Positions 1 through 64,000 of a stretch of DNA of 64,000 nt are shown piece by piece. The stretch comes from Spirosoma sp. KCTC 42546 (GTDB taxonomy: Bacteria; Bacteroidota; Bacteroidia; Cytophagales; Spirosomataceae). The position numbers and the translations under genes are program-made. The notes beneath the pieces were generated by a model. The model worked only from the letters and a program-made list of their open reading frames with translations, made no database searches and was not told the DNA's origin. Positions within the stretch are counted from its first letter, which is position 1; every line of letters starts with the position of its first letter. The DNA lies in contig NZ_CP041360.1 in the NCBI RefSeq assembly GCF_006965485.1, positions 5,932,501-5,996,500 on the forward strand, in the 5' to 3' direction.

Positions 1-2671
1 GGATGGTCGTTAGGGGGGTTCTGAACTCGTGGGAGGCCGTGGAGACAAATTGTGATTTGAGGAGATTTAACTCCTGTTCCCGCTCTAGTGACTGCTGTAA
101 AACCAATTCTTTTTCTTTCTGGCTGGTAATATCATTGGCAATGCCGATATAGCGAAGTGGAACTCCGTGTAAATCATTCATGATGAAGGTGCGAATTTGC
201 AGCCACCGGATTGTTTGGTGAGCCCCCTGCACCCGACATTGCACTCTCACCTCTTGTCCTTGTCGGTATTTGTCAAACTCGACCATCACCCGATGGCGAT
301 CTTCCTCCAGTATGGTATCCAGAAACGAGTTGGAACCGTTGGTATCTCCACCCGGCACAATACCAAATACCCGTTCATAGGCCGGATTGATGTATAATAG
401 CTGGAATGAGTCCGCTGAGTGAATCCAAAAGACCTCATCCACATTTTCGGCAATTTCGCGAAACCGTTGTTCACTTTCCCGCAATGCTTCCTGAGCCTTC
501 TCGTACTCGGTAATATCACGGGCTGACGAATAAACGATCTCCTCATATCGATACGCGCGCCATTGGAGTAGTCGATACTGACCATCTTTGTGTCGATACC
601 TGTTCACGTATCCATCAATAACCGGTTGCTGGAAGACTTGCCAGGACGCAACCTGATCGTCTGGGTGGACCCACTCGATAAACCGATGCCCTTCCAATTC
701 GTCTATTCGATAACCCAATGTCTGAGTCCAGGCCTGGTTTACCTTCGTTAAAGTGCCCTCCATGGTGGTAATACAATACATATCGAGAGCTCCTTCAAAG
801 AAGATCGTTAGCTCCCGACTTTTTTGCTGCAAGGCCTGTTCAGCTGCTTTTAATAAGGAAATATCGGTGGCCATTCCTACGAAGCCCGTAACTGCGCCGG
901 CTTCATCTTGTAGTGTACTAGTTGTCAATAAGACAGGCACCCGTTGTCCCTGTTTGCCTTCAATCAGGCATTCGGATTGAAAATAGCCTTGCTTGAGCAA
1001 GATCGGCTCCAATAAAAACGAAGGCCTAAAATCTGTTTCCTTAGCCTGGTAAGTCAGGATTGGCAGCGATGTTTCAGAAGGCTCAAACCGAGCCGAAGGA
1101 TGCCTGCCGATCAATTCATCCGCCTGATACCCTAATACCTGCTCAACGGCAGGATTAGCGGATATGACAACGCCATTGGTATCGGTTGAGATAATGGCCT
1201 GACCCGCGTATTTAAGAATGGCATTTTGGAGGGCCGACAGTTGCTGGATCTCCTGAGTGCGCTCTAAAACACGTAATTCAAGTTGTTCTGTATACTGCTG
1301 GAGCTGTTGATTGAGTTGCTGCTGGCGTAAAACAATGGCTAACTGGCTCCCCACTTCCTGAGCAATCTCCAAATGATCAGCTGTAAAAAAATGAGAGGAA
1401 TAGGCCATCAGCACAAAAGCCCCGATATACTGTTGCTGGCTGAATAGGGGAATAATGATCATTGATCGAAACCCACGTTCATATAGAGCCAGTTCAGGTG
1501 GGATACCAGCCGTCGTGGACTGTAGCTGATCGATGACAAGAGGTTGTCCACTTAGGAGTGGCTCAATCTCAAAGAGATGGATAGGCAGTTGGGATCCCGC
1601 CCGGACGATCCTTTCTCCATTAACTAACCAACTTTTAGCCTGAGCCATACCGGTTGTCAGGTCAAACTGATAAACGACCAGCCGTTCACATGGAATGAGT
1701 TGTCGGGCGTGTATCAAAGCAGTTGCCTGGGGTGCTTGCTCGGTCAGACTCTGATTGAGTAGTGTCCGCTCAATGGCCTGTAGTCCTTGAAGCCGCTGAT
1801 TAGTTCGCTCCAAAGCCCTATTGGCCTGATGCAGCTGCTCATTTTTGTATTGCAACAGGTCGGCCTGCTCCAGTAAGACTTGTTGCTGTTGTTTAAGGGA
1901 CGAATGGTCCGTATAGATCAACAATACTCCGTCATCAACCCGAACCATATGGCTATCCAGCCACAAATCCACCCCATCCGCCTGATAGTGAGTCTGGTAA
2001 TGCTTAGAAACGTCCGTTTGAAACGCGTCAATCAATCGCCCAAAGGTACCTTGCTGCTGAGCAGAAGGATATACCTCCAATAAATGTCGGTTGATTAGTT
2101 GTCCCGTGGGATAGCCCAGCAAGCGATCATTAGCCGGGTTGGTTAAGCCATAACAAAAGTCAATAATACCCTTTTCTGGAGTGCGAATTGGATGAAATAG
2201 GACAAGGCCAGCGGGTAGCTGCTCGACAATGTTTTGCAGCAATTTAGTTTGTTGCTCCAACGTCTGCTGAGCTAGTTTGGACTGGGTAATGTCGATCGCG
2301 GTAATAATGAGTCCCTCATATTTTTTATTAACCGATACATCGACCCATTGCATAAGCTCACCAATGGGATGCTGTCGTTCGAATCGTTGTGGTTCGCCTG
2401 TTTCCCATACCTGGACATACCGATTAAAGATACCTGAATCTACAAAGCTGGGAAAAAGTTGAAGCATGGTCATCTGGCCAAACTCATCTGGGCTCAATGC
2501 GGACATCTGATGCGCCATTCGATTCCCCCATACGTATCGAAAGTCCAGAACCTGATCATGCTGAAGAATGGGCTGACAATGCAGGACCGCCACCGGGATT
2601 ACGTCTTGAAAGGTCTCCAATTGTTGAGCTTGGAGCGTAGCGTCAAAATCAGTCTTATCCATGATAATCAT
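1..2671 (-). CDS. Multi-sensor PAS/GAF histidine kinase (3' part cut by window edge)
   Basis: Sensor histidine kinase, probably soluble because no membrane segment is visible. Translating the minus strand from the ATG at 2671 (or the in-frame ATG at 2662) gives about 890 residues before the window ends. Order of domains: two PAS-like domains (about 10-240), a GAF domain (about 285-440), a coiled coil, three PAS domains (about 485-835, each closed by a D-I/A-T-type linker) and the start of HisKA. The H-box SHEFRTPLTTI, with the phospho-acceptor His at about residue 881, is the last thing readable, so the ATPase domain lies outside the window. It is closely related to the kinases at 14407-18150 and 9303-13511; the DNA around 30-60 nearly matches that around 15060-15090. 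The signal it senses cannot be told from sequence. Confidence 0.93.
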   Translation of the reverse strand, partial: MIIMDKTDFDATLQAQQLETFQDVIPVAVLHCQPILQHDQVLDFRYVWGNRMAHQMSALSPDEFGQMTMLQLFPSFVDSGIFNRYVQVWETGEPQRFERQHPIGELMQWVDVSVNKKYEGLIITAIDITQSKLAQQTLEQQTKLLQNIVEQLPAGLVLFHPIRTPEKGIIDFCYGLTNPANDRLLGYPTGQLINRHLLEVYPSAQQQGTFGRLIDAFQTDVSKHYQTHYQADGVDLWLDSHMVRVDDGVLLIYTDHSSLKQQQQVLLEQADLLQYKNEQLHQANRALERTNQRLQGLQAIERTLLNQSLTEQAPQATALIHARQLIPCERLVVYQFDLTTGMAQAKSWLVNGERIVRAGSQLPIHLFEIEPLLSGQPLVIDQLQSTTAGIPPELALYERGFRSMIIIPLFSQQQYIGAFVLMAYSSHFFTADHLEIAQEVGSQLAIVLRQQQLNQQLQQYTEQLELRVLERTQEIQQLSALQNAILKYAGQAIISTDTNGVVISANPAVEQVLGYQADELIGRHPSARFEPSETSLPILTYQAKETDFRPSFLLEPILLKQGYFQSECLIEGKQGQRVPVLLTTSTLQDEAGAVTGFVGMATDISLLKAAEQALQQKSRELTIFFEGALDMYCITTMEGTLTKVNQAWTQTLGYRIDELEGHRFIEWVHPDDQVASWQVFQQPVIDGYVNRYRHKDGQYRLLQWRAYRYEEIVYSSARDITEYEKAQEALRESEQRFREIAENVDEVFWIHSADSFQLLYINPAYERVFGIVPGGDTNGSNSFLDTILEEDRHRVMVEFDKYRQGQEVRVQCRVQGAHQTIRWLQIRTFIMNDLHGVPLRYIGIANDITSQKEKELVLQQSLEREQELNLLKSQFVSTASHEFRTPLTTI

Positions 2672-3115
2672 TCGTTAATACCAGTGCTAAAAGATACCTG
2701 ACAAGTGTTGATTTTTGCTTGGATAACTAGCCAGATGTCCCATAATCGATTTTACAAGTTGAATGAAAAGCATTTCAAAAAAGAAGTGTCCGGCTGACAC
2801 AAATGTCTTCGCCAGTTTAATCAGGTTGATTGATTTTTAAGCCTAAAGTGGGCTTGAAAACCTACTCTAATCGAACCAGTAAGACAAAAAAAGATGAATA
2901 TTTTTACCAATCTACCATTAAAGGCTCGTAAATATTAGTAAAATATATATTTTGGTAACAATGTGTGTTATAAAATAAAGTAGAAATATATCATTAGGCG
3001 TGTTCGACTGCTGGAGTTGTTCCTTTGTCACCTTTTGCCTCATACTAGAAGGAGGCATGAGTCAAGTAGGCACATATTGCTCACTAAAAATAAGCCGGTC
3101 AATCGCCGGGCATTT
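2672..3115. other. AT-rich spacer
   Basis: Between the start of the minus-strand kinase and the 3' end of the nuclease relic. It should hold the kinase promoter, but I could not place a Bacteroidota-type -7 box (TAnnTTTG) with confidence. The plus-strand ORF that begins near 3000 is antisense to the nuclease relic and is not credible. I see no RNA gene or clear hairpin. Confidence 0.5.
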
Positions 3116-3998
3116 TTATGTTTTAATATTAATTCTATCAATACCTAACTCAGCTACTTGTTGCACACTGTCCAATACATTTGACAGTAAATCATACCCC
3201 GTTTGCTTCTCCACAGCAACGGCTGACCGTCTCATCCATGCTAACGCGATAGCTTTCCCAGGCTCCTTAGCCGGTTGCATTCGTGTTCGGCATCCAGACT
3301 GCAATAACTCGCGTCTGTGCGTTTATCCTGTTCACATCATCCGTACCCACAGGTAGTACCACAATCACCTTCCAGAGAGCAGCAGGGACGGTTAGCTTGC
3401 CACTGGCAATAGTTGTAGCCTTTCCGCTGTCGCACTCACCACCTTTGCCCGCTGTTCCAGCAATAATATATAGCTCATTACCCTGAACCACTAGATTACG
3501 GCAGTAGTCCTCCAGTCGCAGCCAGGATTGCCGATTCAGTTGAGGTGCCTGGGGCACGATGTTGGTTAGAATGAAAGTCGTCTTGTTTTCCTATGCCGTA
3601 CTATCCCGATCACCCGAGTGGCAGAGGTGGCCACGGTCAAAGCCGGTATTCTTATAATCCGCATGGTGATCCTGATACCACCCAGTAGGTAGTGATTGGT
3701 CTGGTATGAAGTTACCGACTTAGTGAGAAGCTACTCCCTTCCAGGCTGAACTCAGATGCCAGCTTCACTAGTGGGCTATACCGGTCGATTGGTTATAAGA
3801 AAGTGAGTATGTTGAACGGGTAATCAGATATGCGTTCGGGCTGGACTCTGAGGCTTTTGCTTCGTCAGGATGACCCATCGCCATATTATCGTCACGAGTA
3901 GGCGTTGTATTGGCCGGAATCGGAACACAAGCTTGCTTACACTGGTCTAATGAAAGGAACAATAGCAGACCAACGCAGAATCGAGAATACGATGTCAT
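3116..3998 (-). pseudogene. DNA/RNA non-specific endonuclease (NUC1 family), decayed
   Basis: Remnant of an exported NUC1-type (endonuclease G/NucA) nuclease. The reading starts at the ATG at 3998 with a lipoprotein-like leader (GLLLFLSLDQC) and continues in one frame to about 3267. It shows typical family stretches: DDNMAMGHP near the N-terminus, [15 protein letters not shown], the catalytic-type FDRGHLC motif, TNIVPQAPQLN, GNELYIIAGTAG and WKVIVVLPVG. That frame is broken by stops at 3768-3770 (where the family has Trp), 3765-3767, 3720-3722 and 3591-3593. Two frameshifts then follow, near 3266 and 3228, after which the family C-terminus (TGYDLLSNV) resumes and ends at 3116. With four nonsense codons and two frameshifts, no functional product is expected. 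Family identity is from recognition of these motifs. Confidence 0.85.
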
Positions 3999-4077
3999 CG
4001 ACCTGGTATAATTAATTTTTAGCAACACAGCGGAGGAGAGGTTCGTGATAAAGTAGATGTAATAAGTCAACAAACAG

Positions 4078-4725
4078 CTATTGGATTGGATTAATAGCCG
4101 AATTAATAAGGGCTAATAAATCCTGCAACTTACTAAAAACATGGGCAATGATATGCCGATCTGTATCAGGCAGCGGGCTACGTACATTCTTTACGAAGTT
4201 AAGCCATCGGTTTGCAGCCTGAGACCCAATATCACTCACCGTCTGTCGAACAGTTAACTCTTTCTGACTTCGCAGCAGTTCTTTTAGGGTATCCTGCCGC
4301 CGTTCGTAAGGCTGTCCATTGGCAAGCGCGAGCTGCTCACTCAACACCGTAGCCATTTTTTGCAAGTGAATAATAATCTTGCGTAGCTCGGTAGACGAAA
4401 AATTCAGGTTTGGTATGTTGGGGCGGCCTTGGCGGCTACGATTGGTATCATTCTGCCCTCGGCGTAATGTGTACATCTCGTCGAGTTTACCAAGAAAGGC
4501 AGTGTCTTCATCAAAGGCAGTATGTTTGATTAACGGATCGTTGATGATCTTCAAAATCAACTCCTGTTGTTCACGCTGCTTTTTAGTTAATGATTCAGGT
4601 TTTTTGTAACCGGCCTTAAAATAGAAATCTGGAATCTCTCCTTCCTTCTTCCAACGGTACTTAGTGGTACGGCCAAGCCCATGCTCAGCAATCACCTTAG
4701 CAGCTAGCTTTTCTGTGTAGTCCAT
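4078..4725 (-). CDS. Hypothetical protein with DNA-binding-like N-terminus
   Basis: I do not recognise the family. The chosen start at 4725 gives 215 residues beginning MDYTEKLAAKVIAEHG; an in-frame ATG at 4794 would add 23 residues of unconvincing sequence. Residues 1-35 (AEHGLGRTTKYRWKKEGEIPD) resemble a short helix-turn-helix in which a GLGRTTKYRWKK recognition-type helix precedes a basic patch. The remainder is charged and helical, rich in Lys, Glu and Gln, with no signal peptide or membrane segment, so it is probably cytoplasmic. It ends just upstream of the decayed nuclease on the same strand and has no obvious operon partner. A regulator, or a leftover of a mobile or phage-like unit, are both possible. 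Confidence 0.6.
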   Translation of the reverse strand: MDYTEKLAAKVIAEHGLGRTTKYRWKKEGEIPDFYFKAGYKKPESLTKKQREQQELILKIINDPLIKHTAFDEDTAFLGKLDEMYTLRRGQNDTNRSRQGRPNIPNLNFSSTELRKIIIHLQKMATVLSEQLALANGQPYERRQDTLKELLRSQKELTVRQTVSDIGSQAANRWLNFVKNVRSPLPDTDRHIIAHVFSKLQDLLALINSAINPIQ

Positions 4726-4794
4726 CAATGTGTTCGGAATGGTGTGGCAAACTGTTTTAATGAATTTGCCTGAACACAATGCGCTGCTCACCAA

Positions 4795-5266
4795 TTAAAA
4801 AAGTACTTAACCGTTCTGATAAGCGGTTAATTGCTATCTGGTTTAGGATAAGGTTTAAATGTAAGACTGAGAGTTAGTTTTGCAGATTTTGTGCACTATT
4901 TGTACCCTAATCTATATTTTCAATTAATAATTCATTGATTATCAATAGGCTATTAACTATAATTACTTTCTGTATTGGAAAGTAAGTGTCCTGAACAAGC
5001 CTCTGGATCTAATCAAACAACAGCACCTAAAGCCCTTCTTAGGGCTTTAGGCATATATTACACTGCCAGTTTAGTTTATCATAGCGGTTGGAATTTCTTT
5101 ATAAACCAACCGAGCCGCCCTACTGGTCCGATAATAGTCATTAGCCGCTATTAGTTTAGCTGGTTCCAGTTGCCATTGTCTAACCACAAATGAAGCCTAA
5201 GGTAACCTGAGGCTCATATAGTATAAACTGCCTATGGTGAGCTATTGGCACTTGCTGGCCAGTCGA
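4795..5266. other. Gene-free spacer with a terminator
   Basis: AT-rich region between two minus-strand genes. The only structure I see is the hairpin at 5026-5051, listed separately. The promoter of the downstream hypothetical gene should lie around 4800-4900 but no convincing box is visible. Confidence 0.5.
5026..5051 (-). terminator. Intrinsic terminator after the phosphoesterase gene
   Basis: Perfect 11-bp stem (CCTAAAGCCCT / AGGGCTTTAGG) with a 4-base loop. Read on the minus strand it is followed by a T-rich run (GTGCTGTTGTTTGATT). It lies about 215 bases beyond the stop of the 5267-6649 gene, which is the only gene it could serve. Confidence 0.65.
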
Positions 5267-6649
5267 TTAAGACGACCAGGCAAGCGTGCCATCCTGATAA
5301 TACCACGTCTCCTTAACGGTATCCTGGCCAAATTCCAATAGCGCAAACCCATTCTTGATCCGCAATGCATTACGAGGATCTGTATCGCCAAGGGGCGAAT
5401 TCGTATAAAAGGAGATATTCGCATTCGTATCGTACCAGGAGGCATGCCCAATTGGAATAGCGGAATTGCCCTGGCACCTGCACTTCACGGACCCAGCCGC
5501 TGACTTTTCTGAATACACAATACCATTATGCACATGCCCCCAGTACCAGTAGTCTGGGTTTTTCCCCAGGGCTGATACTACATTATTCCACAGGTTATTC
5601 TGGATCGTTCCGGTTTCGTTTATTGGATTATGGTGAGTAAAAATCATGATTTTTTTTCCACTAGTCCCCGCGTCCTTCAACAGTTTTTTCTGGGCCGGAT
5701 CGGTTATTGCTCCGTCCAGGTACATGTTACGTTGAGGGGCATTATAAGCAGAGTCGAGTCCCAGAATCAGCCAGTTACCAAAGCTAACGCTGAAAAACGT
5801 CGAGCTACCCTGCGCCTGAAATAAGGGTGTACTAGCTGGATTGAGGGCAATGTTGAACAGACCATGTCCTCCATAATACATTTCATGATTTGAATTTAGG
5901 GTAAAATTTCCCAGAGGTGCTTTATACGTCCAGCTATCTACCAGCCTAAGATGCTCTTCAACATCCATTCCGGAGTAATACACATCGCCAAGGTGAACGG
6001 CCATATCCGGAGCCTTTTTTTGAATCTGCTGCATTACCAGTTGCGAAGGACTGGCGGCTAAATTCCCATCCAGATAAGGCCCAGTTCCCCAATCGCCAAA
6101 CAGCGCCATCCGTAAGGGAGTTGGGCGAGTGACCTGAATTGTTTTCCCGACTGGATTAAACGGTACGATCTTTCGTATACCTAGTTTAAGCGATAAAAAA
6201 TTGAGCAGAGAAAGCGCCCAGCCTGGATCGATAAGTGCGTAGCGGGCCGTTGACACCAACGTACCATCGCCCTTTAGTACGCCCGCGCTGTCTAACTGAA
6301 TTAACCAACGCTTCCATTGAGCTGAGGTTATCCTGCTGGTGGGCATACCCCCTATACTCGTCAAAATCAACTTAATGCCCTGAAGACTAGATTGAATCAG
6401 AGGTGGAACATTAGGCATCATTCCATTTAGGAAATAAAGGCACCACCCAAACTCTATATTTCCGGAGGCATCGGGTTCAGGCGGTGTTGGGCCATCCATC
6501 AATTGAATAAGCTGGCGTTCACTATCTTTCAGGAACGACCAGATTGAGGGGTCGAATCCCAGCCCTAAATTCAGGCCCAGAGCCTGGGCAAGATTGAGCT
6601 GGTTACGCTGATCTTCTAAATTAATGGCGAATTTTTCTGTAAATACCAT
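5267..6649 (-). CDS. Calcineurin-like metallophosphoesterase
   Basis: Binuclear-metal phosphoesterase of 460 residues. The metal-ligand series is complete: GDWG (185-188), GDVYYSG (221-227), NSNHE (252-256), THHN (338-341) and GHVHN (371-375). This is the order of the calcineurin-like/purple-acid-phosphatase superfamily, which cleaves phosphomonoesters or phosphodiesters. The first 180 residues are an uncharacterised, mostly helical extension (residues 1-150 resemble a four-helix scaffold) that precedes the catalytic core. There is no signal peptide, so it is probably cytoplasmic. The gene is monocistronic, with its own terminator at 5026-5051. Substrate unknown; a nucleotide or sugar-phosphate phosphatase is as likely as a phosphodiesterase. 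Confidence 0.88.
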   Translation of the reverse strand: MVFTEKFAINLEDQRNQLNLAQALGLNLGLGFDPSIWSFLKDSERQLIQLMDGPTPPEPDASGNIEFGWCLYFLNGMMPNVPPLIQSSLQGIKLILTSIGGMPTSRITSAQWKRWLIQLDSAGVLKGDGTLVSTARYALIDPGWALSLLNFLSLKLGIRKIVPFNPVGKTIQVTRPTPLRMALFGDWGTGPYLDGNLAASPSQLVMQQIQKKAPDMAVHLGDVYYSGMDVEEHLRLVDSWTYKAPLGNFTLNSNHEMYYGGHGLFNIALNPASTPLFQAQGSSTFFSVSFGNWLILGLDSAYNAPQRNMYLDGAITDPAQKKLLKDAGTSGKKIMIFTHHNPINETGTIQNNLWNNVVSALGKNPDYWYWGHVHNGIVYSEKSAAGSVKCRCQGNSAIPIGHASWYDTNANISFYTNSPLGDTDPRNALRIKNGFALLEFGQDTVKETWYYQDGTLAWSS

Positions 6650-7202
6650 GATGCGATACGAAGGTTAAGGAGCGAACTGGACAAATCGGATTTAGCGAGA
6701 AACAATCGTGTACGTGAAATTTTGAGACGCTGCCATTCGGCAATAATTTACTATATAGCCAACGGATACCTTACGCATGTACCCGACTGTATATGGCCTT
6801 ATCCGCTGGGCAACGACTTATCCCTGCCGTTTATTCAGCACACATACTACGGTAAATCAGCCAGTTACCACTAGTCTAGTGGTACGTTTAAATCGCTCAG
6901 GAAATCCCTATTCCTTTAACCAGATATGCTAAAAATTACAAGTACTGGTCTATAAAACCGGCTTCAGCGGTATTGTTAATGGATCAGCAAAGTATGGTTT
7001 TACCTATATAAAAATCAGCGCTCAAAAAAGAACGATACAGAATACGAGGGGCGTATTTGAACTGCTCACCCCTGTAGGTAGCAAGCCGCCTGGATGACAT
7101 ACAGATGTGTATAAAACACAAAAACGACCCGACCACCGATTAGGTTAACGGGTCGTTATGACGGATAGTCTTCCAATTTTAGTTTCTATTTTTTGTCAAG
7201 TA
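6650..7202. other. Gene-free spacer with a terminator
   Basis: Holds the upstream region of the phosphoesterase gene and the downstream region of the von Willebrand A gene. Apart from the hairpin at 7123-7157 I see no ORF, RNA gene or repeat. Confidence 0.5.
7123..7157 (-). terminator. Intrinsic terminator after the VWA gene
   Basis: 9-bp stem AACGACCCG / CGGGTCGTT with a 17-base loop, 45 bases past the stop of the 7203-9074 gene. On the minus strand it is followed by a T-rich tract (TTTGTGTTTTAT). Confidence 0.7.
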
Positions 7203-9074
7203 CTAGTCGTTTTTCTCTTCATCAACTACCTCGCCTGATGACGTTAACCCGGAGGCCGTCTTGACTAATCGCACAAATTCGCTCCGGTACCCTTCTGAAT
7301 CGTCAGTAAGGGCTCCCTTTGCCAGTTTAACCACCTGCCCATAGCGCGCTGATCCTTTGTAGGCGGATTCGCTCAATAGTAAGCCAAATTCGGCGACGGC
7401 AGCCGCAAACCGGAAATCAGCCGTAGCCCGGTCAAATGAAACAGTCTGCGTTTTAACTACGTGTTGAAGTTGCTGACTAACAGAATCGGCAGGTTGTTTA
7501 TACCGGACTTTAAGCGTTAGCAATTCGCCCGATTGTGTAGACGCTTTGGTATCAACAAATGTCTGGTATTTTAACGAGTCTGTTTTCGGAAGATATTTGC
7601 TTTTGGCACCGGCTGGAATCAGTTCGTAGAGGGCTGTAACACTGTGGCCCGCCCCCAGATCACCCGCGTCTTTTTGATCGTTTTTAAAATCTTCGTTAGC
7701 TAACCGTCGATTTTCATACCCCAACAAACGATAGGCTTTCACATAGGTTGGATTAAACTCCAGTTGTAGTTTTACATCTTTGGCTACCGTAAAAAGAGTA
7801 CCCCCAAATTCATGAATGAATACTTTTCGTGCCTCAGGAAGATTATCAATGTAGGCATAGTTACCGTTTCCTTTATCGGCCAGCGTTTCCAGATTAGCAT
7901 CTTTTAGATTCCCCATTCCAAAGCCTAATACGCTTAGAAAAATACCTTTTTCCCGCTCCTGTTCGATCAGTCGCTGTAGCTCACCTTGCCCCGAAATGCC
8001 TACGTTGAAATCGCCATCGGTAGCCAGAATAACCCGGTTATTGCCGTTGCTTATCAAATTATCCATAGCCACTTTATAAGCGAGTTGAATACCCGCCCCG
8101 CCCGCCGTAGAGCCACCTGCCTGTAATTGGTTGATGGCATCTTTAATGCGCTGGGGTTGATTGCCAGGCGTTGGTGGCAACACTAACCCAGCCGCTCCGG
8201 CATAAACAACAATAGCCACTCGATCTACAGGACGAAGTTGATCGACGAGTAGATTGAGGGAAGCTTGTACCAGAGGTAGTTTATTGGGGGCATCCATCGA
8301 ACCTGATACATCAAGCAGGAATACCAGATTTGATGGGGGAAGCTGGTCATTTTTAACACGACGGGCCTGTAGCCCAACCCGAAGTAGTTGCAGCCCTGAA
8401 TTCCACGGGGATTCAGTCAGTTCGGTTGTTATAGACACCGGCGCTTCACCGGCCGGTTGTGGATATTGGTAGCTGAAGTAGTTGATCATCTCCTCCAGTC
8501 GAACGGCATCTTTAGGAGGGCGTTGGCCGTTGTTAAGCAGCCGGCGGATGTTACTGTACGAAGCACGATCTACATCGGCCGAGAAGGTTGTAACGGGCTG
8601 TTGACGAACCTCCTGAAAACCCGTTTCCTCAGTGGCTTTGTAGCTTTCTGTTGAGGGAGTAGACTGGGGGCGGTATAATCTGGGTTGAGAACCAATCGTG
8701 GCAACGCTACCCGTGATACTTCGTTTGGCTTGTGTCTTATACCCGGTCACAACGACTTCGCTTAAGGCCTGAGCATCGGGAGCCAGTGCTACGTCAATCG
8801 TTTGCCGATTACCAATGGCAACCTCCTGCGTTCGGTAGCCAACAAAACTGAATACCAACTGCGTAGCGCCTGTAGGGACCTCTATGGAGTAATTGCCTTT
8901 TACGTCCGTAGTAGTTCCTTTGTTCATGCCTTTAATCCCTACGACCACGCCCGGCAATGGACTGCGCGAGGTTTGTTCGGTTACGGTCCCCGTAATAGTT
9001 CGTACCTGAGTGGATTGGGCCTTAGTACTGGTGATTAACCCCAGTAGTAGCCAGCATACAATGAAATTTTTCAT
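7203..9074 (-). CDS. YfbK-like von Willebrand factor A protein with carboxypeptidase-regulatory domain
   Basis: Exported protein of 623 residues. Residues 1-20 form a signal peptide ending in KAQ. Residues 25-100 are a carboxypeptidase-D-regulatory-like beta-sandwich. Next comes LSEVVVTGYKTQAKRS, the linker usually found between this domain and the plug of SusC-type receptors. A YfbK-type N-terminal region (about 155-225) precedes a VWA domain with a complete MIDAS: DVSGS (255-259), Thr in GGSTAGG (about 323) and ATDGD (351-355). The C-terminal 200 residues match the DUF3520-like tail of YfbK homologues. VWA domains bind ligands through a divalent metal, and the role here is probably in envelope assembly or protein-protein contact. 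The gene stands alone and ends at the terminator at 7123-7157. Confidence 0.88.
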   Translation of the reverse strand: MKNFIVCWLLLGLITSTKAQSTQVRTITGTVTEQTSRSPLPGVVVGIKGMNKGTTTDVKGNYSIEVPTGATQLVFSFVGYRTQEVAIGNRQTIDVALAPDAQALSEVVVTGYKTQAKRSITGSVATIGSQPRLYRPQSTPSTESYKATEETGFQEVRQQPVTTFSADVDRASYSNIRRLLNNGQRPPKDAVRLEEMINYFSYQYPQPAGEAPVSITTELTESPWNSGLQLLRVGLQARRVKNDQLPPSNLVFLLDVSGSMDAPNKLPLVQASLNLLVDQLRPVDRVAIVVYAGAAGLVLPPTPGNQPQRIKDAINQLQAGGSTAGGAGIQLAYKVAMDNLISNGNNRVILATDGDFNVGISGQGELQRLIEQEREKGIFLSVLGFGMGNLKDANLETLADKGNGNYAYIDNLPEARKVFIHEFGGTLFTVAKDVKLQLEFNPTYVKAYRLLGYENRRLANEDFKNDQKDAGDLGAGHSVTALYELIPAGAKSKYLPKTDSLKYQTFVDTKASTQSGELLTLKVRYKQPADSVSQQLQHVVKTQTVSFDRATADFRFAAAVAEFGLLLSESAYKGSARYGQVVKLAKGALTDDSEGYRSEFVRLVKTASGLTSSGEVVDEEKND

Positions 9075-9302
9075 AGTCTATGGAATTTAGGATAGCTTAC
9101 TTCTCCGAAAACGCACTGCCACTATCTACCTGGATACGTTTTGGCTGTGATAAATTTACCATTTCCTATTGATTCATCACAGCCGCACGAGCGAACTTGT
9201 TCAATCGAATACAAAGGCATTGAAAACAGGCCATTAAAAGCGCTGAGCCGTTAAAGAAGGAAGTCCTGGTCAGGTGAGATTTACCGATACGACAAGCTAA
9301 AA

Positions 9303-12300
9303 TCAGGGTACGAGTGAAAAGGTAACCTTGAAGGTTGTTCCTACTCCTTCTGTACTGTCCACCTCAATACGGCCATTCTGCAAGGCTATATATTCCTGAC
9401 AGATAGCCAAACCAAGTCCTGTTCCCTGGAAGGTATTGGCATTACTAGCCCTGAAGAATTTACCAAATAAGTTAGGCATGTCTTTTTTAGGTATGCCAAT
9501 TCCTTCATCTTTAATAAAAATGCAGACTAGTTTCTTTTGAAAAGAAAGGTTTAGGGTCGGGTTTTTTGTCGAAAATTTAAAGGCATTAGCCAGAAGATTG
9601 GTAAGAATATGCTCCATCAGTTTTTTATCGATCAGGATGTCTACCGGATTGCCATTGACTATAAAGTCTACAAAACGATTATCCAGCCGATCGCCAAAGT
9701 AAGATTTTACAATAGTTTCACAAAGGCTCGCCAAATTTGTCAATTCTGGATGAAATGCTATTTTACCTTCATCTATCTTACTGATTGTTAGTGTATCCGC
9801 TATAAGATCGTTGAGTAGAAAAACTTTTTGATAAATATTTTCAATATGTTTATTAATTACGGGTTTCGAAGATAGTTCGTCTATTTTATCAATATAATGT
9901 TTTACCAATTCTACACTTGAACTAATGGTGGCTAATGGCGTTCTGAACTCATGCGATGCGGTTGTTATAAATTGAGACTTAAGTACATTTAAATTTCGTT
10001 CTTTTTTTAATGATTCGTTCAGAATTAATTCTTTTTCAATAGTCGTAGTAATATCTGTAGCAACTCCGATTCGGCGAGTTACGATGTTATTTTCATTTTT
10101 GACAGTAAATAGTCGAACACCTAAATGACGAATACTTCCGTCCTGATGCCTGGCCCGGAACTGAAAGTCCAGGTCTGGATCTTTATGCAGAAAGAAATCC
10201 ATCACTTTCTGCCGGTCTTCTTCCAGGATAAAATGTAAAAATAGAAATGGGTTTTCGTACAAGAGCTGGCGATTTTGCCCGCTGAATTTTTCGTAAGCCA
10301 GATTCATATAAATAAATCTGGGCTCATTAATGTCTCGGATCCAAAATATCTCGTCCACATTTTCTGCAATATCACGAAACCGCTGCTCACTTTCTAAAAG
10401 AGCTACCTCTGCTTCTTTACGGCCTGTAATATCTGTCAGCGTTCCGGCTATTCCCGTAATTTGATTGTCCTGATCCTGTGTTACCTGAGCAAACACTTCG
10501 ATCCACCGGTACCCCCCATCTTTATGAATATATCGAATAACATGCTCGCAATACTTTTTTTTACGAGCTAGCAGCAGCTCACATAGTTCCTGATTATGCG
10601 CCCGATCATCTGGAAATACGAAATCCAGAAACGGTTTACCCAGTGATTCACTGACACTGAAGCCCATTACCTCCTGCCAGGCAGGGTTTAAATAAATCCA
10701 ATGGCCTTCTGTGTTGATTTGAAAGACAACCTCTTTAAGGTGGTTAACCAACGAGCGATATTGTGTTTCGCTTTCTTTCAGGGCCTGATCCGCTCGTTTC
10801 GTGGCTGTTTGATCGCGAATTACCCCAATTATACGGTCCGTTCTTCCTGGTTCATTTTGAAGAACTAAACCGTCCGCTTTTACATAATGGATCGACTTAC
10901 TTTTAGGTAAAATAACTCTAAATTCAACATCTAGCGGGGTTTGTTCTTTAATGGCTTGTTGTATATGTTGATAAAGCAATGGCAAATCGTCGGGGTGAAC
11001 CAGGCGCTCAAAATCACTCATTCGATTGCCTTCAAGCTTTTTTGCCATGCCGAATAGGGTGAAAAAATTCGTATCAAGTACAAGCTCGTTCGTACCTAAA
11101 TTCCACTCCCAAATGCCCAGTTTACCAGCTAAAGTTGCCAGTTGAATACGCTGATTGGCCTGTTTCAGCTCCTGTTCAATAGCTTTTAGCGTAGATATAT
11201 CTGTGGCTAAATCAACAAAGCCGATCAGCTTACCCTGGTCATCATAGAGCCCGCTGGAAGTTGACAGTACCCGTATACGTTTACCCTCTTTAGTTAAAAG
11301 GGTATTCTCTCGCTGTAGAAAATCATTCTCTCGTAAATAAGCCGCAATTAGCTCTTCCCCATTCAGGGATGAGTTGTCCATTTCGGGCTTCAACTGATCG
11401 ATTTGCTGTTGATGGATTTCGGGGTCCCTAAGCGCGCCAAGGGTTACTTTCCCGATCAATTCATCGGCTTTGTAGCCGATGAGGGCTTCAAGAGCCGGAT
11501 TAACAAGCTGGATGACGCCAGTTGTATCACTCACCGCAATGGCCAGACCGGCGTACTTCAGAATAGCCCGCTGCATGGCAGAAAGCTGTTGAATTTCGGC
11601 TGTTCGATCGGCTACCCGCTTTTCTAAACCAATGTTTGTTTGTCGAAGCTGTTCCTCAATCTGTTTAAGGTGCGTGATATCATTTATGGTCAGTAACAGG
11701 TTGTCTCCAACCCAAACCAGTGAGAAATCACCCCAGAAGTCGCCCGCAGGCAGTTTGTCCATAAACTGGAAACGTTGGGTTTTTCCCGATTCTGCCCGTC
11801 TGACTAATTTATCAAATAGCCCATTTTTGAGAACATGTGGGAACAGACTAATATAGGATTGCCCAACTAGTTCTTCCTGGCTTAACCCCGTAATGGCTGC
11901 ACTTACCGGATTGATTAATAAATATGTAAAATCGACAATGGATCCATTTCTGCGGATTGGCTGCCACAGGGCTAATCCAGCAGGAATATTATCGATTACA
12001 GCCTGTAAAAACTGGTTATTTTCGTTTAGTTTATCGGCCTGCCTGGTTAGCTGCAGATTTACCTCTTCCTGGAATAATAATATGGATAACTGATCGGCAA
12101 CCTCACGGGCTATAAATACAGATTCCTGGGTAAAAAAATCAGGCGATTTGTCGAGCAACACCAGTATCCCAACGTATTGATGTTGAGCAAACAGCGGAAT
12201 TGCCAAAAAAGAACGATGACCCCATTTGTAAGGGTTAAAATCGGCGGGAAAGCCAGTTGGTTGTAACTTATTTAACAGAACCTCCTGGCCGTTTGACAGT

Positions 12301-13511
12301 GTATCATAGTAAAGATATTTAGCCAGAACACGGATTCTTGGCAATGACTCCCATTTCCCTTTCCGCATTCTATTTTCTGCGTATGCAAACTGGCCATCCT
12401 GATCAATACGAAAAACAATTCCCATTTCACAGGGAATCATTTCATGCATGTATTTCAATGCAATCTGATCAGGCTGTTCATCCAATAAACTACTTCTCTT
12501 CAGAGCTTTACTAATTCGGTTTATCCCCTCAAGCCGATCGTTCGTGCGTTGCAGGAGTTGTTCACGGCTAACCCGCTCCGTAGTCGTTACAATCAAGCCA
12601 GAAAAAGTAGTCAATAAGTCAATGTCATTTTTATCCCAGTGCCGCTGTTTTCGAACCGTATCAAACCCAATATAGCCAACGAGTTTATTGTCGAACATCA
12701 TAGGCACGACCAGTAATGATTGAATGTCCTGTGCCCTCAGACTCTCTTTCTCAGGAGCGGCACTGGTCGGTAAATCATCAAGTGATGTTATCAGAATAAT
12801 TTCCTCGTTTGCAATTTTCTGATGCCACCAGGGGAAGCGATTCGTGGGTACATGTTGAAATTGTTTCTGGAATGGCTCGATACCTTCAGCACACCATTCG
12901 TAGGCACAATTCATAAAATAACCATCTATCGAGTAATTAAAGAGATAGGCTCGATCTGCACCAGTATATACACCGATCAGGCCCAATGACTTAGTAATAT
13001 AGGCATCTAGCTTAGCAGGTTTGATATTAATTAAACGGCTGGATATTTCTGAAATAATAGATTCAAGCTGTAGTCTGCGCTGTAAATTATTTTCATTCTT
13101 CTTTTTGGCTGTATTATCCTGTAAATAGATAATACAGCGTTCATTAGTTCGATTAATTGAACTCGTTATCCAGTTTCCGTTTTTTGGCTCGTAGGATTCT
13201 ACAGAAAAAGGTATGCCCGTTTCCATTACAGTACAGGCTGGATTCAAAAGTGATTTCAAGTAAGGCGATTCGTCCAGAAAAAGAGCTTTTTTTCTGGACG
13301 AATCAATAGAAAGTAAGGCTGAGGCAAATGGATTACAATAGGTAATAATTAAATTTACAATAGCCCCGTTATCATCTATCAGGGGAGTACATACGATAAT
13401 GCCGACTGGCAAATTCTCAAAATCCGTTATGGACAACGTAGATAATACTAACCCCTTCTTTACCTTTGCGTTTTTTTGTGCGGATTTATGCATCGAATTC
13501 TTTTTAGGCAT
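9303..13511 (-). CDS. Multi-sensor PAS/GAF histidine kinase
   Basis: Complete sensor kinase of 1402 residues, with no signal peptide or membrane segment, so cytoplasmic. Domain order: degenerate PAS (about 30-135), GAF (150-315), second GAF (330-480), PAS (500-620), coiled coil with KRVADRTAEIQ, PAS (645-775), PAS_3 type (790-905), PAS (915-1030), PAS (1040-1160), HisKA with SHEFRTPLATI and phospho-acceptor His1187, and HATPase_c with N-box NLLANAFKFS (1304-1313), G1 DEGIGIP (1335-1341) and G2 GTGLGL (1363-1368). There is no receiver domain, so the phosphate must go to a separate regulator. The nearest candidate is the single-domain protein at 18326-18748, though that lacks the acceptor Asp. 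It is a paralogue of the kinases at 1-2671 and 14407-18150. Confidence 0.95.
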   Translation of the reverse strand: MPKKNSMHKSAQKNAKVKKGLVLSTLSITDFENLPVGIIVCTPLIDDNGAIVNLIITYCNPFASALLSIDSSRKKALFLDESPYLKSLLNPACTVMETGIPFSVESYEPKNGNWITSSINRTNERCIIYLQDNTAKKKNENNLQRRLQLESIISEISSRLINIKPAKLDAYITKSLGLIGVYTGADRAYLFNYSIDGYFMNCAYEWCAEGIEPFQKQFQHVPTNRFPWWHQKIANEEIILITSLDDLPTSAAPEKESLRAQDIQSLLVVPMMFDNKLVGYIGFDTVRKQRHWDKNDIDLLTTFSGLIVTTTERVSREQLLQRTNDRLEGINRISKALKRSSLLDEQPDQIALKYMHEMIPCEMGIVFRIDQDGQFAYAENRMRKGKWESLPRIRVLAKYLYYDTLSNGQEVLLNKLQPTGFPADFNPYKWGHRSFLAIPLFAQHQYVGILVLLDKSPDFFTQESVFIAREVADQLSILLFQEEVNLQLTRQADKLNENNQFLQAVIDNIPAGLALWQPIRRNGSIVDFTYLLINPVSAAITGLSQEELVGQSYISLFPHVLKNGLFDKLVRRAESGKTQRFQFMDKLPAGDFWGDFSLVWVGDNLLLTINDITHLKQIEEQLRQTNIGLEKRVADRTAEIQQLSAMQRAILKYAGLAIAVSDTTGVIQLVNPALEALIGYKADELIGKVTLGALRDPEIHQQQIDQLKPEMDNSSLNGEELIAAYLRENDFLQRENTLLTKEGKRIRVLSTSSGLYDDQGKLIGFVDLATDISTLKAIEQELKQANQRIQLATLAGKLGIWEWNLGTNELVLDTNFFTLFGMAKKLEGNRMSDFERLVHPDDLPLLYQHIQQAIKEQTPLDVEFRVILPKSKSIHYVKADGLVLQNEPGRTDRIIGVIRDQTATKRADQALKESETQYRSLVNHLKEVVFQINTEGHWIYLNPAWQEVMGFSVSESLGKPFLDFVFPDDRAHNQELCELLLARKKKYCEHVIRYIHKDGGYRWIEVFAQVTQDQDNQITGIAGTLTDITGRKEAEVALLESEQRFRDIAENVDEIFWIRDINEPRFIYMNLAYEKFSGQNRQLLYENPFLFLHFILEEDRQKVMDFFLHKDPDLDFQFRARHQDGSIRHLGVRLFTVKNENNIVTRRIGVATDITTTIEKELILNESLKKERNLNVLKSQFITTASHEFRTPLATISSSVELVKHYIDKIDELSSKPVINKHIENIYQKVFLLNDLIADTLTISKIDEGKIAFHPELTNLASLCETIVKSYFGDRLDNRFVDFIVNGNPVDILIDKKLMEHILTNLLANAFKFSTKNPTLNLSFQKKLVCIFIKDEGIGIPKKDMPNLFGKFFRASNANTFQGTGLGLAICQEYIALQNGRIEVDSTEGVGTTFKVTFSLVP

Positions 13512-14101
13512 GGCGGTTTCTCAATTCTACTCACATTTGTATTCCAATCGTATAAATGAAAATCATATATGTAGTTAAATTTATTTGATCAGGAAATTTG
13601 TTTTGTTTCCCAATCCGCTAGTTATAAGTGATAGTTTATTTGCTTGTGCCTGAAGCAAAAATTAATACAGGTTGCGGCAACAGAAGTCGAGAATAACAAC
13701 TACTCACTCCTTAATCCATATTTTTTCACCAAGACAACCTAGCCATGGAAAAATTAATTTGTGCTGATTTAGGGGCAATCAGGTCGGAGGACAAGAACTG
13801 AGTTAGGCCACTAAAGATATATGCAAATCATATGTTAAACAAATAGCAATATAGTTAACATCTGATTTAATCCAGACCAAATGGAGGGCTTTATATGTAT
13901 TGCCAAGTAAAGTCAACTGACAATAGGACAACTAGCTATATGACAGCTATACCTAATTACAAAACAGGTGATAACGAAAACACAGAAGCTACCCTCAATT
14001 CGCTAGATCAGTGTGGAAACCTGCCACTTGCCATCCTGAATGGCTTTATGAAGTTTATCCGCGAAACGTCCACCGCCAGTTGACAAGCGGCTTATCCTGA
14101 C
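13512..14101. other. Gene-free, AT-rich spacer upstream of the kinase gene
   Basis: Should contain the promoter of the 9303-13511 kinase. A 62-codon plus-strand ORF at 13895-14083 (MYCQVKSTDNRTTSYM...) has no recognisable family. It may be the 5' part of the relic that follows at 14102-14410, but the frames do not join. Confidence 0.4.
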
Positions 14102-14410
14102 CTGATCAACCTTTGAGGAAAGGTCTACGCAAGAGCAGCATCCAGCTTTATTGAGCCTATACTCCCGCTTGGTGCTAAATGGGTAGGATTATAACGGGTT
14201 ATTTTAACTGAGGATGACAAACTAGTTTTAATCAATGATCGATGGACACGCTGGTCTCGCTTTCCGATAGACTTTCCATTGCCCGCCGACCCTGATTTAA
14301 CGTTAAAATCTTTTTTACAATCGATCATCCCAGGCCAAACCCCTGCTGTTCATACTGATTACGACCATATTGTTTGTAGGGAGTTACCTGATCGAAATAC
14401 CCGGCTTTAA
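14102..14410 (+). pseudogene. Decayed ORF of unknown family
   Basis: One plus-strand frame reads as protein-like sequence (SSFIEPILPLGAKWVGL, then LTEDDKLVLINDRWTRW, then HTDYDHIVCRELPDRNTRL) up to a TAA at 14408. It is interrupted by stops at 14114 and 14192, and no start codon fits upstream. The amino-acid composition and lack of further stops over the last 70 codons suggest the 3' part of a former gene. I cannot assign it to a family. It converges on, and just overlaps the end of, the minus-strand kinase at 14407. Confidence 0.3.
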
Positions 14411-17400
14411 AAACCTTGCTTACTTGGTAAGTTGATTGTACAGATAGTTCCTACTTTTTCCTGACTCTGTACGTTGAGATTGCCACCGTGGAGTTCCACA
14501 AATTGACGGGCAATAACCAGTCCCAGGCCTGTACCCGGTATACCAATTGTATTACTAGCCCGGAAGAACGGTTGAAACAGCGTAGAAAGCGCTCGTTCTG
14601 GTATACCAATCCCTTTGTCAATTATCTGTAAAACAAGGCTTTTATCCGTAAACGAGATGCTCAGACAGGGGTCTTCGGTTGAAAACTTAAAGGCATTTGA
14701 CAGTAGATTGACAATAGCATGACTAATCAATTTATCATCCAGATAAACCTCGTGGGGCGTTCCCTCCCATACTAATCGAACAGAACGTGAACTCCCCGGT
14801 TGACTAAAATGAGTGGTAATGATCTCTTCGCAAAGCAACACAACATTAACCCATTGAGGAGTAAAGTTGACTTTCCCCGACTCGATTTTGCCAATTGTCA
14901 AAATGTCGGTAAGCAGTCGACTAAATTTGTCTATTTCTTTTTCAATTACAGCCAGGTGCTTTTGAATGGAGCCCCGTGATTTAGCAGCCGGCATGGCCAG
15001 ATATAGCTTTATCAATTCAACACTGGACTGGATTGTTGTCAGCGGGGTACGAAACTCGTGGGAGGCTGTGGAGACAAACTGTGATTTGAGTTCGTTCAGC
15101 TCCTGCTCCCGAATTAGCGATTGCTGAAGAACAAACTCTTTTTCTTTCTGGCTGGTCACCTCACTAACAATACCGATGTGGCGGAGTACTTTCCCCGCTT
15201 CATCGCGAATGATAAAACTGCGGGCTAGTAACCAGCGCAGGGCTTCGCCTTTTGGCTGTATCCTATAGTATAATTCACTTTCTATACCGGCCTTATAGTG
15301 ATCAATGAAGGTCAATACAGCAGGTTTGTCTTCTGGTAACACAGTAACCATAAACGCCAATGGATCCTGTTGTAATTGCTGAAAAGTTATGTTCCACACG
15401 CGCTGGCAGGCCGGGTTGATATAAATTAACTTGAAAGGGTTAGCCGAATGAATCCAGAAAACTTCATCTACATTTTCGGCAAACTCCCTAAACCGCTGTT
15501 CACTTTCCCGAAGGGCCGCTTCGGCCAATTTTCGTTCCGTCACATCCCAGACAACCCCCACGCCCCTAACTAATTTACCTTGTTCATCCCTGATTAATAG
15601 CCCATTGGTTTCAAAGTAGCGAATCGTTTCATCAGTCTGTCGTATAACCCGAATAACATCCGAGATCTTCCCTCCGGATAGATCTCGGTTAAAGCGTTCC
15701 GCAAACGCGGGTAGATCTTCGGGATGGATCAATTTTGAAAATTCCTGAAAGTTCCAGTTATCCTGGCGCGGTTCCAGTCCATGTAATTCCCATAAGCGCT
15801 CATCCCAAATCAGGCTTCCCTTCTCTACATCCTCCTCCCAAATTCCCTGACCAGCCGCCTGAGTAGCCAGTTGAAGCCGCTGGTTTAAATTTCGCAACTG
15901 ATTTTCAGCCTCTTGCCGATCGGTAATATCCCTGGCCGATCCATACACGACGTTGTTAATACCGATGGCATTCCACTCAATGATTCGGTAGTTACCATCC
16001 TTTCTACGCATCCGGCTGACCTGGTTGCGAACCGGACGCTGAAGAATATCTACGAGTAAATTCTTGTAGACGTCTTTCTGCTCATCAGGATGAATCAGAT
16101 TCAGAAACGGGATAGCCGTGAGTTCGGCGGCCGAATAGCCCAGCGTTACCTGAAAAGCCCGATTGACCTTCGATATATTCCCCTGACTGTCGGAGATGCA
16201 ATGCATATCCAGAGCCCCTTCAAAAAAGGTATTTAATTCCTGATTTTTTTGACTGAGTTTCACTTCGGCTGTTTTTAGCGCCGAGATGTCCGTCGAGATT
16301 CCAACATAACCAATAACAACACCCTGACCATTTTCTAATGCGCTGGCCGCTAATAGGATTGGGATCTTCCGTCCTGTTTTCGTGAGGGCACTACATTCAG
16401 TATACAAATAACCTTGCGTAGCGAGTGCCTCCATGAACCTATTGGGAGGTGGAGGAAACTGCACACTAGACTGATAAACAATACACGGGACCGAATCCTC
16501 GGGGGAGGGAAGTTCAAGGTGAATACACTGGCCAATTAGTTCATCGACCCGGTAGCCTAGTAAGCTTTCACTAGCCTGGTTGGCCGTTTGGATTACCCCA
16601 TGGATATCTGTCGAGATAATAGCCTGGCCAGCATGCCGCAAAATGGCCTGGTGCAAGGTCGACAAACGCCTGATTTCGCTGGTACGCTCCTCTACCCGTT
16701 GTTCCAGTTCCTCGGTGTATTGAGCAAGCTGTTCATCCAACTTTTGCTGCTGAAGAACAATAGCGAATGGACCAGCCAGTTCCTCAGCAATTTGACGATA
16801 GTCATCCGTAAAGAAATAAGGATTAACCGAGACCAGAGTTAAAACGCCAATACATTCTTTCTGGCTGTATAACGGTATGGTAACTAATGAGTGCGCCCCC
16901 GCTTCATAGATAAGCAACCCAGGCACAACCCCTAAATTATAGGCCCGTAAATCAGGATAATAATTTGATTGATAGGGAACCTGAGTTCCCTGAAACTGCT
17001 CATAGAAATACTGTGCCGGCATAATAAACTGGGGGTTCATATCCAGCTCTCCTTCAACAATCCGGTATTTGGCGGTTGACAGTCCCGTGTTTTCATCGAT
17101 TTGGAATAACGTTATTCGATCACAAGGGACCATGAAATTTATATATTTCATGGAGGTGACCACAGGCGATTGATCCGCTAAACGATAACTTAATAGTGTC
17201 TGGTCAATTGCATGTAAACTTTCCAGACGCTGGCTGGTACGCTGGATCATGGCTTCCTGCTGTATACGTTGAAGCACACTGGCAATCAACGTACTGAATG
17301 TCTCCAGCAACAAAATGTCATTCTGATCCCATTGCTGCGGATGCCCGATTGTGTAAAAAGCGATAAACCCAAACGTTTTTCTGTCCTGAATCAGCGGAAG

Positions 17401-18150
17401 ATTGATGACCGAATAAATCGACATGGCTTTAAACAGGGCTTCCTCCTCTATTGCATGTGGGGGAAGCTTGTTGACTTCCAGGCGAATTGTTTTCCCTTGC
17501 TCTAACTCCTGATGTGCCCATTCGAAATTGGTAATAGGCGCATTTTTTAGTTTATCTTTCAAGGACAGAATACCAGGCGCACACCACTCATGAATACAGC
17601 TCCCTCGTGTATAGCCATCCGAATACATGAAAATAGACGCCCGCTCGGCGTTTATGTGGGTACTGATCTGTTCCAGCGCTTCTTCGATATATCCATCAAC
17701 GTCAGTAGCCTTAATAGTCAGTAGCTTACTTGACACCCGTGATATAATAGATTCCATCGCCAGCCGTCGCTGTAAGGTAATCTCCGTTCTTTTTTGCGCA
17801 CTTACATCCTGAATGTTCACCAGAAGCTGGTCGTCTATCCGGCTTAGGCTAACCTTGAGCCACATATCTTCCCCTTCTATAGCATGGCATGTAAGCAATT
17901 GTTGGGCTTCTCCTGTCTGGATAACCGTTACGGCAGGGTCAAAAAAACTGTTCTCCTGACCGGGTTGAAAGACCCATTTAACCGGCTTATCAATTAATTC
18001 TTCCTGTGTTCGCCGGAACATGTGGGCGAATGCATCATTAACCATCTGATACCGAAAATCGGTTACTTCTCCCAGGCTATTGCAGATAGGCTTCACAAAG
18101 GCGACCCCTTGTAAAGATGTGTAAAACCATCTTTGTAGTAGCTTATCCAT
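14407..18150 (-). CDS. Multi-sensor PAS/GAF histidine kinase
   Basis: Complete cytoplasmic sensor kinase of 1247 residues. Domain order: PAS (about 1-115), GAF (135-295), second GAF (310-465), coiled coil (LEQRVEERTSEIRRL), PAS (495-625), PAS (635-745), PAS_3 (755-875), PAS (885-1000), HisKA with SHEFRTPLTTI and phospho-acceptor His1031, and HATPase_c with NLLSNAFKFS (1148-1157), DKGIGIP (1178-1184) and GTGLGL (1206-1211). It has no receiver domain. It is the closest relative in the window of the truncated kinase at 1-2671 and has the same layout with an additional GAF. A response-regulator-like gene lies 175 bases upstream on the same strand, so the two probably form one unit. The stimulus is unknown; PAS and GAF domains commonly bind haem, flavin or small molecules. 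Confidence 0.95.
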   Translation of the reverse strand: MDKLLQRWFYTSLQGVAFVKPICNSLGEVTDFRYQMVNDAFAHMFRRTQEELIDKPVKWVFQPGQENSFFDPAVTVIQTGEAQQLLTCHAIEGEDMWLKVSLSRIDDQLLVNIQDVSAQKRTEITLQRRLAMESIISRVSSKLLTIKATDVDGYIEEALEQISTHINAERASIFMYSDGYTRGSCIHEWCAPGILSLKDKLKNAPITNFEWAHQELEQGKTIRLEVNKLPPHAIEEEALFKAMSIYSVINLPLIQDRKTFGFIAFYTIGHPQQWDQNDILLLETFSTLIASVLQRIQQEAMIQRTSQRLESLHAIDQTLLSYRLADQSPVVTSMKYINFMVPCDRITLFQIDENTGLSTAKYRIVEGELDMNPQFIMPAQYFYEQFQGTQVPYQSNYYPDLRAYNLGVVPGLLIYEAGAHSLVTIPLYSQKECIGVLTLVSVNPYFFTDDYRQIAEELAGPFAIVLQQQKLDEQLAQYTEELEQRVEERTSEIRRLSTLHQAILRHAGQAIISTDIHGVIQTANQASESLLGYRVDELIGQCIHLELPSPEDSVPCIVYQSSVQFPPPPNRFMEALATQGYLYTECSALTKTGRKIPILLAASALENGQGVVIGYVGISTDISALKTAEVKLSQKNQELNTFFEGALDMHCISDSQGNISKVNRAFQVTLGYSAAELTAIPFLNLIHPDEQKDVYKNLLVDILQRPVRNQVSRMRRKDGNYRIIEWNAIGINNVVYGSARDITDRQEAENQLRNLNQRLQLATQAAGQGIWEEDVEKGSLIWDERLWELHGLEPRQDNWNFQEFSKLIHPEDLPAFAERFNRDLSGGKISDVIRVIRQTDETIRYFETNGLLIRDEQGKLVRGVGVVWDVTERKLAEAALRESEQRFREFAENVDEVFWIHSANPFKLIYINPACQRVWNITFQQLQQDPLAFMVTVLPEDKPAVLTFIDHYKAGIESELYYRIQPKGEALRWLLARSFIIRDEAGKVLRHIGIVSEVTSQKEKEFVLQQSLIREQELNELKSQFVSTASHEFRTPLTTIQSSVELIKLYLAMPAAKSRGSIQKHLAVIEKEIDKFSRLLTDILTIGKIESGKVNFTPQWVNVVLLCEEIITTHFSQPGSSRSVRLVWEGTPHEVYLDDKLISHAIVNLLSNAFKFSTEDPCLSISFTDKSLVLQIIDKGIGIPERALSTLFQPFFRASNTIGIPGTGLGLVIARQFVELHGGNLNVQSQEKVGTICTINLPSKQGF

Positions 18151-18325
18151 TTCTAACGAGAAGGGTATCGCCCAGCAATTAATATCCTGATTATCAGTAT
18201 TTTTTCAACAAAAAAAATCGACAGTGAGTAGCTGGATAAGCGGCCTGAAAAACTAAAAAGGAGCATTTTTCGTGGCTGATCAGGTCGTTGATAAACAGGA
18301 TAGAATACATAGGAAACCAATAGAT

Positions 18326-18748
18326 TTAATTGTCACTATATGTAAGGTTGACATTTAAATAATTAGCTGACAAACGTCTAGCACTTTTTCGGTGACCATT
18401 ATATTTGTCAAGGAAAGCTGTACAATCCAGATCGGTATAATGGATACTATCTACGGTTTTGGCTGATGCATTGTAGGCAATAATTGGGATTGACTTCCAG
18501 GCTGTATCTCTTTTGAGCAAAAGCAGTACTTCATAGCCTGTCAGGATGGACAGTTGTAAGTTCAATAAAATCAAGTCAGGAAGTCGGTTGTCCAGGCGGT
18601 GGGTAAGTTGAGTGAGCAATTGAGTGCCATCGCTAAAAAATCGCACGTTACAATTTTCCGGTTGATCAGCAAGAATAAGCTTAAGCAGATAGTGTTCCTG
18701 CTGTCCATCATCAACCACATAAATCAGAGAGTTTCGATAATTATTCAT
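18326..18748 (-). CDS. Single-domain receiver protein lacking the phospho-acceptor Asp
   Basis: Response-regulator receiver fold of 140 residues and no output domain. The start at 18748 (MNNYRNSLIYVVDDG) was chosen because the fold begins there; an ATG 14 codons earlier also exists. The acidic pair is present (DD at 13-14), as are the Ser of AYNAS (about 94) and the Lys of AFLDK (115). The acceptor position, which should read L-L-D, is LLN with Asn63. It therefore should not be phosphorylated in the usual way. The last 25 residues do not resemble the usual final helix. A +1 frame after the A-run in CCGAAAAAGTGC would give KVLDVCQLII, more like a receiver C-terminus, so a frameshift is possible. 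It lies upstream of the kinase at 14407-18150. Either a pseudo-receiver that signals by binding, or a gene in decay. Confidence 0.75.
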   Translation of the reverse strand: MNNYRNSLIYVVDDGQQEHYLLKLILADQPENCNVRFFSDGTQLLTQLTHRLDNRLPDLILLNLQLSILTGYEVLLLLKRDTAWKSIPIIAYNASAKTVDSIHYTDLDCTAFLDKYNGHRKSARRLSANYLNVNLTYSDN

Positions 18749-19887
18749 ACGGTAGATAGTAATTATTCCGTTAAATTTAATTCTCCACAAAAAATTTTTT
18801 TAACTAAATCAACCTACATGCACTACTAGTTCATAAAATTTGGTGGTTAGCTAAGTAAAAAATAGTACACAGAAATGCCTATTCTTTAGCTAGCCAACTG
18901 TTTTATTTACCACCACAAAGCATCTGTATTTTTTCAAGTACTATGTATAAAATTTTAATATATTCCCCAAAAAAAGCGATTTTTCCATAACAAATTAGAG
19001 TAGGTAATCAACTTTTACGACTAACGTATTAGTATAAATCAAGTCATTAGTAAGTCAGGAAGTGCCAAACAATAATTTACTTGCCAATAAAAAGCAATGA
19101 ACAGCTAAAATTATTTTCCTTGTTTATTGTGGCTGATGATTATTAACTCTATGTAAACCTAGTATATGTAGATATAAGGACCTAACAGCCATACTCAGGT
19201 TTTGCGTGAAATCGCCAATTTCCTGGTCGAAATGACCTAAATAGCCGTAAACGATATATCATATGTGTTTCATATCATACAATACATAAACAGGCAGTAA
19301 ATTATAATAATATCTATTTTTACATAACTATACATATAATTTTACCCTAAATTAGTGACCTCTATAATAGACATAAAGCATAGTACACTGAATTATAGCC
19401 AACTTAAGTTTCAGGTACCATTCAGTATCAATTACCCGACCAAGCCAATTTGAGCCTTCTTTTTAGTAAATGTTTTTTAATCTATCATTGTTAAGTTCTA
19501 TATAATTACTTTTAACTCTTTTTATTAGAGCTGTTGCCATTCACCTAAAGCTAACAATTCGAATTTACGTAATCAAAGACTGTATAATTAAAATAAATTT
19601 CAGAATATAAACAGTACAAATCATTGACTTTTCCATTGATAATAAAGGTAGGATTACAAATAATAGTAAGTAGCAAAAACAGACAGCGCCATTTTTTATT
19701 TTTACTGTTATACAATCATATTTCCAAATCTTCGTGGTTGATCATGCTTGAACTTTATAACTGACTAAATCATAATACCTACTTCCGCATATAAGCCCTA
19801 CAAACGAAAGAAGGTAAAATCAATATTCACTTTTGGATTGATTTATAAATAAAAATCTCTATTTACGCGAAAATCAGTTATTCGAAA
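18749..19887. other. Long AT-rich gene-free stretch
   Basis: More than 1.1 kb without a credible ORF on either strand and visibly richer in A and T than the flanking genes. I see no tRNA, strong terminator or tandem repeat. The left end should carry the promoter of the receiver gene. The right end runs into the CBM6-type relic. It reads like old, decayed DNA between two transcription units. Confidence 0.4.
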
Positions 19888-20110
19888 ATAAAACCTAAAC
19901 CGTACTTTGTAATAATAAACCATTTACTTCTGAGCCTATTGCTAGCTAGTAGCTTACCCGGCCTGGCGCAAAAAGCGATTCCCGGCAAAATTGAAGCTGA
20001 AAGCTATTCTGCCAAACAAGGTGTAAGTACAGAAACTACGACCGACACTAATGGTGGGGTGGATGTGGGGTGGATTGGAAAACAAATCGTTGCATCCTGG
20101 CCACCCTGAT
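19888..20110 (+). pseudogene. 5' fragment of a CBM6-type carbohydrate-binding secreted protein
   Basis: The frame starting at 19888 reads a hydrophobic leader (LLLSLLLASSLPGLAQ) followed by IPGKIEAESYSAKQG, then VSTETTTDTNGGVDVGWI. This is the characteristic opening of carbohydrate-binding module family 6 as found in exported glycosidases: the IEAE(S/N)Y start and the T-x-D-x-G-G-x-x-V-G-W-I strand. There is no ATG, only ATA at the expected start, and the similarity stops abruptly at about 20070, where the family would continue with the ligand-binding loops. The frame closes with TGA at about 20108. It is a remnant, not a gene. The family call rests on motif recognition. Confidence 0.65.
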
Positions 20111-20200
20111 CGCCGAATTTCCTGTGCTGAACCTTTGTGAAGTGGATGACGTCTACTTATCAGTTTTACTGACCATCAATCATCCATCAACAACGAGTCC

Positions 20201-21298
20201 ATGCGTTTTTTTCTTTTCTTATCTAGCTTCTGGGTCCATGTAGCCTTCTCCCAATCGGCTATGGTGAAGGGGTTACTCCCGGCAAAATTTTCCGGGAAGC
20301 CGGTGCAATTAACCCTCATGAATTATGAAACACGCAAGGACAGGAAAGTCCAGGAAGTAGTTGCCGACGCTAAAGGATCATTTCAATTTACGATACCGCT
20401 GAAAGAACCGCTCATTTATACAATCAGCGTGGCGGATTCGGGACTGGTGCAGGTGGTAGCCAAGCCAGGTGATGCGCTCAAGTTGGAATTCAAAAAAGAT
20501 GAAATCGTATGCTCCGGTTCTAAGGACACACAATACCTGATCGACTACGAGCGTAATCGCCGGGATGTGTTTGCTAAATACCTGAAGCGCACCTATGATT
20601 CATCGGCAGTAGCGGTAAAAAGTGGTAACAAGGCCCGGATTGAGTACTGGAACGTTGAGCACGAGAAAGCGTCTGAAAATTATAAAGCTGAGCTGGCCAC
20701 CTGGGTTGAACAGCCTTTCTTTATCAACTCACTCGCTGCGGTTCATCACAGCATGCGCTGGCATTCGGATAATGACATCAACCTGATGGACCAGATGGTG
20801 GCCATCTTTCAGAAAAAATACCCTGGTTTTGAATTAACACGACAGCTTGTTAGCAAAGTGGCAGCTACCAAACGTATTGCATTAGGCGCTATAGCCCCGG
20901 AATTCATGGCAAAGGACACGGCTAACCATACCGTCGATTTGAAAAATTATCGAGGTAAATATACGCTGGTCGATTTCTGGGCTTCCTGGTGCGGCCCCTG
21001 CCGACAGGAAAGCCCAACGCTGGTGAGACTTTACAAAACGTACAAAGACAAAGGGTTTGCTATTTTAAGCGTGTCGATCGACACCGATAAATCCAGGTGG
21101 GTGAATGCTATCAAAAAAGATGGCTATACCTGGGAGAATGTATCTGAGTTGGATGGCTATTCGGGTTCAACGGCCGCGTTGTACACGGTTACCGCCATAC
21201 CTAATAGTTTTTTGCTTGATAAAGACGGAAAAATTATCGCCAAAAATCTGAGGGGTAAAAACCTGGAGGACAAATTAATTGCGCTCATGGGCCAGTAA
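20201..21298 (+). CDS. TlpA/ResA-like thiol-disulfide oxidoreductase with DUF4369-type N-terminus
   Basis: Exported thioredoxin-fold protein of 365 residues. Residues 1-18 are a signal peptide (ending AFSQ). Residues 20-105 form a DUF4369-like beta domain (VKGLLPAKFSGKPVQLTLM). A helical linker of about 110 residues follows. The C-terminal redoxin domain (228-365) holds APEF, the active site WCGPC (263-267) and the cis-proline strand AIPNSFLLD (Pro at 334). Such proteins reduce or reshuffle disulfides in the periplasm and are common in Bacteroidota. The gene is single and ends before the bidirectional terminator at 21385-21433. The partner protein is unknown. Confidence 0.9.
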   Translation: MRFFLFLSSFWVHVAFSQSAMVKGLLPAKFSGKPVQLTLMNYETRKDRKVQEVVADAKGSFQFTIPLKEPLIYTISVADSGLVQVVAKPGDALKLEFKKDEIVCSGSKDTQYLIDYERNRRDVFAKYLKRTYDSSAVAVKSGNKARIEYWNVEHEKASENYKAELATWVEQPFFINSLAAVHHSMRWHSDNDINLMDQMVAIFQKKYPGFELTRQLVSKVAATKRIALGAIAPEFMAKDTANHTVDLKNYRGKYTLVDFWASWCGPCRQESPTLVRLYKTYKDKGFAILSVSIDTDKSRWVNAIKKDGYTWENVSELDGYSGSTAALYTVTAIPNSFLLDKDGKIIAKNLRGKNLEDKLIALMGQ

Positions 21299-21384
21299 CC
21301 AGGGAGAATGGAGGTAACTGGTAAAGAGAAGGTCAGGGAATATACCTATTGGGGCTTTCGTAGTTAGCGGCTTAATTTGGGCAA

Positions 21385-21433
21385 TTACTAGAAAAGCCGC
21401 GTCAGCATAGGCTGAGCGCGGCTTTTCTAGTAA
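21385..21433. terminator. Bidirectional intrinsic terminator
   Basis: Perfect 17-bp inverted repeat: TTACTAGAAAAGCCGCG pairs with CGCGGCTTTTCTAGTAA around a 15-base loop. It lies between the convergent genes ending at 21298 and 21455. Each arm contains a T- or A-run that can act as the U-tract in either direction. Confidence 0.8.
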
Positions 21434-21454
21434 CAACGAATGAACTGGACTAGA

Positions 21455-22465
21455 TTAGGGCTGTCCTCCCCCACCAGCCGCTCCGTATACCTGGCCTGTA
21501 GCATAACTGCCATCATTAGCCGCCAGTTGAACGTAAATAGATGCCAGCTCGGCGGGTTGGCCAGGGCGGCCCAGCGGGGTATTTCCGCCGAAGGTTTTTA
21601 GCTTTTCCTGCGTGGCCCCACCGCTGGGTTGTAATGGTGTCCATATAGGGCCCGGCGCTACACCATTTACCCGAATACCCTTGGGGCCAAGCTGTTTAGC
21701 CAGCGACTTGACAAAATTCATCGTAGCCGCTTTGGTCTGCGCATAGTCGTATAAATTGGGCGAAGGGTCATAAGCCTGCTCGGATGTTGTTCCGATAATG
21801 GACGATCCGGGCGGCATGTGCGGTAAAGCGGCTTTAATAATCCAGAAGGGTGCATAAATGTTGGTTTTCATCGTCGCGTCAAAATCTTCCGAAGAGACAT
21901 CCAGTATAGACTCCCGACTTTGCTGCCGGGCCGCATTACTCACCAGAATATCTAATCCACCCAATCCTTTTACGGCTTCCTCCACCAGTTGCTTACAGAA
22001 CGCTTCGGTGCGGATATCGCCAGGAATAGCAATCGCTTTCCGGCCTTCTTTCTTGATTAAATCCACTACCTCCCTGGCGTCGGATTCCTCGGCCGGCAGA
22101 TAGTTAATGGCCACATCGGCTCCTTCGCGGGCATAGGCAATTGCAGCGGCTCGACCCATGCCTGAATCTCCTCCGGTAATCAACGCTTTTCGGCCAAGTA
22201 AGCGCCCAGATCCTTTATAACTGGTCTCGCCATGGTCGGGACGCGGGTCCATTTTGCTGGCTAACCCTGGCCAGGGCTGCGGCTGGGGCTTAAATGGAGG
22301 TTTGGGATATTTCGTGGTCGGATCGACAAGCGGTGCCGGAGCCAATGACCCTACTACCTGAGACTCCGAATTGGCCAACACTGCCGGTGCCAGTACGGTA
22401 GCCGCCAGACCACTGCCAATGCCACCAATGAGCTGGCGTCGGCTGAGTTGATTTTCATTGATCAT
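21455..22465 (-). CDS. Exported SDR-family oxidoreductase (YghA/YdaD-like)
   Basis: NAD(P)-dependent short-chain dehydrogenase of 336 residues. The N-terminus has a Tat-type signal (LSRRQLIGGIGSG, then a hydrophobic run ending at VLA, about residue 31). A Pro-rich linker (45-68) leads into the Rossmann core with TGGDSGMG (97-104), GD at 149-150, NAA (177-179), catalytic Ser228 in GTTS and Y241-x-x-x-K245 in YDYAQTK. The layout with the TSYKGSGRL lead-in matches the YghA/general-stress-protein-39 branch, whose substrates are poorly known (aldehydes or sugars). Tat export would fit a folded, cofactor-loaded enzyme. It converges with the thioredoxin gene across a shared terminator. Confidence 0.88.
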   Translation of the reverse strand: MINENQLSRRQLIGGIGSGLAATVLAPAVLANSESQVVGSLAPAPLVDPTTKYPKPPFKPQPQPWPGLASKMDPRPDHGETSYKGSGRLLGRKALITGGDSGMGRAAAIAYAREGADVAINYLPAEESDAREVVDLIKKEGRKAIAIPGDIRTEAFCKQLVEEAVKGLGGLDILVSNAARQQSRESILDVSSEDFDATMKTNIYAPFWIIKAALPHMPPGSSIIGTTSEQAYDPSPNLYDYAQTKAATMNFVKSLAKQLGPKGIRVNGVAPGPIWTPLQPSGGATQEKLKTFGGNTPLGRPGQPAELASIYVQLAANDGSYATGQVYGAAGGGGQP

Positions 22466-22748
22466 GGTTGTTTTCGTAAGTTGAGTAAGTGATTACTACT
22501 TGATATTATAGTTAGCCCGTAGGTTATATGCCTCAACGAGTCGTAGTAGCGTAAGGTTAGATTTTTCTTGCTATTTAATGAGGTAGGGCTTTTTGAAAGC
22601 ACCGGCAGTAAACTCAAGTGCCCCGGCAGGCAACTGTTACTACGCTTCTCTACTAATTCATGCCATCTTTAAACGTCTATTCGATTGCAGTGTTGCCCTC
22701 ACCCGTATTCAAACTGAATCAGTATACCACCAATCACCCACCCTCTTT

Positions 22749-23333
22749 ATGAAACCAGGTTACCTGTTGATTCCTATGCTTTTCGGAATCGCTCTTTCGC
22801 CCACATTTGGACAGGAGCACTCGACTCAATACACCCAGGCGCGGCCTGGCAGAGCTGTGCTGGACATCGGAATCCGACTTCAGAAATCAATTAATCTGTA
22901 TGCCGAAAATGGCCTTACGGTGCAGTATACTCACCCCAAACTGGCGTCCAGCCGATTGTATATCGGGCTCAGCTACGTTAGTTCGCGACTGGGAACAGCC
23001 TTTCACTCGAATGCCATTAAGCAGGACAACTACCTGGTCTCGGCTTCCTATTATTTCAGGCCTACATGGTTGATTCAACCCGTTGTCAAGGCGAATGTGG
23101 GCTACTTTGCCGCCCATTATGGAAGCCCCCTATTCGACGAATTAGCCAGAACCTCGCTGCTGGCGTCTCCTGAAGTTGGCCTGTGTTACTGCCCCAACTT
23201 TCCACTCAAAATCAACGCGTCTGTCGGCTATAACCTGCTTACCGGCAACGGTCTTTCAGGGCCAGGTACGTTGTATCCTGTTTTTGTCCAGACCAGTATC
23301 AGCTGGAACATTCTTAAAACGCCCAAAAACTAA
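22749..23333 (+). CDS. Probable outer-membrane beta-barrel protein, hypothetical
   Basis: Exported protein of 194 residues when started at 22749 (MKPGYLLIPMLFGIALSP, signal peptide ending TFGQ). The frame is open upstream to 22593, but those 52 residues precede a perfect signal peptide and are unlikely to be translated. The mature part alternates hydrophobic and polar residues in strands rich in Tyr, Gly and Ser (LYIGLSYVSSRLG, YLVSASYYFRP, INASVGYNLL) and ends in a strand-like SISWNIL. That is the pattern of a small 8-strand outer-membrane barrel. I cannot name the family. The following lipoprotein gene starts one base after its stop, so the two are almost certainly co-transcribed. Confidence 0.72.
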   Translation: MKPGYLLIPMLFGIALSPTFGQEHSTQYTQARPGRAVLDIGIRLQKSINLYAENGLTVQYTHPKLASSRLYIGLSYVSSRLGTAFHSNAIKQDNYLVSASYYFRPTWLIQPVVKANVGYFAAHYGSPLFDELARTSLLASPEVGLCYCPNFPLKINASVGYNLLTGNGLSGPGTLYPVFVQTSISWNILKTPKN

Positions 23334-23334
23334 T

Positions 23335-24270
23335 ATGAAAACAATCCTTAGTCTCTTGGTCCTACTTGTGATTACCCTGGCCTGTTCACCCGAACCCACC
23401 ATCACAAAAGACATGCTGGATGGGGGAACCTTGTTCGATCCATCGCTCTACAAGCCAGCGAACTACCTGGTATCGAAAGCAATGCCAAACCCGACGCCTG
23501 AGCAGGCCAGGAAACCCGTTATTATTGCCTGTCATGGCTATTCGGCCACTACATTTGAGTGGGATGAATTTCGAAGCTGGTCCAGTGGCCGGACTGATTT
23601 TTACCTGTCGCAGGTGCTGCTGGGCGGACATGGGCGAAGTTACGACGACTTCAAAACGTCAACCTGGCACGACTGGCAGGCGGCCATTATGGATGAATAT
23701 AGTCAGTTGGAAAAGGCTGGCTATCAAAATATCAACTTACTCACCTCCTCTACGAGTGGCGCTTTACTACTGGAATTGGTTGCTTCTGGCTACTTTGCCA
23801 ACCACATTAAACCCCAGAATCTGCTGCTGGTTGATCCCATCGTAATTCCCTCCGACAAATCCTTATCGCTAATTGGGGCGCTTGGGCCTATGCTGGGTTA
23901 TATTGAAACGAAACAGTCGGCTGATGAGGATAAAGTCTATTACCACTTTCGGCCCCAGGAAACCCTGCAACAACTCCAAAGTCTGCTGACCGTGGTTCGT
24001 CAGGATTTAGAGAAAGGAATAACGTTGCCTTCGGGCTGCAGTCTGAAGGTCTACAAGTCGAAAAAAGACCCATCAGCCGATCCGGTCAGCGCAGTACTGA
24101 TCTATCAGGGCAGCCAAACCGCCGACGGAAAGCCGATAACCGTTGAGTTGATCGACTCTGAACTACATGTATACACACGCCTGAAACTTCGGGATTCGGT
24201 TACGGCCAAAGACCAGCAAAACCAGACGGCTACCTTTACAGACATTAGCAATCTGGTTATTGGTCGTTAG
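23335..24270 (+). CDS. Alpha/beta-hydrolase lipoprotein
   Basis: Lipoprotein of 311 residues. The start at 23335 was chosen because a lipobox follows at once (LLVITLAC, Cys17). The hydrolase fold is recognisable from VIIACHGYSATTFEW (62-76, oxyanion-type HGYSA), LGGHGRS (96-102) and the nucleophile elbow LLTSSTSGALLLE (135-147). In the elbow the usual G-x-S-x-G is altered to S-S-T-S-G, so Ser139 or Ser141 is the likely nucleophile. The acid/His pair is expected near LIDSELHVY. Probably an esterase or lipase facing the periplasm or surface. Translation is coupled to the barrel protein upstream. Substrate unknown. Confidence 0.82.
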   Translation: MKTILSLLVLLVITLACSPEPTITKDMLDGGTLFDPSLYKPANYLVSKAMPNPTPEQARKPVIIACHGYSATTFEWDEFRSWSSGRTDFYLSQVLLGGHGRSYDDFKTSTWHDWQAAIMDEYSQLEKAGYQNINLLTSSTSGALLLELVASGYFANHIKPQNLLLVDPIVIPSDKSLSLIGALGPMLGYIETKQSADEDKVYYHFRPQETLQQLQSLLTVVRQDLEKGITLPSGCSLKVYKSKKDPSADPVSAVLIYQGSQTADGKPITVELIDSELHVYTRLKLRDSVTAKDQQNQTATFTDISNLVIGR

Positions 24271-24272
24271 GT

Positions 24273-24329
24273 ATTGGTTATTAGCTATCGACTATTATCT
24301 GACTATCAAACAAATAGCCAATAACAAAT
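24273..24329. repeat. Intergenic inverted repeat between convergent genes
   Basis: Imperfect 16-bp arms at 24273-24288 and 24314-24329 (14 of 16 pair), AT-rich with the core GTTATT-GCTAT. It separates the hydrolase gene from the convergent LytTR gene. It may act as a weak bidirectional terminator. Confidence 0.5.
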
Positions 24330-24336
24330 AAAATAT

Positions 24337-26010
24337 TCAGTTATCCAGCCCCATCTTTTTTAGAAACTCGGGCTTTACCCGTCGGGCTACATCCACCTCG
24401 CTCCCATCTGTCATCATTAGGGTGCCTCCATCGCCCCGTCGATACTTAGTGATGTAGTTCAGGTTAACCAAGTGGGATTTATGCACCTTAAAGAAATGGT
24501 CATGGTCAATCAGCACCTGCTCAAATTCGGCCATTGAGCGCGAAGCCACCAACTCCTTTCGGTTAATAAAGTGAACCGTCGTGTAGCTGCCCATGGCCTC
24601 AATTCTGATGATGTCGTCGGAAGTAAACAGCAGAACACTTTCCAGGGTTGGAATAGGTATTTTCCTGACCCGCTCGCGCTCTTCCCGGATCATTTTGAGC
24701 ACTTGCTGAAGTTCGTCGCTGGCGGTGGGTTGTGTCTGCTGCAATTGATTTTCCAGTACCAGATTATGTCGTTCAACCAACTGCTGGTTTTCGTCAAGTC
24801 GTTTAAGTGCCAGTTCCTGCGCCTGGCTGATACTGTTACGCAGTAAGTTGATTCGGTCAATCAACGCAAACGTAAGCAGAGTCACCTGGCAAACGGCCCC
24901 AATCTGATACCCATAGTAGGTTACTGTGTGATCGAAGGAGATAATATTGAATAGGGTAAGCACCAATAATAAAACTTCAACGATATAAATACCCCACCCC
25001 AGCAGGTAGAACCGGGCAGGCCGAAAGCCCCGGCGATACAGCCAAAATCCCGTGGCCAGAAACGACAGGAAGGTAACCAGAACAATTACGTTGAAGGCCA
25101 TCTCGGCCGACTGAATACCCATTATTTTAGCCAAAACGACCCCAATGGCCAGGATACTAACCCCCTGATAAGCTCGATTAATATGGGGGTGAACGGCGCT
25201 GATGTTCAGGAAAGAAACCGAGAACGCAATACTGGTTAGCAACGTAAAGAGCCGAATGAGACTGGAGTTGATCCCATTGTTCATGTAGGGCATATCCCGC
25301 CAGAGAAGATCGAACAGGTACCCCTCAAATGTCAACAGTGTGAGTGCTGAGAAGATCACATGCAGGGTATACAGGAGGTAGGTTCGGTCATGCAGTGACA
25401 CAAACATGAAAAAGCTAAACAGGGCAATCAACGCCATGACACCCACCACGAAGGCGTTGATCATTGTTTCGCGGTATACTTTTTGAACCACCGGCCGAAT
25501 AGTACCCAGTTTAATGGGTAACACCAGCCCGTTCATATCCTTGAGCGCGATATACAACTGCCTGGGGTGCCGACCCAGATAAAGTGTGATACTATTAATG
25601 CCAAAATACCGGTTTGAAAATGGACGCAAGACCCCCGTCTCCAAAAAGTAAGTGGTATCCTCGCTGACAACGTAGGCATCGACAAAGTCAACATCCTGAG
25701 CTTCCAGGATGGCATAGACGGGTTCGTTGGTTTGATTGCCAATATCCCACTTAAGCCAGATTCGGGAGGAAGTAAATCCCAGGTTGATGACCTTATCCAG
25801 GCTGTTGGTAAACTGGGCATCCGGCATCTTACTAATCTGAACGTGGGAGAGTTGATTCGTTGTATCCTCAAAATAGCGAGCAAAAGAGCCCATCTCAAGC
25901 AACTCAGTGGCGCGGTCGTAACGGATAATTTGTTGAGCCTGTAAACAGACTGAGGTAAGCAGGTAAACGCAAAACAGGGCAAGTATACGGTTCTGCATTA
26001 TTTTGGACAA
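24337..26010 (-). CDS. 7TM-DISM receptor fused to LytTR DNA-binding domain
   Basis: One-protein membrane sensor and transcription factor of 557 residues. Residues 1-25 are a signal peptide (ending LQAQ). Residues 28-175 form a 7TMR-DISM extracellular domain (LGFTSSRIWLKWDIGN...). Seven hydrophobic helices span about 185-395. A coiled coil follows (about 398-455: LALKRLDENQQLVERHN). The C-terminal LytTR domain (about 460-557) contains IIRIEAMGSYTTVHF, FFKVHKSHLVNLNYI and the closing DGSEVDVARR. In most relatives the output is a kinase or cyclase; direct fusion to LytTR lets the receptor bind DNA from the membrane. It has no adjacent kinase. It converges with the lipoprotein hydrolase gene. Ligand and targets are unknown. 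Confidence 0.92.
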   Translation of the reverse strand: MSKIMQNRILALFCVYLLTSVCLQAQQIIRYDRATELLEMGSFARYFEDTTNQLSHVQISKMPDAQFTNSLDKVINLGFTSSRIWLKWDIGNQTNEPVYAILEAQDVDFVDAYVVSEDTTYFLETGVLRPFSNRYFGINSITLYLGRHPRQLYIALKDMNGLVLPIKLGTIRPVVQKVYRETMINAFVVGVMALIALFSFFMFVSLHDRTYLLYTLHVIFSALTLLTFEGYLFDLLWRDMPYMNNGINSSLIRLFTLLTSIAFSVSFLNISAVHPHINRAYQGVSILAIGVVLAKIMGIQSAEMAFNVIVLVTFLSFLATGFWLYRRGFRPARFYLLGWGIYIVEVLLLVLTLFNIISFDHTVTYYGYQIGAVCQVTLLTFALIDRINLLRNSISQAQELALKRLDENQQLVERHNLVLENQLQQTQPTASDELQQVLKMIREERERVRKIPIPTLESVLLFTSDDIIRIEAMGSYTTVHFINRKELVASRSMAEFEQVLIDHDHFFKVHKSHLVNLNYITKYRRGDGGTLMMTDGSEVDVARRVKPEFLKKMGLDN

Positions 26011-26407
26011 AATAGCACCTTAAATATATTCAGTTTCTTTATTTGGGTAATATAAGTCTAAATTTCAGGAATCGGGTGCCTTTCGCCGATTTCGCCACTC
26101 GATTCCCAGTTTTTTCCGGATAATCCTCTATTAGCTACGCTTCCGGCCAGGCAGAATCATAAACTTGATGTCAAGCTGTTTTTAGACAGGCTTGGTTTGT
26201 AAGGACTTCCGGCGTGGATGTAGCCTGGTGCACCTCAGGTTATTTTTCTAAAGAAAATGGCCCAGAGTCCTAAAAATGCCATTCGTAGTTTCCCGCCGAA
26301 GATAAACTCAGACCTGCCGAAGGTAAACCGGCAACTTGATAGCCCGCTAGTATACGCTACGTTTGACCTGTTCCTTCCTGAAATAAGTCAATTTTTTTCA
26401 AGTTACT
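26011..26407. other. Divergent promoter region
   Basis: About 400 bases between the divergent starts of the LytTR gene and the small lipoprotein gene. An overlapping ORF from 26257 runs into the lipoprotein gene in another frame and is not credible. No repeat or clear box is seen. Confidence 0.4.
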
Positions 26408-26944
26408 ATGGCACGCCCAGTTATCCTCTCCCTTACTTTCCTGGTCAGTTTAATATGTATACCAGCCTGCCAGCGGCAACAAGCGTTGGTTCCACGCTCA
26501 AAGCCATACGACTATGCATCTGCTACTGAAGTTCAGGCTGAGATAAAAAACGCATCTCTATATACGTTAGCTATAATTTCGAAAATTGGCGAACAGCCCT
26601 ACGACTCAGTTGCCACCAACAGTAGCCTGCAGGTGCAGCCTCAACCATCCACTAAGCCCGATGTTCAACTACGAAAGGGATTCCGGCAAGATACGCTTAT
26701 TGCTCCAGCACACCAGCTAGCCCCTATTGAAACGGATCTGGATACGAAGGTTGCCCAAAAGCCGATGTACAATTCAACAAAACAGCAGGGCATTTCTACG
26801 CTGTTAGCTGTCGGACTAGCAGTGGTTGCCGTTACGAGTGGAACCTTTAAAATACCTAACCTACAGGATCACATTATACCTGGTCTGCTGTCTCTTATTG
26901 CTGGAACAATCGTATTCTTTATTCGTAAAGCGTCGGGTAAGTAG
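26408..26944 (+). CDS. Hypothetical lipoprotein with C-terminal membrane segments
   Basis: 178 residues. The N-terminus is a lipoprotein signal (LTFLVSLICIPAC, Cys21). A low-complexity, Gln/Pro-rich middle (about 65-120) follows. The C-terminus has two hydrophobic stretches separated by a short loop (ISTLLAVGLAVVAVTSG at about 128-145 and HIIPGLLSLIAGTIVFF at about 155-171) and ends with basic residues. I recognise no family. It is 47 bases ahead of the chosen start of the TonB-dependent receptor gene on the same strand, so joint expression is likely. Confidence 0.6.
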   Translation: MARPVILSLTFLVSLICIPACQRQQALVPRSKPYDYASATEVQAEIKNASLYTLAIISKIGEQPYDSVATNSSLQVQPQPSTKPDVQLRKGFRQDTLIAPAHQLAPIETDLDTKVAQKPMYNSTKQQGISTLLAVGLAVVAVTSGTFKIPNLQDHIIPGLLSLIAGTIVFFIRKASGK

Positions 26945-26991
26945 CTTTTTCCCCTTTGACTATATTTCACACTTTTGATCTCCACATTCAC

Positions 26992-29454
26992 ATGAAAACC
27001 CGCTACCTGGCAAAATTTACTTTCCGCTTCCTCATCCCATTTAGTAGTTGTTTTTCGGCCAATGCTCAACTAACCCAGACGTTACGGGGGCATGTTGTCG
27101 ATAAGGAGTCCAAATTTCCATTGGCTGGTGCTACGGTTCAGATAATAGCTACTGGAAAGGGCATTTTGAGCGATACAACAGGGACATTTCGCCTGACAGG
27201 CGTGCCCCTGGGACGCCATACGGTGAAGGTTTCCCTGCTTGGCTACAAGGATATGTTGCTGAATGATATCCTCATTGATGCTGGACGGGAGAAGATCCTG
27301 GATATTGAGCTGGACGAGGACATCCGACAGTTAGCTACTGTTACCGTAGCCGCCCAACGGACTGGCGAAGCCCGTAATGAAATGGCCGTTGTATCGGCCC
27401 GTCAGTTTTCGGTGGATGAAACAAACCGCTATGCCGGTAGCCGGGGTGAACCCGCTCGTATGGCGTCCAACTTTGCCGGGGTTCAGGGCGCTGATGACGC
27501 TCGGAACGACATTGTAATCCGGGGGAATTCGCCACAGGGCGTACTTTGGCGCGTTGACGGTATCAACATCCCCAACCCAAACCACTTTGCCATTGCCGGT
27601 ACATCGGGCGGGCCCGTCAGTATTATCAACAATCGGTATCTGGCTAATTCCGACTTTTTTACGGGTGCGTTTCCCGCTGAATTTGGGAATACAGTAGCAG
27701 GCGTGTTTGACCTGAAACTACGAAACGGCAACAACGAGCGACACGAAAAAATGATTCAGTTTGGCTTTCTGGGTACTGAAGCCATGGCGGAAGGCCCCCT
27801 ATCAAAAAAATCGAAGTCGTCTTATCTGGCAACCTATCGGTATGCCAATCTGTGGTTATTTAATAAACTGGGTATCGACATTGGCACGCAGGCTGTACCG
27901 GCCTATCAGGATGGCTTTTTTCGAGTTAACTTTCCGCAGAAAGATGGCGGAAACCTGTCACTTTGGGCATTGGGTGGAACCAGCACGGTCAATATCCTCA
28001 TTAGTCAGCAGGAAGTAAACGATCGTAATATCTTCGGCAATAACGACCGCGATCAGTATTATACCTCACGGATGGGCGTGGCCGGGCTAACCTATACGAA
28101 GCCACTCAATCGAAACACGTTCTGGAAAGCTACGCTGGCCGTATCCGGCAACGCCCAGATTGCTAACCATAACTATTTGTTTCTGGAAAAAGATAAGCGT
28201 GGCAATCCACTCGTTCAGAATAGCCGGTATGTAATCGACTCACTCAGACCCATTCTGGATTACCGATTCTCGGAAGTCAAGTATTCGTTATCGACTTTCC
28301 TAACGCATAAACTCAGTAACCGGTCGACGGTTAAAGCGGGGATGAACACCGATTTGTACCACTTTCGGGCCTTCGACAGTGTACGAACGTTTACGGATAT
28401 CAACGCCACTACGTTCGGTCCCTGGCGCACGCGCTGGAATACGAATACTGGCTTCGCGCTTGTGCAACCCTACGTCAGTTATCGCAACCAGCTGACAGAG
28501 AATCTATCGCTGACAGTTGGCCTGAATGCACTCTGGTTCACCCTTAATCGCTACAGTTTATCGCCCGTTGAACCGCGCATTGGCGTAAGCTGGGCGTTGC
28601 CCAATCGTCAGAAACTGAGTCTGGCCGCTGGGTTGCACAGTCAGATTCAGCCTGTTTATTCCTATTTCTATGGCGCAGATCTCAATAGTCAATCGGCATC
28701 CGGGCAATTGGCTAATCGGACTATGGGCCTGACCAAAAGCTGGCATTATGTGGCCAGTTATCAGCGGCTTATAGGTCGTAACATTCGGTTACTGATTGAG
28801 GGATATTTCCAGCGACTGTTTGCCATCCCGGTTGAGCAGGGGCGGTCATCGTTTTCAATGGTAAATACCGGAGCGGCCTTCTCCCGAATCTTGCCTGGCC
28901 CCCTCGTCAACACGGGTACAGGTCGAAATTACGGCGTTGAGCTAACGGTGGAGAGGTTTTTTAGTAACCACTATTACTTTCTGCTGACGGGTTCACTTTT
29001 CGATGCCCAATACAAAGGTTCAGACGGGATATTGCGAAATACCGACTTTAATGGCCGTTACGCATTCAATGCGCTAGTTGCCCGAGAAATTACTTTTCGT
29101 CGGTCATCGCTTACCCTTGGGTTTAAGTTTACAACCACCGGAGGGCGCTGGTATGGCCCCGTTGATGAGCAGGCATCCCGGCTAAATCAGGAGATTGTTT
29201 ACCAGAGTGAAGGCCGGAATACGGCTCAGTTCGCACCGTACCGGCGTTTTGATCTCAAAGTCGATTATAAATTAAATCGAAAAACACAGAACAACAAGGG
29301 GCTGACGCACACGATTTCGGTAGATTTCGTCAATGTGCTGGGGGTTCAAAATATTCTATCGCTGAGCTATGCGCCACAACCCGATGGAACAGTTGTCAAG
29401 AAAGAATACCAGTTGGGCTTCCTGCCTGTTTTTCTATATCGAATTGACTTTTAG
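26992..29454 (+). CDS. TonB-dependent receptor with carboxypeptidase-regulatory domain
   Basis: Outer-membrane active transporter of 820 residues. The start at 26992 gives a normal signal peptide (MKTRYLAKFTFRFL..., cleaved after NAQ); the ATG 12 codons earlier does not. After a CarboxypepD_reg-like domain (about 25-105: GHVVDKESKFPLAGATVQI) come a plug with SRGEPARMASNFAGVQG and IVIRGNSPQGVLWRVDG, then the beta-barrel to the C-terminal Phe (FLYRIDF). At 820 residues it is shorter than the SusC proteins of this window, and no SusD gene follows, so it belongs to the general receptor type. Substrate unknown; siderophore, peptide or sugar are all possible. Confidence 0.9.
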   Translation: MKTRYLAKFTFRFLIPFSSCFSANAQLTQTLRGHVVDKESKFPLAGATVQIIATGKGILSDTTGTFRLTGVPLGRHTVKVSLLGYKDMLLNDILIDAGREKILDIELDEDIRQLATVTVAAQRTGEARNEMAVVSARQFSVDETNRYAGSRGEPARMASNFAGVQGADDARNDIVIRGNSPQGVLWRVDGINIPNPNHFAIAGTSGGPVSIINNRYLANSDFFTGAFPAEFGNTVAGVFDLKLRNGNNERHEKMIQFGFLGTEAMAEGPLSKKSKSSYLATYRYANLWLFNKLGIDIGTQAVPAYQDGFFRVNFPQKDGGNLSLWALGGTSTVNILISQQEVNDRNIFGNNDRDQYYTSRMGVAGLTYTKPLNRNTFWKATLAVSGNAQIANHNYLFLEKDKRGNPLVQNSRYVIDSLRPILDYRFSEVKYSLSTFLTHKLSNRSTVKAGMNTDLYHFRAFDSVRTFTDINATTFGPWRTRWNTNTGFALVQPYVSYRNQLTENLSLTVGLNALWFTLNRYSLSPVEPRIGVSWALPNRQKLSLAAGLHSQIQPVYSYFYGADLNSQSASGQLANRTMGLTKSWHYVASYQRLIGRNIRLLIEGYFQRLFAIPVEQGRSSFSMVNTGAAFSRILPGPLVNTGTGRNYGVELTVERFFSNHYYFLLTGSLFDAQYKGSDGILRNTDFNGRYAFNALVAREITFRRSSLTLGFKFTTTGGRWYGPVDEQASRLNQEIVYQSEGRNTAQFAPYRRFDLKVDYKLNRKTQNNKGLTHTISVDFVNVLGVQNILSLSYAPQPDGTVVKKEYQLGFLPVFLYRIDF

Positions 29455-29620
29455 AATAATAGAAGAATCCAGGTATACCTACTCAGTCGGGAAGACCAAT
29501 GCAACGTTGGCGAATGGGCTAAATTTAGGAGCTCCATATTGATTCAGAATCGTTCACGAAACACGGTACCTATATAAAGGCAACACGAATAAGCATATGC
29601 TGAAATGATCACAATCGAAT

Positions 29621-29998
29621 TCAGGGGTTTCTATGCGTCCGCATGTACTCATTTCTTTCCTTCATAATGAATAGGTAGTTGGTCCCCAAATTGGGATAGA
29701 ATCCTAAAATGGCTACCACTTCATGCCAATAGTCGTAGAGAAACCAGTGTAAATCCAGCGCTTTCGCTTCTTGGATTTGCTCGAAGGCTGCAATCATGGC
29801 CTTATCCTGAAGTGGATGAGCCTTTCGAATGACAAACTTTAATCCAGCATACATCGCATTCAGTTCAGAAGGACTAAACGCTACGCCCCACTGTCGGGGC
29901 AGAACCCCTGGAAAGACTACCTCCGTTGCAATGAACGTCTTGATATATTCTTTCAATAAATGTATGTTTTTAGGGGAGGATATAGTGAATGTTTTCAT
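29621..29998 (-). CDS. Hypothetical protein
   Basis: 125 residues, no signal peptide or membrane segment; mixed helix and aromatic-rich segments (DLHWFLYDYWHEVVAILGFYPNLGTN). I do not recognise a family. The frame has good codon usage and a plausible start (MKTFTISSPKN). It stands alone between two gene-free stretches. Confidence 0.55.
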   Translation of the reverse strand: MKTFTISSPKNIHLLKEYIKTFIATEVVFPGVLPRQWGVAFSPSELNAMYAGLKFVIRKAHPLQDKAMIAAFEQIQEAKALDLHWFLYDYWHEVVAILGFYPNLGTNYLFIMKERNEYMRTHRNP

Positions 29999-30500
29999 AC
30001 ATGAAACAGTGCTAAAACCTTGCCAACGTACATTTTTTTAGCATGAACAAGCGAATTATTATTATATTTTTTTTGTGCACTAAAAAACTATAAATCTGTT
30101 ATTTACTCCTCTTAATCAATAATAAACTATTATTAACCTTTTAAACATTATCAACTACATTTAACTCCTCACTAATATGACACATATCTGTATACTTACT
30201 CCTATTATTAAACAACAAAAAGTTATCCATTTAAGGCAACATCTGATCAAAACCACTTAAAGCCGAAGGCATTAGCTAAGCAGTTGTATAATCAGTGTAA
30301 CACAATCTCTGCCCTAAAAACACAGTAATCACAATTCGCTGCCCTAGATTTGCTGCAAATTGACTAGATGATTTAGTCTGGCGATTCATAAAGACACAGT
30401 GCCGCCCAATAAATAAGTTACCATATATTAATTTATACCTCCATATTGTTATCATATTCGTGATAAGTTATGGGTTTAGGTTAAAGTAATTACGTACTGA

Positions 30501-30533
30501 AATACTGACTTTTTTTAAGTCAGTATTTTTTTT
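30501..30533 (+). terminator. Plus-strand intrinsic terminator without an upstream ORF
   Basis: Perfect 11-bp stem AATACTGACTT / AAGTCAGTATT with a T5 loop. The right arm runs into a tract of eight Ts. The nearest upstream gene is on the opposite strand. Confidence 0.75.
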
Positions 30534-30534
30534 A

Positions 30535-30565
30535 ACAAAAAAGCCCCGCCAATTATGACGGGGCT
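30535..30565 (-). terminator. Minus-strand intrinsic terminator without an upstream ORF
   Basis: GC-rich stem AGCCCCG / CGGGGCT (30542-30548 and 30559-30565). Read on the minus strand it is followed by a T6 run then GTT. No minus-strand ORF of useful length lies between 30566 and 30899. Confidence 0.75.
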
Positions 30566-30899
30566 AATAACGTTAAAGTTGAGCTACACCTATGGGTTAG
30601 ATTGATAGTTCTTCCCTTAAGACGTAAAAAATTCAATTGGGACACAAAAACGTTGATACTATTTGTGCCAACGTTCCATCTAGCCCATAAGAGCTCGCAA
30701 AGTGCCAGATCGGCAAATCACAAGTAGTCCTACCTTAATGGCAAAGTCAGAGATATATAGTCTATTGATAATCTCTACAAATCTGGTGATCTGCCCCATA
30801 CTATCATCATTTCGTACCACTTAATAGATACAGCCAACAATTTGGTTAAACAGTAAAAGCAAGCGAGTTATACCGAATCAACGTTATGCAACTTGTTTA

Positions 30900-31319
30900 A
30901 TGGAAACGTCTCGACTTATCTTCATTGTTGATGATGAAACTGATTATCTGTTCTTACTCCAAGCGCTGTTTGCCCGATTTTACCCAACCTATACGGTTCG
31001 CTTCTTTACTAGTGGCAAGGCTTTATTAAACGAGCTTCATCGTTTGTCCGAGCAGCCAGACTTAATTCTATTGGATCGGCATATGCCTGAACCAGATGGC
31101 CACCAGACCTTACTTGCCTTAAAACAACATCCAGCCTTCCAACTAATTCCAGTAGTGATGATGAGCGCCCAGGCTACAACCGAAGAGATTAATGGTTGTT
31201 ACCAGGCAGGGGTTAATTCGTTTCTACTGAAAAGTCTGGATATACACTCACTCAAACAAAACCTAACCGTACTATGCCAGTATTGGCTGGAACTCAATCT
31301 GGTAGCCAGGTATATGTAA
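30900..31319 (+). CDS. Single-domain response regulator
   Basis: Receiver-only protein of 139 residues. All phosphorylation residues are present: acidic pair DD at 11-12, acceptor Asp59 in LILLDRHMP, Ser/Thr in MMSAQ (89) and Lys111 in SFLLKSLD. The last helix (LTVLCQYWLELN) is typical of the small receivers that accompany PAS/GAF kinases in Cytophagales. No output domain is attached, so it acts by protein contact or phosphate relay. It is about 12 kb from the kinases, yet is the only receiver in the window that can accept phosphate from them in the standard way. Confidence 0.92.
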   Translation: METSRLIFIVDDETDYLFLLQALFARFYPTYTVRFFTSGKALLNELHRLSEQPDLILLDRHMPEPDGHQTLLALKQHPAFQLIPVVMMSAQATTEEINGCYQAGVNSFLLKSLDIHSLKQNLTVLCQYWLELNLVARYM

Positions 31320-31541
31320 GTCTCTAACCACCTGCTTCAGCTCGTCAATCTCAGCTTGCTGTTTCTGCTGTACCCAACAACCGTTTTTCCTGCTGAAGAG
31401 CATCCCGACTGAGATCAGAACAACAGATTACCAAGACAAGAAAGTCTACAATAAGTCACTAAAACACTAAATCAATCCCTCATTCTAACCTAATTGCCCT
31501 TTTGTGGTTAATAAGCTAGAGAAACATAACTCGCTACGGCA

Positions 31542-31799
31542 ATGGCAAAACGTAAAATGATACTTCCGCCGACCCGAAATGAGCTAGCCGCTCAGGAGAT
31601 TCAGTCCAATCAGGTATTTGCGCTTGATAACGTTACCCAGTTACGACAGGCCGTCGATCAGGCCGTCTATGGCGAACTTCAGGCGAACATGCCCACTGAT
31701 ACAGAGCGAGCCCAAACCGTTGAAGGGTTAACAACGCTTGGTCAAATGGGGCTTTTGACCGAAACGGATCTAGATGAAGCCAGAAAAGGTTATTTATAA
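31542..31799 (+). CDS. Small hypothetical protein
   Basis: 85 residues, charged and soluble (MAKRKMILPPTRNELAAQE...). The second half looks helical (LRQAVDQAVYGELQ, LTTLGQMGLLTETDLDEA). No family recognised. It is 44 bases upstream of another small gene on the same strand, likely one transcript that ends at the terminator at 32352-32385. Confidence 0.5.
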   Translation: MAKRKMILPPTRNELAAQEIQSNQVFALDNVTQLRQAVDQAVYGELQANMPTDTERAQTVEGLTTLGQMGLLTETDLDEARKGYL

Positions 31800-31843
31800 A
31801 TCAGCTTACCTGATTACTATTCAGATTGTTCGCTTAATATTCC

Positions 31844-32212
31844 ATGGAAACTATCTACGACTGGCTCCTCCACAATATAGGCAATGAGGGCAATTACCTA
31901 ACCATTCTGAATGTTCAGCGCCAATTAGCGAATAACGAACTGGACGGACTCGATGTAATGGCTCGTACCAAAGACTTCAAGGTGATTAACCTGTTTATTC
32001 AACCCACAATAAAGCAGGATTCAGTATCGGATGAGGGGAAGGGAAGAACACCGAAAGAAGATTATTTCTTTGGAGAGCCAGGCCAGGTAATTACCTATTT
32101 ATCAGAAGGTAAAACTATCGACTTAACAGCTGATTCAGCGTCAGCGCACATTCACATTGGTATTCTGGAACCGGTTGGCAATGCGGGTTCCGTTAGTTTT
32201 CCTCCCAGGTAA
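31844..32212 (+). CDS. Hypothetical protein
   Basis: 122 residues without signal peptide or membrane helices. It has alternating helix (METIYDWLLHNIG) and strand-like stretches (VINLFIQP, AHIHIGILEPVG). I do not recognise it. It follows the 85-residue gene and precedes a strong plus-strand terminator. Confidence 0.5.
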   Translation: METIYDWLLHNIGNEGNYLTILNVQRQLANNELDGLDVMARTKDFKVINLFIQPTIKQDSVSDEGKGRTPKEDYFFGEPGQVITYLSEGKTIDLTADSASAHIHIGILEPVGNAGSVSFPPR

Positions 32213-32526
32213 TTTACGGTTGATTTGCTATTGGGCTACAAACGGTAGCCCACAGGTTAAGCGCCTTATGGCCCGTCTAAGCCTACACAACAGAATCAAC
32301 TGAATGGGCTAACCCTACTATAGCGTAAATTATCTAAACACCATAGCTACTAAAGCGCTTACTTCATCAGAGTAAGCGCTTTTTTATTTATACCTACTTG
32401 AGCCTAAACGCAACCTTACTCAGTATCTCTCCGTATTAGCAATATCATTGGCGGATGCTTTTCATCGCGAAAATGCAGAACCCGTAGTTACCTTTTCAGG
32501 TTCGACCGCTTACTGGCTATTCACAT
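32213..32526. other. Spacer with a terminator
   Basis: About 310 bases between two small plus-strand genes. The hairpin at 32352-32385 is the only structure seen. The promoter of the next gene should follow it. Confidence 0.45.
32352..32385 (+). terminator. Intrinsic terminator
   Basis: Perfect 12-bp stem AAAGCGCTTACT / AGTAAGCGCTTT with a 7-base loop and a following T-run. It closes the transcript of the two small genes at 31542-32212. Confidence 0.85.
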
Positions 32527-32898
32527 ATGGATACTTACACCTTAATGAACAATCGCTCCTACTCCAATCAATGGGAATGTACCAATGTGGTAACTGAATG
32601 GTGCAAATCGATGGCGACTTTTCATGACTGTTATTACAAAGTAGTAGCTCATCTTAACGAAAATAAACATAGGCATGTAAGCCTGCCTTCTGGCCTATGC
32701 ACCCAGGAACCGCTACGAGTACTTTTGATGACAATGCAGGTGGAACTGGAAACACTCGTTCAACATGCGGATCGCCTTGATGCCTGCACACCTACGGCTC
32801 GGAAACAATTCACGAAAGAGCTGTCTATTCACACAAAGCACCTGAACCAGTTAAACCAGCGAGCGGTCTTACTGCTTGTTAGCCAACTGGCTAACTAA
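32527..32898 (+). CDS. Hypothetical protein
   Basis: 123 residues, soluble, with mostly helical content. It has five Cys within the first 75 residues (WECTNVV, EWCKS, HDCYY, GLCTQ) and a helical C-terminus (KHLNQLNQRAVLLLVSQL). No family recognised. It converges with the membrane protein gene that ends at 32976. Confidence 0.5.
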   Translation: MDTYTLMNNRSYSNQWECTNVVTEWCKSMATFHDCYYKVVAHLNENKHRHVSLPSGLCTQEPLRVLLMTMQVELETLVQHADRLDACTPTARKQFTKELSIHTKHLNQLNQRAVLLLVSQLAN

Positions 32899-32975
32899 GT
32901 TTATAACCGTATTTTCGGCTCTCCCCGTAGCTGAAAAATCAAAGAAGTCAATTGGATCAAGACACCTGCCACCCT

Positions 32976-34313
32976 TTAGAAACTACCATCGAATACCTTA
33001 TTCGTTTTCAGGTCCTTCAATAAAAATGAGTTGACCGTACCGATGCCTGAAAAGCGAATCCTGACGCCGTACACGCGCTGAAGTGGCGTTGTGTAGTGCG
33101 TTTCGTAAACCATCCGCTTGTTAATAAAAATTCGAACCCGCTTATTCACGACTTCCAGTTTTAGCGCCCCACCCGAACGAAGATCGGCCCCCAGGAAACT
33201 CAGATCGTCACGCTGGCCATTTTTTAACAGATCAGACGTCTGTAAATTGGTCCAGTGAACACAGCCGGGCTTTATGATATCGAATAAATGCTGCGACGAC
33301 TCGCCCCACACCGTAAGCCCCACCTGCGAACAGCGAACGCCCGCCCGGTCAGGGGATGTTTGTACCTGGGTTATCAGTTCAAAATTATCTCCGTCGATGG
33401 CAGACGGATGGCTATTGATAAACTCCATAAAAAAGGTCCGGTTGGTATCAATACCGGCATGCGCTGCCTCCCGGGCGCTAACACTCCGCTGCCCATTGCC
33501 AAACAGATGTCGAACCTCAATGGGATATACCCGCGTGGTATCATGCATCATATTGGCGGTCACTGTCCACCCTTTTGTCTGTAGGTAAATCATAGCGGTA
33601 TCCATGTTCTTGCCATTTCGTTGCAGGACAGCGAAATAGCGACCCGGCCGCTCATAGTAATGGGTATACAGGCTATCCGACGAGTTTATACGTTCTTTTT
33701 TACCATCCCCGTATTGAATCATATAGGTATCTGACTCATCCGTACCGGGAGTCGGTCGTCGAACGGCAAACACGGCCGAATGGGGATTTTCGCCAAATGG
33801 ATTCCGACAAATGAAGTGCACAGGTTCGCTGGCTTTCGTAGCTCGGTTCAGAAAAAACAAAAGCCCTACGGCCAGCGCAGCAACGCTAATCAATGTGGGC
33901 AACAACCACGTTCGTTTACCAGTCGATTCTGGGATTGGACTATCCAGAACAAGGGCAACTGGCTTCTCGATCGGTGGTTCGATTTTGCTAACCGCAGTTC
34001 GCTCGATCAATTCCTGTAGTTGAACGAACGACTCCCAATCCGTATACCCTATGTAAATCGCCAGCGCATCCCGGGTCGCTTTTTGCGGATAGTAGCGGGA
34101 GTCCGTTTTGATCTTGCCAAAAATTCGCTTCAGCGTATTCGGACTAATGCGTACACGGGTTTTCCTGAAAAGGATCTGGCTTAAACTAACGTAGTCGCTG
34201 TTTATCCACTTTTCCCAGTCAGGCTTTCCGTACGTTTCGCTGACACGCTGACAACAAACGTCTACATGATAGAGAAGTTCAGCCTTGCCATGTTGTCCAT
34301 TTTCCGTGATCAT
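32976..34313 (-). CDS. Membrane protein: DNA-binding-like N-terminus, one TM helix, PKD-like exterior
   Basis: 445 residues. Residues 15-100 are a cytoplasmic, basic helical domain with the pattern ISPNTLKRIFGKIKT, YYPQKATRDALAIYIGY and WESF. It recurs at the start of many Bacteroidota membrane proteins and looks like a helix-turn-helix or XRE-type fold. A proline-rich linker leads to one hydrophobic helix (about 136-156). Outside, residues 165-250 carry a PKD-like domain (IQYGDGKK ... YERPGRYFAVL), and 255-445 form a beta-rich, lectin-like domain. It is divergent from the SusC gene at 34487, sharing a 173-base region. I infer a membrane-tethered sensor that could regulate the adjacent SusC/SusD operon; direct evidence is lacking. 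Confidence 0.72.
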   Translation of the reverse strand: MITENGQHGKAELLYHVDVCCQRVSETYGKPDWEKWINSDYVSLSQILFRKTRVRISPNTLKRIFGKIKTDSRYYPQKATRDALAIYIGYTDWESFVQLQELIERTAVSKIEPPIEKPVALVLDSPIPESTGKRTWLLPTLISVAALAVGLLFFLNRATKASEPVHFICRNPFGENPHSAVFAVRRPTPGTDESDTYMIQYGDGKKERINSSDSLYTHYYERPGRYFAVLQRNGKNMDTAMIYLQTKGWTVTANMMHDTTRVYPIEVRHLFGNGQRSVSAREAAHAGIDTNRTFFMEFINSHPSAIDGDNFELITQVQTSPDRAGVRCSQVGLTVWGESSQHLFDIIKPGCVHWTNLQTSDLLKNGQRDDLSFLGADLRSGGALKLEVVNKRVRIFINKRMVYETHYTTPLQRVYGVRIRFSGIGTVNSFLLKDLKTNKVFDGSF

Positions 34314-34410
34314 ACACCGTAAAACACTGCCTATTAGACCGTTAGCTTGTCCATAATTTCGGATAACAAAATGGCTAAGGCCATCCCACCATCTCCCTAT
34401 AGTCCAAAAC

Positions 34411-34418
34411 TACCTTTG
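34411..34418 (+). promoter_or_regulatory. Candidate -7 box of the first SusC operon
   Basis: TACCTTTG fits the Bacteroidota -7 consensus TAnnTTTG and lies about 70 bases before the SusC start. I cannot see a clear -33 TTTG at the right distance, so this is tentative. Confidence 0.35.
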
Positions 34419-34486
34419 TATTCTCGCATTTACCTAAATCCAGTCGCGGGAACAATTGGTATAAAAACTATAAATATCTGAATATT

Positions 34487-37400
34487 ATGCGACAAAAACT
34501 TTTACTGGGTTTCGTTGTTTTTTTGGGGTGGTTATCTCCCCTGTTGGCGCAGGCGGGGCCACTGAACGACAGGATCGACGATCGGGTTATTACGGGTACC
34601 ATCACCGACGAAAAAGGGACTACGTTACCAGGCGTCAGCATCCTGCTGAAAGGCACCGGCCCAACGGGTCGGCAACGTGGAACCGTTACGGATGGGAAGG
34701 GACAATTTAGTCTGTCTGTCCCTGATAAAGGGGCTGTCGTCGTGATTAGTTTCGTCGGGTATCTCAGTCAGGAAGTAGCCGTTGGCAATCGGACGAGTAT
34801 CGACATTCAGCTTTCTCCCGACTTAAAAGCCCTGGAAGAGGTCATTGTTGTGGGCTATGGTACGCAACGAAAAATTGAAACCACCGGTGCCATTGCCTCC
34901 GTAAAAGCGGCCGACCTTCTGCAAACCCCCGTAGCGAACGTAGCGCAAGGGTTACAGGCGCGGGTGGCGGGTGTACAAATCACGCAAAACTCCGGTGCGC
35001 CTGGTGGTAACGTCAGCGTCCGAATCCGGGGAACGAACTCCATTAACGGCAGCTCAGAACCGCTCTATGTAATCGACGGCATTCAGATTTCCAACAGTGG
35101 TGGCATCAACGACGTGAGTCCACTTTCGCAAATTAACCCCAATGATATCGAGTCGATCGAAGTCCTGAAAGATGCTTCATCCACCGCCATTTATGGAGCG
35201 CGGGCTGCCAATGGGGTTGTACTCATCACCACAAAACGCGGCAAAGATGGGAACACGCGGGTTAGTTACGATGGCTACGGCGGAGTGCAGCAGGTGAATA
35301 AAACGCTGGATGTGCTGAATGCCTCGCAATTTGCGCAACTCGAAAATGAGGTCTACAAACGGGCAATTTACGCTGACCCAACCACCCTGGGCCAGGGCAC
35401 GAACTGGCAGAATCTGATTTTCCGAAAAGTCCCCATTCAAAGCCACCAGCTTTCCGTCTCGGGCGGAAACCAGAAAACCCAACTGGCGCTCTCACTGAAC
35501 TATTTCAATCAGGACGGCATCATTAAAAACTCCAACTTTACCCGCTACTCCTTCCGCTCCAACATCGACCATCGCCTTACTGACAAAGTTCGAATTGGGA
35601 CTAGCTTATATTATGGCTATTCGGTGAATAACGGTGTAAGTGCCGGTGGTACCGGATCGGACGTGACCAGCAGCCGGGGTGGTGTTTTAGGTGCCACTGT
35701 GGCTGCTCCGCCAACGCTGGTCCCTTACCGGGCAGATGGCAGCGTGTTTCCGTTTCAGGACCAGATGAACGGTCAGTACCAGGAAGTATCCAATCCACTG
35801 AATTTTATCACGCCCATCAACCGGCAGACAACCCAGCGGATTCTGGCCAACGTATACGTTGAGTTTGCGCTGTTCAAAGGCTTTACCTACCGTCCTAGTT
35901 TCAACGCCGATCTGGGTACTACACTGAATGAGTACTATTCACCTTTGTCCTTGTTGAGTGTATCTCAATTAGCCTCGGGCGGGGGTAACGCCACCAATAC
36001 CAGTTCCTACGGCCGGACGTTGCTACACGAAAGCATATTCACCTACCGAACCCGACTTGCTACCAACCATACCCTTACGGCAACGGCAGTACTAGCCACG
36101 CAAGCCAATGTTAATCAGGGCTATACGCAAACGGCTTCTAATTTCCCGAACGATGTAACCGAGAACAATTCCGTTGGATTAGCCGTGAACCAGCGCATCA
36201 GCAGTGATAAAAGTAAATCCCGACTGGACTCGTACCTGGGCAGGATTAACTATGGGTACAAGGACAAGTATTTCCTGGATTTAACAGCTCGTGCCGATGG
36301 CTCCAGTAAGTTTGGAGAGAACAATAAATACGGATTTTTTCCAGCCGTAGCGGGTGCCTGGCGAATTGTGGAGGAATCGTTTATGAAGTCGGTGCCGGTT
36401 ATTTCTGATTTAAAACTGCGCGGAAGCTGGGGTATCACCGGGAACGCCGGAGCCATTGATCCCTATCAATCGCTGGCCACGGTGAGTGCTTCGGGCCTGA
36501 ATTACAATTACAACCATAACCCCGTAACGGGCATCAATCCCGCTGCGATTCCAAACCCGGATTTGAAATGGGAACGATCAACACAGGTAGATATTGGTCT
36601 GGATGTGAGTCTGTTCAACAGCCGCCTGTCATTGGTAGCTGATTACTATAACAAACGGACGGATAATCTCCTGTTTCAGAAAGTGTTACCGATGTCGTCG
36701 GGCTATACAGCGCTGACCGGCAATTTCGGTTCGATCCAGAATCGAGGGCTTGAACTAGCGCTAAATGGGCGGATTATACCGGGTGGTGGCCGGTCTCTTC
36801 AGTGGGATGCCTCGGCCAATATCACCTTCAATCAGAACAAGGTACTGGCCCTCGATGGCATTCTGGATGAACTCCCCCGCTCGGCGTATGCCTTGCTTAA
36901 AGTCGGCTACCCGATGGGCCTGTATCGAACCTACGTCTTTGACGGCATCAGCCAGACGGGCGAGACTATTCTATCCGGCTATGACGGACGACTGGGTGGC
37001 CAGAAAGTAAAGGATATAAACGGCGATGGGACTATTACAGCCGCCGATCAGGTGTTAGCAGGTAACGCACAACCCAATTTTATCTTCGGTTTTTCAACCT
37101 CCCTCCGCTACCGGGGTTTCGATCTGAGTCTGTTTGTTCAGGGTGTACAGGGCAATAAACTCATGAACCTGTTCCGCTATACGTTCGAAACGGCGCTGGG
37201 GCAGCAGAATGTACTGGCCACGCTGGCCAATCGCTGGTCGCCTACGAATCCGAGTAACGAGTATGCCAGCGGATTTCAGGGCGGTCGGTTACCGCTTTCG
37301 GATCGGTACATTGAGGATGCTTCGTTTATTCGTTTGAAGAACATTTCGCTGGGCTACACCCTGCCTAAAATCAAAGGAATTAGCCAGATTCGTCTGTATG

Positions 37401-37549
37401 TCAGCGCCAACAATGCCCTCACGCTCACGAAGTATTCCGGCTTCGATCCAGAAGTGAACAACTTCGGCAATGCAACCACGCAGTTCATTGATAACGGTAC
37501 GTATCCCATTGCCCGCTCGTATTTAGGTGGTCTACAGGTAACATTCTAA
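34487..37549 (+). CDS. SusC/RagA-type TonB-linked outer-membrane transporter
   Basis: 1020 residues. Signal peptide 1-22 (ending LLAQA), CarboxypepD_reg-like domain (about 35-110: GTITDEKGTTLPGVSILLKG), linker EEVIVVGYGTQRK, plug with NSGAPGGNVSVRIRGTNSI, PLYVIDGIQI and SIEVLKDASSTAIYGARAANG, then a long beta-barrel ending in GGLQVTF. SusC proteins import oligosaccharides or other large nutrients with a SusD lid, here the next gene at 37686. The gap between them is filled by a long inverted repeat that starts at the SusC stop codon. This operon encodes no recognisable glycosidase, so the substrate cannot be deduced. Confidence 0.95.
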   Translation: MRQKLLLGFVVFLGWLSPLLAQAGPLNDRIDDRVITGTITDEKGTTLPGVSILLKGTGPTGRQRGTVTDGKGQFSLSVPDKGAVVVISFVGYLSQEVAVGNRTSIDIQLSPDLKALEEVIVVGYGTQRKIETTGAIASVKAADLLQTPVANVAQGLQARVAGVQITQNSGAPGGNVSVRIRGTNSINGSSEPLYVIDGIQISNSGGINDVSPLSQINPNDIESIEVLKDASSTAIYGARAANGVVLITTKRGKDGNTRVSYDGYGGVQQVNKTLDVLNASQFAQLENEVYKRAIYADPTTLGQGTNWQNLIFRKVPIQSHQLSVSGGNQKTQLALSLNYFNQDGIIKNSNFTRYSFRSNIDHRLTDKVRIGTSLYYGYSVNNGVSAGGTGSDVTSSRGGVLGATVAAPPTLVPYRADGSVFPFQDQMNGQYQEVSNPLNFITPINRQTTQRILANVYVEFALFKGFTYRPSFNADLGTTLNEYYSPLSLLSVSQLASGGGNATNTSSYGRTLLHESIFTYRTRLATNHTLTATAVLATQANVNQGYTQTASNFPNDVTENNSVGLAVNQRISSDKSKSRLDSYLGRINYGYKDKYFLDLTARADGSSKFGENNKYGFFPAVAGAWRIVEESFMKSVPVISDLKLRGSWGITGNAGAIDPYQSLATVSASGLNYNYNHNPVTGINPAAIPNPDLKWERSTQVDIGLDVSLFNSRLSLVADYYNKRTDNLLFQKVLPMSSGYTALTGNFGSIQNRGLELALNGRIIPGGGRSLQWDASANITFNQNKVLALDGILDELPRSAYALLKVGYPMGLYRTYVFDGISQTGETILSGYDGRLGGQKVKDINGDGTITAADQVLAGNAQPNFIFGFSTSLRYRGFDLSLFVQGVQGNKLMNLFRYTFETALGQQNVLATLANRWSPTNPSNEYASGFQGGRLPLSDRYIEDASFIRLKNISLGYTLPKIKGISQIRLYVSANNALTLTKYSGFDPEVNNFGNATTQFIDNGTYPIARSYLGGLQVTF

Positions 37550-37665
37550 ACCGGGATTTATATGATTTAACTGACCGACTATGATTTTAGCAATCTGATA
37601 TTGCTTTCAAAGAAAGCTAGTTTATGAAATCATAGTCAGTCAGCTAAATCATATAAATCCTGGTT
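37549..37665. repeat. Long inverted repeat between SusC and SusD genes
   Basis: Arms 37549-37587 and 37627-37665, 36 of 39 positions paired, loop of 39 bases. The arm begins within the SusC stop codon (AACCGGGATTTATATG...). It may stabilise the susC mRNA end, attenuate downstream expression, or be a remnant of a repeat element. Confidence 0.85.
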
Positions 37666-37685
37666 CAGACAATCTCTCTAAACTC

Positions 37686-39170
37686 ATGAAAAAACAACTT
37701 CTGCTGCTACTGGCTTTGTCGGGCCTCACGTGTTCGTGCAGCAAACTGGGCGAATCGGTATATTCCTCCATTTTTACGACTAACTTTTACAAAACCGCTT
37801 CCGATGCCGAAGCGGGAATTACCGCATCGGCCGGTTCACTCATCAATGTCTACGGATTTCCGCTAGTGGCCGCTTCCGATTTCGCTGCCGATCAGGCCTA
37901 TCCTCGTGCCGTAGTGGGTCGGAATACCCTGACGCTATTTACCTACGACCCTTACTTCACGGCTCAGCGTAACTCAGGACGTCATGAAACCGAAGGGCCA
38001 CAGGGCGTCTGGCGATTTAGCTACAAGGGTATTGAAAACGCGAACTGGGTGATCGAGAAAGTCCCTACGATTCAGATGGACGCCCAGCGCCGGACCGAGA
38101 TTGTGGCCGAAGCCTATGCACTCCGGGGCTTATACCACTGGCTTCTCACCAAAACGTTCAACGAGATTCCGGTGAAAACGAAAGCCAGCACCAGCGAAAC
38201 CGAAGCGCTCATTCCCAAAAGTTCGCGTGCCGACATTTACAAACAGATTTACAGCGATTTAGATCAGGCCATTACTGGGTTGCCGTCCTATTCTGGCAGT
38301 CTGGTCAAAGGACGCCCCTCAAAAGAAGCCATCCAGGGCCTCTATGCCAAAGTCGCCTTGTATAATGAGGACTGGGCCAAATCGTTGCAGTTGGCGCAGG
38401 CCGTTATCAGTTCGGGCAAATACTCGCTGATGCCGAATGTACTGGACGTATTTGATGTCGATAAGGAAGATGCGGCTCGGGTCGAAAATATGTGGGCGGT
38501 TGAAGCCGATCGGGTTACGCCCAGCCGCTGGTTGACGGTTATGGGCATTGCAGGGCCCAAAAACAGTAGCGGACCCGATTACGCCAAAGTATCGTTCGGG
38601 TCGTGGTTTGCCTATCAGGCTTTCTTTGATTCGTTCGATCCAAAAGACAAGCGACGCCAGTTACTGGACACGACCTATCGCGATGTGTCGGGGAAGATCG
38701 TTCTCCAGAAAGACGTCACACCCGTAACACCGAAAGGGGTACTCATTCGCAAATACCGCGACCCCAATTCCATCGGCGAAGCCAACAACTGCAATTTCCC
38801 AATCATCCGGTTGGCTGATGTTTACCTGGTTGCGGCCGAAGCCGAAGCGCGTCAGAATGGCGTTACCGCTTTAGCCTATGGCTACATCAACACCATTCGC
38901 AAGCGGGCGGGTCTGAGCGATCTGACGCCAGGCCTGAGCAAAGACGCCTTTATTGCGGCCGTTCTGCAGGAACGCTCCTGGGAACTGTTTGCCGAAGCCG
39001 ATCGCTGGTTCGATCTTACCCGAACCAATACGTTCATGACCGTTATTTCCAAAGCCGTCAACGATGTATATCCCGTTCGAACACCACAGGCCAAGCATCG
39101 CTATTATCCAATCCCACTGGAAGAACTACAGGCTAACCCTAAATTAACACCCAGCCCAGGTTGGGAGTAA
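37686..39170 (+). CDS. SusD/RagB-type substrate-binding lipoprotein
   Basis: 494 residues. Lipoprotein signal (LLLLLALSGLTCSC, lipobox Cys16 or Cys18). The all-helical SusD fold with TPR-like segments is visible in AYALRGLYHWLLTKTFNEIPV, RADIYKQIYSDLDQAI and KGRPSKEAIQGLYAKVALY. The conserved C-terminal RagB region has RLADVYLVAAEAEAR, INTIRKRAG, QERSWELFAEADRWFDLTR and a closing YPIPLEELQANPKL. It caps the SusC pore and binds the nutrient on the cell surface. It pairs with the SusC at 34487-37549. Confidence 0.95.
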   Translation: MKKQLLLLLALSGLTCSCSKLGESVYSSIFTTNFYKTASDAEAGITASAGSLINVYGFPLVAASDFAADQAYPRAVVGRNTLTLFTYDPYFTAQRNSGRHETEGPQGVWRFSYKGIENANWVIEKVPTIQMDAQRRTEIVAEAYALRGLYHWLLTKTFNEIPVKTKASTSETEALIPKSSRADIYKQIYSDLDQAITGLPSYSGSLVKGRPSKEAIQGLYAKVALYNEDWAKSLQLAQAVISSGKYSLMPNVLDVFDVDKEDAARVENMWAVEADRVTPSRWLTVMGIAGPKNSSGPDYAKVSFGSWFAYQAFFDSFDPKDKRRQLLDTTYRDVSGKIVLQKDVTPVTPKGVLIRKYRDPNSIGEANNCNFPIIRLADVYLVAAEAEARQNGVTALAYGYINTIRKRAGLSDLTPGLSKDAFIAAVLQERSWELFAEADRWFDLTRTNTFMTVISKAVNDVYPVRTPQAKHRYYPIPLEELQANPKLTPSPGWE

Positions 39171-39175
39171 ATAAA

Positions 39176-39249
39176 ATAGAACACAGATTATTATGATCTA
39201 TATGGTTAATTATGATCAATCATATAGATCATAATAATCTGCGTTCTAT
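39176..39249. repeat. Long inverted repeat after the SusD gene
   Basis: Arms 39176-39204 and 39221-39249, 28 of 29 positions paired, 16-base loop. AT-rich (GATTATTATGATCTATATG in the arm). Starts a few bases after the SusD stop. Confidence 0.9.
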
Positions 39250-39292
39250 CTCATTTTTTCCAGCATAGATTTATCATATTATCCGTCAATCA

Positions 39293-41773
39293 ATGAAAAA
39301 ATTTATTCTTTTGGCCGCTGGTTTAGGGTGGCTCATAGGGCTCAGTCAGTTGTCAATTGCCCAGTCTACATCGTTCCCCTCCTACAGTGGCATTTACCCG
39401 CATCTGGCCATGTATAACAATGAAGGTGAATGCGGTACCGGCGCGGTTGTTCCCTGGGCCAACAAGCTGTGGGTGGTTACTTATGGCCCGCATTTACCCC
39501 TGGGCTCGTCGGACAAGCTGTACGAAATAAGCCCGGATCTGAAGCAGATCGTACGGACGGAAAGCATTGGGGGAACACCCGCCAACCGGATGATTCACCC
39601 GGAAAGTAATCAACTGTTTATTGGGCCGTATGCCATTGATAACAAGGCTAATGTCCGCGTGATACCTTACACAATCATGCCGGGACGCCACACCGGAAAC
39701 GCCCGCCATCTGACCGACCCCAAAAACAAGATTTATTACGGAACGATGGAAGAAGGCTTTTACGAAGTGGATGTAAACACCCTGACGCCCACCATGCTCT
39801 ACGAGGATGGTAACGTACACCATCAGAAAGTGGCCGATGAATCCAATAACCTGCAAAATACGCTACTGCCGGGTGCGCACGGCAAAGGCGTGTATTCGGG
39901 TCAGGGGGTTATGGCGTATTCCAACAATGGCGAGCCCGGCCCCAAAGCACTTGCTCAGTTCGATATTCCAGCGGGTTCCTTATCGGAGTGGAATGGTAAA
40001 AACTGGACGGTTGTGCGTCGGAATCAATTCGTTGAGGTAACCGGGCCAGGTGGCATTTACGGCAACAAAAATCCAGATACCGATCCAATCTGGGCGACGG
40101 GCTGGGATCATAAATCTGTGCTGCTGGGTGTTCGGAATAAGGAAACAGGCTGGCGTTTCTTCCGGCTGCCCAAAGCCAGTCATACCTACGATGGTGCCCA
40201 CGGCTGGAATACCGAATGGCCGCGCATCCGGGATGTAGGAACAACTCAAAAAGCCGATTACCTCATGACGATGCACGGATTATTCTGGCGATTCCCCGAA
40301 ACGTTCACCGCAGCCAACACCGCAGGCATCCGCCCCCGAACCGCGTATCTGAAAGTAATTGGCGACTACACGCGCTGGAATGACCAATTGGTATTTGGTT
40401 GCGATGATTCGGCACAAAAGGAGTTTCTGAATAAACGAAAAGCCAAAGGCAACCTCGAAGGGCCGGGGCAATCCAACTCAAACCTGTGGTTTACTTCGCT
40501 AAACACACCCGATCAACTTGGTCCAAACACAGCCGAAGGGGCCGTCTGGCAGAATGAAGCCGTGAAAGCCAATGAAGCCTCGGAGCCTTTTTTATTCGCG
40601 GGCTGGTCGAACCGCTCGTCCTGGGTACAGAACACCGGTGATGCCGATGTTGTGCTTACGTTTGAAGTGGATAAAACCGGAACTGGAAGTTGGACTACTT
40701 TGCAAACGACTACCGTTGGTGCCCACAATGCCGCTCATGTAGCCTTTTCAGCAGACACGCCCGGCGAATGGATTCGGGTAAAATCGAGCAAAGCGGCTAC
40801 TATATCGGCACACTTCTTTTATAGTGCAACGGATGCCCGCACTACCAAAGCCAATCCGCTATTTACGGGGTTGAGTACCGTAGCAGCGGCCAATACGACT
40901 GGCGGTCTGATTTATGGATTAGGCAAAAATCGGCGGGCGCTGGCCATGGCTGCACAGACGTATTCAGGTAAGCAGGTATCCGATGTAGGCTACTATGAAC
41001 TCAATGGCAGCATGCAGTTGGTTCGAAAAAACGATGCCGGAACCGAGTCGTTCATTAAAGACAAATTCGCCATTCCGCAAAAAGCCGTAACGATTGAGGA
41101 ATCGAGCGTTTTAGTGGTCGATGACAAAGGTCGGCGGTGGCGGTTACCGCTGGGGAACGCGGCCTATACCGACCTCACCAATCAGGCCGCGTTGCGCATC
41201 TGCCGGGAAGTGGCCACGGAACGGGACCTGTTCAATTGCCACGGTACCTTTTACGAACTACCCGCCGAAAATGCCGACGGGTACGCTAAAATCAGACCGA
41301 TTGCCTCCCACAATCTTCGTATCAACGATTATGGCTCCTATCGCGGTTTGCTGATCATGACAGGCATCGACCTGCCATCCGCGTCTAAAAATGAGCACAT
41401 TATCGTATCGGATGATAAAAAAGCAGCCGTTTGGGCAGGAGCCATTGATGATCTCTGGAAACTGGGCAAGCCAATCGGGCACGGCGGACCCTGGAAAAAC
41501 ACAACCGTCAACGCAAATGAAGCCTCTGATCCCTACCTGATCGGGTTTTACGACCGTCGGAGCTTGCAGCTCTCCCACAAAGCCAGCTCGCCCGTAACAT
41601 TTACCATCGAGGCCGATCCCGTAGGTAATGGAAGCTGGATGGTTTACAAGACTGTTACGGTGGCAGCGGGGCAATCCCTCAACTATGAGTTCCCGAAGGA
41701 TTTCCAGGCGCGCTGGGTTCGCTTTAAAACGGATAAAGCTTGCGAAGCCTCAACCCTGCTTCAGTATAATTAA
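39293..41773 (+). CDS. Secreted protein of the SusC/SusD operon, with a duplicated module
   Basis: 826 residues with signal peptide (ending SIAQ, residue 24). Residues 30-400 show repeated strand and loop motifs, including NRMIHPESNQLFIGPY, IYYGTMEEGFYEVD and KSVLLGVRNKETGWRFF, that suggest a beta-propeller. Two copies of a beta-sandwich-like module follow: residues about 416-511 (VWQNEAVKANEASEPFL ... WIRVKSSKAATISAHFFY) and 733-826 (PWKNTTVNANEASDPYL ... WVRFKTDKACEASTLLQY). They share the N-A-N/K-EAS-(D/E)-P opening and the G-x-G-S-W strand. I do not recognise an enzyme family or catalytic residues. From its position it probably binds or cleaves the SusC/SusD substrate at the surface. Confidence 0.8.
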   Translation: MKKFILLAAGLGWLIGLSQLSIAQSTSFPSYSGIYPHLAMYNNEGECGTGAVVPWANKLWVVTYGPHLPLGSSDKLYEISPDLKQIVRTESIGGTPANRMIHPESNQLFIGPYAIDNKANVRVIPYTIMPGRHTGNARHLTDPKNKIYYGTMEEGFYEVDVNTLTPTMLYEDGNVHHQKVADESNNLQNTLLPGAHGKGVYSGQGVMAYSNNGEPGPKALAQFDIPAGSLSEWNGKNWTVVRRNQFVEVTGPGGIYGNKNPDTDPIWATGWDHKSVLLGVRNKETGWRFFRLPKASHTYDGAHGWNTEWPRIRDVGTTQKADYLMTMHGLFWRFPETFTAANTAGIRPRTAYLKVIGDYTRWNDQLVFGCDDSAQKEFLNKRKAKGNLEGPGQSNSNLWFTSLNTPDQLGPNTAEGAVWQNEAVKANEASEPFLFAGWSNRSSWVQNTGDADVVLTFEVDKTGTGSWTTLQTTTVGAHNAAHVAFSADTPGEWIRVKSSKAATISAHFFYSATDARTTKANPLFTGLSTVAAANTTGGLIYGLGKNRRALAMAAQTYSGKQVSDVGYYELNGSMQLVRKNDAGTESFIKDKFAIPQKAVTIEESSVLVVDDKGRRWRLPLGNAAYTDLTNQAALRICREVATERDLFNCHGTFYELPAENADGYAKIRPIASHNLRINDYGSYRGLLIMTGIDLPSASKNEHIIVSDDKKAAVWAGAIDDLWKLGKPIGHGGPWKNTTVNANEASDPYLIGFYDRRSLQLSHKASSPVTFTIEADPVGNGSWMVYKTVTVAAGQSLNYEFPKDFQARWVRFKTDKACEASTLLQYN

Positions 41774-42296
41774 GCGTTCGTTAGAGTTATACAAAAATAG
41801 GTCTACTGTCTTGCGAGTAGACCTATTTTTGTATAACTGTTTTTGTGTAGCGTCCTTTCTCTGCGCTTCGCAAAAAGCATTTTCCTGTACTTCTAACGCC
41901 ATACAAACAGGGCTTGTCCCATCAAATCGATTCGTATCGAGTGCTACTTGTGATAATTATGGAATAAATCCGGCGGTATGACGTAATCGACCGATCAGTC
42001 TACTTTCATCTTCCTGCCCGAAGGCGTGTTGAATTACCTGACAGGTTTACACTTGATCGGCTTTCAGCTCAGGGCATACCGTAATTTTCATGCTTGATTC
42101 TATAAAAAGCGCTATATCTTCACATTAATCATTAATGCCTTTAGTCTTTACGTCTTATTCATATAGCGCTACTTTGGCTTGTAGTCTGATGCACGAGTAT
42201 ACGGTCCAATTTTTCCAAACCAATAAAATTGCTCTATTTTCAGGCACCGGAAGCCAAAGGTGATGGACGATTCGTCGACGCCCTAGCAGAAGCTTC
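41774..42296. other. Spacer between the first Sus operon and gntR
   Basis: Contains the terminator at 41785-41845 and then about 450 bases without a credible ORF on either strand. An ORF that runs from inside the preceding gene to 41981 is a shadow. Confidence 0.45.
41785..41845 (+). terminator. Strong intrinsic terminator after the first Sus operon
   Basis: Perfect 23-bp stem (arms 41785-41807 and 41816-41838, containing AAAAATAGGTCTACT) with an 8-base loop, followed by GTTTTTG. It begins 12 bases after the stop of the 39293 gene. It could also work on the minus strand. Confidence 0.85.
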
Positions 42297-42306
42297 CTGT
42301 TTACAG
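42297..42306. promoter_or_regulatory. Candidate GntR operator (upstream site)
   Basis: CTGTTTACAG, a perfect dyad (CTGT-TT-ACAG) with the same GTTTAC core as the site at 42363. Its centre is 68 bases upstream of that site. Fits the FadR-subfamily pattern T-n-GT...AC-n-A loosely. Confidence 0.4.
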
Positions 42307-42336
42307 ATAATCTACTTCATTGATTACAAAAAAACT

Positions 42337-42344
42337 TATATTTG
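42337..42344 (+). promoter_or_regulatory. Candidate -7 box of the gntR gene
   Basis: TATATTTG matches TAnnTTTG, 34 bases before the start codon and between the two candidate operators. A TTG lies only about 14 bases upstream, shorter than the usual spacing, so the match is partial. Confidence 0.4.
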
Positions 42345-42362
42345 TTTCCTTAATAGCTCTAT

Positions 42363-42376
42363 TTTTGTTTACAAAA
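42363..42376. promoter_or_regulatory. Candidate GntR operator at its own start codon
   Basis: TTTTGTTTACAAAA, a perfect dyad (TTTTGT-TT-ACAAAA) ending one base before the gntR ATG. The containing 16-mer TTTTTGTTTACAAAAT is identical at 43359-43374 upstream of the SusC operon. The TTGT..ACAA core fits the known FadR-subfamily consensus T-n-GT-n-AC-n-A. The position suggests autorepression. Confidence 0.6.
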
Positions 42377-42377
42377 T

Positions 42378-43016
42378 ATGAAAGTCGATTCGCTTGCCAA
42401 CAAAGCCTATATCGAAATCAGGCGAAAAATATTATCCAACCAGTTAGTGGCGGGCACGCGCTTAAAAGAAGATCTCTGGGCTAAAAAGATGGACGTGAAT
42501 CGGATGGCGGTTCGCGAAGCACTTACCCGGTTGCAGGGTGAGCAATTAATTGTCTTTGGCGAAAAAGGGGGCTATTTCGTGAAATCCATGACCGCCAGCG
42601 ACATCCGGGAAATCCGCGAAATCCGTGAACTACTGGAATTAGGGGCGCTCCGATTAGCGATCCAAAAAATTGATGATCAGCAGATTGCTAAGCTGGAAGA
42701 AATCTGCAACGACTTTTCATCCATGGTGGAGCGCGGTTATCTGAGCGGTGCCCTGGAAGCCGATGTTAAATTCCACGAAACCTTAATCGACTGTGCGGGT
42801 AATTCCAAGCTGATGGATATCTACCAGATCAGCAATATTCCCCTGTTTCACCAAAAAATCGGGAAGACGCAGATCCACATGGACGACTATGAACTTACCG
42901 ACCAGGAGCACCGCCAGATCCTAAAAGGACTGAAAGAGAAAGACTTACCACTCGCACAAGAAGCCCTCACCAAGCACTTACTCCGGGGCGAAACCGCTTC
43001 TTTAGAGATCGAATAG
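42378..43016 (+). CDS. GntR-family transcriptional regulator (FadR/FCD type)
   Basis: 212 residues. The N-terminal winged helix (about 1-70) has the family pattern KAYIEIRRKILSNQLVAGTRL, then MAVREALTRLQGEQLI and GYFVKSM. The C-terminal all-helical FCD effector domain (about 75-205) shows REIRELLELGALRLA, the metal or ligand residues D and H in DVKFHETLID, and a final TDQEHRQILKGL with His. FCD regulators usually bind sugar acids or other carboxylates and then leave the DNA. It heads the locus of SusC/SusD, sugar-acid-type enzymes and glycosidases at 43690-63860 and lies 673 bases ahead of it. Shared dyads before both units make it the likely regulator of itself and of that locus. Confidence 0.92.
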   Translation: MKVDSLANKAYIEIRRKILSNQLVAGTRLKEDLWAKKMDVNRMAVREALTRLQGEQLIVFGEKGGYFVKSMTASDIREIREIRELLELGALRLAIQKIDDQQIAKLEEICNDFSSMVERGYLSGALEADVKFHETLIDCAGNSKLMDIYQISNIPLFHQKIGKTQIHMDDYELTDQEHRQILKGLKEKDLPLAQEALTKHLLRGETASLEIE

Positions 43017-43088
43017 GAGCCATTTCCCGTTTGTCTTTGCCTCTCAGTAAGCTCTAATCAGCCCATTTCCTGCCTTTCAGTGCGGCCA

Positions 43089-43135
43089 GTGATGTCAGGT
43101 TCAGAACCTGACAGGGGAGGTTTCTCAAAACCTCG
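43089..43135. repeat. Dispersed palindromic repeat, copy A
   Basis: Reads GTGATGTCAGGTT-CAG-AACCTGAC, then GAGGTTTCTCAAAACCTCG: two short inverted repeats in tandem. The same unit occurs at 59927-59973 (with its mirror at 59996-60045) and in part near 63893-63921. A degenerate mirror arm follows to about 43200. Confidence 0.75.
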
Positions 43136-43359
43136 TTAAGTAGACAGCCTATCCAGTAGGTTTCAAGTAACCTATAGTGTCAGCTTTAAGAACCGCGCGG
43201 GCGGCCCCGCTAACATCACGACAACAGCCAGGCCTCACCTTAACCTGACGGTTATTCGCCAGTTCCGGCCTGAAACGATCATTTCTACACTAATTAGCCT
43301 CATCTACCCTATTTCCTGACTGGCCATCGTCAGTTGACTTAAAAATTATTCTGAATTTT

Positions 43360-43373
43360 TTTTGTTTACAAAA
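43360..43373. promoter_or_regulatory. Candidate GntR operator upstream of SusC
   Basis: TTTTGTTTACAAAA, identical to the dyad next to the gntR start, about 317 bases before the SusC ATG at 43690. The exact 16-mer match is unlikely to be chance, although the region is AT-rich. Confidence 0.6.
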
Positions 43374-43382
43374 TTGTGCTTT

Positions 43383-43396
43383 ATTTGTAATCAAAT
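43383..43396. promoter_or_regulatory. Second shared motif upstream of SusC
   Basis: ATTTGTAATCAAAT, a dyad with arms ATTTG and CAAAT. Its TTTGTAATCAA core recurs in inverse orientation (TTGATTACAAA) at 42320-42330 upstream of gntR. It could be a second operator type or a binding site for another factor. Confidence 0.4.
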
Positions 43397-43538
43397 ACAG
43401 AGAGTAGTTCTGTAGCACACCCCACGCAATAGAATACGTAACTACAGCCGCGCCCTGATCAGGCCGACTGGACATTTTGTATTATCTAAACAGGCAGGGC
43501 CCTACCAGTTTAGATAGATGAAGGTTCGTTAATGGTGT

Positions 43539-43546
43539 TTGTACAA
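43539..43546. promoter_or_regulatory. Possible third operator
   Basis: TTGTACAA fits the FadR-type core T-n-GT-AC-n-A and is flanked by GGTGT and CACACC. Eight bases is short, so this is weak. Confidence 0.25.
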
Positions 43547-43689
43547 CACACCATTTTATAAAATTTTACTGGAATTGATTCGCTCGACGTAACTGATAAA
43601 CGGCTCTTTTCGAAGGGATCGTACGTGACTACGATGGAGTACCCAATGGAAACACTCTTCAAACGCGTAACTCATTTTTTAAACAGATT

Positions 43690-46600
43690 ATGAACGACTC
43701 ACTACGTCTTAGAAAAGAAACGGTGTGCATGCTGCTCTTCTGCATGCTGGCAACGGTTTGGGCAAATGCGCAAACACTGATTTCAGGGAAAGTCACCAGT
43801 GCTGAGGATCAGCAACCCATTGCGGGCGCCAATGTATTAGTAAAAGGCTCAACAACCAGTGGTACATTTACGGGTGCCGATGGGGGCTTTACCCTCTCCG
43901 TCCCAACCAACACCAGCCTGATTATTTCCTACATTGGCTATCAGGCGCAGGAAGTTGCGGTTGGTTCACAGACCAATTTTTCTGTTGTATTAATCCCCTC
44001 CATTACCTCACTCAGCGAAGTGGTGGTGACGGGTTACTCATCCGAAAAGAAAAAAGACATAACCGGTTCCGTGTCTATTGTCGACGTAAAAGCCTTAAAG
44101 TCAATTCCTTCAGGATCGGCCGTACAGGCACTTCAGGGCCAGGTGCCGGGGGTAACCATTCTAAACTCAGGGGCTCCGGGAAGTCCGAGCAATATCTTTA
44201 TTCGGGGGATCAGCTCTTTTGGTAATACCCAGCCGCTGGTCCTGATCGATGGTATTCAGGCGGAGCTGAATGATGTAAGCGCCACGGATATTGAGTCGGT
44301 TCAGGTGCTGAAAGATGCGGGCGCTGCTGCCATTTATGGGGTTCGGGGCTCGAATGGGGTCATCATCGTGACCACAAAAAAAGGCCGATCAGGGCAGCCA
44401 ACCATCGCGTATGATGCCTATTATGGCTCTCAACGACCGTTGCAGGGTAATGTGTTCAACTTAATGAACTCGTCGGATTTTGCCCGCCTGACCAAAGTGG
44501 CCTACCCCACTACGGGCCTGTTTCAGAATGGTTTACCCGATTATACCTTCCGGGGACCGGGCGCAACGGGCATTGGCAATACAGGTGATGCCGCTGTTGA
44601 TCCCGCGAAATACAACTTCGACGCCACCAATCCGGCCCGGAATTACCTGATTCAGGCGGTCAACAAAACCGGTACCGACTGGTTTCACGAACTGTTTAAA
44701 AACGCGCCGATGACCAGCCACAACCTGACGGCCAGTGGGGGCACCGATAAGTCGAACTACATGGTTTCGCTCAATTATTTCAATCAACAGGGCACCATGC
44801 TGAAGACCTACCTCAAGCGGTATTCGGGGCGCGTAAACACGCAGTTTAAAGTCAAAAACAACATCCGCATTGGCGAGAATGCGTATTTCTTCTACAAGCA
44901 AAACCCTGGTTTCGATAACCTGAGCAGCGGTAATCCTATTGCCTGGACCTACCGGGCCATGCCGATCATTCCGGTCTACGATATCAAAGGCAACTACGGT
45001 GGAACCTTTGCCGGACCCGAATTAGGTAGCTCCTCGAACCCGGTGGCTGTTCAGATGAACACGTCCAATAACAAGACCAATGCCTGGGATGTGGTTGGTA
45101 ACGTATTTGCCGAAGTCGACTTCCTGAAGCACTTTACGGCCCGCACCAGTTTCGGCGGAAGTATTGATAACCAGTACGCTACGAACTTTACGTTTACACC
45201 GTACAACAATTCGGAAGGAAATACGAACCCCAATTCGTTTGCTGAGGTGGCCTTGTACAACACGAATACCATGTGGACGAACACCCTGACGTATGCCAAT
45301 GCGTTCGGGAAGCATAACGTGAAAGTGATTGCCGGTTCGGAAGCCATTCGGAATTATGGTCGGGCGGTAACGGCCTCCAGCAGTGGGTTCTTTTCCACCA
45401 ACTACGATTACCTGACACTCAATAACGGTACCTCGAACGTAACCAATATCAGCAGCGCCTACGAAAACACCTTGTTCTCGCTCTTTGGCCGACTGGATTA
45501 CTCGTTCAATGAAAAATACCTGTTAGGCGTAACAGTTCGGCGCGATGGTTCGTCGCGGTTTGGGTCCGAGCGTCGGTACGGTACCTTCCCATCGGTATCG
45601 GCGGGTTGGCGCGTAACGGGCGAGGAATTCATGAAAAACGTGACCTGGCTCAATGACCTGAAACTGCGTGGCAGCTATGGCGTTCTGGGTTCTCAGAACA
45701 ACGTTAGTCCCCAAAATGCCTTCACCCTATTTGGTGGCTCGTTCTACGATGCGTATTACGACATTAGCGGTAGTGGTAAACTGGCCCAGGGTTTCGCGCA
45801 GACGAACATCGGCAACCCAAACACCGGCTGGGAACAAAACGTAGTCACTAACGTGGGTCTCGACGCTACGGTGTTCAACAAGCTGGACCTGTCGGTTGAG
45901 TATTACAAGAAGTCGATCAATGGGCTACTGTTTGCCCAGACCCTGCCCGCAACGGCTGGTGGTGCCACCGCACCTACCGTGAACGTTGGCGATATTCAGA
46001 ATAAGGGGGTTGACATTGGACTAACGTATAGAGGAACCGTTAGTAACGATCTTCAATTCAGCGTCGGTGCCAACATTACCACCTACAACAACAAGGTGAT
46101 CAATATCCCCTCGCCCACCTATTTCGAAACCGCCAATACCCAGAATCTGGGCAATGTAGTCCGAAACCAGGTTGGCCAGGCAGTGAGTTCGTTCTTTGGG
46201 TATAATGTGATTGGCCTGTTCAAAAGTGATGCTGAGGTAAGCGCGTCGCCTACGCAAAGCGGTGCCGCTCCGGGTCGCTTTAAATACCAGGATGTGAACG
46301 GCGACGGCAAAATTGACGCCAGCGACCGTACGTTCCTGGGCAGCCCCAACCCCGACTTTACCTATGGTCTGAATCTGGGCCTGACCTACAAGCGCTTCGA
46401 TTTTTCGACAACGCTCTATGGCTCGCAGGGGAACGAGATTTTCAATACGGTGAAATCGTTCACCCACTTCTTCAGTACGTACGTGGGTGCCAAAAGCAAC
46501 GATCTGTTAAACGCCTGGACACCTGAAAATCCGAATTCGAACATCCCAAAGATCGAATCAACCGGGTCGTTCAGTTCATCGGGCGTACCTAACTCGTTCT

Positions 46601-46851
46601 ACGTTGAGAACGGCTCGTTCCTGAAAATGCGCTCGCTGGTGATTGGCTACACGGTAAGCCCACTGCTGTTACGGAAGTACGGCCTGAATAAATTACGGGT
46701 TTATGCCCAGGGTGCCAACCTCTTCACGATAACGAAATACAGCGGCCTTGACCCTGAAGTAAGCGGGCTTAGCTCGTCGTTTGGTGTCGATTACGGCAAC
46801 TACCCCAGCAATCAGAAAAATTTCATCTTCGGCCTTAACGTCTCTTTCTAA
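43690..46851 (+). CDS. SusC/RagA-type TonB-linked outer-membrane transporter
   Basis: 1053 residues. Signal peptide 1-28 (ending WANAQ), CarboxypepD_reg-like domain (about 30-110: ISGKVTSAEDQQPIAGANVL), SEVVVTGYSSEKKKD linker, plug with NSGAPGSPSNIFIRGISSF, PLVLIDGIQ and VQVLKDAGAAAIYGVRGSNG, then a barrel that ends FIFGLNVSF. It pairs with the SusD at 46875 and should carry the substrate of the hydrolases encoded downstream (GH20, GH109). Expression is probably controlled by the GntR regulator through the dyads 43360-43546. Confidence 0.95.
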   Translation: MNDSLRLRKETVCMLLFCMLATVWANAQTLISGKVTSAEDQQPIAGANVLVKGSTTSGTFTGADGGFTLSVPTNTSLIISYIGYQAQEVAVGSQTNFSVVLIPSITSLSEVVVTGYSSEKKKDITGSVSIVDVKALKSIPSGSAVQALQGQVPGVTILNSGAPGSPSNIFIRGISSFGNTQPLVLIDGIQAELNDVSATDIESVQVLKDAGAAAIYGVRGSNGVIIVTTKKGRSGQPTIAYDAYYGSQRPLQGNVFNLMNSSDFARLTKVAYPTTGLFQNGLPDYTFRGPGATGIGNTGDAAVDPAKYNFDATNPARNYLIQAVNKTGTDWFHELFKNAPMTSHNLTASGGTDKSNYMVSLNYFNQQGTMLKTYLKRYSGRVNTQFKVKNNIRIGENAYFFYKQNPGFDNLSSGNPIAWTYRAMPIIPVYDIKGNYGGTFAGPELGSSSNPVAVQMNTSNNKTNAWDVVGNVFAEVDFLKHFTARTSFGGSIDNQYATNFTFTPYNNSEGNTNPNSFAEVALYNTNTMWTNTLTYANAFGKHNVKVIAGSEAIRNYGRAVTASSSGFFSTNYDYLTLNNGTSNVTNISSAYENTLFSLFGRLDYSFNEKYLLGVTVRRDGSSRFGSERRYGTFPSVSAGWRVTGEEFMKNVTWLNDLKLRGSYGVLGSQNNVSPQNAFTLFGGSFYDAYYDISGSGKLAQGFAQTNIGNPNTGWEQNVVTNVGLDATVFNKLDLSVEYYKKSINGLLFAQTLPATAGGATAPTVNVGDIQNKGVDIGLTYRGTVSNDLQFSVGANITTYNNKVINIPSPTYFETANTQNLGNVVRNQVGQAVSSFFGYNVIGLFKSDAEVSASPTQSGAAPGRFKYQDVNGDGKIDASDRTFLGSPNPDFTYGLNLGLTYKRFDFSTTLYGSQGNEIFNTVKSFTHFFSTYVGAKSNDLLNAWTPENPNSNIPKIESTGSFSSSGVPNSFYVENGSFLKMRSLVIGYTVSPLLLRKYGLNKLRVYAQGANLFTITKYSGLDPEVSGLSSSFGVDYGNYPSNQKNFIFGLNVSF

Positions 46852-46874
46852 AATACCATAAACCGTTATCAATC

Positions 46875-48665
46875 ATGAACTATACCAAGTTTGTTGTCGG
46901 CTTATCGTGTTGCCTGGTATTTTTAACCGCAACCAATTCCTGCACCAAAGAATACCTGGAAGTTGGGGCCATCGGTGCCACCAGCGAAACAACTTTAGCC
47001 AACAAAGCCGGTGTAAATGGCTTGCTGGTGGGCGCGTACTCCCTGCTCGACGGCTGGGGTGTACCCAACACGACCTACTACTTCATTGGGGTCAGCAACT
47101 GGATTTACGGGGGCGTAACCTCCGATGATGCCCATACCGGTACGCAGGCATCCGCGCTGCCGCCGATGGAATCGGTCGAGAGTTATAAATACGATGCGAC
47201 GATGGCTCCGTTCAACAACAAGTGGATTGTGTTGTATGCTGGTGTGCAACGGGCAAATGATGTACTCCGGTTATTGGCGAAAGTAACCGACAATTCGATG
47301 ACGGCGGAGGAAATCAAGCAGGTGAAGGCCGAAGCCACGTTTTTACGGGCGGTCTATCATTTCGAAGCCGCTAAACTGTGGGAGAACGTACCGTATCTGG
47401 ACGAAACAGTGAGCTATGCCAACGGCAATTACAACGTAGCCAACACAGCTTCGATCTGGTCGAAACTGGAAGCCGATTTCAAATTTGCGGCCGATAACCT
47501 AAGCGCCACCAAACCCGATCCAGGCCGGGCTAATAGCTGGGCAGCGAAAGCGTTTCTGGCCAAGGTATACATGTTCCAGGATAAATACACCGAAGCAAAG
47601 CCCGTTCTGGCCGATGTGATTGCGAATGGCGTAACGGCCTCAGGCTTGAAATATGCGCTGGTCAATTTCTCCGACAATTTTAACCCATCGAAAAAGAACA
47701 GTGCGGAGTCGGTCTTTGCCGTGCAGATGTCCATCGACCAAACCTACCAGAACGGCAACTATGGCGATGCGCTGAACTTCCCGATGGGTGGCCCGGCTAC
47801 CTGCTGTGGGGCCTATCAGCCCTCGTTTAGCCTGGTCAATTCGTACAAAACCGACCCCAACACCGGCCTGCCGTTGCTGACAACCTTCAATGACTCCGAC
47901 ATAACTAATGATCAGGGTATCGAAAGCAGCGCGCCCTTTACGCCCTATACCGGAACGCTCGATGCGCGTCTGGATTACACGGTTGGTCGCCGGGGCATTC
48001 CGTATCTGGACTGGGGAGTTCACCCAGGTAAAGCCTGGATTCGGGTGCAGTCCGTAGCGGGTCCCTACAGCCCGATCAAGACGATTTATTATCAGGCAGC
48101 TCAGGCCACAACGTCCTTATTTTCGCGCTGGACATCCAACAATTACACCATGATTCGCTTTGCCGATGTGCTGCTGTGGGCGGCTGAGGTCGAAGTTGAA
48201 ATTGGCTCACTGGCCCAGGCGCAGACGTATGTCAATATGGTTCGGGCACGGGCTGCTAATCCAAACGGCTGGGTGAAGAAGTACGTCGACAACAGCGCTC
48301 CGTTGAAAGGCTTTACCAATGAACCCGCGGCCAACTACAAAGTGGGTTTATATACGACTGAATTCACGGCCAATGGGAAGGATTTTGCCCGTGAAGCGGT
48401 CCGGTTCGAGCGAAAGCTGGAGTTTGCCATGGAAGGCCACCGGTTCTTCGATCTGCGTCGCTGGGATAACGGAACGGGCTATATGGCCACAACCCTGAAC
48501 AACTATGTCCAGCACGAAACGTCGATTCCGGGCTACGACTTTACCTATATGAAAGGGGCAACGTTCACAAAAGGCAAGAACGAACTCTACCCAATTCCGC
48601 AGGCCCAGATCGATTTAAGCGTAACGAGTGGGGCACCGGTATTGAAACAAAATCCTGGATATTAA
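46875..48665 (+). CDS. SusD/RagB-type substrate-binding lipoprotein
   Basis: 596 residues, larger than the first SusD of the window. Lipoprotein signal with Cys23 (FLTATNSC). SusD hallmarks: GVNGLLVGAYSLLDGWG, FLRAVYHFEAAKLWENVPYL, AKAFLAKVYMFQDKY, MIRFADVLLWAAEVEVE, YVNMVRARAANPNG, FERKLEFAMEGHRFFDLRRW and the closing ELYPIPQAQIDLS. It lies 23 bases after the SusC gene, so they are co-transcribed. It binds the glycan or glycoconjugate at the surface. Confidence 0.95.
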   Translation: MNYTKFVVGLSCCLVFLTATNSCTKEYLEVGAIGATSETTLANKAGVNGLLVGAYSLLDGWGVPNTTYYFIGVSNWIYGGVTSDDAHTGTQASALPPMESVESYKYDATMAPFNNKWIVLYAGVQRANDVLRLLAKVTDNSMTAEEIKQVKAEATFLRAVYHFEAAKLWENVPYLDETVSYANGNYNVANTASIWSKLEADFKFAADNLSATKPDPGRANSWAAKAFLAKVYMFQDKYTEAKPVLADVIANGVTASGLKYALVNFSDNFNPSKKNSAESVFAVQMSIDQTYQNGNYGDALNFPMGGPATCCGAYQPSFSLVNSYKTDPNTGLPLLTTFNDSDITNDQGIESSAPFTPYTGTLDARLDYTVGRRGIPYLDWGVHPGKAWIRVQSVAGPYSPIKTIYYQAAQATTSLFSRWTSNNYTMIRFADVLLWAAEVEVEIGSLAQAQTYVNMVRARAANPNGWVKKYVDNSAPLKGFTNEPAANYKVGLYTTEFTANGKDFAREAVRFERKLEFAMEGHRFFDLRRWDNGTGYMATTLNNYVQHETSIPGYDFTYMKGATFTKGKNELYPIPQAQIDLSVTSGAPVLKQNPGY

Positions 48666-48737
48666 GGCAGATAAGGTTAGATTCTATTGATCTTGAATCT
48701 ATTCATTAAACTATTCCATCTGTAGAAGAAGCCAGCC

Positions 48738-48822
48738 TTTCTGTCATTCCGACGTCAGGAGGAATCTCAAACTCCCATATCAGTCAAGCTTGAGATTCCT
48801 CCTGACGTCGGAATGACAGAAA
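48738..48822. repeat. Perfect 33-bp inverted repeat after the second SusD gene
   Basis: Arms 48738-48770 and 48790-48822, all positions paired, 19-base loop. The arm contains TGTCATTCCGACGTCAGG and GAGGAATCTCAA. This sequence type (GTCATTCCGACG...GGAGGAATCTC) resembles, from memory, a dispersed intergenic element of many Bacteroidota genomes. A run of ten As follows the right arm. Confidence 0.9.
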
Positions 48823-48922
48823 AAAAAAACGATTACGACTTTAGTTGAGAAAGCTCAAAAAAAAACCTACTTAACTTATTGGCTTTCAAAATAATATAAT
48901 CTAAATCGTCCAACTTCTGACT

Positions 48923-49720
48923 ATGCTGTTTTACGCATCGACTTATAGCGACATCAAGCAGGCAGGCAAAGACCAGGTTATCCTGCTACCACTGGGTGCC
49001 ATTGAACAACACGGCCCGCACCTGTCGGTCTCGACGGATACGGATATTGTTACCCAGCTGGCGCTACAGGCCGAAAAAGCGCTACCCGACACAGTGCTGC
49101 TCTGCCCGACCTTGCCCTATGGCTCCAGTCACCATCACCTGGCATTTGGCGGTACTATGAGTCTGGCCCCGGAATTATACACGCAGGTGATTATCGATCT
49201 GGTGCAGTCGCTGGTGCTCAGTGGGCACCAGCGGATCGTGCTGCTCAACGGGCATGGCGGCAACATTACCCCGGTTAAACAGGCGCTGGCCGTGTTGAGT
49301 AAACGCTTCGATGCGAGTCATCAGCCCACTATTGCCCTGGCCACTTATTGGGAATTAGCCGGTGGCGTGTTTGGCGGAGAGGCACCTATGGAAAGCCCGG
49401 CGCTGAGTCATGCCTGCGAATATGAAACGAGTCTGATGCTCCATCTTTTTCCCGAAAAAGTCTGGATGGATCGCGTAGAACGGGCGCAACGACCCGAACG
49501 AAATGGGTATATCGGCTGGGAAGACGACGAGCCGTATCGGGGCGTAACCGTATTCAAGCAAACCGAATTTATTTCAAGCAACGGCAGCAGCGGTGAACCT
49601 CAACTGGGCACTGCCCAAAAGGGAAAGCATTTGTTCAAGCATGCGCTACAGGCGCTGGTTATCTTTCTGGAGTCATTCAAGAGCTGGCCGTTATCCGAAA
49701 ATCTAACAACAAAACCATGA
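48923..49720 (+). CDS. Creatininase-family amidohydrolase
   Basis: 265 residues, cytoplasmic. Creatininase fold with metal-ligand motifs LPLGAIEQHGPHLSVSTDTD (residues about 21-40: Glu, His and Asp), HHLAFGGTMS, LLNGHGGN (about 110-117) and HACEYETSLML with the last Glu. Family members are binuclear-metal hydrolases that open cyclic amides (creatinine) or, in some cases, cyclic diketones of inositol breakdown. It is the first gene of the tightly packed metabolic run to 54884; its stop overlaps the next start (ATGA). The context suggests hydrolysis of a cyclic amide, lactam or ketone intermediate of sugar catabolism, not creatinine. Substrate not known. Confidence 0.88.
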   Translation: MLFYASTYSDIKQAGKDQVILLPLGAIEQHGPHLSVSTDTDIVTQLALQAEKALPDTVLLCPTLPYGSSHHHLAFGGTMSLAPELYTQVIIDLVQSLVLSGHQRIVLLNGHGGNITPVKQALAVLSKRFDASHQPTIALATYWELAGGVFGGEAPMESPALSHACEYETSLMLHLFPEKVWMDRVERAQRPERNGYIGWEDDEPYRGVTVFKQTEFISSNGSSGEPQLGTAQKGKHLFKHALQALVIFLESFKSWPLSENLTTKP

Positions 49721-50109
49721 GTAAACTGGAAATCAAACACCCCGACAAAGCCGTCAACACAGGAGCCTATTCATCGGGCATACTAGCGGGCGATTTGTTG
49801 TTCGTGAGCGGACAGGGGCCATTGGATTTAGTAACGGGAGAGGTGCAGCATGGGACGATTGAAGAAGAAACCCTGCTGACGCTGTCGCACATTCAAAAGA
49901 TTGTGGAAGCCGCGGGTGGCACCATCGACGACATTGTGAAGTGTACCGTCCATCTGGAAGATATTCGCGAATTCGACCGTTACGATGCCGCCTATGGCTC
50001 ATTCTTCACCGGCATACGCCCAGCCCGAACCACCGTTCAATCGGTATTGTCGGATGGGATCAAGATCGAAATTGACGCCATTGCCCGAATTACGCCCAAA
50101 CAAGCCTAA
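49717..50109 (+). CDS. RidA-family (YjgF/UK114) protein
   Basis: 130 residues. The family pattern is clear: GAYSSGILAGDLLFVSGQGPLDL (about 17-39), IVEAAGGTIDDIVKCTVHLEDI, and the C-terminal RPARTTVQSVLSDGIKIEIDAIARI with the conserved Arg (about 107-109) that binds the carboxylate of the substrate. RidA proteins hydrolyse reactive 2-imino or enamine acids to keto acids and ammonia. In this operon it may clear such an intermediate after dehydration of an amino-sugar acid. Start overlaps the stop of the creatininase gene. Confidence 0.9.
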   Translation: MSKLEIKHPDKAVNTGAYSSGILAGDLLFVSGQGPLDLVTGEVQHGTIEEETLLTLSHIQKIVEAAGGTIDDIVKCTVHLEDIREFDRYDAAYGSFFTGIRPARTTVQSVLSDGIKIEIDAIARITPKQA

Positions 50110-50120
50110 CCCAGTACGTT

Positions 50121-51083
50121 ATGACATCGAAAATACGCATCGGCACCGTAGGACTCGGCTTAATGGGTAGCAGTATCGCTACCTGTATTCTGGCGGCTGG
50201 TCACGCGGTTACATCGCTGATTAAAGAGATCGAGACCGCCGATGAAGCGCGGGTTCGTATCCTGGGTTATCTGCGCCAACTGGAACAGGAAGGGTTGCTA
50301 ATCGACACACCCGAAACGATTATTGAGCGCCTGACCATCACCGACGATGTCTCGTTGTTAAGCAACCATACCGTTGTGATTGAGTCGATTACCGAAAACA
50401 TCGATGAGAAGAAAAGCCTGTATCAGCGCCTGGAAACCGTCCTCTCGCCTACCGCTATCATCGGTAGTAACACATCGGCCATTCCGGTATCGGTGTTACA
50501 AAGCGGACTCAAACATCCCGAGCGGCTGTTGGGCATCCACTGGGCAGAACCGGCGCACATTACGCGATTCATGGAGGTCATCTGCGGAAAAGATTCCGAT
50601 CTAACCTATGCCTACGAGATCGTTGCGCTGGCCGAAAGCTGGGGCAAGGAACCCTCGTTGCTGAAGAAAGATATACGGGGATTTATTACCAACCGGATTA
50701 TGTACGCCATGCTCCGGGAGTCCTTCAATCTGGTCGAGAATGGTTACGCCACTATTGAGGATGTGGACCGCTCGCTTCGGAACGACCTGGGTTACTGGAT
50801 CACCTTCGCCGGGCCGTTTCGGTTCATGGATCTCACCGGCATTCCGGCTTACCTGACCGTCATGAAAGACCTCTTTCCCGAACTCAGCAACAGCACCGAA
50901 ACGCCGAAACTGATGGAAGACCTGGTGGCGTCGGGGGCGAAAGGTGTACAGAATGCACAAGGGTTTTACCCTTATACACCCGAGTCAGCCAAAGATTGGG
51001 AAGAGAAATTCATTGATTTCAGCTACGACATCCGGAAACTCGCCCAAAAACATACACCCACTTCCTCCGAGGACGCCCAATGA
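50121..51083 (+). CDS. 3-hydroxyacyl-CoA dehydrogenase-family oxidoreductase
   Basis: 320 residues. Rossmann motif GTVGLGLMGSSIA (about 8-20), VIESITENIDEKKSLY (the E-x-I-x-E region), SNTSAIPVS, catalytic-type His in GIHWAEPAHI, and a C-terminal helical domain (GFITNRIMYAMLRE, LGYWITFAGPFRFMDLTG). The family oxidises 3-hydroxy groups, usually of acyl-CoA, but non-CoA members act on L-gulonate, carnitine or sugar acids. Given the neighbours, a 3-hydroxy sugar-acid or 3-hydroxycarboxylate dehydrogenase is more plausible than fatty-acid oxidation. It overlaps the next gene by 4 bases. Confidence 0.87.
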   Translation: MTSKIRIGTVGLGLMGSSIATCILAAGHAVTSLIKEIETADEARVRILGYLRQLEQEGLLIDTPETIIERLTITDDVSLLSNHTVVIESITENIDEKKSLYQRLETVLSPTAIIGSNTSAIPVSVLQSGLKHPERLLGIHWAEPAHITRFMEVICGKDSDLTYAYEIVALAESWGKEPSLLKKDIRGFITNRIMYAMLRESFNLVENGYATIEDVDRSLRNDLGYWITFAGPFRFMDLTGIPAYLTVMKDLFPELSNSTETPKLMEDLVASGAKGVQNAQGFYPYTPESAKDWEEKFIDFSYDIRKLAQKHTPTSSEDAQ

Positions 51084-52213
51084 CACGCATTCAATCCATA
51101 AAGGCCACCGAAGTGATTGTACCGGCCAAACCGGGCAGCCTGAACTCCGATGAGGTGGTCGACAAAGATTCGGCCTTTGCCAAAAAATTCCTGACGGGTG
51201 AGCGGTGGACCGAGTTCGCCAATCAACCCAAATGGATCATTGAACTCACACTCGCCAATGGCCTGATTGGTATTGGCGAGACTTACCGCAGTGCCTCAGG
51301 CGCAATACTCCACCGGGCCATGCAGGAATTGGTCGGACAGGATGTACTGAAACTGAACTGGCGCCGACTGCCCGTTACCGACCAGCGGATTTATGAAGCC
51401 TTCGAGTCGGCGGTGCTGGACGTAGTGGGCAAGTTGTTGAACGTACCCGTGTCCCAACTCCTCGGCGGGGCATACCGCAACCGGATCGACTGCTTCGGCT
51501 GGACCGGGCGACGCACCCCCGAAGATGCCGCCCAGAAAGCCTATGATGCCATGCAAAAGGGCCATAAGGCGTTCAAATTCAAGTGTTCCGACGAAGATCC
51601 CGTTCGGCTTTGGACGGAAGCCATTCGGGACAAATGCGGGGACGGTATCAAAATCCTGCTCGACCCAAACCAGCGCTGGACCGATGTCGAGACAACCCTC
51701 CGGTTAATGGAGGGCGTCGACAAAACCGTCATGCTGGGACTGGAAGATCCCATTTTGCACGCCGATGTAGCCGGGTTCAAGTACCTGCGCGAGACGCTCG
51801 GCATGCCCATGTATCGGCATATTTCACTGCCCTACACGCAGGACATCCGCGACATGATCGCCTTTGTCCGGGCCGATGCGGTCGATGGATACAACTTTAA
51901 TGGATCGGCTTACAACTCGGTGCTACTGGCCGAAATCGCCCATCTGGAGGGCAAAGCCTGCTGGCGGGGTTCGGAAGTGGATTTAGGGATTTCAGAAACG
52001 ATGGGCCTGCACATTGCCGCAGCCAGCATCAACTGCACAATCCCTTCTGATTTGTTCGGCGAACTGGTCCGCACCGACGACCTGATTACGGAACCTATCC
52101 GATTCGAGAATGGCGCAGCTTTGGTTCCAACCGGCGCGGGACTGGGTATCGAACTGGATTACACCGCCCTGGATACCTACAAAACGAATCAATTTTTACT
52201 CAGCAGCTTATGA
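51080..52213 (+). CDS. Enolase-superfamily protein (mandelate racemase/muconate lactonising type), atypical active site
   Basis: 377 residues, cytoplasmic. The N-terminal capping domain (1-125) and the TIM barrel are recognisable. K-x-K is present (AFKFKC, Lys166 and Lys168), as are metal ligand Asp195 (LLDPNQRW) and Glu222 (GLEDPI). Where the superfamily has the third acidic ligand (usually G-E), the sequence reads MYRHIS with His247. Where the opposite-face base Lys (K-x-D) or His would sit it reads DGYNFNG (269-275). The usual proton-abstraction pair is therefore changed. Family members in such operons dehydrate sugar acids. Either a divergent dehydratase or epimerase, or a new activity. 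It overlaps both neighbours by 4 bases, so it is translationally coupled. Confidence 0.85.
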   Translation: MTRIQSIKATEVIVPAKPGSLNSDEVVDKDSAFAKKFLTGERWTEFANQPKWIIELTLANGLIGIGETYRSASGAILHRAMQELVGQDVLKLNWRRLPVTDQRIYEAFESAVLDVVGKLLNVPVSQLLGGAYRNRIDCFGWTGRRTPEDAAQKAYDAMQKGHKAFKFKCSDEDPVRLWTEAIRDKCGDGIKILLDPNQRWTDVETTLRLMEGVDKTVMLGLEDPILHADVAGFKYLRETLGMPMYRHISLPYTQDIRDMIAFVRADAVDGYNFNGSAYNSVLLAEIAHLEGKACWRGSEVDLGISETMGLHIAAASINCTIPSDLFGELVRTDDLITEPIRFENGAALVPTGAGLGIELDYTALDTYKTNQFLLSSL

Positions 52214-53151
52214 ATAAGTCGATTCAGTCGTGGGCCATCCTGTTTTTCTGCAACCTGATCTGGGCCTTTCATTTCACCAGTATCAAGCTGACCCAGGATC
52301 AGGTTGGCCCGTATTTTACCGTCTGGGCACCCATGCTGCTAGCCACGATTTTCCTGGCTCCGTTCGTGATCCGGGATTTCCGAAAGGGCGGCAAGAAGCT
52401 GAAGGATATCCTGATTTTCGTGCAGTTGGCAGCTCTGGGCGCGTTCCCGTCGCAGGTACTGATGACCTGGGGAACACAGTATTCACTGGCCAGCAACGCA
52501 GCTATTCTGGTCATGACCCTGCCCGTCATTACGGCCGTTTTCGCCTTCCTGATTCTGAAAGAGAAGATGAACACTGCCCGCTGGATCAGCTTCGCCATTG
52601 CGATTATTGGGGTGGCCCTCTGCTCAACCGACGACATTAAACGGGTAGACTTAAGCTCGCGCTATGCCCTGGGCAATGGGCTCATTTTCCTGGCCATTCT
52701 GGGCAATGCGTACTACAACGTGGGATGTAAAAAAGTATCGAGCCAGTACACCGAAATGGAGATGGTTTTTTACACCTATCTGGTCATGTCCATCCTGCTG
52801 ACGCCACTTGTGCTGTATTACGAGCCCGAGATGTTTTCTAAAATCCCCGCCTTTACCACCAACACCTGGATCGGGATGATCTCGCTCACACTCTTTCATA
52901 ATTTTCTGTCGATGCTCCTGTTTTTTAAGGCGTTGAAGAATCTGGATGCCACGCAGGTTGCTTTATCCAACTACCTCATTACGTTCATGGGCTTACCCAT
53001 TGCCGCCATCTGGCTCGGCGAAACCCTGAACCAACAGGCCATCATTGGCGGTGTGCTTGTGCTCGTCTCAACCCTTATTTTATCGATCGTCGATAGTAAA
53101 GTACAACAAAAAAAAGTAGCTAATATCAATCAAGAACCGGCAAAGTTATGA
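52210..53151 (+). CDS. EamA/DMT-family permease
   Basis: 313 residues, inner membrane. Ten hydrophobic helices in two EamA repeats: the first starts WAILFFCNLIWAFHFTSIKLTQ, the second LGNGLIFLAILGNAYYNVGCKK. It ends in a basic tail (VQQKKVANIN). Drug/metabolite transporter members exchange small metabolites. In this locus it would import the periplasmic breakdown product or export a by-product. It overlaps the enolase-type gene and the DHDPS-type gene by 4 bases each, so it should serve the same pathway. Confidence 0.9.
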   Translation: MNKSIQSWAILFFCNLIWAFHFTSIKLTQDQVGPYFTVWAPMLLATIFLAPFVIRDFRKGGKKLKDILIFVQLAALGAFPSQVLMTWGTQYSLASNAAILVMTLPVITAVFAFLILKEKMNTARWISFAIAIIGVALCSTDDIKRVDLSSRYALGNGLIFLAILGNAYYNVGCKKVSSQYTEMEMVFYTYLVMSILLTPLVLYYEPEMFSKIPAFTTNTWIGMISLTLFHNFLSMLLFFKALKNLDATQVALSNYLITFMGLPIAAIWLGETLNQQAIIGGVLVLVSTLILSIVDSKVQQKKVANINQEPAKL

Positions 53152-54101
53152 CTAACACAGACAACGAACTGTTTGGCGTAGTACCCATCATTCCAACACC
53201 ATTCACCGAAAATGAGGAGATCGACGAAGACGCGCTCCGTAGTTTAATTGACTTTGCCATCGACGGTGGTATCAAGGCCGTTTGCCTGCCCGCCTACGCC
53301 AGCGAATTTTACAAACTCACCGACGACGAAAAATTACAGGTTGTTCGGGTGGCGGTAGAACGGGCTGCGGGTCGGTTGAAAATCGTCGCTCAGTCGAACC
53401 ACCCCTCGCTGAAAGTTGCCATCAAACTGGCGCAGGCTAACGTGCAGGCCGGTGCCGACGTTATTTCGCTGGCGGTTCCCCGAATTTTCAGCTTACCCGA
53501 AAACTCCCTGAAAGCCTATCTGTCGGAGTTTTTACAGTCGATTCCGAACACGCCCGTTCTGATTCAGGACTTCAACCCCGGCGGTTCGTCGATCAGCGTA
53601 GGGTTCATCAAAGAGCTGATGGACGAGAATCCGAACTTCAAATACCTGAAGCTGGAAGAACCCCTGTGTGCGCCCAAGTTCGAGCAGATCATTCAGGCCA
53701 CGAACGACAAAATCGGCCTGTTCGAAGGCTGGGGCGGCTTGTACATGCTCGAACTGGTGCCCATTGGTATCCGCGGAGTTATGCCGGGACTGGCCGTCGC
53801 CGATATTCTGCAAAAGATTTTCAGCCTGCGTTCCAGCGGAGAAGATACCAAAGCGTTCGAACTGTTTGAGCGGGTGATGCCGCAGATATTCTTCTCGTTG
53901 CAAAACATGGAATTGTTCCATTATGCCGAAAAAGAACTGTTGGTTGCCCGTGGCGTTTTGAGCAACAGTATCGCCCGAAAAGCTGCCTATATTCCCGATC
54001 CGTCATCGATCAGCTACATCAAGGAGCTAAACCAGCGCATCCTCGACATCGTCAACGACGAAAAGTACGCCATCCGGCCGGTAGAGAACAGCCTTTATTA
54101 A
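53148..54101 (+). CDS. Dihydrodipicolinate synthase/N-acetylneuraminate lyase-family protein
   Basis: 317 residues, (beta/alpha)8 aldolase or dehydratase. Lead-in VVPIIPTPFTENEEID, and the Schiff-base Lys is probably Lys168 in FKYLKLEEP. The conserved Tyr of the Y-N-x-P motif is missing: the position reads LIQDFNPGG (Gln140-Asp141), as in a branch of the family that acts on deoxy-keto sugar acids. The general reaction is aldol cleavage or dehydration of a 2-keto-3-deoxy acid by way of an enamine. With the enolase-type enzyme and SDR in the same operon, a 2-keto-3-deoxy sugar-acid substrate is likely. A sialic-acid-type substrate is possible, but the usual lyase motifs (G-S-T-G-E) are not seen. 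Confidence 0.85.
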   Translation: MTNTDNELFGVVPIIPTPFTENEEIDEDALRSLIDFAIDGGIKAVCLPAYASEFYKLTDDEKLQVVRVAVERAAGRLKIVAQSNHPSLKVAIKLAQANVQAGADVISLAVPRIFSLPENSLKAYLSEFLQSIPNTPVLIQDFNPGGSSISVGFIKELMDENPNFKYLKLEEPLCAPKFEQIIQATNDKIGLFEGWGGLYMLELVPIGIRGVMPGLAVADILQKIFSLRSSGEDTKAFELFERVMPQIFFSLQNMELFHYAEKELLVARGVLSNSIARKAAYIPDPSSISYIKELNQRILDIVNDEKYAIRPVENSLY

Positions 54102-54140
54102 GCTTATCCCCATCGATTTAGACAAAAACGAAAACGTATC

Positions 54141-54884
54141 ATGGGAGAATTTAGTGGACAGGTTGTACTAATTACCGGAGCCGCATCCGGCATTGGGTTG
54201 TCCATCGCACACAAACTACTGACCGAAGGGGCACAGGTTGGCCTGCTCGATTTTAACGAAACAGCTTTACAGCAGGCGTTTGAAAAATATGGCCCGGATG
54301 CCTTGCTCATCGGCATCGACATTACCGATGAAGCTCGGGTAGCACAGGCGGTTTCGCAGGTGCAGGAACAGTTTGGCAAGATTGACGCCCTCATCAATTG
54401 CGTCGGCATTACGGGCGTCACAAACGTACAAAGCCATGAGGTGAGCAGCGAAAACCTGCACAAGGTGTTTGAAGTCAACTTCATGAGCAGTTTCTACACC
54501 TCCAAAGCGGTATTGCCGTTCATGCTGGCCCGCAGTTACGGGCGCATCCTGCACATTGCCTCTATTGCGGGCAAAGAAGGGAACGCCGGTATGCTGGCCT
54601 ATTCAGCCTCGAAAGCCGCCGTGATCTGCATGGCGAAGGTGCAGGGGAAAGAGTACGCCGAGAAAGGCATCACGGTCAACGCGCTGGCCCCGGCGGTGAT
54701 TCAAACGCCCCTGGTCGATGCCATGCCCGAGGTACAGGTTAAGTACATGACCGATAAAATTCCAATGAAACGTTGTGGTACACTCGATGAAGCCGCTAAC
54801 CTGGCCGCTTACATCGTATCGCCCAAGAACAGTTTCACTACCGGTTTCACCTTCGATTTATCGGGGGGACGGGCCACATATTAG
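54141..54884 (+). CDS. SDR-family dehydrogenase
   Basis: 247 residues, classical short-chain dehydrogenase. TGAASGIG (about 13-20), Asp at the end of strand 2 (LLDFN, predicting NAD preference), NCVG in place of the usual NAG, Ser in IASIAG and YSASK with catalytic Tyr and Lys. C-terminal FTTGFTFDLSGGRATY. It probably oxidises a sugar or sugar acid hydroxyl. It is 39 bases after the aldolase-type gene and is the last of the tightly packed set; a palindrome follows its stop at once. Confidence 0.92.
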   Translation: MGEFSGQVVLITGAASGIGLSIAHKLLTEGAQVGLLDFNETALQQAFEKYGPDALLIGIDITDEARVAQAVSQVQEQFGKIDALINCVGITGVTNVQSHEVSSENLHKVFEVNFMSSFYTSKAVLPFMLARSYGRILHIASIAGKEGNAGMLAYSASKAAVICMAKVQGKEYAEKGITVNALAPAVIQTPLVDAMPEVQVKYMTDKIPMKRCGTLDEAANLAAYIVSPKNSFTTGFTFDLSGGRATY

Positions 54885-54892
54885 GTTGGTTC

Positions 54893-54925
54893 AATATGGC
54901 ACGGGCAATTGCTCGTGCCCATATT
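54893..54925. repeat. Palindromic hairpin after the SDR gene
   Basis: AATATGGCACGGGCAATTGC... pairs with ...CTCGTGCCCATATT, 33 bases in total with one bulge and one mismatch. It starts 8 bases after the stop of the SDR gene and is followed by the larger repeat at 54934. Confidence 0.75.
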
Positions 54926-54933
54926 ATCCTGGC

Positions 54934-55053
54934 CTGGCGCGAGCATTGGCTCGTGTCCACAATTTCGTCAGTATTTACTGACGCCTTGACAATTCTATAC
55001 ATGCGTCAGTAAATACTGACGAAATTATGGACACGAGCCAATGCTCGCGCCAG
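54934..55053. repeat. 50-bp inverted repeat before the GH20 gene
   Basis: Arms 54934-54983 and 55004-55053, 49 of 50 positions paired, 20-base loop. Nested inside each arm is a second palindrome around CGTCAGTATTTACTGACG. The right arm ends 13 bases before the GH20 start codon. Likely a strong RNA structure that separates the metabolic genes from the hydrolase genes, or a repeat element. Confidence 0.93.
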
Positions 55054-55066
55054 CTAACCAGACATC

Positions 55067-57133
55067 ATGAAAAACTTCTGGATCAGTTGTATTATCGTTT
55101 TTTCCTGGCTAGGCGCAGTTTCGGCGCAGCAACGTCCTGTATTGCTGCCAGCACCGCAGTCCATTTACTACGGGCAGGGGGAATTGCCTGTCCAGAACCT
55201 GACGGTGTACGTACCGTCCAACGCAACAGCCGATGTCGTCTTTGCGCTGAGTCAGCTTAGGAAATTACTTGCTGAACGCAGTGGAAAACCCGTACTGGTG
55301 AGCCCATCGGCAACGGCATCAACTATTCGGTATTCGGTTAAATCAGCCGGTCAGGAATTACCGGGCACCAACGAGGCTACCAACGGAAATACCCGCGAGC
55401 ACTACACGCTGACCATCACCCAAAAAGGCATCGACATTACCGCCCAAACCTCAACGGGACTGTACTACGCCGTACAAACGATTCGGCAATTGATTCAGGG
55501 CGAGGGTACGAAGGCCTCGCTTCCTCTCGTCACGATCAGCGACCAGCCCAAACTGGCTTACCGGGGCGTAATGATGGATTTTGCGCATGGCGGATTGCTG
55601 ACGGTCGATGAAATCAAAAAGCAGATCGACTTTTTGGCCCGCTGGAAAACCAACCAATATTACTTCTACAACGAGGTTAGCATTCAACTGGACGGCTATT
55701 CGACGCTGAATTACAAGGCGAATTATTCGCAGGCGCAAATCAAAACGATCATTGCCTACGCCCGCGAGCGGCACATGGATGTGATTCCGTTCGTCAATTT
55801 CTACGGACACCTGCATGAGCTGATTCGCAACGAGAAATACGCGTCGCTGGCCATCGGTCACTACGGCCATGAAATGGACCCACGTAATCCGGCCGTGCAA
55901 ACCCTGCTGAAAAACTGGATCAAGCAATACACAACGTTGTTCCAGAGTCCGTTCATTCATGTCGGCTTCGACGAAACCTGGGAAACCAAGCGGCTGGCCG
56001 GTTCGTCTCCCACAAAACTGGACCCCGAATCCCTGTATATCCAGCAGCTCAGTTTCGTGAGCAACGAGTTCAAACAGTACGGTAAAACGCTGTTGGCCTG
56101 GACGGATATGAACGCGTTTTACCCGAATATTCTAGCCAAATTTCCCAAAGATGTCATCCCGGTTATCTGGGAATATTCGCCCGATACAACCGCTATCAAC
56201 AACTACTTAAATCCAGTTCTGAAGGAAAAGAAACCGTTTTTTATTCAACCCGCCGTTTCGGGCTGGGGGCATATTTACCCCTCTGCCAACTATACCTACG
56301 AAAACATAAACCTCTGCCTGAAAGCGGGCCTTCAGCACAACACGCTCGGCTTTATCACTTCCGTCTGGACCGATTCTGTCGAACCCTTTGTTCGGGCTTC
56401 CTGGCTGTTTATGGCCTATGGCTGCATTGCGGCCTGGCAGGGCACTGTGCCCGATAAGACCACCTTTGCCGGACACTATAGCGCGGTCGTTTACCCGGCC
56501 CTAGCGCAGGATATGCAGGCCGCTTTCGACCATATCGCAACGGCCGGTCAGTACCTCGAAAAGTGCCTGGGCAAGAACACCCAAAGCCTACCTCGGGGCA
56601 CCCTCGTGGAAAGCTGGTCGAATCCATTTTCGGCCTATTATCTGGCCAACACCAACGAACACAAGGCCGATTTTGAGCAGGTTCGTACGCACACGGAGGA
56701 AGCACAGGCACGGCTTATCAGTGCGCTTCAGGCGGCAAGTCCAGCCGACACCAGTTTCATTCAGTCGATGCTGGTATCGGCCCGGCTGATCAACTATTCG
56801 GCCAGTCGGTTTTTGTGGGCCAAAGCCATTACAGATCGCTGGAACGATGGAATGATGGCCCAAAAGAAGGATGATTACGTATTCTATGATCTGACGTATC
56901 CCTGCCACAGCCTGCTGGTCGATGCCATGGACGAAACGGGTGAACTCAAGCAAGCCTATGCACAGGCCTGGCTCTCGGAGAATATGCCGTACCGACTAAA
57001 TACCATGCTGGGACGCTTCGATGTCGATTTTGGGCTCTGGCGAAAGCTGCATCTGAAACTACTGGACTATAAGATTCAGAAGAAGACTGAACCCCTGAAA
57101 TCCTTTGAACTGCTCTTTACCCCCGACTTTTAA
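55067..57133 (+). CDS. Glycoside hydrolase family 20 beta-N-acetylhexosaminidase
   Basis: 688 residues. Signal peptide 1-20 (AVSAQ). An N-terminal GH20b-like domain (25-150: RPVLLPAPQSIYYGQGELPV). TIM barrel from YRGVMMDFAHGG (165-176) with the catalytic Asp-Glu pair D302-E303 in HVGFDETWE; VSIQLDGYSTL replaces the more common HWHLTDDQ-like strand. Retaining GH20 enzymes remove terminal beta-linked GlcNAc or GalNAc by substrate-assisted catalysis. About 200 extra helical residues form the C-terminus (from TTFAGHYSAVVYPAL). Exported to the periplasm or surface, it would trim what the SusC/SusD pair imports. It follows the large palindrome at 54934. Confidence 0.87.
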   Translation: MKNFWISCIIVFSWLGAVSAQQRPVLLPAPQSIYYGQGELPVQNLTVYVPSNATADVVFALSQLRKLLAERSGKPVLVSPSATASTIRYSVKSAGQELPGTNEATNGNTREHYTLTITQKGIDITAQTSTGLYYAVQTIRQLIQGEGTKASLPLVTISDQPKLAYRGVMMDFAHGGLLTVDEIKKQIDFLARWKTNQYYFYNEVSIQLDGYSTLNYKANYSQAQIKTIIAYARERHMDVIPFVNFYGHLHELIRNEKYASLAIGHYGHEMDPRNPAVQTLLKNWIKQYTTLFQSPFIHVGFDETWETKRLAGSSPTKLDPESLYIQQLSFVSNEFKQYGKTLLAWTDMNAFYPNILAKFPKDVIPVIWEYSPDTTAINNYLNPVLKEKKPFFIQPAVSGWGHIYPSANYTYENINLCLKAGLQHNTLGFITSVWTDSVEPFVRASWLFMAYGCIAAWQGTVPDKTTFAGHYSAVVYPALAQDMQAAFDHIATAGQYLEKCLGKNTQSLPRGTLVESWSNPFSAYYLANTNEHKADFEQVRTHTEEAQARLISALQAASPADTSFIQSMLVSARLINYSASRFLWAKAITDRWNDGMMAQKKDDYVFYDLTYPCHSLLVDAMDETGELKQAYAQAWLSENMPYRLNTMLGRFDVDFGLWRKLHLKLLDYKIQKKTEPLKSFELLFTPDF

Positions 57134-57195
57134 CAAAAAATGGAACGCTGATTTTTATGAATTGCCTTTAGATCAGTATCTAGTTGCTCCAGCCC

Positions 57196-57273
57196 ATTTT
57201 ACCCCTGAATCCCCTGAAGGGGACTTAGCTCACACTTAGACAAAGTCCCCTTCAGGGGATTTAGGGGTAAAAT
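57196..57273. repeat. 31-bp inverted repeat between the GH20 gene and the next
   Basis: Arms 57196-57226 and 57243-57273, 30 of 31 positions paired, 16-base loop. The arm reads ATTTTACCCCTGAATCCCCT then GAAGGGGACTT and contains CCCCTGAAGGGG, itself a palindrome. Such (T)CCCCTGAAGGGGA elements look like a dispersed repeat, but only one copy lies in this window. Confidence 0.88.
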
Positions 57274-57306
57274 AGCCTAAATAGCTCTATTATCTAGTCA
57301 ACCACC

Positions 57307-58383
57307 ATGAACAATATCCAGTTCTTAAACCCTATTGATGGCGATATGCTGCATGCCCGTGATGGTGTGACAACAGCTGATGGCTTGGAAATTGATATAC
57401 AGGTGTCCGCGCCCTCGTCTCATTATCTAACCATCAATGGAATCGGGACGAGTTATAAGCAGGGCGTCTTTTCGGGGAAAGTGCGGTTGAATCAGTATGC
57501 CAATACGATTACCGTTCACGACTGCACCACCGCCGAGACTAAGTCGATTCAGGTGTACTGGCTACCGAATTTTGCGAGCCACTATCGCCTGTCGATCGAC
57601 GATAACATCTGGTTTCTGCGGGATATTTATCAACAGAAAGACAACTATCAGTCGCTGTTCGATAATCCCTATCTGGGATTTTTGAAGCAGGTTCATACCA
57701 CCTACGGCACTAAAATTCACCTCAACCTTTTTTACCAGACGGAGGGCTTCAACCTATCGCAGTTTCCCGACCGTTTCAAGGCAGAATGGCAGGCGAATGC
57801 CGATTGGCTTCGACTGAGTTTCCATGCCTGGGGTGAATTCCCTGACCGACCCTACCAGCAGGCTGGCTATGAGCAGGTGAAGCACGATTGCGCCATCGTA
57901 AAAGAGCAGATTCTACGATTTGCGGGCGAGGCTGTGATGGGTCCCGTAACAACGCTGCATTGGGGAGAAGCTACGGTTGAAGGCTCGCGGGCCCTGCGCG
58001 ACGCGGGCTACATCGGGCAATTGGGCTATTTCAACGTCGATGATGAGTTGCCCCCCGTTTCGTACTACCTCAACGTGGAGCAACGACGGCACATGAAAAA
58101 ACGGTTTGTCTGGCACGATAATCAGGAAGACATCACTTTCATTCGGAGCAGTATCGTCATCGACAAAACAGAGTTACCCGACATTGTTCCATTCCTGGAT
58201 AACTACGCGAACCAGCCATCGGGCCTGCCGCCTTTTGTCGATTTACTCGTTCACGAACAATATTTCTACCCCTTTTACGAAGCCTATCAACCCGACTTCC
58301 GGGATCGCATTCTAACAGCGGTGAAATGGGCTACCGATAAGGGGTATACGCCCGCCTTTTTGGGTGAGGCATTATTTAATTAA
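57307..58383 (+). CDS. NodB-fold (polysaccharide-deacetylase-like) protein
   Basis: 358 residues, no signal peptide, so cytoplasmic. Residues 1-95 form a beta-sandwich-like N-terminal part (NPIDGDMLHARDGVTTADG). From residue 97 the sequence RLSIDDNIWFLRDI carries the Asp-Asp of a NodB-type fold, followed by IHLNLFYQTEGFNLSQ, LRLSFHAWGEFPDRPY with a His in the metal-site position, and VTTLHWGEATVEGSRALRDAGY. This family of unknown function is widespread in Bacteroidota and Firmicutes; I know of no defined substrate. From context it might deacetylate or otherwise alter an amino sugar. It sits between two glycosidase genes and is bounded by inverted repeats. Confidence 0.7.
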   Translation: MNNIQFLNPIDGDMLHARDGVTTADGLEIDIQVSAPSSHYLTINGIGTSYKQGVFSGKVRLNQYANTITVHDCTTAETKSIQVYWLPNFASHYRLSIDDNIWFLRDIYQQKDNYQSLFDNPYLGFLKQVHTTYGTKIHLNLFYQTEGFNLSQFPDRFKAEWQANADWLRLSFHAWGEFPDRPYQQAGYEQVKHDCAIVKEQILRFAGEAVMGPVTTLHWGEATVEGSRALRDAGYIGQLGYFNVDDELPPVSYYLNVEQRRHMKKRFVWHDNQEDITFIRSSIVIDKTELPDIVPFLDNYANQPSGLPPFVDLLVHEQYFYPFYEAYQPDFRDRILTAVKWATDKGYTPAFLGEALFN

Positions 58384-58454
58384 TAATGGATAATGAGTAA
58401 TGGAGTACAAGCAGTCTGTTTATCCCCAATTATCCATTTTACATTATCCATTAT
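58383..58454. repeat. Inverted repeat before the GH109 gene
   Basis: Outer arms ATAATGGATAATG (58383-58395) and CATTATCCATTAT (58442-58454), 13 of 13 paired, with weaker pairing inside. The left arm starts at the stop codon of the preceding gene. Confidence 0.75.
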
Positions 58455-58466
58455 AAATTATGTTTT

Positions 58467-59888
58467 ATGGAAAACACGCGAAGAAATTTCTTAAAAACGG
58501 CAGGACTCAGCGGTTTGAGCCTGGTAGCCGCCAGCCCCTTTGCCGCCTACGCAACAACGCCTGAAGAACTGGAAGTCATTGGCGAACAGGCCACTAGAAC
58601 CCCTCCGCAGGTTTTTAACATGAGTGGGTATGCGGCCCCGAAGCTCGATGTTGTTCGCATTGGATTTGTGGGGATCGGGAACCGGGGCATGGGGGCCGTG
58701 GAGCGGATGAATAAAATCGAAGGTGTTGAGATTAAAGCCCTGTGCGACCTTCGGCCGGAGCGGGTGAACCTGGCACTCAAGAAAATAGAAGCCAATGGCC
58801 ACCGCCCACAGCTCTATTCGGGTAGTGCCGATGCCTGGAAAAAACTCTGCGAACGAACCGACCTCGACCTCATTTACATCGTGACGCCCTGGGCCTTGCA
58901 CACGCCCATTGCGGTGTTTTCCATGAATCATGGCAAGCACGTTTGTGTGGAAGTCCCAGCGGCTAAAACCCTCGAAGAGTGCTGGCAACTGGTCGAAACA
59001 TCGGAGCGCACCAAAAAGCACTGCATGATGACCGAAAACTGCTGCTACGACTTCACGGAGTTGCTAACGCTGAACATGGCGCGGCACGGTTTCTTCGGGG
59101 AAATAGCCCATTGCGAAGGGGCGTATATTCACAATCTACAGGAACTGGTCTTCTCAAAAGAGCACTTCTACCAGATGTGGGAGTTGGATGAAATGTACAA
59201 ACGTACCGGTAACCTCTACCCTACCCACGGACTGGGGCCCATCTGTCAGGTGCTGAACATCAACCGGGGCGATCAGATGGATTATCTGGTCTCGATGTCT
59301 AGTAATGATTTTGTGCTGGGTAACATGGCCAAAGAACTAGCTGCCAAGGACGACTTCTACAAACCCTACGCCGGAAAGCCCTACAACGGCAACATGAGTA
59401 CGACCACCATCCGAACCAAAAAGGGGAAGACGATCATGGTGCAGTACGACGTATCGTCCCCCCGGCCGTATTCACGTATTCAACTGGTTAGCGGCACCAA
59501 AGGGGTAGCGCTAAAATACCCCGAACCCGCCCGCTATTCCACAGGTCACGAGTGGATGAGCGAGAAGGAGATCAAAGCCCTTGAAGAAAAATACATGCCC
59601 CCCATCGTGAAGAAAATGGGCGAAGTGGCCAAGAACGTGGGCGGTCATGGCGGCATGGATTTCCTGATGGACTGGCGTACGATCGACTGCCTTCGAAACG
59701 GTCTTCCGCTCGATCAGGATGTATATGACGCGGCCTTGTGGAGTTCGGCTGGGCCCTTAAGTGCCTGGTCGGTAGCCCATCGGTCCAATTCGATTGATGT
59801 GCCCGATTTTACCGGCGGTTCCTGGCAAAAGAACACACCCGTCGACATTTCGATGACCAAGGGTGGAAATACACAGGCAAAAGTGTAG
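58467..59888 (+). CDS. GH109-type Gfo/Idh/MocA protein (probable alpha-N-acetylgalactosaminidase)
   Basis: 473 residues. Tat signal (TRRNFLKTAGLSGLS, residues 4-18). NAD-binding motif GFVGIGNRGMG (66-76), ALCDLRPERV, EVPAAKTLEE (162-171), then the GH109 signatures TENCCYDFTELLTLNMAR (189-206), GAYIHNL, NLYPTHGLGP (249-258), NINRGDQMDYLVSMSS. These last motifs are highly typical of family GH109, which uses a bound NAD to cleave alpha-GalNAc by transient oxidation and elimination. I therefore prefer GH109 over a generic dehydrogenase. Tat export carries the folded NAD-loaded enzyme to the periplasm. Together with GH20 it points to a GalNAc- or GlcNAc-containing substrate. Confidence 0.9.
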   Translation: MENTRRNFLKTAGLSGLSLVAASPFAAYATTPEELEVIGEQATRTPPQVFNMSGYAAPKLDVVRIGFVGIGNRGMGAVERMNKIEGVEIKALCDLRPERVNLALKKIEANGHRPQLYSGSADAWKKLCERTDLDLIYIVTPWALHTPIAVFSMNHGKHVCVEVPAAKTLEECWQLVETSERTKKHCMMTENCCYDFTELLTLNMARHGFFGEIAHCEGAYIHNLQELVFSKEHFYQMWELDEMYKRTGNLYPTHGLGPICQVLNINRGDQMDYLVSMSSNDFVLGNMAKELAAKDDFYKPYAGKPYNGNMSTTTIRTKKGKTIMVQYDVSSPRPYSRIQLVSGTKGVALKYPEPARYSTGHEWMSEKEIKALEEKYMPPIVKKMGEVAKNVGGHGGMDFLMDWRTIDCLRNGLPLDQDVYDAALWSSAGPLSAWSVAHRSNSIDVPDFTGGSWQKNTPVDISMTKGGNTQAKV

Positions 59889-59926
59889 GTTTCCTTGGTG
59901 ATAACAGTGATGTCGGGCAGGTTCCA

Positions 59927-60045
59927 GTGGTGTCAGGTTCTTAAACCTGACTCGCGAGGTTTCTCAAAACCTCGTGAATACTATTTATAATAGAGGAGGT
60001 TTTGAGAAACCTCACGTGTCGGGTTCTTAAACCCGACACCACCAC
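59927..60045. repeat. Dispersed palindromic repeat, copy B (complete mirror pair)
   Basis: Left arm 59927-59973 (GTGGTGTCAGGTTCTTAAAC ... CAAAACCTC) and right arm 59996-60045 (GAGGTTTTGAGAAACCTCAC ... CCACCAC) are near-perfect reverse complements. Each arm also contains two small palindromes. The left arm matches copy A at 43089-43135. Confidence 0.88.
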
Positions 60046-60066
60046 AAGTTTTAATATCCTAAATCC

Positions 60067-61068
60067 ATGACTACCAGTCGACGAACATTTTTGAAACAGA
60101 CATCCCAAAGTTGCGCGGCTTTGCTGCTGGCCCCTACGCTGCTCCGGGCCAGACCAACGGTGGCAACCGGCAAACGGGTGGGTATTATTGGGCTGGATAC
60201 CTCGCACAGTACAGCCTTTGTCAAGGCCCTCAACGGCCCGGATGCCAATGCCAGTTTCCTGGGCTATAAAGTCGTGGTGGCTTATCCGCAGGGCAGTAAA
60301 GATATCGAGAGTAGCACCTCGCGCGTTCCGGCCTACACGGAAGAAGTAAAAAAGCAGAACGTCGAAATCGTCAGCTCCATCAGCGACTTACTTAAAAAAG
60401 TTGACGTGGTGTTGCTGGAAACCAACGATGGTCGGCTGCATCTGGAACAGGCCTTGCAGGTATTGAAGGCAGGCAAACGCGTGTTTATCGACAAACCCGT
60501 TGCGGCTTCGTTAGCCGATGCCATCGCCATTTTCGAAGCTTCTAAAAAATACAACATTCCCCTGTTTTCGGCCTCGTCGCTTCGGCACATCAAAGGCATT
60601 GAAAAAGTAGACAAAAGCAAGGTCGTGGGGGCCGATACGTTTAGTCCCGCCGTTCTCGAAAAGACCCATCCCGATTTTTACTGGTACGGCATTCATGGAG
60701 TTGAAACGCTTTACACCGTTATGGGCACGGGCTGCAAACAGGTGGTTCGCGTGCATACCGACGGCACCGACATTATTGTAGGCACCTGGGCCGATGGGCG
60801 CGTTGGCACCGTTCGCGGTACCCGCACGGGCAAGCACGATTACGGCGGTACGGTGTTTACCCAAACGGGCAATCTTGTACTAGGCCCCTACGGTGGTTAT
60901 GAACCGCTTTTGCAGGACATTATTACCTATTACGAGACAGGAGAGGTGCCCGTTACACCCGAAGAAACCATCGAGATTTTTGCCTTTATGGAAGCAGCGG
61001 ATGAAAGCAAGCGTCGCGGGGGTGTTGCCGTTACCCTCGAAAGTGTACTGGCGAAAGCGAAGAAATAA
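60067..61068 (+). CDS. Tat-exported Gfo/Idh/MocA-family protein
   Basis: 333 residues. Twin-arginine signal (TSRRTFLKQ, residues 3-11, with hydrophobic run LLLAPTLL). Rossmann start RVGIIGLDTSHSTAF (about 37-51), the family EKP-like IDKPVAASLADAIA (about 140-153), and GIHGVETLYTVMGTG. The GLDTSHS variation is typical of a subgroup of unknown function. It lacks the GH109 signatures seen in the 58467 protein. It probably acts on a sugar or cyclitol in the periplasm with a bound nicotinamide cofactor. It is followed after 18 bases by the DegT gene and is likely co-transcribed with it. Confidence 0.85.
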   Translation: MTTSRRTFLKQTSQSCAALLLAPTLLRARPTVATGKRVGIIGLDTSHSTAFVKALNGPDANASFLGYKVVVAYPQGSKDIESSTSRVPAYTEEVKKQNVEIVSSISDLLKKVDVVLLETNDGRLHLEQALQVLKAGKRVFIDKPVAASLADAIAIFEASKKYNIPLFSASSLRHIKGIEKVDKSKVVGADTFSPAVLEKTHPDFYWYGIHGVETLYTVMGTGCKQVVRVHTDGTDIIVGTWADGRVGTVRGTRTGKHDYGGTVFTQTGNLVLGPYGGYEPLLQDIITYYETGEVPVTPEETIEIFAFMEAADESKRRGGVAVTLESVLAKAKK

Positions 61069-61086
61069 CCTCAAAAACTCAAGATC

Positions 61087-62502
61087 ATGTCGCATTCCAA
61101 TGTTTCAAGAAGGGAGTTTTTAAAGCGAAACTCGTTAACGGGTCTGGGTGCCCTCCTGACGCCTTCAGCACTCACAAATATTCCAGCCCTCCCCCCCGAA
61201 ACGGCACCGAAAACGGATATAAAACCGGGTCCGTTTTCGGTAGCAGCGCCCCCGGCCTTATTGGGCGGCAAACCCGTTCGAACCGCCCAATGGCCAACCT
61301 GGCCCCTCTGGAAACCCGAACAGGACGAAAAGCAGTTGCTGGAGGTGATCCGTAGTGGCATCTGGTCAAGGGGCAACGTGGTGAGTGAGTTTGAAGCCAA
61401 ATGGGCCGCGGCTCTGGGCGTCAAACGCTCACTGGCGGTTGTGAATGGAACCAACGCTATCATGGCGGCATTGGCGCAACTGGATATTCGCGGGGGCGAT
61501 GAAGTGCTGGTACCGCCCTATACGTTTATTGGAACGGTAGCTCCCGTTTTGGCGACAGGTGCCATGCCCATATTCGTGGATGTTGACCCAGAAACGTTCC
61601 AGATCGACCCGGCTAAGATTGAAGCAAAGATCACCCCTCGGACGAAGGCGATTATTCCAGTGCATATTCTGGGCTTACCCGCCAACATGCCCAAGATTCT
61701 GGCCATTGCGAAAAAACACAATCTAGTCGTGATCGAGGATGCCTGCCAGGCGCATCTGGCGGAGATCAATCACCAGAAAGTGGGCACCTTCGGGCATGCC
61801 GGCTGCTTTAGCTTCCAGAATTCCAAGAACTTAGCCATTGGTGAAGGCGGAGCTATTGTGAGCAATGATGATGCCTTTATGGATCGCTGTTTCTCGTATC
61901 ATAACTACGGAAATCCCTACGGCATGGTGTCGGGCGTGATTGGGGCTGGCACGCTCATTCAGGGCACAAAACTTCGGTTAACCGAGTATCAGGCGGCTAT
62001 TGGACTGGCGCAGTTAAAGCGGCTTGATGCCGAAACAACCACCCGAAACACGAATGCGGCTTATTTGAAAGCCAGGATTAAGAATATTCCGGGCATTGTC
62101 CCCTATAAACTCTACGACGATGTAACCCGGGCGGCTTTCCACCTTTTCCCCTTCCGGTACAAGAAAGAAGCCTTCAAAGGTTTATCGCGCGAGGTGTTTA
62201 TGAAGGCACTTACGGCGGAGGGAGTTCCCTGCTCGAAAGGATACGCTACGCTGAATAACATGCCCTACCTCAACGACGCGTTCCAATCGAAAAATTTTCA
62301 GAAGATGTATCCCAAGGCGATGCTGAATTTCAACAGCTACGTTGAGCGGAACCACTGCCCGCAAAACGACCGGCTTTGTAATGAAGAGGCCGTCTGGTTT
62401 ACCCAGAATATGCTGCTGGGCAGTCAGGCCGACATGGATGAAATTGCCAACGCCATCGAGAAAATTTACACCCACGCCGATAAACTCCTGAGTCAGAAAT
62501 GA
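61087..62502 (+). CDS. DegT/DnrJ/EryC1/StrS-family PLP aminotransferase with Tat-type signal
   Basis: 471 residues. It begins VSRREFLKRNSLTGLGALL, a Tat-type leader (residues 6-24), then a Pro-rich linker. The PLP enzyme core starts near 62 (GGKPVRTAQWPTWP). It shows VNGTNAIMAAL (119-129), PPYTFIGT (143-150), EDACQAHLA with Asp218, and SFQNSKNLAIGEGG with the Schiff-base Lys247. Sugar aminotransferases of this family are normally cytoplasmic and transfer an amino group to a keto sugar; an exported one is unusual. Its neighbours are an exported Gfo/Idh/MocA protein and a ceramidase-like protein. Its stop overlaps the start of the next gene (ATGA). Confidence 0.88.
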   Translation: MSHSNVSRREFLKRNSLTGLGALLTPSALTNIPALPPETAPKTDIKPGPFSVAAPPALLGGKPVRTAQWPTWPLWKPEQDEKQLLEVIRSGIWSRGNVVSEFEAKWAAALGVKRSLAVVNGTNAIMAALAQLDIRGGDEVLVPPYTFIGTVAPVLATGAMPIFVDVDPETFQIDPAKIEAKITPRTKAIIPVHILGLPANMPKILAIAKKHNLVVIEDACQAHLAEINHQKVGTFGHAGCFSFQNSKNLAIGEGGAIVSNDDAFMDRCFSYHNYGNPYGMVSGVIGAGTLIQGTKLRLTEYQAAIGLAQLKRLDAETTTRNTNAAYLKARIKNIPGIVPYKLYDDVTRAAFHLFPFRYKKEAFKGLSREVFMKALTAEGVPCSKGYATLNNMPYLNDAFQSKNFQKMYPKAMLNFNSYVERNHCPQNDRLCNEEAVWFTQNMLLGSQADMDEIANAIEKIYTHADKLLSQK

Positions 62503-63860
62503 GAAACGTATTGAGGTTTGTCTGGCTGGCATGGCTTGGGGCTTTGATCAATGTCCCGGCCTCGGCTACGGGCTGGAAAGCGGGTACTGCCAGCGTGGTC
62601 ATCACGCCCAAAGAACCGCAATGGCAGGCGGGTTATGCCTCCCGTACCCACGCTGCCGACGGCAAAATCCACGATTTATGGGCTAAAGCGCTGGCATTGG
62701 AAGATGAAACGGGCAAGCGGGCCGTTCTGGTCACCACCGATATGCTCGGCTTTCCCAAAGCCATGTCGGATCGTATTCGCGAACGCCTGAACAGCCAGTT
62801 TGGTCTCTCCAAAGCCCAGATCATTCTCAACAGCTCACATACCCATTCGGGGCCCGTGCTGGATAACGCGCTACAGGACATTTACCCCCTCGATGCGACC
62901 GAGCAGGCTAAAATTAACCGGTACTCCCGATGGCTGGAAGCGCAGATCGTGACCCTGGTTGGTCAGGCGTTCCAGAAGCTGGAACCCGTTGCGCTATTCT
63001 CCCAAAACGGGGTTACGCGCTTTCAGATAAATCGGCGAAACAACAAAGAAGGTGCCCTGCTGGAACAAACCGAACTGAAAGGCCCGAACGACTATGCCGT
63101 TCCGGTCATCAAGGTTGTTGATGCCAGGGGTAAACTCAAAACCATTGTGTTTGGGTACGCCTGCCACCCTACGGTGCTGGATTTGTACCAATGGTCGGGC
63201 GATTACGCGGGCTTTGCGCAACTGGAGTTGGAGAAAGCCCATCCCGGTGTAACGGCATTGTTTTTTCAGGGTGCCGCTGGCGATCAGAATCCGCTACCCC
63301 GCCGTACCATACCCCTCGCCCGGCAGTATGGGCGGGAGCTGGCCGCAGCCGTCGACCGGGTCCTTGATGAACCCATGCGGAACCTGAGCGCGCAGCTTCG
63401 TACGGCCTATTCAGAAATTGACCTACCCCTTTCCGCTCCACCCTCCGAAGCGGAATTGACGAAGACCATCCAGGAAAACGACGGATACCTGAAACGCTGG
63501 GCGACGCGGATGCTGGCCGAAACGAAGCAGGGCAAACCGTTTGTCAGGAGTTACCCTTACCCCATGCAGATCTGGCAATTGGGCAACCAGTCCATCCTGA
63601 GTTTTGGTGGCGAACTTGTTATCCAGTACGCCCTCGACTGTAAGAAACGCTTCGGGCAGGATAGTTTCGTGATGGGCTATTCCAACGATGTAATGGGTTA
63701 CATTCCCTCAACCACCATTTTGCAGGAAGGTGGTTACGAAGGCGCTTCCTCGCAAATGGTCTACGGCCTACCAAGTATCTGGGCACCAAACGTACCGAAC
63801 CTGATTGACCAGGAAATAAACCGGCTGGCCAATCAGATTGGCATGCAGAAGCTGAAGTAA
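62499..63860 (+). CDS. Neutral/alkaline ceramidase-like hydrolase
   Basis: 453 residues with a signal peptide (ending PASA, residue 23). It matches the N-terminal, zinc-binding domain of neutral ceramidases: WKAGTASVVITP (26-37), NSSHTHSGPV (111-120, His ligands), YACHPTVLD (220-228), GAAGDQNP (258-265) and SFGGELVIQY (about 368-377). In true neutral ceramidases the last-but-one motif is N-x-G-D-V-S-P-N and holds the nucleophile Ser; here the position is Gln263. The canonical C-terminal domain is also absent. So it is related to, but perhaps not functional as, an N-acylsphingosine amidase. Probably a periplasmic metal hydrolase of an amide or ester. Last gene of the transcript, terminated at 63922. 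Confidence 0.82.
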   Translation: MRNVLRFVWLAWLGALINVPASATGWKAGTASVVITPKEPQWQAGYASRTHAADGKIHDLWAKALALEDETGKRAVLVTTDMLGFPKAMSDRIRERLNSQFGLSKAQIILNSSHTHSGPVLDNALQDIYPLDATEQAKINRYSRWLEAQIVTLVGQAFQKLEPVALFSQNGVTRFQINRRNNKEGALLEQTELKGPNDYAVPVIKVVDARGKLKTIVFGYACHPTVLDLYQWSGDYAGFAQLELEKAHPGVTALFFQGAAGDQNPLPRRTIPLARQYGRELAAAVDRVLDEPMRNLSAQLRTAYSEIDLPLSAPPSEAELTKTIQENDGYLKRWATRMLAETKQGKPFVRSYPYPMQIWQLGNQSILSFGGELVIQYALDCKKRFGQDSFVMGYSNDVMGYIPSTTILQEGGYEGASSQMVYGLPSIWAPNVPNLIDQEINRLANQIGMQKLK

Positions 63861-63892
63861 TATTTATGGAAGCCTTGTCGAAAAATCAGCTA

Positions 63893-63921
63893 CTGCCGTG
63901 AGGTCAGGTTCTCAAAACTGA
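63893..63921. repeat. Dispersed palindromic repeat, partial copy C
   Basis: GCCGTGAGGTCAGGTTCTCA then AAACTGACC resembles the GTGGTGTCAGGTTCTTAAAC unit of copies A and B, without the second part. It leads straight into the terminator at 63922. Confidence 0.5.
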
Positions 63922-63965
63922 CCCTCCGTTCTCGCTTGGCTTCGCCGAGTGAGGGCTATTTTTTT
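63922..63965 (+). terminator. Intrinsic terminator at the end of the locus
   Basis: Hairpin with outer stem CCCTC / GAGGG and an inner GGC-TTC-GCC, followed by a run of seven Ts. It is 62 bases beyond the stop of the ceramidase-like gene. Confidence 0.8.
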
Positions 63966-64000
63966 AACGGCCTCTGGCCGGTGTGATTATAATAACATCA

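Follow-up and report, generated by a model that had tools for sequence, protein, structure and literature searches.

A compact block of seven genes (48923..54884) lies within an amino-sugar catabolism locus of Spirosoma sp. KCTC 42546 and is conserved as a block beyond chance in related genomes. We give an even chance to the reading that these genes encode a cytoplasmic, non-phosphorylating (oxidative) route for an aldonic acid derived from an N-acetylhexosamine. The route would be a counterpart of the oxidative chitin utilisation (ong) pathway with no PLP enzyme among its seven proteins. The window is the whole 64,000-nucleotide stretch of DNA that was analysed; coordinates refer to it, and all genes given with coordinates are on the + strand.

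The seven-gene block

All seven ORFs are intact in the window, with ATG starts and no internal stops. Four of the six junctions are 4-base overlaps; the other two are gaps of 11 bases (RidA to 3HCDH) and 39 bases (DHDPS to SDR). The families and overlaps named in an earlier sequence-only reading were borne out by the ORF coordinates and by Pfam, where the proteins matched, in order, Creatininase, Ribonuc_L-PSP (RidA), 3HCDH_N with 3HCDH, MR_MLE_C with MR_MLE_N, EamA, DHDPS and adh_short, all above cut-off.

The first gene (48923..49720) encodes a creatininase-family metal amidohydrolase (PF02633, E=2e-62), which is proposed to be an N-deacetylase; a lactonase or lactamase are alternatives. It is followed by a RidA-family protein (49717..50109; PF01042), a candidate enamine/imine hydrolase, and by a 3-hydroxyacyl-CoA-dehydrogenase-like NAD enzyme (50121..51083; PF02737 and PF00725), the substrate of which may be a non-CoA hydroxy acid. 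The enolase-superfamily protein (51080..52213; PF13378, PF02746) is a putative (amino)aldonate dehydratase. An EamA-family inner-membrane transporter (52210..53151; PF00892 in 2 stretches) precedes a DHDPS-family class I enzyme (53148..54101; PF00701), proposed to be a 2-keto-3-deoxyhexonate aldolase or dehydratase. The last gene encodes an SDR dehydrogenase (54141..54884; PF13561/PF00106), which could be a 2-keto-3-deoxyhexonate 4-dehydrogenase (FAH-linked) or a sugar dehydrogenase.

Surrounding genes and repeats

Pfam places both sets of neighbours where the earlier reading had them: a SusC/SusD pair ahead of the block and GH20 and GH109 enzymes behind it. The SusC-type TonB-dependent transporter (43690..46851; Plug, CarbopepD_reg_2 and TonB barrel) and the SusD-type glycan-binding lipoprotein (46875..48665; SusD_RagB) are preceded by a GntR/FCD-family gene (42378..43016; Pfam GntR and FCD), the probable regulator of the locus. 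Of 37 stretches (36 loci from titled genome records and the window), 15 contain a member of the cluster to which this regulator belongs. SusD is separated from the first block gene by 257 bases containing a long palindromic element. This is an interspersed 36-nt inverted repeat (48738..48822, unstranded, 97%) with a core pattern that occurs 24 times in the genome, compared with 0 for a control pattern. A 51-nt inverted repeat (54934..55053, unstranded, 98%) lies between SDR and GH20.

The GH20-family beta-N-acetylhexosaminidase-like enzyme (55067..57133; PF00728, PF02838) has an FDETWET motif; its D-E pair, which we take to be catalytic, is kept across 26 aligned sequences. Next is a probable NodB-fold N-deacetylase of 358 aa (57307..58383) with an N-terminal Ig-like domain and, by eye, no obvious signal peptide. 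Its VIA-align matches include NodB-fold deacetylases; no such deacetylase was among the 50 Foldseek matches listed, which were weak and included many Ig-like proteins and some sialic acid esterases. The GH109-type NAD-dependent glycosidase (58467..59888; PF21252, PF01408) has an RR-type N-terminus by eye. The same-strand run extends beyond it through a GFO/IDH/MocA oxidoreductase (60067..61068; PF01408) and a DegT-family PLP aminotransferase (61087..62502; PF01041), both with a twin-arginine-type N-terminus by eye, and a protein with a neutral-ceramidase-like N-terminal domain (62499..63860; PF04734). Past the window it continues with NagP-, NagA- and NagB-type genes. This NagA scores 292.6 bits for TIGR00221, above the cut-off of 225.65. 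Pfam named no LPMO among the proteins scanned.

Conservation and amino-sugar setting

The sequence-only reading proposed to look for the same set in other genomes, and there it recurs as a block. Gene order is kept in all 36 titled loci and all seven genes are present in 30 of them; these loci share descent and are not independent tests. In G011 the seven proteins show 92-99% identity. The enolase, DHDPS and creatininase genes are found in an identical set of 9 out of 59 genomes, own genome included. RidA is absent from titled loci L037, L046 and L048, from the truncated L049 and from G308, so it is either dispensable there or supplied from elsewhere.

An amino-sugar gene (GH20, GH109, NodB-like, NagA or NagB) accompanies 32/36 loci, compared with 0/10 control stretches, which were not chosen at random. 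GH123 adjoins the set in G308 and G611. In L045, L047, L050 and L055 NagA/NagB route genes precede the set, and the L045 NagA exceeds its curated cut-off. In L051 and L054 the stretch covered contains no amino-sugar gene. NagA is within reach of the set in only five of the nine Spirosoma genomes; in the remainder it is elsewhere (G011, G025), on another contig (G027) or absent (G035). Of the 50 genomes that lack the set, 18 have NagA. Since the surroundings of the block are amino-sugar genes, the substrate is likely to carry nitrogen, as had been suggested. A DegT PLP aminotransferase stands beside the set in 10 of the 37 stretches; PLP chemistry may therefore yet contribute, though the window copy looks exported.

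The enolase-superfamily protein and its sister clade

The window enolase belongs to a clade whose members bear source names such as muconate cycloisomerase and glucarate dehydratase. A sister clade is 34-38% identical and has the same active-site residues. Across 37 window-clade and 125 sister-clade sequences, 63 positions reach 95% conservation or more in each clade; K166, K168, D195, E222, H247, E299 and D301 are among them. By alignment, Asp195, Glu222 and His247 are the predicted metal ligands and K166-x-K168 the predicted Lys pair. Placed in this way they match the acid-sugar-dehydratase layout, which has its metal ligands where strands 3, 4 and 5 end and a Lys pair on strand 2; dehydration itself is a prediction. 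The fold model (pLDDT 82.7) was compared with its PDB neighbours. The closest solved relative is the N-succinyl-Arg/Lys racemase 2p88. In the third ligand column the window enolase has His, whereas 3vdg has Asn and 2p88 has Asp.

In a tree built from 42 enolases, the window clade and the sister clade each form one side of a branch (support 96/67 and 98/97). The tree comprised a random 15 of the 37 window-clade sequences, a random 20 of the 125 sister-clade sequences and seven paralogues from the own genome, with the window and Embleya sequences always kept. Rooting and sisterhood are unsure because of very long outgroup branches and a possible wrong frame in one outgroup row (L002).

The sister enolase is found with RidA and creatininase homologues in all six further Bacteroidota loci. 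In five of these an RraA-type aldolase replaces DHDPS; an SSS transporter is present in L106 and, by similarity, in L107. In the actinomycete Embleya, the sister enolase, RidA and creatininase genes are followed by a KDG-kinase-like gene, with the KDG/KDGal kinase family as its best NCBIfam match (189.1 bits, below the cut-off of 400). No KDG kinase was found among the window genes scanned with Pfam. Since the sister clade keeps RidA and creatininase across phyla, these two and the enolase form the core, which would supply a 2-keto-3-deoxyhexonate branch.

Other enzymes of the block

In the creatininase-family protein E28, H30, D39, H111 and E166 are kept in both clades; these are probable metal ligands, roles that we assume from creatininase. 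R104 of RidA, presumably catalytic, is likewise conserved in both. The creatininase-family protein scored below the NCBIfam cut-offs for IolN (68.5 bits; cut-off 245), creatininase (105.8; 235) and MftE (140; 172). The enolase fell short of L-rhamnonate dehydratase (25.5; 393). Assignments to inositol, creatinine, mycofactocin or rhamnonate metabolism were rejected on these scores, and no listed score reached a cut-off for other sugar-acid enzymes. The possibility raised earlier that the set is simply a known inositol, fucose or amino-acid pathway thus gained no ground.

The closest solved relative of the 3HCDH-family enzyme is the FHMPC 5-dehydrogenase 4om8. Among the 24 genomes with a 3HCDH match, 15 have only a paralogue of this enzyme, 49-59% identical. 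It was considered as a clue to the pathway and set aside: in six stretches its neighbours (M19-like genes in two, a class III aminotransferase, PhyH, and RidA in two) share no pathway. The closest solved relatives of the DHDPS-family enzyme are the L-2-keto-3-deoxyarabonate dehydratases 7c0c and 3fkk.

SDR is directly followed by a FAH-family hydrolase gene in L045, L047, L051, L054 and others, but not in the window. The best NCBIfam match of the one FAH scored is 2,4-didehydro-3-deoxy-L-rhamnonate hydrolase (217.8 bits, below the cut-off of 500). Another FAH gene, 29 kb beyond the window, shares 49% identity with those of the relatives but stands among other neighbours. Adjoining FAH in several relatives suggests that SDR acts later than had been proposed. 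The sequence-only reading had assigned oxidation, dehydration and cleavage of a sugar acid to SDR, dehydratase and aldolase. The dehydratase, pyruvate-aldolase and RidA roles hold up, as they fit a 2-keto-3-deoxy sugar-acid route, and a distant version of the set carries the KDG-kinase-like gene; the early place of SDR is less likely.

Proposed pathway

In the proposed route, SusC/SusD would import the glycan material across the outer membrane, GH20 and GH109 would release the amino sugar, and EamA would admit it through the inner membrane. One of the two dehydrogenases would oxidise C1. Either the creatininase-type hydrolase or the 358-aa NodB-like protein would remove the acetyl group. The enolase-superfamily enzyme would then dehydrate the 2-amino (or 2-acetamido) aldonate to an enamine, and RidA would hydrolyse this enamine/imine to 2-keto-3-deoxyhexonate and ammonia. 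Cleavage by the DHDPS-family enzyme would give pyruvate and glyceraldehyde. In some relatives, SDR and the FAH hydrolase may offer a second exit to pyruvate and glycerate. We infer the order of steps, which of GlcNAc and GalNAc is the substrate, and what each dehydrogenase does. The simplest scheme would need neither a second dehydrogenase nor a second possible fate for the keto acid.

It should be noted that the NodB-like protein and NagA compete for the role of deacetylase, and therefore the creatininase-family enzyme need not deacetylate. GalNAc might be somewhat likelier than GlcNAc to need such a route, because GlcNAc is served by NagA/NagB in the same locus. The single AgaS match in the own genome (52.6 bits against 529.2) indicates that there is no clear AgaS member, which for GalNAc is only a hint.

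More tentatively, and with perhaps one chance in three, the set may represent a widespread, undescribed pathway for amino sugar acids. In it a new enolase family with an Asp-Glu-His metal site would carry out the alpha,beta-elimination that is performed by PLP in the known route, a creatininase-family enzyme would deacetylate, and a dedicated RidA would hydrolyse the enamine so formed. Downstream of this shared three-protein core, the branches would differ between Spirosomataceae, other Bacteroidota and Actinomycetota. No description of such a gene set was found among the titles listed from the open-licence literature. RidA proteins are usually viewed as general detoxifiers of stray enamines; an operon joining RidA, a dehydratase and an amidohydrolase would, if this is correct, give RidA a dedicated and testable substrate. 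The set would also supply functions for an enolase-superfamily clade and a creatininase clade, and show that Bacteroidota and Actinomycetota have a second chemical way of handling oxidised amino sugars.

Alternative explanations

The seven genes could instead degrade a partner acid that travels with GlcNAc in the same glycan, such as a uronic acid, a hexosaminuronic acid or the lactyl portion of muramic acid, leaving the amino sugar to GH20 and NagA/NagB. NagA-type genes beside the set mean that GlcNAc already has a route, and NagA in the 18 genomes without the set implies that the set adds something else. Enolases commonly act on acids derived from uronates. Members of a heparinase II/III-like cluster, one of them tested by Pfam, occur in three loci, but these are only 3 of 36; a large FAD/Fe-S hydroxyacid-dehydrogenase-like gene lies 3' of the set in L045, L047, L050 and L055. 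However, RidA and an amidohydrolase-type partner are hard to explain if the substrate lacks nitrogen, and NagA was not found in the six sister-clade loci within the stretches covered. We regard this explanation as rather unlikely.

An N-acylated or cyclic amino-acid derivative would accommodate RidA and the creatininase-family protein as imine and amide hydrolases, with the enolase as racemase or epimerase and EamA as amino-acid transporter. The kinship to racemase 2p88 fits this, as do Spirosoma 3HCDH paralogues beside M19-dipeptidase-like genes (two stretches) and a class III aminotransferase gene (one). Yet alignments inspected by eye have Asp in 2p88 at position 247, where the window enolase has His, and the beta-6 Lys of the racemases, which we take to be catalytic, is apparently not kept. 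The neighbours include glycosidases, RraA/DHDPS aldolases and a KDG-kinase-like gene, and this reading is improbable. Quite improbable too is a non-phosphorylating deoxy-sugar route of the L-fucose/L-rhamnose type, in which dehydratase, SDR and FAH would yield pyruvate and lactate. FAH after SDR in relatives, with its low-scoring rhamnonate-type match, and the hydroxyacid-dehydrogenase-like gene nearby speak for it; the enolase score for L-rhamnonate dehydratase given above speaks against. The Pfam scan of the neighbours named neither a fucosidase nor a rhamnosidase family, and creatininase and RidA would have no place in such a route.

Comparison with known systems

The proposed oxidative route shares its locus with the NagA/NagB route for N-acetylglucosamine, which differs in being phosphorylating and in having its own deacetylase. 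Non-phosphorylating pentose and aldonate pathways resemble the block in that its DHDPS enzyme is closest to L-KDA dehydratase. In addition, a Streptomyces plasmid has the order dehydratase-DHDPS-SDR, with distant homologues of DHDPS (29% identity) and SDR (32%) directly 3' of a dihydroxy-acid/aldonate dehydratase-family gene. These pathways use an IlvD-type dehydratase, whereas the block has an enolase, together with creatininase, RidA and 3HCDH-family genes and an amino-sugar setting. Galactarate dehydratase II of Oceanobacillus iheyensis (2oqy, 3es7, 3hpf) is also an enolase-superfamily member and appears in the Foldseek and profile lists at 18-19% identity. Its third metal ligand is presumably His, as in the window enolase. 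It acts on a diacid sugar and is not known to cluster with creatininase or RidA.

The closest functional precedent is the ong cluster of Pseudoalteromonas prydzensis, which includes the deacetylase OngB, OngC, OngD and KdgK (PMC9537276). GH20, TonB-dependent uptake and a RidA gene are common to ong and the window, and deacetylation, dehydration/deamination and 2-keto-3-deoxygluconate are proposed here as well. The ong cluster has a D-aminoacylase-type deacetylase (OngB), a PLP-type deaminase (OngC) and an SSS transporter, in contrast to the creatininase-family, enolase-superfamily and EamA proteins of the window (PMC9537276). By Pfam and NCBIfam, none of the seven genes belongs to the D-aminoacylase-type or PLP-type OngC family. 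The ong KDG kinase (PMC9537276) has a possible counterpart here only in the kinase-like gene of Embleya. The sequence-only reading knew of no pathway with this combination. This stands for the exact set, which is undescribed in the titles listed, but not for its function: in ong, a deacetylase and a dehydrating deaminase are already joined with a RidA that is essential (PMC9537276). There, OngD (RidA) is required for growth on GlcNAc1A, and its role in the pathway is left open by the authors (PMC9537276). The pathway logic proposed for the Spirosoma block thus has a precedent.

The seven-gene set and its locus

The genes for the creatininase, RidA, 3HCDH, enolase, EamA, DHDPS and SDR proteins form a real and conserved set. 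They lie at 48923-54884 (+), in a genome consisting of a single contig of 8,664,091 bases; the proteins most similar to those of the window come from Spirosoma. The sequence-only reading had called the genes and named their domains correctly; there are seven intact ORFs, each started by ATG, and the junctions are -4, +11, -4, -4, -4 and +39 bases in the order of the set. A SusC/SusD pair and a GntR/FCD regulator are found on the 5' side. Genes for GH20, a 358-aa protein, GH109, a GFO oxidoreductase, a DegT aminotransferase and a ceramidase-like protein follow on the 3' side. The 358-aa protein (57307-58383) is conserved at the locus and matches no Pfam family above the cut-off; modelling suggests a NodB-fold amino-sugar deacetylase. 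The GFO and DegT genes (60067-62502) adjoin each other and both products have twin-arginine-type N-termini, which suggests that NAD and PLP chemistry on sugars may take place in the periplasm.

The run continues on the same strand past the window end, into the next stretch of the genome (L057); the locus does not end with the window. L057 encodes a propeller-like protein, a haem-binding protein of the PVC type (TIGR02604, 248.9 bits, above the cut-off of 122.2), a HiPIP and a GFO oxidoreductase, as well as an MFS transporter resembling NagP (378.8 bits, below the cut-off of 625), NagA (TIGR00221, 292.6 bits, above the cut-off of 225.65) and a NagB-like protein (TIGR00502, 113.8 bits, below the cut-off of 236.9), all on the strand of the set. 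From GntR to NagB the gene content reads as one amino-sugar locus, putative as a transcript. Two palindromic elements break the run. The first (48738-48822; 36-nt arms, 97% complementary) has a core pattern with 24 copies in the genome, most of them arranged as facing pairs, and a control pattern is found 0 times; it is a REP- or MITE-like interspersed repeat. The second (54934-55053, between SDR and GH20) has 51-nt arms, 98% complementary; a 19-base piece of it has no further copy in the window.

Conservation and distribution

With the enolase as query and one genome searched for each species, 36 distinct loci were found. The hosts are Spirosoma, Arsenicibacter, Larkinella, Runella, Rudanella, Dyadobacter, Ferruginibacter, Flavitalea, a Puia MAG and other Bacteroidota MAGs. 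The sequence-only reading had proposed looking for the same seven genes in other genomes, and they are there: the block is complete in 30 loci (all seven genes on one strand, no more than 7 kb from the enolase), and the order of the genes present is unchanged in all 36. Among the incomplete loci, L028 and L049 end at contig ends, L035 lacks SDR, and L037, L046 and L048 lack RidA. Ten additional loci, which overlap with the 36 in at least one genome (G472, that of L046), include eight complete sets and two without RidA (G308 and G472). In the assembly of L052 (Spirosoma telluris) and G015, several locus genes are split by frameshifts, possibly through sequencing error.

Enolase, DHDPS and creatininase each match the same nine of 59 genomes, including the genome studied here. 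3HCDH matches 24: nine at 81-100% identity, and 15 solely via a paralogue at 49-59%. Spirosoma genomes that lack the set often carry this paralogue (L081, L083-L087); its neighbours include M19-dipeptidase-like genes in two of these stretches and RidA in two. The enolase is present in just five of 395 evenly drawn Bacteroidota genomes, two of them Spirosoma; the set is therefore patchy across the phylum.

A distant version and the shared core

A plasmid search with the window enolase gave one outlying match (34.4% over 98%), which lies on a megaplasmid from Embleya sp. NBC_00888, an actinomycete. The order there, in open frames from an unannotated part of the record (L088), is ABC sugar-transporter genes, SDR, RraA-like aldolase, enolase, RidA, creatininase and PfkB kinase, and the final two junctions are 4-base overlaps. 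The kinase most resembles KDG/KDGal kinase (189.1 bits, below the cut-off of 400). In a protein search (8000 candidates scored), members of this sister clade bear at least actinomycete, planctomycete, chloroflexian, spirochaete, Trueperaceae and Bacteroidota names, among the 120 of 934 matches listed; gene context was examined for Embleya and the Bacteroidota members. No member of the clade turned up in an evenly drawn sample of 395 Bacteroidota genomes. In the family of G308, probably Chitinophagaceae from the names of relatives in the searches, 11 of 294 sampled genomes match, six of them with the sister clade.

All six Bacteroidota loci of this clade (L103-L108) have SDR, enolase, RidA behind an extra fused domain, and creatininase, in this order, and five have an RraA gene ahead. 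RidA was assigned by protein comparison; a cruder script overlooked the copies in L104 and L107. Neighbouring glycosidases are GH20 (L103, L106, L107), GH123 (L104) and GH109 (L107), and transporters are NagP-like MFS (L104, L105, L108) or SSS (L106, L107). The distant version thus defines the core common to both clades, which is enolase, RidA and creatininase. The transporter (EamA, MFS, SSS or ABC) and the aldolase (class I DHDPS or class II RraA) are swapped; L112, in genome G471, holds both aldolases.

Active sites

The two clades share 63 enolase positions with a conservation of 95% or more in each, including K166, K168, D195, E222, H247, N272, E299 and D301. The comparison covers 37 window-clade sequences (those of 40 with 85% coverage and no stop) and 125 sister-clade sequences (Embleya, twice; the six loci; and listed proteins of 370-385 residues). 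HMMER alignments put H247 in one column with Asp of 2p88, an N-succinyl amino-acid racemase, and Asn of 3vdg, probably a glucarate dehydratase. We take this column to be the third metal-ligand position, where galactarate dehydratase II of Oceanobacillus presumably also has His. The AlphaFold model (pLDDT 82.7) matches the enolase superfamily, and the Oceanobacillus enzyme appears at Foldseek ranks 12, 19, 34 and 35. Creatininase E28, H30, D39, H111, H163 and E166, and RidA R104, are kept in both clades (37 and 33 window-clade sequences, respectively, versus seven from the sister clade). Among solved structures, the DHDPS protein comes closest to L-2-keto-3-deoxyarabonate dehydratase; in their alignment, read by eye, both have the Lys and neither has the usual Tyr motif.

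Amino-sugar setting

Amino-sugar genes are found at 32 of the 36 loci. GH20 is present at 26; L056 has GH109 and the NodB-like gene and no GH20, NagA occurs at four further loci (L045, L047, L050, L055), and a NagB-like gene is the sole one at L042. L028, L049, L051 and L054 have none of the amino-sugar genes queried. Ten control stretches of 17-20 kb, queried in the same way, contained none of these genes; they were a non-random choice (eight chosen for other purposes, two from the window's first 40 kb). A GH123 gene (PF13320) adjoins the set in G308 and G611. Directly 5' of the seven genes there is a 700-aa protein in two copies in L051 and three in L054; the one L054 copy checked has a Tat-type start and no Pfam match.

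Twenty-six of the 59 genomes have NagA. Eight of these are among the nine that carry the set, and 18 are among the 50 that lack it. In five of the nine, G000 (the genome studied here), G015, G017, G020 and G032, NagA lies about 25 kb or less from the set; it lies away from it in G011 and G025 and on another contig in G027, and is absent from G035. Given this distribution, the set adds to the GlcNAc route rather than forming part of it.

Comparison with known pathways

Searches of the open-licence literature (creatininase with RidA, mandelate racemase, amino-sugar, N-acetylhexosaminates) brought up no paper on a gene set of this kind among the titles listed. The conserved set, with no prior description found, most likely encodes an oxidative amino-sugar pathway; we give the route as a whole about an even chance, and each single step less. 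The pathway logic would resemble that of the GlcNAc1A (ong) pathway, which uses a D-aminoacylase-type deacetylase, a PLP-type dehydrating deaminase, RidA and KDG kinase. The two differ in that other enzyme families are proposed here for the deacetylation and dehydration steps.
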